Source: a virus
DNA length: 23,326 nucleotides
Virus record (IMG/VR): IMGVR_UViG_3300028822_000279
Span: 1-23,326 of that record
Reading direction: 5' to 3' (one strand)
Below the pieces are notes generated by a model, which was given only the letters and a program-made list of their open reading frames with translations, was not told the DNA's origin and did not search any database. Each line of letters starts with the position of its first letter. Positions within the stretch are counted from its first letter, which is position 1. The position numbers were made by a program, and so were the translations under genes. This document shows, one piece after another, positions 1-23,326 of the stretch.

Positions 1-1
1 A

Positions 2-130
2 GTATACACCCCCCCACTTGTTTTCCTATGGTCGGAGGGTAAGTCGTGCAACCCTTTGGTAGTACATCTCCCGCGCCGCAAAGAGTCAAAATATCTGTGG
101 TGCCCGGAACGGTTAGCATCCAGTCAGTGA
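2..130 (+). CDS. possible C-terminal end of an upstream gene (low confidence)
   Basis: One reading frame is open from the left edge of the window to a TGA at 128-130 (42 codons). The translated tail is rich in Arg, Lys and Trp and ends in ...CPERLASSQ. No start can lie inside the window that would make it a convincing complete gene, and I recognise no family. It may be the last part of a gene that begins to the left, or simply a chance open frame. Known: the segment directly downstream is non-coding and structured, which fits a gene end here. Inferred only. Confidence 0.18.
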   Translation, partial: VYTPPLVFLWSEGKSCNPLVVHLPRRKESKYLWCPERLASSQ

Positions 131-183
131 GAGAATGAGGCTACAGGCGTAAGGCCGGTGCCTCTCATCTTAACAATTCTCAC
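127..183 (+). other. stem-loop in the non-coding leader upstream of the resolvase gene
   Basis: GTGA (127-130) pairs with TCAC (180-183), GAAT (133-136) with ATTC (176-179), and GAGGC (137-141) with GCCTC (160-164), leaving a 2-nt bulge and an internal loop. Apart from this and the promoter at 245-274, I see nothing else in 131-289. There is no T-tract, so it is not an intrinsic terminator. It could be an mRNA end structure or part of an RNA element. Confidence 0.35.
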
Positions 184-244
184 CGCTCCACGCCTAGCCG
201 GCGGATGGAGATCTTCCGGCAAAGGACCAACACGGCACAATCTG

Positions 245-274
245 TTGACGCGGGTCCCTCTTCTGTGGTATATT
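245..274 (+). promoter_or_regulatory. sigma70-type promoter upstream of the RusA-like gene
   Basis: TTGACG at 245-250, an 18-nt spacer, and TATATT at 269-274 (an overlapping TATTAT lies at 271-276). Transcription would start near 281, only about 9 nt before the ATG at 290 and just at the GAGG ribosome-binding site. This makes 290, not the ATG at 275 that lies inside the -10 box, the more likely gene start. Confidence 0.55.
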
Positions 275-289
275 ATGTTTGAGGTGGGC

Positions 290-724
290 ATGGAGAAGAG
301 CTTGTGTGATCGTCCCAGTATAAGCGTGGTATTAGCGCTTCCGCCGACGTTGAACCAGTCTTATACCATAGTAAAAGTCGAGGGCTATTCGAGGCTGGCT
401 TTAACCGACGAGGCCAACGACTACAAGGACGAGGTAGCGGTCCTGGCGTTTCAGGCGATGGACGGGGAGTTTCCGGTGGAGAACGGTCCTCGGGCAGGGG
501 AGTACAGGTTAGAGCTGGTGCTTCACCTAACCGCGAATACCCGGGATGTAGATGCCAACGTGAAGCTGGTGATGGACGGGATATGTCGAGGTATAGGGTT
601 GAACGATAACCGGGTGTTTAAGGTGACCCTGGAGAAGAGGGTGAGCCACAAGAGATACGGGAAGAGGTGGTTGGAGGCGAGGCTGATCTATTTGGGGCGA
701 GGGATACACGAAGTTGGCGTTTGA
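290..724 (+). CDS. rusA-like: RusA-like Holliday junction resolvase
   Basis: A 144-residue protein, the usual size for RusA endodeoxyribonucleases, which are dimeric, Mg-dependent enzymes that cut Holliday junctions and in phages resolve branched DNA before packaging. Seen: an N-terminal LPPTLNQSY motif (residues 18-26), which matches the LPPS-N-x-x-Y hallmark of the family, and an acidic cluster D86-V-D88-A-N90-V-K92 followed by D106 in the LNDNRV segment. This mirrors the D70/D72/K76/D91 set of E. coli RusA, with one difference: the canonical D-x-D-N is D-V-D-A-N here. The start at 290 is chosen because GAGG lies 5 nt upstream and because the longer frame from 158 would cross the promoter. 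It overlaps the next gene by 11 nt, which suggests coupled translation. Function is inferred from motifs. Confidence 0.8.
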   Translation: MEKSLCDRPSISVVLALPPTLNQSYTIVKVEGYSRLALTDEANDYKDEVAVLAFQAMDGEFPVENGPRAGEYRLELVLHLTANTRDVDANVKLVMDGICRGIGLNDNRVFKVTLEKRVSHKRYGKRWLEARLIYLGRGIHEVGV

Positions 725-932
725 GAGGCTGTTCTCAGCAAACCAGCTGAAGGTTTTAAGATTGATGCCTATGATGATGGTGGAGGAAATAGCAGAAGAA
801 CTTGGCATTTCTCGTTCCGCTGTCGGGGGTCGTCAGGAGGAGATTTACAGGAAAGTCGGACTAGATGGATTTGGGATTGGGGCGCGAACCAAAGTAGTGC
901 TTTGGGCAATATGGGTGGGGTTGATCGAGTAG
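714..932 (+). CDS. small LuxR/GerE-type helix-turn-helix protein
   Basis: A 72-residue protein starting with TTG inside the end of the resolvase gene. Seen: the core VEEIAEELGISRSAV (residues 23-37) followed by EEIYRKVGL and an alanine/valine-rich last helix. This is the layout of a LuxR C-terminal DNA-binding domain (scaffold helix, HTH, fourth helix) without any sensor or receiver domain. Such stand-alone domains act as transcription regulators. In phages a small HTH protein just before the terminase may control late genes. The start is uncertain because it relies on TTG with GGGATACACGAAG upstream, a weak ribosome-binding site. The HTH call is fairly firm; the regulated target is unknown. 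Confidence 0.65.
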   Translation: MAFERLFSANQLKVLRLMPMMMVEEIAEELGISRSAVGGRQEEIYRKVGLDGFGIGARTKVVLWAIWVGLIE

Positions 933-964
933 ATTCAAATCCCTATGGGTCTACCTATGATCAC

Positions 965-1037
965 GCCAGGGTAGCTCAAATGGTAGAGCAGCGGTCTTGT
1001 AAACCGCCGGTCGCGAGTTCGATTCTCGCTCCTGGCT
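965..1037 (+). tRNA. tRNA-Thr (anticodon TGT)
   Basis: A complete cloverleaf: acceptor GCCAGGG paired with TCCTGGC (one G-T wobble at the inner end), a D-arm containing AGCTCAAATGGTAGAGC, an anticodon stem GCGGT/ACCGC with loop CTTGTAA (anticodon TGT at 998-1000), and a T-arm with GTTCGATTC. The discriminator is T1037. No CCA is encoded. It lies directly after the HTH gene and reads ACA threonine codons. Confidence 0.95.
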
Positions 1038-1042
1038 TGGGC

Positions 1043-1183
1043 GGTGGGGCTTCGCGGCCTGTGTGCGGCGATGACGGCGAGAGTAGTAGCCGAAACCTTT
1101 GGATAGCACGCCCCCACCACCGAGGGGACGAGCCGAAGTTTGGCAGTTTGGCAAAGTCTGGCACTGCCAAGCTTCCAAAGTTC
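1043..1183 (+). other. structured intergenic stretch between tRNA-Thr and a small gene
   Basis: No gene is supported in 1038-1201. GGTGGGGC (1043-1050) can pair with GCCCCCACC (1110-1118, one bulged C). Further on, an 8-bp inverted repeat TTGGCAGT ... ACTGCCAA encloses 15 nt in the 1142-1175 area. There is no U-tract. It may be the remains of a former tRNA-cluster member or a small RNA; neither can be shown from sequence alone. Confidence 0.3.
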
Positions 1184-1201
1184 CATGAGGGGAGGAGTGA
1201 A

Positions 1202-1345
1202 ATGAAGACAGCATTCTTAGTAGTAGGAGCCATCGCCCTCTTTGTTGTGGAGCGGATATTTATCAGCAAAGATGTTCCCATAAGGGGAGGGCACGGGGAT
1301 AGGCCAACTGGACCAGCACCAAGGCCAACCCCAAGACCAAAATAG
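1202..1345 (+). CDS. tiny membrane protein, function unknown
   Basis: A 47-residue protein. The start at 1202 is preceded by GGGGAGGAGTGAA, a strong ribosome-binding site 5-7 nt upstream, which is the main reason to accept it over a longer frame from 902 that would run through the tRNA. Residues 4-17 (AFLVVGAIALFVVE) form one hydrophobic segment. It is followed by a basic stretch with glycines and a C-terminal proline-rich tail (PAPRPTPRPK). I recognise no family. Its place between two tRNAs and before the terminase genes is typical for small phage accessory genes. It could be a small lysis or host-takeover protein, but nothing in the sequence proves this. Confidence 0.55.
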   Translation: MKTAFLVVGAIALFVVERIFISKDVPIRGGHGDRPTGPAPRPTPRPK

Positions 1346-1400
1346 CCGGGATAGCCTACATAAGTGCCGACACCTACCACATACCTATCTTGGACGACTA

Positions 1401-1482
1401 GGGGAGGAGTGGTGAATGGTGACACCAAGGGTCTGTAAAACCCCCGCCTTCGGGCCTGAAGGTTCAAATCCTTCCCTCCCCA
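1401..1482 (+). tRNA. tRNA-Tyr (anticodon GTA), class II with long variable arm
   Basis: Acceptor GGGGAGG (1401-1407) pairs with CCTCCCC (1475-1481), discriminator A1482. The D-arm is GGTG...CACC. The anticodon stem AGGGT/ACCCC has one A-C mismatch at its outer end and encloses loop CTGTAAA, anticodon GTA at 1435-1437. An extended variable arm CGCC-TTC-GGGC and the T-arm GAAGG-TTCAAAT-CCTTC follow. The long variable arm fits a bacterial tRNA-Tyr. No CCA is encoded. Confidence 0.9.
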
Positions 1483-1495
1483 TTGAGGGGGCGCC

Positions 1496-2173
1496 ATGAG
1501 GATAACACCACGCGAGGGCGTTGAGGAGATCACAAAGCCGACGGACATCAAGGTGACGGACGGCGACATCAGGCGTTACACCCGGTTCAAGGGTCCCAAG
1601 ATCGCGTTGGACAAGATATATGGGGAGGGGGGCTGGGGAGACAAAGAAGTCAGGGACTACATCCGAGAGACAAAGTTTGCCGAGTTTCAAAGGCTCCAGA
1701 AGGGGCCAGAAGTTGAGGCTGACCCAGTCGAGGATAGGTTGCAAGAGTATCTTGAGGCCTTCGAAGCCCCTACTCCCAACGACGTCGAGATGCTCAAGGC
1801 CATGTGTCACATAGAGGTCAGCTTGGAGTCTGTTCGAGAGAAGTTGCTGGAAGTAGATAAACCCACAGAGATCTATAACCTCACCCAATCCCAGACGAGA
1901 CTCCTTGCCGAGCACCGGCAGTTACAACAGTTACTGGGCATCGACAAGGTGGGCAGGGACCGGGGCAAGAAGGCCAAGACTGCCCTCGATGAGATACAGG
2001 AATTGGTAGAGGAGGGCGCGAGATTCATCGAGGAGCAGTTGGTGAAGATAAGCCATTGTGGGATTCTCATCGGCTGGATTCACCCGCACTTTCCAGAGAT
2101 GGGGTATAAGTTTGAGACCAAGTGCCCCAAGTGTGGGGAGGAAGTGCAGATCTCCGCAGAGGAGCGCGAATAA
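1496..2173 (+). CDS. probable terminase small subunit with C-terminal zinc ribbon
   Basis: A 225-residue protein directly before the large terminase, from which it is separated by only 2 nt. Small terminases bind the packaging start on viral DNA and regulate the large-subunit motor. Seen: a charged N-terminal part with the sequence GGWGDKEVRDYI, a central helical region (about residues 95-185) that would suit oligomer formation, and a C-terminal CPKCGEE element with an upstream HCG that resembles half of a zinc ribbon. The length and position suit TerS; the sequence itself does not carry a diagnostic motif. The start at 1496 has GAGGGG 5-10 nt upstream. A zinc ribbon at the end of TerS is less usual and could add DNA or protein contacts. 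Confidence 0.55.
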   Translation: MRITPREGVEEITKPTDIKVTDGDIRRYTRFKGPKIALDKIYGEGGWGDKEVRDYIRETKFAEFQRLQKGPEVEADPVEDRLQEYLEAFEAPTPNDVEMLKAMCHIEVSLESVREKLLEVDKPTEIYNLTQSQTRLLAEHRQLQQLLGIDKVGRDRGKKAKTALDEIQELVEEGARFIEEQLVKISHCGILIGWIHPHFPEMGYKFETKCPKCGEEVQISAEERE

Positions 2174-2175
2174 GG

Positions 2176-3747
2176 ATGCCGCTGAAAGAGAAGGTATCAG
2201 AAGACAGGTTGCTATTCGGTAAACTCTTGCACGACCAGATAGACTTTCGGAGGTTCTTCTGGAAGAAGGAACTTTACTTGCCTCTTAGTTTGGACCAGCG
2301 CTTGATGTGCGCGGATGAAAGTGAGCGGATTCTCCTTTGCACTGGCCGAAAGACGATGAAGACCATAAATTTAGAGGCCAAGGTCATCCAGATAAGTTTG
2401 CTTCACGACGAGGGCGATGCGGAGGCGATGTTCTTCACCCCTGGCCAGGTACACATGTCCCCTGTGCGGGATAGGATCATCTCTCGCGTCAATAGGAATG
2501 TTCTTTTTCGGGCCATCAAGCTGAACTTCAATAAGAACGAGGGGATCCTTGATTTCAAGACCGGCCTTCGGTGGTTCTTCAGGATAGAAGGCTCGTCGGG
2601 GACAGAGGAGAACATGGTGGGGCCCCGTTGCATCCACATGATCGGCGATGAGCTCGCATTTGGGGGGCAGAGATGTCACGATGCCAGGTTCCAGACCGCG
2701 CTCCCGGGTTGCAAGTGGGTTTATGCCGGGGTCCCCCACGGGGTGAGGGACTCGCCGTTCTATCGACTCGATCAGACCGGCGAGGGGCTAGATTGGTCGA
2801 GGCACAAGATGACCACATTCGCTAATCCCCTCTATCAGACAGAGGAGTCCAAACAGACGCTGCTCAAGGACTACGGCGGGGAGAACACCCAGCAGTACAT
2901 TACACAGGTCCTGGGAGAGTGGGGCGAGGAAGTCTTCTCCAGCTTCCCCCCTGGGTCCATCGCTATCAAGCCCGAGTTGCCCTACACATACCAAGAGTTC
3001 ACCGGCAGGCAGATAGAGAGGTTCATCAAGGCGGATGCTTTGGACTCCTACATACGCGTTCCGAGAGTGGATGCGAGCCGCTACATCATCTCCGTTGATC
3101 ATGGCTTTTCTCCTGATCCTTCCATGATCGGTGTATTCTACGAGGCCAAAGACAAGGAGTGGCATCAGTTGGCTCGGATCAAATTGCTGCGGGTCACCAT
3201 TATTCACCAAGCCAAACTCATCAACTTCCTCAATGTGAATCTCTTGGACAAAAAGGTAGCTGTGATTTGCACGGACGAGATCGACCTCCTTGACCAATTG
3301 AGGGACGTGGATGAGTCCACATCCTTGGGCCACAAGGACGACTATGTATCGAAGTGCTTGCTGGCACAACCGGCCGGCACCATCGAGATAGGGGTTGATG
3401 AGGCTGGAAACCCGATCAAGAAAAGGCTGAAGCAGTGGATGATGGAGGAGTTGCGGAAGGCGATGACGTACGCCAACCTGGAGCTCCCTTACGACTATCA
3501 CGTCTGGCTAGCCCAGGATGACGAGGTTGAACAGGAATTGAGAGGCACCACGGAGAGGACAACGCCATCGGGGAAGGTAGTCTACATGCCCGAGAGGCGA
3601 GGCCAAGAACACAACGCTGAGATGCTCAGATACTTGGTCTGGGCACTTCACCACATTAGCGAGCCAAGATATCAAGAAGAGAGCCTCGAGGGGCTTGGTT
3701 GGATCCCAACGGGGGAGCCCGGGTCTTGGAAAGCCCCTTGGGGGTGA
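2176..3747 (+). CDS. terL: terminase large subunit (packaging ATPase and nuclease)
   Basis: A 523-residue protein that would pump DNA into the prohead and cut it at the end. Seen: a Walker A-like segment G57-RKTM-K62-T63, a Walker B segment CIHMIGDE with D158-E159, a coupling motif VYAGVPHG (183-190) and a C-terminal RNase H-like nuclease with ISVDHG (D308), ICTDEID (D367/E368) and a late acidic site in GQEHNAEMLR. Odd: the P-loop has Met where the family nearly always has Gly or Ser before Lys. The start at 2176 is chosen because a longer frame from 2122 would run inside the upstream gene; AAGG lies just before the ATG. The upstream neighbour is the small subunit and the next protein gene is the portal, as expected. 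Confidence 0.92.
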   Translation: MPLKEKVSEDRLLFGKLLHDQIDFRRFFWKKELYLPLSLDQRLMCADESERILLCTGRKTMKTINLEAKVIQISLLHDEGDAEAMFFTPGQVHMSPVRDRIISRVNRNVLFRAIKLNFNKNEGILDFKTGLRWFFRIEGSSGTEENMVGPRCIHMIGDELAFGGQRCHDARFQTALPGCKWVYAGVPHGVRDSPFYRLDQTGEGLDWSRHKMTTFANPLYQTEESKQTLLKDYGGENTQQYITQVLGEWGEEVFSSFPPGSIAIKPELPYTYQEFTGRQIERFIKADALDSYIRVPRVDASRYIISVDHGFSPDPSMIGVFYEAKDKEWHQLARIKLLRVTIIHQAKLINFLNVNLLDKKVAVICTDEIDLLDQLRDVDESTSLGHKDDYVSKCLLAQPAGTIEIGVDEAGNPIKKRLKQWMMEELRKAMTYANLELPYDYHVWLAQDDEVEQELRGTTERTTPSGKVVYMPERRGQEHNAEMLRYLVWALHHISEPRYQEESLEGLGWIPTGEPGSWKAPWG

Positions 3748-3766
3748 GGTCTTTGCCACGCCAGAT

Positions 3767-3782
3767 AGGTCCGATCGGACCT
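3767..3782. repeat. 16-bp perfect palindrome after the large terminase gene
   Basis: AGGTCCGATCGGACCT reads the same on both strands and lies 19 nt after the terminase stop. Only TTT follows, so it is a poor intrinsic terminator. A perfect palindrome could be an operator for a dimeric regulator, such as the small HTH protein encoded at 714-932, or a processing site. Nothing shows which. Confidence 0.5.
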
Positions 3783-3784
3783 TT

Positions 3785-3867
3785 GGTTAAGAAAACGGCT
3801 CTCTCGAGCGGAAGATCTACGCCCACGTGGACAGACATCTATCTTAACCGTTTTCGTGGGGCCCCAC
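3785..3867. repeat. nested inverted repeats and a second palindrome in the gap before the portal gene
   Basis: GGTTAAG (3785-3791) can pair with CTTAACC (3843-3849), and AAAACGG (3792-3798) with CCGTTTT (3848-3854). The two pairings overlap at CC and so are partly exclusive. GTGGGGCCCCAC (3856-3867) is a 12-bp palindrome. The stretch 3748-3895 holds no gene that I can support. The repeats could form a regulatory switch or the end of the terminase mRNA. Confidence 0.4.
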
Positions 3868-3895
3868 CTCTCGCAGTATCCGCTGGGCCAAACCA

Positions 3896-3924
3896 TTGAC
3901 AGGCTGTGTAAACTCTGGTAGAAT
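3896..3924 (+). promoter_or_regulatory. near-consensus sigma70 promoter
   Basis: TTGACA (3896-3901), a spacer of exactly 17 nt, then TAGAAT (3919-3924). Transcription should start near 3931, about 17 nt before the tRNA-like RNA and about 190 nt before the portal gene. This is one of the two best promoters in the window. A second TTGACA at 3939 has no matching -10 box. Confidence 0.75.
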
Positions 3925-3947
3925 GAGCGTAAAATTCGTTGACAGAG

Positions 3948-4106
3948 GCCACCCGTGGCGGAAAGGGTAGACGCTAATTGTCCCTAGTATGACAGTAGGC
4001 AATGGCCCGCCAGTATAAGTCGCCAAAGCGTTGCTGGATACCGCTTGTAAAACCATACCAGTGGGACATAGGGCATGTTCCAGGGTTCGATTCCCTGGCG
4101 GGTGGC
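3948..4106 (+). ncRNA. tRNA-like RNA with the anticodon region replaced by a long insertion
   Basis: The ends look like a class II (Leu-type) tRNA. GCCACCCG (3948-3955) pairs with CGGGTGGC (4099-4106); TGGCGGAA...GGGTAGACGC (3956-3974) matches the D-arm of tRNA-Leu; CCAGGG-TTCGATT-CCCTGG (4080-4098) is a T-arm with an extra base pair; ACAT-AGGGC-ATGT (4066-4078) could be a variable arm. Between D-arm and variable arm lie about 90 nt instead of about 20. TGTCCC (3979-3984) can pair with GGGACA (4063-4068), placing a 78-nt insertion where the anticodon loop should be. CCCGCCAG (4006-4013) can pair with CTGGCGGG (4095-4102), which would break the T-arm. It may be an intron-containing tRNA, a disrupted tRNA, or a tRNA mimic. 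A strong promoter lies just upstream and the portal gene starts 14 nt downstream. Confidence 0.55.
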
Positions 4107-4119
4107 CCGAAAGGATAGA

Positions 4120-6324
4120 ATGGTAAAATACTACATCAAAGGAGAGCAAGGCGGCTGGGACGCGAGCGGTAAACGCTGGAGAGATAAGCGGGGCCGTTAT
4201 GCCACTCGTGAAGCGGCGCTAGGCCTGGCAATGCAAGACGAGTGGGGCATGGCCCTCAAGTTAGACTTTGCCCCTACCTCTACTAACTTAGAGGCCATCG
4301 ATCGCGTGATGGGTGGCCTCGTTGACGTTGCCGGCTATAAGAAGCCGGACCAACTGTTGGCGGCAATTGTAGAGGCAGACCTGGGTGATAGTGCCGATCC
4401 GATGCCCTCTGACATCCTGGCCATGATGAAACTGGCCGAGTATTTCATCAAGGTGGAGGGAGATGTCTGGCAGACGATAGAAGTCCCCTTGACCGTTGGT
4501 CTGAAGCAGTTGGTCATCGAGGGGCCAGATGAGGGGTTAGAGAAAGACATTCGACAACTCTACGAGAGCCTGGATATGCTGGAGATCCTCACCCAGTTGT
4601 GGCTCTGTGTGGCCATCTATGGGCAAGCCTTCCCACTAGAGGTTTACGACAAGAAGGAGTCAAAGGGCGTATTGATTTTGAACCCCAAGTATATGAGGGT
4701 GGGCAAGACGGTTACCATGGGTCGTTATAGCCTAGACCTGATTCCCGAGACCGAGGCGTTACGGAAGGAGTTGGAAACCCAGACAGAGAAGAAACTGATG
4801 TACAACACCTTTGCGTCTGACTGGAACGAGCAGGTAGCCAAGGGGCATAACGTGCCGCTCGAGCCCGAATTCTGTCATCCGGTGCGGGGTTTAGGCCTAG
4901 CCTTTCACCGATATGTTGTCCCGCCTCTGGCCAGGGCGTTTCGGAGGATCTCCACCCGCCAGGTACTGGAAGAGCTGATCCGGGCCACCATCGAGGGATA
5001 CAGGAACCAACTGTGGCTATTCAAGCTGGGGGCAGATGGCCATGAAGCATCGCCCCAGAAAAAGGCATACTTCCAGAGCCTGATTACCGGCGCGGCTGGG
5101 GATCGGACGGGCCACCTGATCTGGACATGGGACATAGAAGCCGAGATATTGACGCCCGAGCCCATAGACGAGGTATTGGGTAGCGAGAAGCGGCGGGACC
5201 TCACCCAAGACATCTTTAGGGACTTAGGCATCAGTATGAGGCTGATTTCTGGCGAAAGCCCCGTGCGGGAGGGAAGAGGGGCCGAGGAGGCCGACATCCG
5301 CATATTCCTAGAGCGGTTGGACTTCTGGCGCAGACGGGTGATAGCATGGGCCATGGGATTCAACCGCCGGTGGCTAGAGCAAACTGGCAAGAGCAAGTAT
5401 ATTGACAAGTTGCCCCTAGTGAAGTTCGGGCGGGTTTTCTTGGAGATAGAGGAACTTATCAGAAGCCTTATCATGCCTCTGCTTCAGGCTGGGGTATTGA
5501 GCAGGAAAACAGCTCTCGAAACTGCCGGATTCAATTACGAAGCCGAGTTGCAGCGCAAAAAGGAGGAACAGCCATACATTCACTTGTTTGCGCCGGCTCC
5601 TACGTTTGCTCAGACCACCGTGAAGCCAGGGACACCAGAAAAGGAGTCCTTGACGGCTCCCAGGGGGCGGCCCCCTGACGCACAGAATCCCGAGCAATTG
5701 CTAAAGGCCTCTCAGATTTATATGGAGTACCGGGACAAGGTGCTATCTGCCTACGATGAGGCCTTGGAGGCCGAGGATAAGAAAGCGGCTATCACCAAGT
5801 TCATATCTGCTCTTGCGGTACTGAATGCCGACTATATGAAAGAGGCTGCTCAACTTGGATACATCACGGCCGGCGGATCTGGGGACCTACCTGAGGACTA
5901 TGTGCAGAGGGCTATTGACTGGAACAACGATTATCTGGCGGGCTTTGAGGGAGCCCTCCTTGAAGCGGCGGAGGACGAGAAAGCGCTGAAGAAAATGCAG
6001 CGCAGGGCCAAGATGTACGCTGACCAGGGTGACAAGATAGCGTTCATGTTCGGTGTCTTTTGGTTTATGAAGGAACAAGGCGCAAGGGGCTGGCGCAGGG
6101 TGCTTCATCCAGAACTTTCTCTAACGGGGCCCTGTGAGCTCTGTATCGCTGACAGCGTGTTGATTCATCCCATCGATGAGCCGTTTTCGGACCACCCAGA
6201 GGGCGTATGCTCGGCACAATCGCTTTATTTCTATTGGACAGAGCGTCCGATGGAAGAGATCCCCAGGATCTTCCCGGTGCCAAGGCGAAGGGATGAGAAG
6301 AGGATAGTTCGACGGATTAGGTAG
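4120..6324 (+). CDS. portal protein fused to a MuF-like C-terminal domain
   Basis: A 734-residue protein. Portals form the 12-subunit ring at the head vertex through which DNA passes; MuF proteins are minor head proteins often encoded next to the portal. Seen: a portal-like N-terminal two-thirds with VPLTVGLKQLVIEG, the helical RRISTRQVLEELIRATIEGY region and the DLGISMRLISGESP segment, then a Pro-rich spacer (about residues 525-550), a helical region and a C-terminal metal-binding signature GPCELC (Cys about 672 and 675) followed by DHPEGVC, much like the C-x2-C ... H-P-x-C end of MuF domains. A longer frame starts at 4075 but would overlap the tRNA-like T-arm; ATG 4120 with GAAAGGA upstream is preferred. 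The length (usual portals 400-550) supports the fusion. Confidence 0.82.
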   Translation: MVKYYIKGEQGGWDASGKRWRDKRGRYATREAALGLAMQDEWGMALKLDFAPTSTNLEAIDRVMGGLVDVAGYKKPDQLLAAIVEADLGDSADPMPSDILAMMKLAEYFIKVEGDVWQTIEVPLTVGLKQLVIEGPDEGLEKDIRQLYESLDMLEILTQLWLCVAIYGQAFPLEVYDKKESKGVLILNPKYMRVGKTVTMGRYSLDLIPETEALRKELETQTEKKLMYNTFASDWNEQVAKGHNVPLEPEFCHPVRGLGLAFHRYVVPPLARAFRRISTRQVLEELIRATIEGYRNQLWLFKLGADGHEASPQKKAYFQSLITGAAGDRTGHLIWTWDIEAEILTPEPIDEVLGSEKRRDLTQDIFRDLGISMRLISGESPVREGRGAEEADIRIFLERLDFWRRRVIAWAMGFNRRWLEQTGKSKYIDKLPLVKFGRVFLEIEELIRSLIMPLLQAGVLSRKTALETAGFNYEAELQRKKEEQPYIHLFAPAPTFAQTTVKPGTPEKESLTAPRGRPPDAQNPEQLLKASQIYMEYRDKVLSAYDEALEAEDKKAAITKFISALAVLNADYMKEAAQLGYITAGGSGDLPEDYVQRAIDWNNDYLAGFEGALLEAAEDEKALKKMQRRAKMYADQGDKIAFMFGVFWFMKEQGARGWRRVLHPELSLTGPCELCIADSVLIHPIDEPFSDHPEGVCSAQSLYFYWTERPMEEIPRIFPVPRRRDEKRIVRRIR

Positions 6325-6347
6325 CAAGGGAAGACAAGGGGTAAAAC

Positions 6348-6722
6348 ATGAAATATCGGGCATTCCTCGGGGCCATGGCCCTACTGTTCGCTGGAATCTT
6401 CATCTACGCAGACCCAATACCCGGACCATTCACTCCGTATGGCGTATACCTCATCGGCATGATCGTCCTCATAGGTTGTGCCTTCGTCGTGGGAACGCGA
6501 CGAATAGGCCAAGGAATGAGTGGCACTGCTAGGATCATCTGTGAAAGGACTGGTAGGGAAGTTAGCTATTCGCTCCCTATAACTTGGGAAGTCAAGCCTA
6601 AGCCGAGTGGAGAGGCTTGGCTGTTGTGTCACGGGTGTACAATAGGGGACTGTGCTGATAGGCAAAAGAGGGTTGGCATACTCCATGAGAATCCTCCATC
6701 TGTATGCGGACAACAAGGGTGA
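6348..6722 (+). CDS. two-helix membrane protein with Cys-rich tail, unknown function
   Basis: A 124-residue protein with a good ribosome-binding site (AAGGGG, spacing about 7). Seen: a hydrophobic segment at residues 5-22, a second at about 31-49 (VYLIGMIVLIGCAFVVG), and a soluble tail with five cysteines after residue 60, including CHGCTIGDC. The tail could bind a metal or form disulfides. It is the first gene of the accessory block and overlaps the following glycosyltransferase gene by 38 nt, suggesting translational coupling. I recognise no family; a membrane anchor for the glycan-modifying enzymes or a small membrane effector are both possible. Confidence 0.6.
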   Translation: MKYRAFLGAMALLFAGIFIYADPIPGPFTPYGVYLIGMIVLIGCAFVVGTRRIGQGMSGTARIICERTGREVSYSLPITWEVKPKPSGEAWLLCHGCTIGDCADRQKRVGILHENPPSVCGQQG

Positions 6723-7815
6723 ATGGAATTCCTCTGAGTGGCGTTGCATCATCCCCGCAGAAGCCATCAAAAGAGCCGGCGAGCACCAGGTCCGATACCT
6801 CTGGATCTGGGAAGCTCTCAAGCCCAGTGCTAATGCCCACTTCGAGTGGGCGCAGTTGATTATAGTCGAGCGCATGGGCTGGAATGTGGACGACATCTTG
6901 CATGTCGCGGATTTTATCCGCCGGCTGAAGTCCATCGGCAAGAAGGTGATGCTCGACTTTGATGACGCCTACCACCTCATGCCTCCCAGTGTGAGCACCA
7001 GTGTCCTGTGGCGCCAGAACTTAGTCCAGATACCCGATGGCGTGGAGGCACCGAGAGTCGATGCCACGGTACACTGGGAGAGTGGCAAGAAGGTCCGTGC
7101 CTTCAGGGTCAAGGAGCCTATTCTAACCCAGTTTCGCAAGACCCTCAGGGCTGTAGATGGTTTCAGCACTCCCTCCGAGGTGCTGACCGGCGACTTTGCG
7201 CACCTCAACCCTCGGCACTATGTGATCAGGAATTACCCGGATTTGAGCAGGCCAGAGTGGCACACCAAGAAGAGGGGGCACGGGGATCAGATCATCATCG
7301 GCTGGGGTGGCGGTTCAACGCACTACGAATCCTTCAGAAACTCAGGAGTGATACCAGCGTTGCGTCAAATAATCCGCCAGTATCCGAGCGTCCGTTTTTT
7401 GATCTGCACGAGCGACCAGAGCGTGGTGAAGGCCCTTGGCCTGCCGCCAGAGAAACTGGTGCTTGAGAAGTTCCGGCCCTTCCGAGAGTGGCCGCCCATC
7501 CTTGACAACTTCGATATTGGGATCGCCCCCCTGGCAGGCAAGTATGACGATAGGCGGAGTTGGATAAAGGCATTGGAGTATGGAGTCAAGGGCATACCTT
7601 GGGTGGCCAGCGATGCTCCGCCATACCAGCAATGTACTGGGGGGATACGAGTCAAGAACAAGCCCAAACATTGGTATAAATGGCTTGCCAAGTTGGTGGA
7701 GGGGACAAACTTGCGATCTATTTTAGCAAAGGAGGGGCAGGACTGGGCCAGGGACCAGGGAATTGATGACCACATAGAGGAGAGGCTGGCCGTGTATGAG
7801 GAGATATTGGCGTGA
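6685..7815 (+). CDS. glycosyltransferase, GT-B fold (GT4-like)
   Basis: A 376-residue protein. It should transfer a sugar from a nucleotide-sugar donor in the cytoplasm. Seen: an N-terminal MRILHLYADN beta-strand/loop, MLDFDDAYHLMP in the middle, then a donor-domain pattern with IIIGWGGGSTHYES, VRFLICTS, FDIGIAPLAG and KALEYGVKGIPWVASD, where the last resembles the K-x-x-E region of GT4 enzymes that holds the donor phosphates. The ATG at 6685 fits the usual N-terminus; GAGGG lies 12 nt upstream, a wide spacing, and TTG 6673 is an alternative start. It belongs to a run of glycan genes reaching to 13050. Acceptor and sugar cannot be read from sequence. Confidence 0.8.
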   Translation: MRILHLYADNKGEWNSSEWRCIIPAEAIKRAGEHQVRYLWIWEALKPSANAHFEWAQLIIVERMGWNVDDILHVADFIRRLKSIGKKVMLDFDDAYHLMPPSVSTSVLWRQNLVQIPDGVEAPRVDATVHWESGKKVRAFRVKEPILTQFRKTLRAVDGFSTPSEVLTGDFAHLNPRHYVIRNYPDLSRPEWHTKKRGHGDQIIIGWGGGSTHYESFRNSGVIPALRQIIRQYPSVRFLICTSDQSVVKALGLPPEKLVLEKFRPFREWPPILDNFDIGIAPLAGKYDDRRSWIKALEYGVKGIPWVASDAPPYQQCTGGIRVKNKPKHWYKWLAKLVEGTNLRSILAKEGQDWARDQGIDDHIEERLAVYEEILA

Positions 7816-7836
7816 AAATACTCTGCGGGAGTTGTA

Positions 7837-8445
7837 GTGGCCAGGTTAATTATCTGCACTGATTGCGGCGATGAAAAACCCCACGCCGGCAGGGGGCGTT
7901 GCCAGCAGTGTCGCAATCGTCATTATTATGAGACTCATCGCGAGGAGATACTCGCCAGACAAAAGGATTGGTATAAAAAGAATCGCAAGGAAGCACTGCT
8001 CAGAATGCGACGGTGGGGAGAGAATAATCGTGACAAAAAGGCGGCCAATCATCGCCGTTGGCAAAGGGAAAATCGAGATAAGGTAAATGCTACAAACCGT
8101 CGTTGGCAACGAGACAATCGAGAGAAGGCAACTGCCCGGGTCCGTCGGTGGCGACGGGAGAATCCCGAAAGGGCGACGGCAACTAGGGCGCGTAGGCGGG
8201 CACGAGAACAGATGCTTCCTGACACACTTACACCCGAACAAGCAAGGCAACTCATAGATATTGGGCGAACCATCTATCCAGAAGAGGAATTGCATCTTGA
8301 CCATATTGTCCCCGTGAGCAGGGGCGGGGGCACGACATTCGCAAATATGCGGGCTATCCCCGCGTCATTGAATTGTTCAAAACAAGATGCACTACCAGAA
8401 GAGGTCTATAGGCAGGAGGAACTATGGCAAGGATTTTGTATGTGA
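7837..8445 (+). CDS. HNH endonuclease with zinc ribbon and six 15-residue repeats
   Basis: A 202-residue protein. Residues 7-25 form a zinc ribbon (C7-x2-C10 ... C22-x2-C25). Residues 28-117 hold six repeats of 15 residues, each starting with an R/K-x-aromatic triplet (RHY, KDW, then RRW four times) followed by a charged helix. The C-terminal part carries HLDHIVPVSRGGG (about residues 150-162), then N and an NCSK segment, which is an HNH nuclease core. This layout is common in free-standing phage homing endonucleases; the repeats probably contact DNA. It starts with GTG at 7837 with GGGAG upstream and sits between two glycosyltransferase genes, overlapping the second by 22 nt. It is probably a mobile insertion in the cassette. 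Confidence 0.88.
   Translation: MARLIICTDCGDEKPHAGRGRCQQCRNRHYYETHREEILARQKDWYKKNRKEALLRMRRWGENNRDKKAANHRRWQRENRDKVNATNRRWQRDNREKATARVRRWRRENPERATATRARRRAREQMLPDTLTPEQARQLIDIGRTIYPEEELHLDHIVPVSRGGGTTFANMRAIPASLNCSKQDALPEEVYRQEELWQGFCM
7918..8187 (+). repeat. six degenerate 45-bp tandem repeats inside the HNH gene
   Basis: Each 45-bp unit encodes 15 residues with a period-conserved R-R-W and N-R-D/E-K pattern. The four central units (8008-8187) are the most alike, for example CGCCGTTGGCAA, CGTCGTTGGCAA, CGTCGGTGGCGA at equivalent places. The frame is kept throughout, so unit gain or loss would not break the gene. Confidence 0.75.
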
Positions 8446-9476
8446 CCTTGGGCCTTAACCCCTGCGGAGGCACACGCATCATTAACGAGCACCTAAACCG
8501 CCTCACCGACCGGGGCCATACCTGCTATCTCTTTGCCCTCAACGGCGAAATGTCCATAGGCTGGATGCCCACTAAGTTCAAGGTGATAGGCGAAGACCAG
8601 CTTAAAAGGGTTGCGAAGAAGGCTGATGTGGTTGTGGCAACCGAAGCCAACACGCCGCTTAAAGTTTCAGGCGATGAGCCCATCAAGCCAAGGGGGGCGA
8701 ACACAAAACCCTTCTATCTGGAAACGAAGGGTAGAAAGTTCTACTTCATCCAGATGCGAGAATCGCTCTTTTGGGCTCACTCGAATCCCCGCTGGGCGGG
8801 AAAGGTAGAGCTGGATTATGAGCGCATGAGGGGTGTTCTCCAACCCATCGTCATCAGCAAGTGGCTCAAGGCGTTTCTGGAAGATGAATACGGCTACGAG
8901 GATGTGCCTATCGTGCCCAACGGGCTGAACACAGAGATGTTCTACCCAGACCCAACCTTTCCCAAGTCTGAGAAGCCGCGCGTCCTCATTGAGGGACACG
9001 GCAGGAACGAGGCTAAAGACGTACACAATATGTCGTATCAGGCGGTTGCTGTCTACCGCAAGAACATTCAGCCGATTGAACTCTGGGGCTTCAGCCAATA
9101 CCCTGCCCCTGGTGACTTTGACTCCTACTGGGTTTTGCCTTCTCAGAAGGAGATAAGGCAGATATACAGCTCCTGCGATGTGTTAGTCAAGGCCAGCCGC
9201 TATGAGGGAGGGAGCGGCTTGCCGCCTATCGAGAGCATGGCCTGTGGTTGCGCCGTGGTGGTGGCGATATATATGGGAAATGACGACCTTCTGGATGGCC
9301 ATAACTGCCTCAAGGTGGACTACGGGGACGCTCAGGGCATGTACGACAACCTGAAGCGGGTCCTTCACGAGGAGGGTCTGCGGAAAAGTTTAGTGAAGAA
9401 CGGCTTGGAATATGTGAAGGAGCATCTGGCTTGGGACGACAAAATAGACCTCCTGGAGGCCATATATGCCGCCTAG
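8424..9476 (+). CDS. glycosyltransferase family 4-like protein
   Basis: A 350-residue GT-B enzyme with the full order of GT4 signatures: N-terminal MARILYVTLGLNPCGGTRIINEH (a Rossmann start with the GG acceptor loop), PIVPNGLNTEMFYP at the domain linker, and the donor site SRYEGGSGLPPIESMACGC, which contains the E-x7-E pattern of retaining GT4 enzymes. It ends with the expected long C-terminal helix. The start at 8424 has GGAGGAACT directly upstream and lies within the end of the HNH gene. It likely acts in the cytoplasm on a surface-glycan precursor together with its neighbours. The exact sugar cannot be told. Confidence 0.88.
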   Translation: MARILYVTLGLNPCGGTRIINEHLNRLTDRGHTCYLFALNGEMSIGWMPTKFKVIGEDQLKRVAKKADVVVATEANTPLKVSGDEPIKPRGANTKPFYLETKGRKFYFIQMRESLFWAHSNPRWAGKVELDYERMRGVLQPIVISKWLKAFLEDEYGYEDVPIVPNGLNTEMFYPDPTFPKSEKPRVLIEGHGRNEAKDVHNMSYQAVAVYRKNIQPIELWGFSQYPAPGDFDSYWVLPSQKEIRQIYSSCDVLVKASRYEGGSGLPPIESMACGCAVVVAIYMGNDDLLDGHNCLKVDYGDAQGMYDNLKRVLHEEGLRKSLVKNGLEYVKEHLAWDDKIDLLEAIYAA

Positions 9477-10119
9477 ATTGCCAGACTGGCTTCGGCAAAG
9501 TGTTCTGGAGATAATCAAGCCTCCTACTTTCTACAGAATCCAACACACAAAGACCGAGAGCATTCTGATCCAGAGATTTCACAACAACGAAAAACTAGAC
9601 AATGCCAGAAGGCTGTTAGAGCGTGCTATGCCCACGTATCTGCCCAAATACATGTTGAATATCCTCGATTTAGGCCCAGGAGCGGTGATCATGCACCCAC
9701 GGGCGATTCGCATTGATGTCCATAGTGGGCGCTGGGGATCTGTAGACGGAACGAGTTATGATGCCTTTCCAGACTTCGTCTGGGAGTGCCGGACCCTGCC
9801 CTTTTTGAACGAAACGATCGATGTTATCTTTAGTTCGCATCTTCTCGAGCACTTCTGGGATCATGAGCGGGTTGCCATACTCAAGGACTGGACCAGGGTT
9901 CTGCGGTCCGGGGGAAGGATGTGTCACATCTTCCCTGAGCACCCTTATGCCGGGGGGACTAGCGAATTGAGCCTCAAGGGCACATGGGAGCACAAAAGTT
10001 GCCTAACGGAGGCAAAAGTCCTAGCTGATGTTGCCCAGGTATCTGATCTGGAAATACTAGAGCATGGCTGGTCTACTCTGGAGTGGGATAAGTACATCAT
10101 CGCGGAGAAAACGGAGTGA
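9466..10119 (+). CDS. SAM-dependent methyltransferase (class I)
   Basis: A 217-residue protein. Seen: ILDLGPGA (about residues 66-73, motif I for SAM binding), an acidic strand end IRIDVHSG, DVIFSSHLLEHF (the motif around the LEH often found in Methyltransf_11 proteins), and VLRSGGRMCHIFPE (post-motif). Such enzymes often methylate sugars or lipid carriers in glycan gene clusters. The start overlaps the preceding glycosyltransferase by 11 nt and its own end overlaps the next small gene. Substrate unknown; a sugar O-methyltransferase or capping enzyme is the likeliest reading from context. Confidence 0.8.
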   Translation: MPPRLPDWLRQSVLEIIKPPTFYRIQHTKTESILIQRFHNNEKLDNARRLLERAMPTYLPKYMLNILDLGPGAVIMHPRAIRIDVHSGRWGSVDGTSYDAFPDFVWECRTLPFLNETIDVIFSSHLLEHFWDHERVAILKDWTRVLRSGGRMCHIFPEHPYAGGTSELSLKGTWEHKSCLTEAKVLADVAQVSDLEILEHGWSTLEWDKYIIAEKTE

Positions 10120-10298
10120 ACTTCATCGACTACCCCGAGCGGCCATGTGCTTACTGCGGCGAGGTCATCCGATCAATAGGCCCAAGCGCCTACGAATGGA
10201 ACCCTCAGTTGGTGGCGTGTGGACATTGTGGGAAGGTAAATGTGTCAGGATATAAAGATGGCCATTTCATTTGGCGCAAGCGGGAGTGGAAAGGATGA
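10116..10298 (+). CDS. small zinc-ribbon protein
   Basis: A 60-residue protein starting with GTG, 4-nt overlap with the methyltransferase stop. Seen: C11-x2-C14 (PCAYCGE) and C35-x2-C38 (ACGHCGK), a compact four-cysteine zinc ribbon with a Trp-rich end. No enzyme core is present. The two CxxC pairs and lengths fit a small nucleic-acid- or protein-binding domain, and such proteins are common in phage genomes. Its link to the glycan genes on both sides is by position only. Confidence 0.6.
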   Translation: MNFIDYPERPCAYCGEVIRSIGPSAYEWNPQLVACGHCGKVNVSGYKDGHFIWRKREWKG

Positions 10299-11443
10299 AA
10301 ATCCTTATCTGCACCTTGCGACATTGGACGGCAGGAAGGCGTTTCAGGAGCCTTTTGCTCAACGCGCCCAAGCTGGGCCATGAGGTGTTTGGCTTGGCAT
10401 CAGACTGGTATGCGGATCAGGATTTGACCATTGCTGCCTTTAACGAGTTGGGAGCGCAGGCATTCCCCAAGCAAGCGTGGCAAGCCACGATTGAGCGGTT
10501 GAATCCCGACGTGGTTTTTGGCGAGCATTTATTCCCCACCGATGTTGAGCGCAGGGTCCAAGACTGGGTAAATAGCCAGAACAAAATCGGTCTAATCATT
10601 AACCACGATCCGCACATTATTCAGTCTACGCATCATGCCCCCAAGCCAGAATGGACTCTCACTTACCTTTCGGTGGCCAACCAGCAACAAGCGCACGCGC
10701 GGGCAACCTGTTATACAGGCGAGCAAGCCATACGGAACTGGCCCCAGGAGCGAATCTTCGTCCTTGGGTCCCCTGATCTTGATTTTGTGACAGAAAGCGT
10801 TGATGTCGCAGAGGTTCGAGACAGGCTAGGGTTGAGCCCGAACCAACCACTGATCGGGCTTTTTCCTACGCTCGCCCACGCCGCCGATCGCGAGGAACTT
10901 ACTACGCTGGTGGGTAGATGCCAGGGAGCGGGCTGGCAGGTCGTTATTCATCTTCACCCAGTTGGAAGACGCCTTCAAAATAGTAAGCCCCCACACGGTT
11001 TTTGGGTCTATGACCGCGGATTCGTCGCAGCCGACTTCTGGCCCAAAATACAGGCGATGGGAGCACGATTCATTGCTGACTACGGACCTGGGCGGGTATG
11101 CGGCGTGGAATTTCATCGGTGCCAGAGCTTTGAACTTCTACGAGCGGCAGATTGCTTGATAGGGACTTGGGATCCCTTCTTTGAAGCCTACGCCTTGAAG
11201 AGGGGCTACACACTTTTGGAGTCGATAGCAGCGCACTGCCTGAACTACCCATCGCACAAGGACGTCTTGGACCGTGAATTTGAGTTGCAAGGCAATTTCG
11301 CGAAGATCTCGCAGATCCTAGAACGGGGCAATGATTCAGAACAAGACCCCGGATTTGTGGAAAAATGGTTTTTCAAACTTGATGGGCTTTGGTGGAAACG
11401 AGCCCTAGATCTCGCAGAGCAACTGGTAAGAGACAACGCATGA
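10295..11443 (+). CDS. GT-B-fold transferase, CDP-glycerol/epimerase-like
   Basis: A 382-residue protein. Seen: MKILICTLRHWTAGRRF at the N-terminus, LIGLFPTLAH in the middle, VVIHLHPVG, and AADCLIGTWDPFFEAYALKRG near the C-terminus. The order of strand, H-x-H-P and a late site with a loop plus acid is what GT-B enzymes of the CDP-glycerol glycerophosphotransferase and UDP-GlcNAc 2-epimerase group show. It could add glycerol-phosphate or a sugar to a surface polymer. ATG 10295 is chosen because GGAAAGG lies just upstream; a longer frame from 10271 would lie inside the zinc-ribbon gene. It overlaps the next gene by 4 nt (ATGA). Confidence 0.6.
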   Translation: MKILICTLRHWTAGRRFRSLLLNAPKLGHEVFGLASDWYADQDLTIAAFNELGAQAFPKQAWQATIERLNPDVVFGEHLFPTDVERRVQDWVNSQNKIGLIINHDPHIIQSTHHAPKPEWTLTYLSVANQQQAHARATCYTGEQAIRNWPQERIFVLGSPDLDFVTESVDVAEVRDRLGLSPNQPLIGLFPTLAHAADREELTTLVGRCQGAGWQVVIHLHPVGRRLQNSKPPHGFWVYDRGFVAADFWPKIQAMGARFIADYGPGRVCGVEFHRCQSFELLRAADCLIGTWDPFFEAYALKRGYTLLESIAAHCLNYPSHKDVLDREFELQGNFAKISQILERGNDSEQDPGFVEKWFFKLDGLWWKRALDLAEQLVRDNA

Positions 11444-12186
11444 AGGGATCTAAAGTAAGCATCCTGTTGCCTACTTACCGGCGGCCCGGACTCATCCGAC
11501 GGGCATTGTCCAGCATCTATTTGCAGTCCCTCGAGGACTGGGAACTCGTCGTAGTGGAGAACGGCTCCACGCCTGAGATTCAGGAGCAATACTTCCAAGA
11601 TGTAGTTTCAAACTTGCCAGAGCAGTACGAGATAACCTGGCTTACCGTACCCTGGGCCTCCTTGCCTGACGCGTTGAATCTTGCCCTTGAGCGGGCGACG
11701 GGGAAGTACATCGCCATACAAGAGGACGATGACGAATGGCTTGCGGACTTCTTGAGCACGGTAGTAGATCACATGGACGACTGCACGTGTGGGATGGCCT
11801 ATGTCCACCAATTCGAGGTTAAGGCGGGCAAGCCTGTGAGAATCCTAAATCGCCTGCCGGAGAAGTTTGACAAAGATCAGTTGCTCGTCGCCAGTTATAT
11901 CAGTTTTCCTAACAGGCTGATTAGAAGAGAGGCCTTGGAAAAGATTGGTGGTTTTCATCCTGATGGGGGCTCTGCTACAGACTGGATCACGTCGTGCCTC
12001 GTTTCGAAAGATTGGCCCATTTGCCAGTTGGATGAGACCTTGGTAGTTCATCATTGGCATGAGGACGAGAACGCGCCGAACTACTGCTTGGTCGAGCCTG
12101 GCTGGACGGCTTCGTCTGTGCGATACACGCTGTTGCAACGGAAGATGCTGGCCAGGGGTGATTTTGGGCCTTGGCCATCGCAGTAA
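11440..12186 (+). CDS. glycosyltransferase family 2 protein
   Basis: A 248-residue protein with the GT-A fold. Seen: VSILLPTYRRPGLIRRALSS (residues 5-24), the typical start of GT2 enzymes; VVVENGSTPE, the second strand with the N/D-G-S loop; LNLALERATGKYIAIQEDDDEW, with the D-x-D metal site; and a late SATDWITS plus HHWHED region. These bind the nucleotide-sugar and a divalent metal for an inverting transfer. ATG 11440 overlaps the previous stop by 4 nt, so translation is likely coupled. It is one of four sugar transferases in this block. Confidence 0.88.
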   Translation: MKGSKVSILLPTYRRPGLIRRALSSIYLQSLEDWELVVVENGSTPEIQEQYFQDVVSNLPEQYEITWLTVPWASLPDALNLALERATGKYIAIQEDDDEWLADFLSTVVDHMDDCTCGMAYVHQFEVKAGKPVRILNRLPEKFDKDQLLVASYISFPNRLIRREALEKIGGFHPDGGSATDWITSCLVSKDWPICQLDETLVVHHWHEDENAPNYCLVEPGWTASSVRYTLLQRKMLARGDFGPWPSQ

Positions 12187-12210
12187 AAGATTTTCAACGA
12201 AAGGTGACCG

Positions 12211-13050
12211 ATGAGCAAAGTCATAGTCCATCTCCAGGCAAGGATGGCATCTTCTAGGTTACCAAATAAGGCTGCGTATGAACTTGGTGGCAAGCCAGCC
12301 TTTGTGCAGATCTTGGAACGGATACAGGAGTATGTTCCAGATGCTAATCATTACTTTGTGGTCACGACCCTTGATGCCACTGACGATCCGTTGGCCTTAC
12401 TGGCGAAGGCGTATGGATACGAGGTGTTCCGGTGGAGCGAACAACCCAATATCCGCTGCCGAGAGTTCTATCGCTATTTGGATCTTAAAGATGACGACAT
12501 CTCAATACTTGTGCCAGGAGATGCTCCCTTCATCTTGTGCGAACACCTACCTTTTGCTATTGAGAAGATTCGGGAGCTTGGCAATCGAACCCGGGTCTTG
12601 AGTGAAGACGGAACCGTGATTTGGGCCACTACTGCGGTCCATCCACAGCCAGTAGGCTATTATGAGCTTTTGATACAAGATGCATTTCGCGTAAGAGTCG
12701 GCGAGCATAGCATGGTAAGCCATCATCAGCCAGCGACCTTTATCAAGCTACCAGAGCGATTCTATAAACCATGGCCTTGGGCTCCCATAATTCTCGACTA
12801 TCCCCTCGAGGGGATGCAGATCAAGGTGATCTACAATCTGCTATACAGAGGAAAGCCGATAGATGTACGGGATGTCTACGATCTTCTTGTTCAAAGGCCG
12901 CATGTTGCCAACCTCGTACCAAGGGACATCAAGCGTGCCGAGCAGATAGTATACCCCTATGGATCCCATGGGTTCGATGTGATCGACATAATGAATACTA
13001 CAGACAGTGTTGTCGTGGAGTGGGAAGGAGGTGAAGCGGATAAGGAATGA
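12211..13050 (+). CDS. spsF-like: SpsF/CMP-sugar-type cytidylyltransferase
   Basis: A 279-residue protein. Residues 4-26 contain VIVHLQARMASSRLPNKA and LGGKP, the nucleotide-binding signature of the SpsF/KdsB/NeuA family (x-Q-A-R-x-x-S-S-R-L-P-x-K), followed by HYFVVTTLDATDDPL and ISILVPGDAPF. Members couple CTP to an acidic sugar or a glycerol-like unit, giving the activated donor used by transferases. The protein is slightly longer than the basic 240-residue enzymes and has an extra C-terminal tail. AAAGGTGA precedes the ATG. This would supply the activated precursor for the neighbouring transferases, possibly the CDP-type donor for the GT-B protein at 10295; that pairing is inference. Confidence 0.8.
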   Translation: MSKVIVHLQARMASSRLPNKAAYELGGKPAFVQILERIQEYVPDANHYFVVTTLDATDDPLALLAKAYGYEVFRWSEQPNIRCREFYRYLDLKDDDISILVPGDAPFILCEHLPFAIEKIRELGNRTRVLSEDGTVIWATTAVHPQPVGYYELLIQDAFRVRVGEHSMVSHHQPATFIKLPERFYKPWPWAPIILDYPLEGMQIKVIYNLLYRGKPIDVRDVYDLLVQRPHVANLVPRDIKRAEQIVYPYGSHGFDVIDIMNTTDSVVVEWEGGEADKE

Positions 13051-13090
13051 ATTAGTGCCTGAAGTTCAATAGAGAAAGAGGAGGTTAGAA

Positions 13091-14518
13091 GTGCGTAAGA
13101 TCGTAAGTATCTTGGTGCTTGTGTCAATGTTGGTTATGCTCTTCTCGGCGTGTGCGAAACCAGCACCGACACCAGTACCGCCTGCTCCGACAGCGGTTCC
13201 TGTGGAGGAGGCCGAAGAGGCCGAAGAGGAACCAACAGAGGAAGTTGCCCCTGAGCCGTTTACGCTCGTCTGGTATACTGGCCATGCCGCGGGTTGTATA
13301 AACCAGGATTACTGCATTCCAGAGTGTGAGGAGCCTGGATGCCTGGGAGATTGGCAGATTGCACGTTTCCACGAGCTATACCCGCAATACGATCACGTCA
13401 CCATCGAGTACATCTACCAGACGGAAGTTGGTGGGCTTTTGCCTCCCGACCTCGACACGCTCATCGCTGCCGGGGAGACTCCCAACATGATAGATGGCTA
13501 TGGCGGGCGCATCGGACGCTACGCAGCCATTGGGCTGAACTTCGATGAGTACCTCGACGATGACCAGAAGGCCGACTTTCTCAACTACGAAGGGATGTTC
13601 TTCGGTGACACGATGCCGATGATTGAGGCTTCGGGCAACTTTGCTTACTTCACCGTCAACGCCACTCTAGTTGGAAGGGCCTGCGCCCAGGAGGAGTTCG
13701 AATGCGGCGTTCCAGAACCCTGGTCTATCGTGAGCCACGACGAATTTCTGGAGATCGGCAGGGCCATCAAGGCCCTTGACGATGGCTCATACCTCGGGTT
13801 GCTGTTCGGAATGAACGCCTCCAGCCAGCACCTCCAGTGGCTCTGGTTCGCTCAGGTCGGCGTACAAGCCTTCGAGAGCGGTGTGTTCACAGGACTGAAC
13901 ACTCCCGAGACTCGCGCCGTGATGAAGGAGTTGATTGACCTTTATGACGATGGTCAGTTCATGCCCGGCGCACCGGGGCTCTGTGACGATGACTACCTCG
14001 TTTACTGGGGGCCTGGCAAGATTGCCTTCGCCCCCTGGGGCTTGCCCCGACACGCGTCCGTAATCGCGGGGCTCGTTGAGTCGGGCGAGCTTGAGGAGGC
14101 TTGGGAGATCGTGCCGATTGCTGGGATCCAGTTCGATGAGGACATTCAGCCACTCATGTCAGGGTCCCACTTCACAACTGCTAGCATAGTCACAGCAGCC
14201 ACCCCGGAAGAGCACCGGAAGGCAGCGGTTGACTTCGCGCACTTCACCATGATGTTGCATTGGGTGGAGTGGGTAAACCCGGGCACACTCCCCGGGACGC
14301 ATCCTAGCAATGACAAGCTCAGGCTAGGTGATCTGGGTCCAGCATACGACTACATCGCAGAGCACGGTCTAGCAGATGTGGGGGTTTACAACCCGCATTA
14401 CAATGAGATCCGTTCTCTCTTCGCTGACCTGGTTGCCGCCATGACCGCTGGGGTGAAGTCGCCCACGGAGGCCATGTTCACACTTGAGCAGATCGGGAAG
14501 GCGTTGATGGAAGAATGA
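13091..14518 (+). CDS. ABC transporter solute-binding lipoprotein (carbohydrate type)
   Basis: A 475-residue protein that would sit outside the membrane on a lipid anchor and deliver a solute, most likely a sugar or oligosaccharide, to the two permeases that follow. Seen: a signal peptide with a hydrophobic core (residues 4-18), a lipobox ending in FSAC, a low-complexity linker of Pro, Thr and Glu (about residues 24-55), then a family 1 binding-protein body with repeated Trp/Phe-Pro features such as IAFAPWGLPRH. A Cys-rich patch (AGCINQDYCIPECEEPGC) follows the linker and may hold disulfides. The GTG start has GAGGAGGTT 5 nt upstream. The linker type is typical of Chloroflexota. It overlaps the next gene by 4 nt. 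No promoter lies in the 40-nt gap before it. Confidence 0.9.
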   Translation: MRKIVSILVLVSMLVMLFSACAKPAPTPVPPAPTAVPVEEAEEAEEEPTEEVAPEPFTLVWYTGHAAGCINQDYCIPECEEPGCLGDWQIARFHELYPQYDHVTIEYIYQTEVGGLLPPDLDTLIAAGETPNMIDGYGGRIGRYAAIGLNFDEYLDDDQKADFLNYEGMFFGDTMPMIEASGNFAYFTVNATLVGRACAQEEFECGVPEPWSIVSHDEFLEIGRAIKALDDGSYLGLLFGMNASSQHLQWLWFAQVGVQAFESGVFTGLNTPETRAVMKELIDLYDDGQFMPGAPGLCDDDYLVYWGPGKIAFAPWGLPRHASVIAGLVESGELEEAWEIVPIAGIQFDEDIQPLMSGSHFTTASIVTAATPEEHRKAAVDFAHFTMMLHWVEWVNPGTLPGTHPSNDKLRLGDLGPAYDYIAEHGLADVGVYNPHYNEIRSLFADLVAAMTAGVKSPTEAMFTLEQIGKALMEE

Positions 14519-15381
14519 GTCGTAACCGACGAGGTTGGTGGGGGCTTCTCTTCGTAGCCCCCGCCCTCCTGTTCTTATTCGTCTACTTCATACTACCTAT
14601 AATTTACAGCGGGAATCTGAGCTTCTATAAAGTTGAATTGACTGGAAGGTCCTGGGTTGGCTTCGAAAATTACCTGGCGCTGGGAGACCAGGATCACCTA
14701 TCGAACGGCATCCGGGTTTCTGCGAAGTTTCTGACCGCATATCTGTTCTTTAACATCGTCGTCGCGTACCTGCTAGCGATCGGGATGAGTAAGTTCAGCC
14801 CACGGTTCTGCGGGGTGATGCTCACGTACTACCACATACCATGCCTGATTTCCGCGATTTCGAGCATTGCGGTCTGGCGATGGCTTTACAGATACCCAGG
14901 AGGAGGCTTCAACGAAGTCCTAGAGGCTCTCCACCTACCGACAATGATGTTCCTGGGGAATCCGAGGATCGCCGCCTGGGCGATCTGCTTCGTGATGATG
15001 GGCGGCATGGTGGGCAGCTCGACGGTTCTGTACGCGGCGACCATAAGCCAGGTCAACAAGGAGATACTCGGTGCTGCTCGGCTTGACGGGGCGAACGAGT
15101 TGCAAGTGATCTGGCACATCCTTACTCCGCTGACCCAGCCCGTGAGGATGTATATCTTGATCGGCAACTTCATAGGAGCGATGAATGTCTGGGAGCATCC
15201 GTTCTTCTTCACCGGAGGTGGACCTTTTGGGTCCACGAGGACGATGATGTTCGAGATCTACTATACTGCGTTTGTCAAGCACAGGTTCGGGTTGGCCTCG
15301 GCTTTGACCATGGTCATGATGGGCATTGCTCTGGTGATCGCCATCGTGTCAATGCGAAGGGTTAGGAGCTACCTTGGGTAA
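14515..15381 (+). CDS. ABC transporter permease, MalF/UgpA type
   Basis: A 288-residue inner-membrane protein with about six hydrophobic segments, the normal size for binding-protein-dependent sugar permeases. Seen: the conserved EAA-type loop EILGAARLDGANELQVIWHI and TPLTQPV (about residues 184-209), which contacts the ATPase, and the FTGGGPFGST region before the last membrane helices, as in MalF/UgpA proteins. It forms a pore heterodimer with the next gene product. ATG overlaps the previous stop by 4 nt, and its own end overlaps the next gene by 8 nt, showing coupled translation. No ATP-binding subunit follows, so a host MalK-like ATPase would be needed. Confidence 0.93.
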   Translation: MSRNRRGWWGLLFVAPALLFLFVYFILPIIYSGNLSFYKVELTGRSWVGFENYLALGDQDHLSNGIRVSAKFLTAYLFFNIVVAYLLAIGMSKFSPRFCGVMLTYYHIPCLISAISSIAVWRWLYRYPGGGFNEVLEALHLPTMMFLGNPRIAAWAICFVMMGGMVGSSTVLYAATISQVNKEILGAARLDGANELQVIWHILTPLTQPVRMYILIGNFIGAMNVWEHPFFFTGGGPFGSTRTMMFEIYYTAFVKHRFGLASALTMVMMGIALVIAIVSMRRVRSYLG

Positions 15382-16231
15382 GAAAATCATCTTGGCGGCC
15401 ATGATCATCCTATTGGGTACCTGGTTCGTCTTTCCCGCGTACTTTACGCTCCAGACATCGTTCATGACCAAGTTTGCCCTCGTCAACCCTGTCACAGCAT
15501 GGCGACACAGCTCGCTGGGCAACTGGAAGATGATGCCCTGGGGCTTGCTACTGGGCTGGCTGAGAAATAGCTTGATCGTTTGTTGTTCGCTCTCTATACT
15601 CACGTTGCTCGTTTGCGTCGCGGCAGGCTATGGATTCGCGAAGTTCGACTTCCCCATGAAGGACCCGCTGTTCTGGTTGTTCCTCGTAGCGATGATAGTC
15701 CCGGGGACTCTGCTGTTCCTGCCCAGATATCTGATCACGAGAGATATGAAGATTCTCAATACGCATGTGGCGATGATCCTGCCGCTGATACTTAGTCCCT
15801 CAATGGTGTTCCTCTCGCGTCAATACTTGCTGTCGATTAGCAACGAGCTACTGGATGCCGGGCGGGTCGACGGTGCGTCGGAAGTCCAGATCTTCCGGTA
15901 CATCGTACTTCCGTTGGTGAAGCCATTGATTGTCCTCGCGGTGCTCGGAGGCTTTAGCGCTGGCTGGGGGGACTTCATGTGGCAGTACATCGTGGCCAGG
16001 AATCGAGACATCCAAACGATGACTGTGGGGCTGGGACTCTTCATGATGGGCTCAGCGGGCCCGACGGGATCGAGCCTGTCGCCAGAGTTTACAGCCTTGA
16101 TTCGGCAGGGAATATCCCTGGAGGGTATGCAGGCGGTCGCAGCAATACTTCAGTCTGCGCCCATGTTAGCACTCTTCGCTTTCGGTCAGAAATACTTTCT
16201 ACAAGGCATCAAATTGGGAGCCCCGGAATGA
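15374..16231 (+). CDS. ABC transporter permease, MalG/UgpE type
   Basis: A 285-residue partner permease with about six hydrophobic segments. Seen: N-terminal membrane helix, LGNWKMMPWGLLLGWLRNSL (the MalG-type N-(x)-W-R-N-S segment), an FPMKDPLFWLFLVAMIVPG region, and the EAA loop ELLDAGRVDGASEVQIFRYI followed by LPLVKP. It starts with TTG at 15374, with GGAG five nucleotides upstream, inside the end of the first permease gene. The last helices and GIKLGAPE end match carbohydrate uptake family members. Only 1 nt separates its stop from the following methyltransferase gene, so the transporter is fused seamlessly into the viral gene run. Confidence 0.93.
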   Translation: MGKKIILAAMIILLGTWFVFPAYFTLQTSFMTKFALVNPVTAWRHSSLGNWKMMPWGLLLGWLRNSLIVCCSLSILTLLVCVAAGYGFAKFDFPMKDPLFWLFLVAMIVPGTLLFLPRYLITRDMKILNTHVAMILPLILSPSMVFLSRQYLLSISNELLDAGRVDGASEVQIFRYIVLPLVKPLIVLAVLGGFSAGWGDFMWQYIVARNRDIQTMTVGLGLFMMGSAGPTGSSLSPEFTALIRQGISLEGMQAVAAILQSAPMLALFAFGQKYFLQGIKLGAPE

Positions 16232-16232
16232 G

Positions 16233-16847
16233 ATGCGATTAGACGAAGTCAGGCGTGAAATGCAGAAGGTGGAGGTACAAATTCAGGGTGGCCCTAAGCC
16301 CGGCGCGCCCGATCAGATAAGCATTTTTTACGACATCGTAAAGCACCTCGATCCTAACGGACTTATCGTTGAAATAGGGACTTACAAGGGTGGTTCTGCG
16401 CTAATGTTCTCTCTCATGAATCCCCAGGTGCGCATCCTAACGATTGATGCTGTTGAAGAGGCAACTGACTATTGGGATCCTCTGACCTATCCCCCTGGTC
16501 ATAATATCCGCGAGGGACGGCTTCTTCCAAGCGGGATCTTGCCAGAGAATCTTTGTAGGGGCAAGATTTTCCAGGTCATTGGGTTCTCAAAGGACATAGC
16601 ACAGACTTTCAACTGGAGAATTGATTTTTTATTCATTGATGGCCATTGGAAGTACGAGCCCACCAAGATAGATTTTGAAAGCTGGGCTCCGTTTGTGAAG
16701 CCGGGTGGCTGGATCATCGGGCATCATTATTGTGGAGAGGCCTATGAACACGAAGCAAAGCGAGCGATTGATGAATGGATAGCAGAGCAGAGTGAATTTT
16801 ATTGGGTTGGCGAAATGGAACTGATGGCCGTGATACGAAGAAGGTAG
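16233..16847 (+). CDS. SAM-dependent methyltransferase, Methyltransf_24-like
   Basis: A 204-residue protein. Seen: LIVEIGTYKGGSALMF (about residues 44-59, motif I), RILTIDAVEE (acidic strand end), FLFIDGHWKYEPTKIDFESW and PFVKPGGWIIGHHYCG. The last three match the FIDG-H-x-Y ... D-x-x-x-W ... PGG-x-I-x-x-H-D pattern of Methyltransf_24 and CmcI-like enzymes, which often act on sugars and O-antigen parts. The start at 16233 follows the permease stop by 1 nt. It closes the transporter and glycan part of the block. The methylated substrate is not known; a sugar residue is the best guess from context. Confidence 0.82.
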   Translation: MRLDEVRREMQKVEVQIQGGPKPGAPDQISIFYDIVKHLDPNGLIVEIGTYKGGSALMFSLMNPQVRILTIDAVEEATDYWDPLTYPPGHNIREGRLLPSGILPENLCRGKIFQVIGFSKDIAQTFNWRIDFLFIDGHWKYEPTKIDFESWAPFVKPGGWIIGHHYCGEAYEHEAKRAIDEWIAEQSEFYWVGEMELMAVIRRR

Positions 16848-16860
16848 AAAGGTGAGAAAG

Positions 16861-17097
16861 ATGGCCCGCCTCGCGGAGAGGATTCAGGCGTTCTTCCGGG
16901 ATAACGAGGTCTATGAACGCAACTTTGAGGTTGGTGGATTCTTCGGCGGCCTCCAGATTTACTCATATCAACTTGCTCTAGGGCTAAGTATCAGTCGGCT
17001 GCGTTGTAATGGCACTCGTCTTCTCCGTGGCTATCTTGGTCCCTTCAAGTTGTGGGTCAACACAAGGAAAAAAGATGTCAATGACACAGCCGAGTAG
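16861..17097 (+). CDS. small protein of unknown function
   Basis: A 78-residue protein. ATG 16861 has GGTGAG about 4-9 nt upstream; a GTG at 16852 in the same frame is a possible earlier start (81 residues). Seen: an amphipathic start, an aromatic and Gly-rich part (FEVGGFFGG), then a hydrophobic stretch LQIYSYQLALGLSIS, and a basic tail with KLWVNTRKK. It could be membrane-associated. I recognise no family. It overlaps the next gene by 23 nt. Confidence 0.5.
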   Translation: MARLAERIQAFFRDNEVYERNFEVGGFFGGLQIYSYQLALGLSISRLRCNGTRLLRGYLGPFKLWVNTRKKDVNDTAE

Positions 17098-17263
17098 CGG
17101 CAGCACTCTGTCGCAAGAACTTATCCGCTATATCGAGGTCAACCGGGCGGAGATCGACCGATTCCGCTATGGTGCTTATAGCATAAGAATTGTCAACAGG
17201 CATCTGCATAGCTGGACGTGGGAGCGAGAGGAGAGGAGGGGGAAGGAAATTGACTATCTTTGA
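17075..17263 (+). CDS. small protein of unknown function
   Basis: A 62-residue protein. AAGGA lies 6 nt upstream of ATG 17075; a second ATG at 17081 is also possible. Seen: a Ser/Thr-rich start, a helical middle (SQELIRYIEVNRAEID) and a strongly charged end with Trp (SWTWEREERRGKEID). No family is recognised. It is the last gene of the accessory block; a promoter begins 6 nt after its stop. Confidence 0.5.
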   Translation: MSMTQPSSGSTLSQELIRYIEVNRAEIDRFRYGAYSIRIVNRHLHSWTWEREERRGKEIDYL

Positions 17264-17268
17264 GGGGG

Positions 17269-17297
17269 TTGACAAGCAGTTAGTTTTGTGGTAAAGT
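17269..17297 (+). promoter_or_regulatory. near-consensus sigma70 promoter
   Basis: TTGACA (17269-17274), a 17-nt spacer, then TAAAGT (17292-17297). The expected transcription start is near 17304. With the terminator at 17444-17480 it delimits a short transcript of about 175 nt. Confidence 0.75.
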
Positions 17298-17315
17298 TCG
17301 TGTAGTGCAGGGAAG

Positions 17316-17438
17316 TTGCCTCGAGAGGGACAGGAAGCCCTTTATTCCGGCGGAATATCCATCGATGAGGCGGTAGAACTCTGCCGGCTACGCAAGTTCC
17401 CTGAGAAGATCCTGACCTGCGCAGCCCTGGCCGTGTAG
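17316..17438 (+). CDS. possible 40-residue mini-protein inside the short transcript
   Basis: TTG at 17316 opens a 40-codon frame to TAG at 17436-17438, six bases before the terminator stem begins. The product has a plausible protein look: a helix-forming middle (SIDEAVELCRLRKF) and a hydrophobic end (ILTCAALAV). AGGGA lies only 2 nt before the TTG, which is too close for efficient initiation, and the start codon lies within the long stem of the transcript. The close fit of stop codon and terminator favours coding, the poor start favours RNA. Confidence 0.35.
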   Translation: MPREGQEALYSGGISIDEAVELCRLRKFPEKILTCAALAV

Positions 17439-17443
17439 ACTCG

Positions 17444-17480
17444 GAGGGGGTGAGCAAATGCTCGCCCCCTCTTTCTTTTT
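17444..17480 (+). terminator. strong intrinsic terminator
   Basis: GAGGGGGTGAG (17444-17454) pairs with CTCGCCCCCTC (17461-17471) in an 11-bp GC-rich stem with a single G-T pair and a 6-nt loop, followed by TTTCTTTTT. It would stop the short transcript and could also end read-through from the accessory block, although the protease gene 28 nt later then needs read-through or another promoter. Confidence 0.9.
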
Positions 17481-17507
17481 ATCTACCAGGGGGAGAGAAG
17501 GAGAAAT

Positions 17508-19304
17508 ATGCCGAAGGCGGTTGATCAATGTGTAAAAAGGCGACTAGCTAACCCCGCTTTCAAGGCCCCGAAAGGCTCGGACAAGACCCGGAAAGAGTTC
17601 GCCTGGGCCCTCTGTCAGACGCTCTACAAGGAAGGCAAGTTAGACGGTATGAGCGTGGAGATAGAGGGCCAGGAGTATTGGTCGTTGGACGGCATCGAGT
17701 GGTTTGCGAGAGACGAAGGGAACGTGACTGGCTTCAACTTAGAGCCTGTGACCGATGCCGACATGGAGAAGTTGAATCGCCTCCTGGGGGCACAGACAGA
17801 CAAGACTGAGATCCTCAAGTTCTCCAACGCTTTCTTGGCCCGGGAGGAGCTGAACAAGAACAAGGATAGGTTGAGCAGGAAGAACCTGGAGGACATCGCT
17901 AAAACATTGCCTCTCAGGGCTATTGATTTCGAGCATCGGGAGCAGGAGATCGTAGGGTTGTTCATTGATGCCGAGGTGAAAGGAAATGGCGCCGGCGATG
18001 GCGTCTCAACCGACGGGATTGTCTATGCCCGCCGTCGTCCTGATGTGGCGATGGGCTTGATGAAGGGAGAATTGGGCCTCTCTATCGAGGCCGATGCTGA
18101 CAGTGCTCTCTGCTCGATGTGCAAGCAGGTCTTCAAGTCGAGCGCAGATTATTGCTCTCATCTGGAGACCAGGCTTCAGGGCTCGGGTGCTGAACGCAGT
18201 TTTCCTGGCTCGATGGTGGCTCTTGGCGGGGCTGTTACCAAGAGCCCTGCTGGCACAGCCACGGATGTGCCGACGGAATCCATCGTGATGATAGCCAGCC
18301 AGATCTATGTGGAAGGAGGTGAGAACCCATTGGGAGGCAAGGCACCGCCCAAGAGTTACGAGCGCATCAAAGATCTAGTGCAGGACGCACTCAACAAGGA
18401 GTATAGGCCTCCTGCCCGAGCTGAAGGACCGGTGGAGAGTCCGTGGGTGCGCTTCACTTTCTCGGACTTCGTGATCATCAGAAGCGGGGGCAAACTCTTC
18501 AAGGTTCCTTACAAGATCAAGAAGAATGATGTGGAACTTGGAGAGTGGCAGGAGGTCGAGGAGACCTTTGTAGAGGCTATGCGGAAGGCAGGTGAAGCGC
18601 TGGATGAAGTAGTCGTTGACCTCTGGAGCAAGGCTGACGAAGAGATATTCTTCGCTGACCCGGATGGAGCCTTGGAAGGGAAGGCTCTCACCTACAAAGA
18701 GCGCCAGGCGTTGAAAGATAGTGATTTTGCCCTCATCCAAAAACGCAATAGCAAGAGGATACGCCGGTTCCCCATTCATGATTGTCCTCGAGCCGCTAAT
18801 GCGTTGCAACGACTGCCCCAAGCCAAGAACCTCTCCTCGGAGGAGAAGGCGAAGATCAAACGCAAGGCCCAAGCGAAGTTGAACAGCCCAGCGTGCAAGT
18901 CTAAGACGAAAGGAGGTGACAGGATGGAAGAGTTGGAGAAAGTCCAAGCCGAGTTGGCCGAAAAGGTCAGGGCCCTGGAAGCCCTAGAGGGCGAGAAGGG
19001 GGACCTTGTGACCAAACTCGCGGCTGCGGAGAAGGAGCGTGACGACTTCAAGGCTGACCTGGAGAAAGAGAAGACGGCCCACAAGCGTGAGCTCGAGCTC
19101 TTGGCTTACCTCAAGCCAGAGCGTATCGAGGAGCAGCGTGAGGCCATCGAAGGCATGAACGACGAAGCCTTCACCCTCTTCCTAGAGAGCCTGAAGGGGA
19201 CCGAGGAGCATAAGGCGGGCATCCTCGGTCATGTCCCGCCCGGAAGCGAAGATCCGTCCCCCGACCCAAGCAAAGAGAAAGCCGCTTGGGTTACTCCAGA
19301 GTAG
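17508..19304 (+). CDS. prohead protease and scaffold polyprotein with a zinc insert
   Basis: A 598-residue protein. Seen in order: a small helical N-terminal part (1-47); a protease-like region with candidate catalytic H143 (DFEHREQEIVGLF) and S192 (LGLSIEADA); a zinc-knuckle insert with C202, C205, C216 and H218, as in several phage head proteases; a middle domain (275-380) with WVRFTFSDFVI; a DUF6582-like part (about 398-458) with DSDFALI, RRFPIHD and LSSEEKAKIK; and a C-terminal coiled coil (473-540) typical of scaffolds. The protein would guide capsid assembly and then cut the scaffold out. AAGGAG lies 4 nt before the ATG. Two internal ribosome-binding sites suggest shorter nested products. 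It is followed by decoration and capsid genes as expected. Confidence 0.78.
   Translation: MPKAVDQCVKRRLANPAFKAPKGSDKTRKEFAWALCQTLYKEGKLDGMSVEIEGQEYWSLDGIEWFARDEGNVTGFNLEPVTDADMEKLNRLLGAQTDKTEILKFSNAFLAREELNKNKDRLSRKNLEDIAKTLPLRAIDFEHREQEIVGLFIDAEVKGNGAGDGVSTDGIVYARRRPDVAMGLMKGELGLSIEADADSALCSMCKQVFKSSADYCSHLETRLQGSGAERSFPGSMVALGGAVTKSPAGTATDVPTESIVMIASQIYVEGGENPLGGKAPPKSYERIKDLVQDALNKEYRPPARAEGPVESPWVRFTFSDFVIIRSGGKLFKVPYKIKKNDVELGEWQEVEETFVEAMRKAGEALDEVVVDLWSKADEEIFFADPDGALEGKALTYKERQALKDSDFALIQKRNSKRIRRFPIHDCPRAANALQRLPQAKNLSSEEKAKIKRKAQAKLNSPACKSKTKGGDRMEELEKVQAELAEKVRALEALEGEKGDLVTKLAAAEKERDDFKADLEKEKTAHKRELELLAYLKPERIEEQREAIEGMNDEAFTLFLESLKGTEEHKAGILGHVPPGSEDPSPDPSKEKAAWVTPE
18313..18332 (+). 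promoter_or_regulatory. internal ribosome-binding site and TTG start within the protease gene
   Basis: AAGGAGGTGA (18313-18322), a perfect Shine-Dalgarno core, lies 7 nt before an in-frame TTG (18330-18332, residue 275). This spacing is ideal. It would start a product beginning with (M)GGKAPPKSYERIK and lacking the protease part, but holding the middle domain and scaffold. Confidence 0.5.
18924..19304 (+). CDS. nested scaffold protein started inside the protease gene
   Basis: AAAGGAGGTGA (18909-18919) lies 4 nt before ATG 18924, in frame with the longer gene (residue 473). The 126-residue product begins MEELEKVQAELAEKV and is mostly a charged coiled coil, with a short acidic and proline-rich tail. 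This is the classic arrangement of a scaffold gene nested in the 3' part of the protease gene, as Nu3 within gene C of phage lambda. It would supply free scaffold in excess of the protease fusion. The ribosome-binding site is among the best in the window, which makes chance unlikely. Confidence 0.68.
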   Translation: MEELEKVQAELAEKVRALEALEGEKGDLVTKLAAAEKERDDFKADLEKEKTAHKRELELLAYLKPERIEEQREAIEGMNDEAFTLFLESLKGTEEHKAGILGHVPPGSEDPSPDPSKEKAAWVTPE

Positions 19305-19322
19305 CCTGTCGGGGGCAACTAC

Positions 19323-19339
19323 GGGCTATTGATTAGCCC
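19323..19339 (+). other. hairpin before the decoration protein gene
   Basis: GGGCTA (19323-19328) pairs with TAGCCC (19334-19339) over a 5-nt loop, ending just before AAGGAGGAGGTGA. There is no T-tract. It could protect the 5' end of a processed late mRNA or keep the ribosome-binding site open. GGCTA can alternatively pair with TAGCC at the protease stop codon. Confidence 0.45.
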
Positions 19340-19359
19340 ATAAGGAGGAGGTGACATAG

Positions 19360-19809
19360 ATGGCGTACTTTCAATTACTAACGCCTAGAGAGTCCATCAT
19401 CTTCGGGAAGAAGTTGACGGCGGGCGAGGCCGACATCCAGCCGGGCTTTCTGGTCAAGCTGGACGACGGTGGCGAGACGGTGACCTTGTGCGATAAGGGG
19501 GATACACCTTTCGGCTTTGCCTTCGGTGCCCGCGCGATCAAGTACGCACCCACCACGCCGGTATTCGATCTTGGCGAGGTCCTCTCGGTCGTTCAGGGCT
19601 CTGGCCTTGCGCTCATCAGCAGCGACTTCTTCACCAGTGGGTCGGGCTTTGCTGACGAAGACGACGCGCTCTACACGGCGAATGATGGCAAGCTGGGGAT
19701 TGTTGACGGGGGTGCCACGAAGGTCGCTAGGATGATCCGCACCAAGAGTCGGACATTAGTGAGTGGGACGGAGAATGTAGCGCTCATTCGCTTCAACATA
19801 CAGCCATAG
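19360..19809 (+). CDS. probable capsid decoration (stabilising) protein
   Basis: A 149-residue protein between the protease/scaffold and the major capsid gene, the usual place for a head decoration protein that binds the outside of the mature shell. Seen: a beta-rich sequence with glycine turns and alternating hydrophobic residues (ADIQPGFLVKLDD, GEVLSVVQGSGLALISSD, GKLGIVDGG), without cysteines in a metal pattern and without coiled coil. This suits a small beta-barrel cap, though I cannot name the subfamily. The ribosome-binding site AAGGAGGAGGTGA is excellent, as expected for a high-copy virion protein. Confidence 0.6.
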   Translation: MAYFQLLTPRESIIFGKKLTAGEADIQPGFLVKLDDGGETVTLCDKGDTPFGFAFGARAIKYAPTTPVFDLGEVLSVVQGSGLALISSDFFTSGSGFADEDDALYTANDGKLGIVDGGATKVARMIRTKSRTLVSGTENVALIRFNIQP

Positions 19810-19827
19810 CACTAATCGATGGCTGTA
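19799..19827 (+). other. 9-bp inverted repeat hairpin between decoration and capsid genes
   Basis: TACAGCCAT (19799-19807) pairs perfectly with ATGGCTGTA (19819-19827) around an 11-nt loop. It overlaps the decoration stop codon and lies just before the capsid ribosome-binding site. There is no T-tract, so it may serve mRNA stability or processing rather than termination. Confidence 0.55.
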
Positions 19828-19855
19828 CCATATACGAGAGGAGGTGAACTAGGAT

Positions 19856-20791
19856 ATGTCTGAGGAAAAGGCATTCGTTTTCGGGAACCTCAAGATTGAC
19901 CCTGTCAGCGGTAACCCTGTTGTGGGCTCTTCGGAGTTGGAGCAGGTGGCTGCCCTGATGGCGGAGGTCGGCCAGGATCCCAGCCGGGAACTGCACCAGC
20001 TGGTGGGGCAGGGCATTCGTGCCCCTATCCGCCAGATGGCTGCATATCGAGAGTGGGCGGGTATGTTCTTCGAGCCCTGGCAGTTAGGGTTCACCGACGA
20101 CAACAAGATCCCCCTTGACGACTATATTGCCGTGGCTTGGGAGACGCACCCGGATGGCCAGGTCTTGCTCGTGCGCCCTGGTCTCAAGTGGACTCGCCCC
20201 GACTTCACCATGATCGATACGGCCATGGAACTCCCCTGGGATGTTCTAAGGGCTGCGGGCTGGCCTATCCTGCAACGCAAGATGCAGGAGTGTGCCGAGG
20301 AACTCGCTCGCAAGCGAGACTCCATGGGGCAGACCGTTCTGGATACTGCTATGCTGGCGGGCCACAAGAGCAGCGTGTCCGACAACATCACCAAGACTAA
20401 GATCGACGCCATCTTCAAGGGCGCGGCGCAGATCGGTTACCCGATCCGTCGGGTGGCCATCAACTCTGGCACGGTCCTCGCCATGAGGAGCTGGACTGGC
20501 TCCAGTTTCGGTATGGAGGCGCTGACAGACGAGATGATCCGGGCCTTGGTCACCAGAGGGTACATCGGGGAGTACGGCGGAGCTGACTGGTATGCACATC
20601 ACAGCGTGCCTGCTGACTATGTTTATCTCGGTGGAGCACCTGCCGACATCGGTTACCACCAGATGAAGGGGGGAACTCGCGCCGTTAGCGACATAGACAT
20701 CATCAACAAGACCGACATCCACACGCTGGATGAGTACCATGCCTACTATGTCGGCAACGCGTACAACCTGTGGCGGTTAGAAATCACGTAG
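19856..20791 (+). CDS. major capsid protein (HK97 fold)
   Basis: A 311-residue protein, a usual size for HK97-type capsid proteins, which form the icosahedral shell. Seen: an N-terminal helical part with ELHQLVGQGIRAPIRQ, a central run containing AAQIGYPIRRVAINSGTVLAMRSW, typical of the P-domain spine helix and beta-sheet, and a late ADWYAHHSVPADYVYLGG segment like the A-domain of capsid proteins. No membrane or enzyme motif is present. AGGAGGTGA precedes the ATG. Order after protease and decoration genes supports the call. I identify it by context and general pattern, not by a diagnostic motif. Confidence 0.82.
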   Translation: MSEEKAFVFGNLKIDPVSGNPVVGSSELEQVAALMAEVGQDPSRELHQLVGQGIRAPIRQMAAYREWAGMFFEPWQLGFTDDNKIPLDDYIAVAWETHPDGQVLLVRPGLKWTRPDFTMIDTAMELPWDVLRAAGWPILQRKMQECAEELARKRDSMGQTVLDTAMLAGHKSSVSDNITKTKIDAIFKGAAQIGYPIRRVAINSGTVLAMRSWTGSSFGMEALTDEMIRALVTRGYIGEYGGADWYAHHSVPADYVYLGGAPADIGYHQMKGGTRAVSDIDIINKTDIHTLDEYHAYYVGNAYNLWRLEIT

Positions 20792-20814
20792 ATCTAGGAG
20801 TGAAGGAGGAAAAG

Positions 20815-21405
20815 GTGGCAAGGGGAATGAGTGCGCTCAAGAAGGCCGAACTCTTGGCTCTCGCGAAAGCGCAGGAAGCCGAGATTAGGTCGCTGAAGGC
20901 TCAGGTGGAGGGAGGCGAGGGAGTCTGGATCGTCGAGAGCAATTGGGATGGTGCTCAGAACTTCCCTGATACCTCCGATCCAGAGAAGCCTGATCTCGTC
21001 ATACCGCCCTTCCAGAAAGTGGTGATCGATGAGAAGTGGCTCAACCATCCTGGTTTAAGGCGCGCTATGGCGGCGGGTCGAGTGAAGGGACCGTTCAAAG
21101 AGAAAGAGCTCCCTGCACCTCAGATTCCTGTAGAGGTGCCCGCAGATCTGCGGCTCACCATGCCTCTACATGAGGCGACGGTGGAACAAATCCTCACTCG
21201 GCCCGTCAAGGAGATGTTGCCATACATCAACGTCGCGCCGCGGGGGCTTCGTGGGACAACCGATGTCCACTACCTGAAGGAGACGATGCTCCCCATCTTG
21301 CGGAACGCTCTCTACCGTGTCGACCAGGGTGAAGGGCGCCCTGGACAGCGGGGCGACTTGATGCGGGCACTCAAAAGGAGGATCAAGGAGATCCAGGCTC
21401 TCTAA
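20815..21405 (+). CDS. phage structural protein after the capsid gene, unknown role
   Basis: A 196-residue protein if started at GTG 20815, where AAGGAGG lies 5 nt upstream; a longer frame from 20770 would overlap the capsid gene, and ATG 20827 is an alternative. Seen: an N-terminal helical heptad-like stretch (SALKKAELLALAKAQEAEIRS), then VIPPFQKVVIDEKWLNHPGLRRAM and a basic C-terminus (RALKRRIKEIQ). No family is recognised. Its place between capsid and connector genes suggests a head or vertex protein, such as a minor capsid or fibre-base component. Confidence 0.6.
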   Translation: MARGMSALKKAELLALAKAQEAEIRSLKAQVEGGEGVWIVESNWDGAQNFPDTSDPEKPDLVIPPFQKVVIDEKWLNHPGLRRAMAAGRVKGPFKEKELPAPQIPVEVPADLRLTMPLHEATVEQILTRPVKEMLPYINVAPRGLRGTTDVHYLKETMLPILRNALYRVDQGEGRPGQRGDLMRALKRRIKEIQAL

Positions 21406-21434
21406 CCGAACCGAGGAGAGACGGTGACCTAAAT

Positions 21435-22241
21435 ATGTACGACCTGAAGGTTGGCGGTGTAGCCGACCTCAGCCGCTCTGCGCTCTTTAGGACTCGGACG
21501 GTTAAGCGTGATGGTCTGTCCGGGCTGGTAGATGAGTCTAATAGGGTATTCCGGTCGACCTACTACCCCCTCTTATCAAGCGGGAGCATCACGCTCTACA
21601 CGAGCGGGTCTGTGGTTTCACCGTCGGATTATGCGGTGGACTATGAGACGGGGGCGGTTGTGTTTGAGACGGCCCCCGCTGTGCAGCCAGAGGCGGACTA
21701 CATCTATACACAACTGAGCGAAAGCCAGTTTATAGACATCCTGATGGCGGGTCTCGACGAGATGGAGGGTCGTTGGAATAGGGCGCTCGTCTTATCGAGC
21801 AACGCTGTAACCTATGTAGTGGCCACCAGGGACAGTGCCCACATCTATGTGGGCCTGAGGGCTGCGGATGACACCATGTCGGACCCCGTGTTCAGGGGGA
21901 CGACATTCTCTAACAGTCGGACACAGATTCGGCTCTTCATCGCCTGCTGCGAGTATGTGCTGTTGCAGATGCGGGCCGAAGATGCCGCTCCTAGCCTTTT
22001 CACTTTCCGAGAAGGAACCGGAGGCTTGATGGTGGACAAGTCTCGCATCCCCGCCAACATAGAACGAGCCCTCGAGCGCAAGGAGAAGCAACTGTCTCGA
22101 TTGATGGAGATCGCTCAGGGTGAATACTACGAGGCGGGAGAGCCTTGGGGTGGGTATGTGGCACCTGTGGTTACGGAGGAATACGAGGAGGTTTACGACT
22201 GGCAAGAGGAAGCCCGTGACGCAGACAGGAGAAGCAGCTAA
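21435..22241 (+). CDS. head-tail connector-like protein
   Basis: A 268-residue protein. Seen: a beta-rich N-terminus with a typical repeat-like part (SGSITLYTSGSVVSPSDYAVDYETGAVVFETAP), then a helical domain with QFIDILMAGLDEMEGRWNRAL and TQIRLFIACCEYVLLQM, and an acidic Tyr-rich tail (EEYEEVYDW). The position two genes after the capsid fits head-tail adaptor proteins (gp6/gp15-like), which have a compact helical core, but the N-terminal beta part is an extra. GGTGA precedes the ATG. The role is inferred from order. Confidence 0.55.
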   Translation: MYDLKVGGVADLSRSALFRTRTVKRDGLSGLVDESNRVFRSTYYPLLSSGSITLYTSGSVVSPSDYAVDYETGAVVFETAPAVQPEADYIYTQLSESQFIDILMAGLDEMEGRWNRALVLSSNAVTYVVATRDSAHIYVGLRAADDTMSDPVFRGTTFSNSRTQIRLFIACCEYVLLQMRAEDAAPSLFTFREGTGGLMVDKSRIPANIERALERKEKQLSRLMEIAQGEYYEAGEPWGGYVAPVVTEEYEEVYDWQEEARDADRRSS

Positions 22242-22243
22242 CT

Positions 22244-22699
22244 ATGTTTAACCCTTACGACAAGGTGCAGAATGAACAAGCTCTGCAAGAGATAGGTGCT
22301 GGCTACAGGCGATCAGGGGTCACTTTGCACTTTCCAACAGAGACCGAATGCACGGAGTCAGGATGTGGAAATGACCCGTTCACAGAGTCCAAGAAGAAGA
22401 TCGACTGCGTGGTCTGCAATGAGCACGGATATGTAGTGACTTGGAATGTTCAGACGATCTATTGTCGAGTGCGATGGATAGACCCGCTCAGGTACAGCGT
22501 CCAGATAGCCGCGGGCATGGAACTTGGTGATGTGCTACTTCACATTCGAAAGAACGACTACGGGACAGTCAAGCAAGTTTTGGACGACCCCAATGCGTAC
22601 ATCATAGTCGACGGCGAAAAGGTGAGACCGACGACGATTCAGCCTGAAGGAATAGGGGGCATAGATGGCTATGGTATCAAGGCAAACATCCATCCGTGA
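22244..22699 (+). CDS. head closure/joining-like protein with a Cys4 motif
   Basis: A 151-residue protein 2 nt after the preceding stop. Seen: four cysteines in a C-x4-C ... C-x2-C layout (ECTESGCGNDPFTESKKKIDCV-C..., residues about 36-58), which can hold a zinc ion, then a beta-rich body (VQTIYCRVRWIDPLRYSVQIAAG...GDVLLHIRKNDYG). Small beta proteins with such motifs occur in phage neck regions between connector and tail genes. AGGAG lies 11 nt before the ATG. The call rests on gene order and general build. Confidence 0.55.
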   Translation: MFNPYDKVQNEQALQEIGAGYRRSGVTLHFPTETECTESGCGNDPFTESKKKIDCVVCNEHGYVVTWNVQTIYCRVRWIDPLRYSVQIAAGMELGDVLLHIRKNDYGTVKQVLDDPNAYIIVDGEKVRPTTIQPEGIGGIDGYGIKANIHP

Positions 22700-22931
22700 A
22701 GTGAAGTTGGCTCGGGCCCATAAACTCTGCGTGAAGCGGATCATGGACACAGTAGACACCAGGACGGGCGGCGGCGACAAGGTTATCCGAGAGGCGGTCA
22801 TGGTAGAGTTGGCTGTTTTCCACCAGAAGGCCAACGAACTAATCAAGGATATCGAGGCTCACATCTTGGAGGAATTCTTTGATAGGGTGGATCAACTGGT
22901 ATGCCAATATGGGTCAACTTTCAGAACTTAA
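22665..22931 (+). CDS. small protein in the neck gene run, unknown role
   Basis: An 88-residue protein overlapping the previous gene by 35 nt and the next by 31 nt. Seen: a basic N-terminus, then a long helical part (VMVELAVFHQKANELIKDIEAHILEEFFDRV). ATG 22665 or 22671 could be the start. No family is recognised. In this position phages often encode small helical neck or tail-completion proteins. Confidence 0.5.
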   Translation: MAMVSRQTSIREVKLARAHKLCVKRIMDTVDTRTGGGDKVIREAVMVELAVFHQKANELIKDIEAHILEEFFDRVDQLVCQYGSTFRT

Positions 22932-23326
22932 CACGCCGGTTCACGCAATTGGATCAGCTCCTTGCGGAACCCGACCCGTTGCTTTTGGCCCTAGCTGAAA
23001 GACTACTCGCACATTTAGAAGTGAATACGCCAGTAGGGGCCACGGCCAACCTGAAAGAGGCGATGCTCAAGGTAAGAGGTCCTTACGATGTGCCCGGCGG
23101 CAGGGCTATCGGCATCGGGGATATGTCGATGTTGATAGACCCTACTATCAAGGCCCCGCCCCACACAATCAAGAGTTTCTTGATCTGGTATGCCAAGCAG
23201 TATGAGGCAGAGAGGAGACAACGGCGGAGAGAGGCGAGGAAACTCGAGTACGAGAGGCGCAGGCTGGCAAGGGAGTTTGAAGCCAGGAAGATCTCTGAGC
23301 GGATCTTCAGAATCAATGTTCGACTC
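22901..23326 (+). CDS. HK97 gp10-like neck/tail-completion protein, cut by the window end
   Basis: An open frame from ATG 22901 to the right edge (142 codons, no stop seen). Seen: a Leu-rich helix (QLDQLLAEPDPLLLALAERL), then VNTPVGATANLKEAM, which resembles the TPVDTGNLR motif of gp10/tail-completion proteins that lock the neck, then DVPGGRAIGIGDMSM and a very basic Arg/Glu-rich helix near the end. AACTGGT precedes the ATG, a weak ribosome-binding site, but the overlap with the preceding gene suggests coupled translation. It is not a complete gene here. Confidence 0.6.
   Translation, partial: MPIWVNFQNLTRRFTQLDQLLAEPDPLLLALAERLLAHLEVNTPVGATANLKEAMLKVRGPYDVPGGRAIGIGDMSMLIDPTIKAPPHTIKSFLIWYAKQYEAERRQRRREARKLEYERRRLAREFEARKISERIFRINVRL

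Follow-up and report, generated by a model that had tools for sequence, protein, structure and literature searches.

The viral DNA analysed here (hereafter the window; IMG/VR virus record IMGVR_UViG_3300028822_000279, a 23-kb fragment of 23,326 bases) carries three consecutive overlapping genes that, as judged from their sequences, encode a phage-borne core of a carbohydrate-type (CUT1-like) ABC importer, namely a solute-binding lipoprotein (SBP) and two permeases (P1 and P2). The same genes are found in the same order in a second phage with different flanking genes, and on that comparison we regard the three as preserved as a set. We consider it fairly probable that they form an auxiliary transport cassette: a type I importer of the CUT1-like kind, minus its ATPase, that would import carbohydrate by means of an ATPase shared with the host.

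The importer genes and their relatives

The first gene (SBP, 13091..14518, + strand) has a GTG start after AGGAGG and encodes a protein of 475 aa, whose N-terminus is a hydrophobic helix with a lipobox-like site (FSA-C21) at Cys21. It is followed on the same strand by P1 (14515..15381, +; 288 aa, MalF/UgpA/AlgM1-like), with the EAA loop AARLDGANELQVIWHILTPL, and by P2 (15374..16231, +; 285 aa, MalG/UgpE/AlgM2-like), with the EAA loop AGRVDGASEVQIFRYIVLPL. SBP overlaps P1 by 4 nt and P1 overlaps P2 by 8 nt. An earlier note on this DNA had described a lipobox binding protein and two EAA-loop permeases with these overlaps at 13091-16231, and the open reading frames lie exactly there.

Both permeases score above the curated cut-off of Pfam BPD_transp_1 (PF00528; 1e-8 for P1 and 1.2e-12 for P2). 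Their best relatives in NCBIfam are GlcT/UgpA for P1 and UgpE for P2 (2e-26), and the best solved relatives of the pair are AlgM1/AlgM2 and SugA/SugB, with P1 leading to AlgM1 (4tqu) and P2 also to MalG. The EAA loops of type I importer permeases are the docking sites of the ATPase, and those of P1 and P2 (AARLDGAN...ILTPL and AGRVDGAS...IVLPL) align with those of AlgM1/AlgM2 and are kept in both phages. These Pfam, NCBIfam and solved-relative matches, together with phage genes on both sides, bear out the proposal that the core of a carbohydrate-type ABC importer is carried by a phage. We infer that the substrate is a carbohydrate solely from the permease families.

SBP is the more divergent partner. 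The window protein matched no Pfam family; its orthologue in the second phage, 88% identical, scores 29.2 bits for SBP_bac_8, above the cut-off of 27 (1e-6). A search against PDB sequences gave no meaningful match, SBP being too divergent for a solved relative, and no plasmid-borne relative was found among plasmid sequences. An AlphaFold model of SBP built from two sequences had a pLDDT of 36. The protein contains eight cysteines, including a cysteine-rich stretch (C69, C75, C79, C84) and C198, C205 and C298, all of which are kept in both phages. Such cysteines are unusual among sugar-binding proteins and are suggestive of disulfides.

The best cellular homologues found for the cassette belong to ordinary sugar operons and are 35% (Rhizobium plasmids) and 41% (Bacillota, P2) identical. 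The operon of the Bacillota P2 homologue is of the usual cellular kind, and an ABC ATPase ORF lies near it. A genome scan for SBP with only two short patterns gave no match, and another genome scan, with a pattern that carried a spacing error, returned one distant Clostridia importer as its sole match; neither scan led to the nearest host operon.

Among 50,697 phage records, SBP had no match. P1 and P2 gave low-identity matches there; those listed were in unannotated bulk assemblies or in a 515-kb Salmonella contig and are probably bacterial contamination. A comparable importer set was thus not found in these records, as far as P1 and P2 can be judged from the matches listed. The earlier note had known of no phage example, and likewise no annotated phage record with such a set appeared among the matches listed. 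Scans of IMG/VR with DNA patterns found only the second phage, which leaves two known instances of the cassette; the recall of one pattern was low (2/41 genomes), and these scans hint weakly that the cassette is rare in IMG/VR.

The viral setting of the cassette

Upstream of the cassette, the window encodes a portal-like protein (4075..6324, +; PHROG 2739, 6e-6; Bacillus phage G portal, 8e-10) and an ORF with Walker and nuclease motifs of the large-terminase kind. The terminase call comes from motifs read by eye only, profile searches having found no family match for this ORF. Two tRNA genes, Thr-TGT (965-1037) and Tyr-GTA (1403-1482), are located upstream of the terminase-like gene, and the ORFs that overlap them are probably spurious. 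Downstream of the cassette are a major head protein-like ORF (19856..20791, +; PHROG 2522, 1.8e-5), a cement-like protein with a profile score below the cut-off, and a virion structural-like ORF (9e-4). The structural-type genes on both sides of the cassette are all on the + strand.

A cargo block of ~10 kb (6652-17100), which includes the importer cassette, lies between the portal-like and capsid-like genes. Profile searches assigned to this block glycosyltransferases (6652-7815, 8424-9476 and 11389-12186), an HNH protein (7837-8445) and a methyltransferase (9466-10119), all on the + strand, and a further + strand ORF (10271-11443) has no assigned family. An SpsF/KdsB-like cytidylyltransferase (12211..13050, +; CTP_transf_3, 7e-8) ends 40 nt upstream of SBP, and a second methyltransferase (16233..16847, +; Methyltransf_24 / rhamnosyl O-methyltransferase-like) has its ATG 1 nt past the P2 stop, both spacings being those of the earlier description. 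A search for mobile-element ends showed no direct repeats on either side of the cassette, and its inverted repeats are short, chance-like pairs.

The block is closed by a strong intrinsic-terminator-like hairpin (17443..17480, +; 13-bp stem and T-run; -28.3 kcal/mol, z -5.9), and the next large ORF starts at 17508. This ORF (17508-19304) precedes the cement and capsid genes; its PHROG matches are weak, and it may be a protease/scaffold fusion. The suggestion that the importer sits inside a head-assembly operon therefore needs to be narrowed: the cassette does lie between portal-like and capsid-like genes, but the terminator separates it from the capsid genes, which makes it cargo among structural genes rather than strictly a part of the head-assembly transcription unit. 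Co-transcription with the capsid genes is probably absent unless the terminator is read through.

A second phage with the same cassette

A search of viral sequences with the three proteins, which the earlier note had named as a check, recovered the same set. In IMG/VR, the searches with P1, P2 and SBP each returned one and the same lone contig, IMGVR_UViG_3300009150_000005 (45.1 kb), on which an SpsF-like gene, SBP, P1 and P2 follow one another in the order and on the strand seen in the window, with the 4-nt and 8-nt overlaps repeated. The SpsF-like protein of this second phage (L004:4346-5251) is 45% identical to that of the window. Its SBP orthologue (L004:5236-6639) is far closer (88%), and the alignments give 91% protein identity for P1 and 92% for P2. 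At the DNA level, similarity (84% identity) spans window positions 13238-16231 and stops at the P2 stop codon. The ORF after P2 in the second phage (L004:8346-9047), whose ATG overlaps the P2 stop, is unrelated to the window methyltransferase. Over the space of a few bases, each copy of the cassette gives way to phage genes that are unrelated.

The capsid of the second phage is of the GP7 / PHROG 212 type (1.9e-54), and the contig also matches terminase, portal (weakly) and tail spike. Both copies of the cassette are accordingly found in a viral genome beside hallmark genes, which are portal-like, head-like and cement-like in the window and GP7 capsid, terminase and tail spike in the second phage. 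The capsid, terminase and portal proteins are unrelated between the two, and no relatives of either capsid protein were found in IMG/VR. Beyond the cassette, only the SpsF-like protein and an HNH protein (45% in each case) are clearly common to both records, the methyltransferase match being weak. The HNH-type protein contains 'NRRWQRENRDK'-like repeat units and occupies different genomic places (7837-8445 in the window, L004 10849-11436 in the second phage); it may act as a mobile endonuclease and so help the two phages to exchange genes. The second phage also has an ORF of 2,783 aa (L023 45-8396), which may specify a giant protein of the virion or an internal one, and a Radical SAM domain protein (L022 8447-9310; PHROG 9298, 6e-39).

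Selection and codon usage

The reading frames of SBP, P1 and P2 are intact in both phages. When the two copies were compared by a simple Nei-Gojobori-type count, dN/dS was 0.081 for SBP, 0.076 for P1 and 0.041 for P2, at dS values of 0.63-1.14. Low dN/dS at substantial dS implies that each of the three proteins has retained its function, and from this comparison we take the cassette to be intact and under purifying selection. It should be noted that, if the two copies are separate captures from related hosts, the selection signal could have built up partly in the cellular donors.

In codon usage, the window's cassette correlates with the phage's own genes at r 0.81-0.86, compared with 0.63-0.64 for its SpsF-like and methyltransferase neighbours; the cassette of the second phage correlates with the genes of that phage at r 0.73-0.83, and the two phages correlate with each other at r=0.94. 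This near-identical usage makes it likely that the two phages have related hosts, for which Chloroflexota is a guess. The agreement between cassette and phage genes suggests that the cassette has either resided long in phage or come from a donor whose usage matched.

In one alternative, two phages of related hosts recently and independently captured host sugar-operon DNA that has no function in infection. The cellular homologues are indeed ordinary sugar importers, and the similar codon usage of both phages means that a shared host pool may apply. Nevertheless, both phages hold the same three genes without an ATPase, behind an SpsF-like gene and with phage genes tight downstream, every frame is intact, and the cassette resembles the phage's own genes in codon usage. 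We therefore regard a passenger origin as unlikely.

The pattern of constraint bears on a further alternative, raised in part by the earlier note, in which the surface of the infected cell is altered by the lipoprotein, acting alone or together with the permeases, as a decoy or a means of superinfection exclusion that blocks competing phages, and transport is incidental. A lipoprotein that the phage places on the cell surface would be exposed, the adjacent glycosyltransferases could also change the surface, and transporters do serve phages as receptors. A lipoprotein acting in this way, however, needs neither two permeases held at dN/dS 0.04-0.08 nor conserved EAA loops. P1 and P2, EAA loops included, are under constraint no weaker than that on SBP, which a lipoprotein decoy or block leaves unexplained, and we find this account unlikely. 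The companion suggestion, that the virus reshapes host sugar uptake, fits best.

The missing ATPase and a proposed mode of action

No ABC ATPase (PF00005) was found at E<=1 in either the window record or the 45-kb record, in a search that was positive in 14/14 control genomes. Since the window is a fragment of 23 kb, and the second record may also be incomplete, an ATPase could be encoded on genome parts outside the two records. The absence of an ATPase, on which the earlier note had not remarked, would define how the importer has to work, and it suggests that these viruses plug an importer into the motor of the host cell and so change the uptake of the infected cell. Bacillus and Streptococcus offer established examples of carbohydrate importers that lack an ATPase of their own and share a single one (MsmX/MsmK; PMC7658222).

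In the mechanism that we favour, whose use of a host ATPase makes it the simplest one that would work, SBP would during infection be a lipoprotein anchored on the outside of the host membrane, P1 and P2 would form the channel, and their EAA loops would dock on a shared 'multitask' ATPase of the MalK/MsmX type supplied by the host. The assembled complex would import a sugar or sugar-like solute, which may feed phage production or the neighbouring glycan-modifying genes (glycosyltransferases, cytidylyltransferase and methyltransferases). Assembly with the host ATPase, the direction of import, the carbohydrate substrate and the benefit to infection are parts of this mechanism that we infer.

The same lack of an ATPase in both records would also suit a complex that imports no new substrate and instead competes for the host's shared ATPase, shutting down other sugar uptake, given that one shared ATPase serves many importers (PMC7658222). 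Pure titration would not need SBP, which is nonetheless kept and constrained (dN/dS 0.08), and such jamming seems to us very unlikely. Chimeras of host and phage DNA do occur in metagenomes, and the earlier note had named a chimeric assembly as an outcome that would overturn its reading, but a fusion of host operon and phage contig during assembly or binning is scarcely credible, because the gene junctions are flush, strand and codon usage are continuous, and the arrangement recurs, at 84% DNA identity and between other flanks, on a second contig, so that the artefact would have to occur twice at identical gene boundaries; the independent second phage rules out a chance chimera.

Returning to the importer that runs on a host motor, we offer a broader proposal, more tentatively and with a little less than even confidence: that the three-gene cassette is phage-adapted and moves as a unit among phages that infect one host group but are otherwise unrelated, that it works only through the host's shared sugar-transport ATPase, and that it imposes a new uptake specificity or a supply of glycan precursors on the infected cell. 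A whole importer core that two unrelated phages have in common and that selection has retained would mean, if functional, that a phage is able to give the cell a new uptake specificity by way of the host motor. If true, phage infection would be tied directly to the cycling of dissolved carbohydrate, and motor-sharing by host ATPases would be exploitable by phages.

Comparison with known systems

To our knowledge, the ABC-type genes for nutrient uptake that have been described in phages encode single binding proteins, such as PstS. A phage carbohydrate ABC importer was not found in the open literature, the scope being papers outside subscription, and other phage transporters were found. Viruses, phages included, can encode transporters, for example the sodium/glucose transporters of phages (PMC6163359). 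In the part of that survey available to us, the ABC transporters come from mimivirus-like viruses, entomopox and other large eukaryotic viruses, and a phage carbohydrate ABC importer is absent (PMC6163359).

In composition, the cassette resembles CUT1 importers such as UgpAE, MalFG, AlgM1M2 and SugAB, with a lipobox binding protein of the SBP_bac_8 type and two EAA-loop permeases. Unlike these importers, it is encoded by a phage and the ATPase gene is absent from the record. In this last respect it is like the importers energised by MsmX/MsmK, in that SBP and two permeases occur without a cognate ATPase gene; those importers are bacterial and chromosomal, whereas the cassette is phage-borne and its partner ATPase would be that of the infected host (PMC7658222).

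Among phage genes, cyanophage PstS is a phosphate-binding protein for nutrient import (PMC10976474). PstS is read as an auxiliary gene for nutrient uptake (PMC10976474), and SBP resembles it in that a phage carries the binding protein of an ABC importer of host type. PstS, however, occurs alone and binds phosphate (PMC10976474), whereas the cassette adds both permeases and belongs to a carbohydrate-type family. On the sequence evidence assembled here, cyanophage PstS would be the nearest precedent, and the whole importer core would be what is new.
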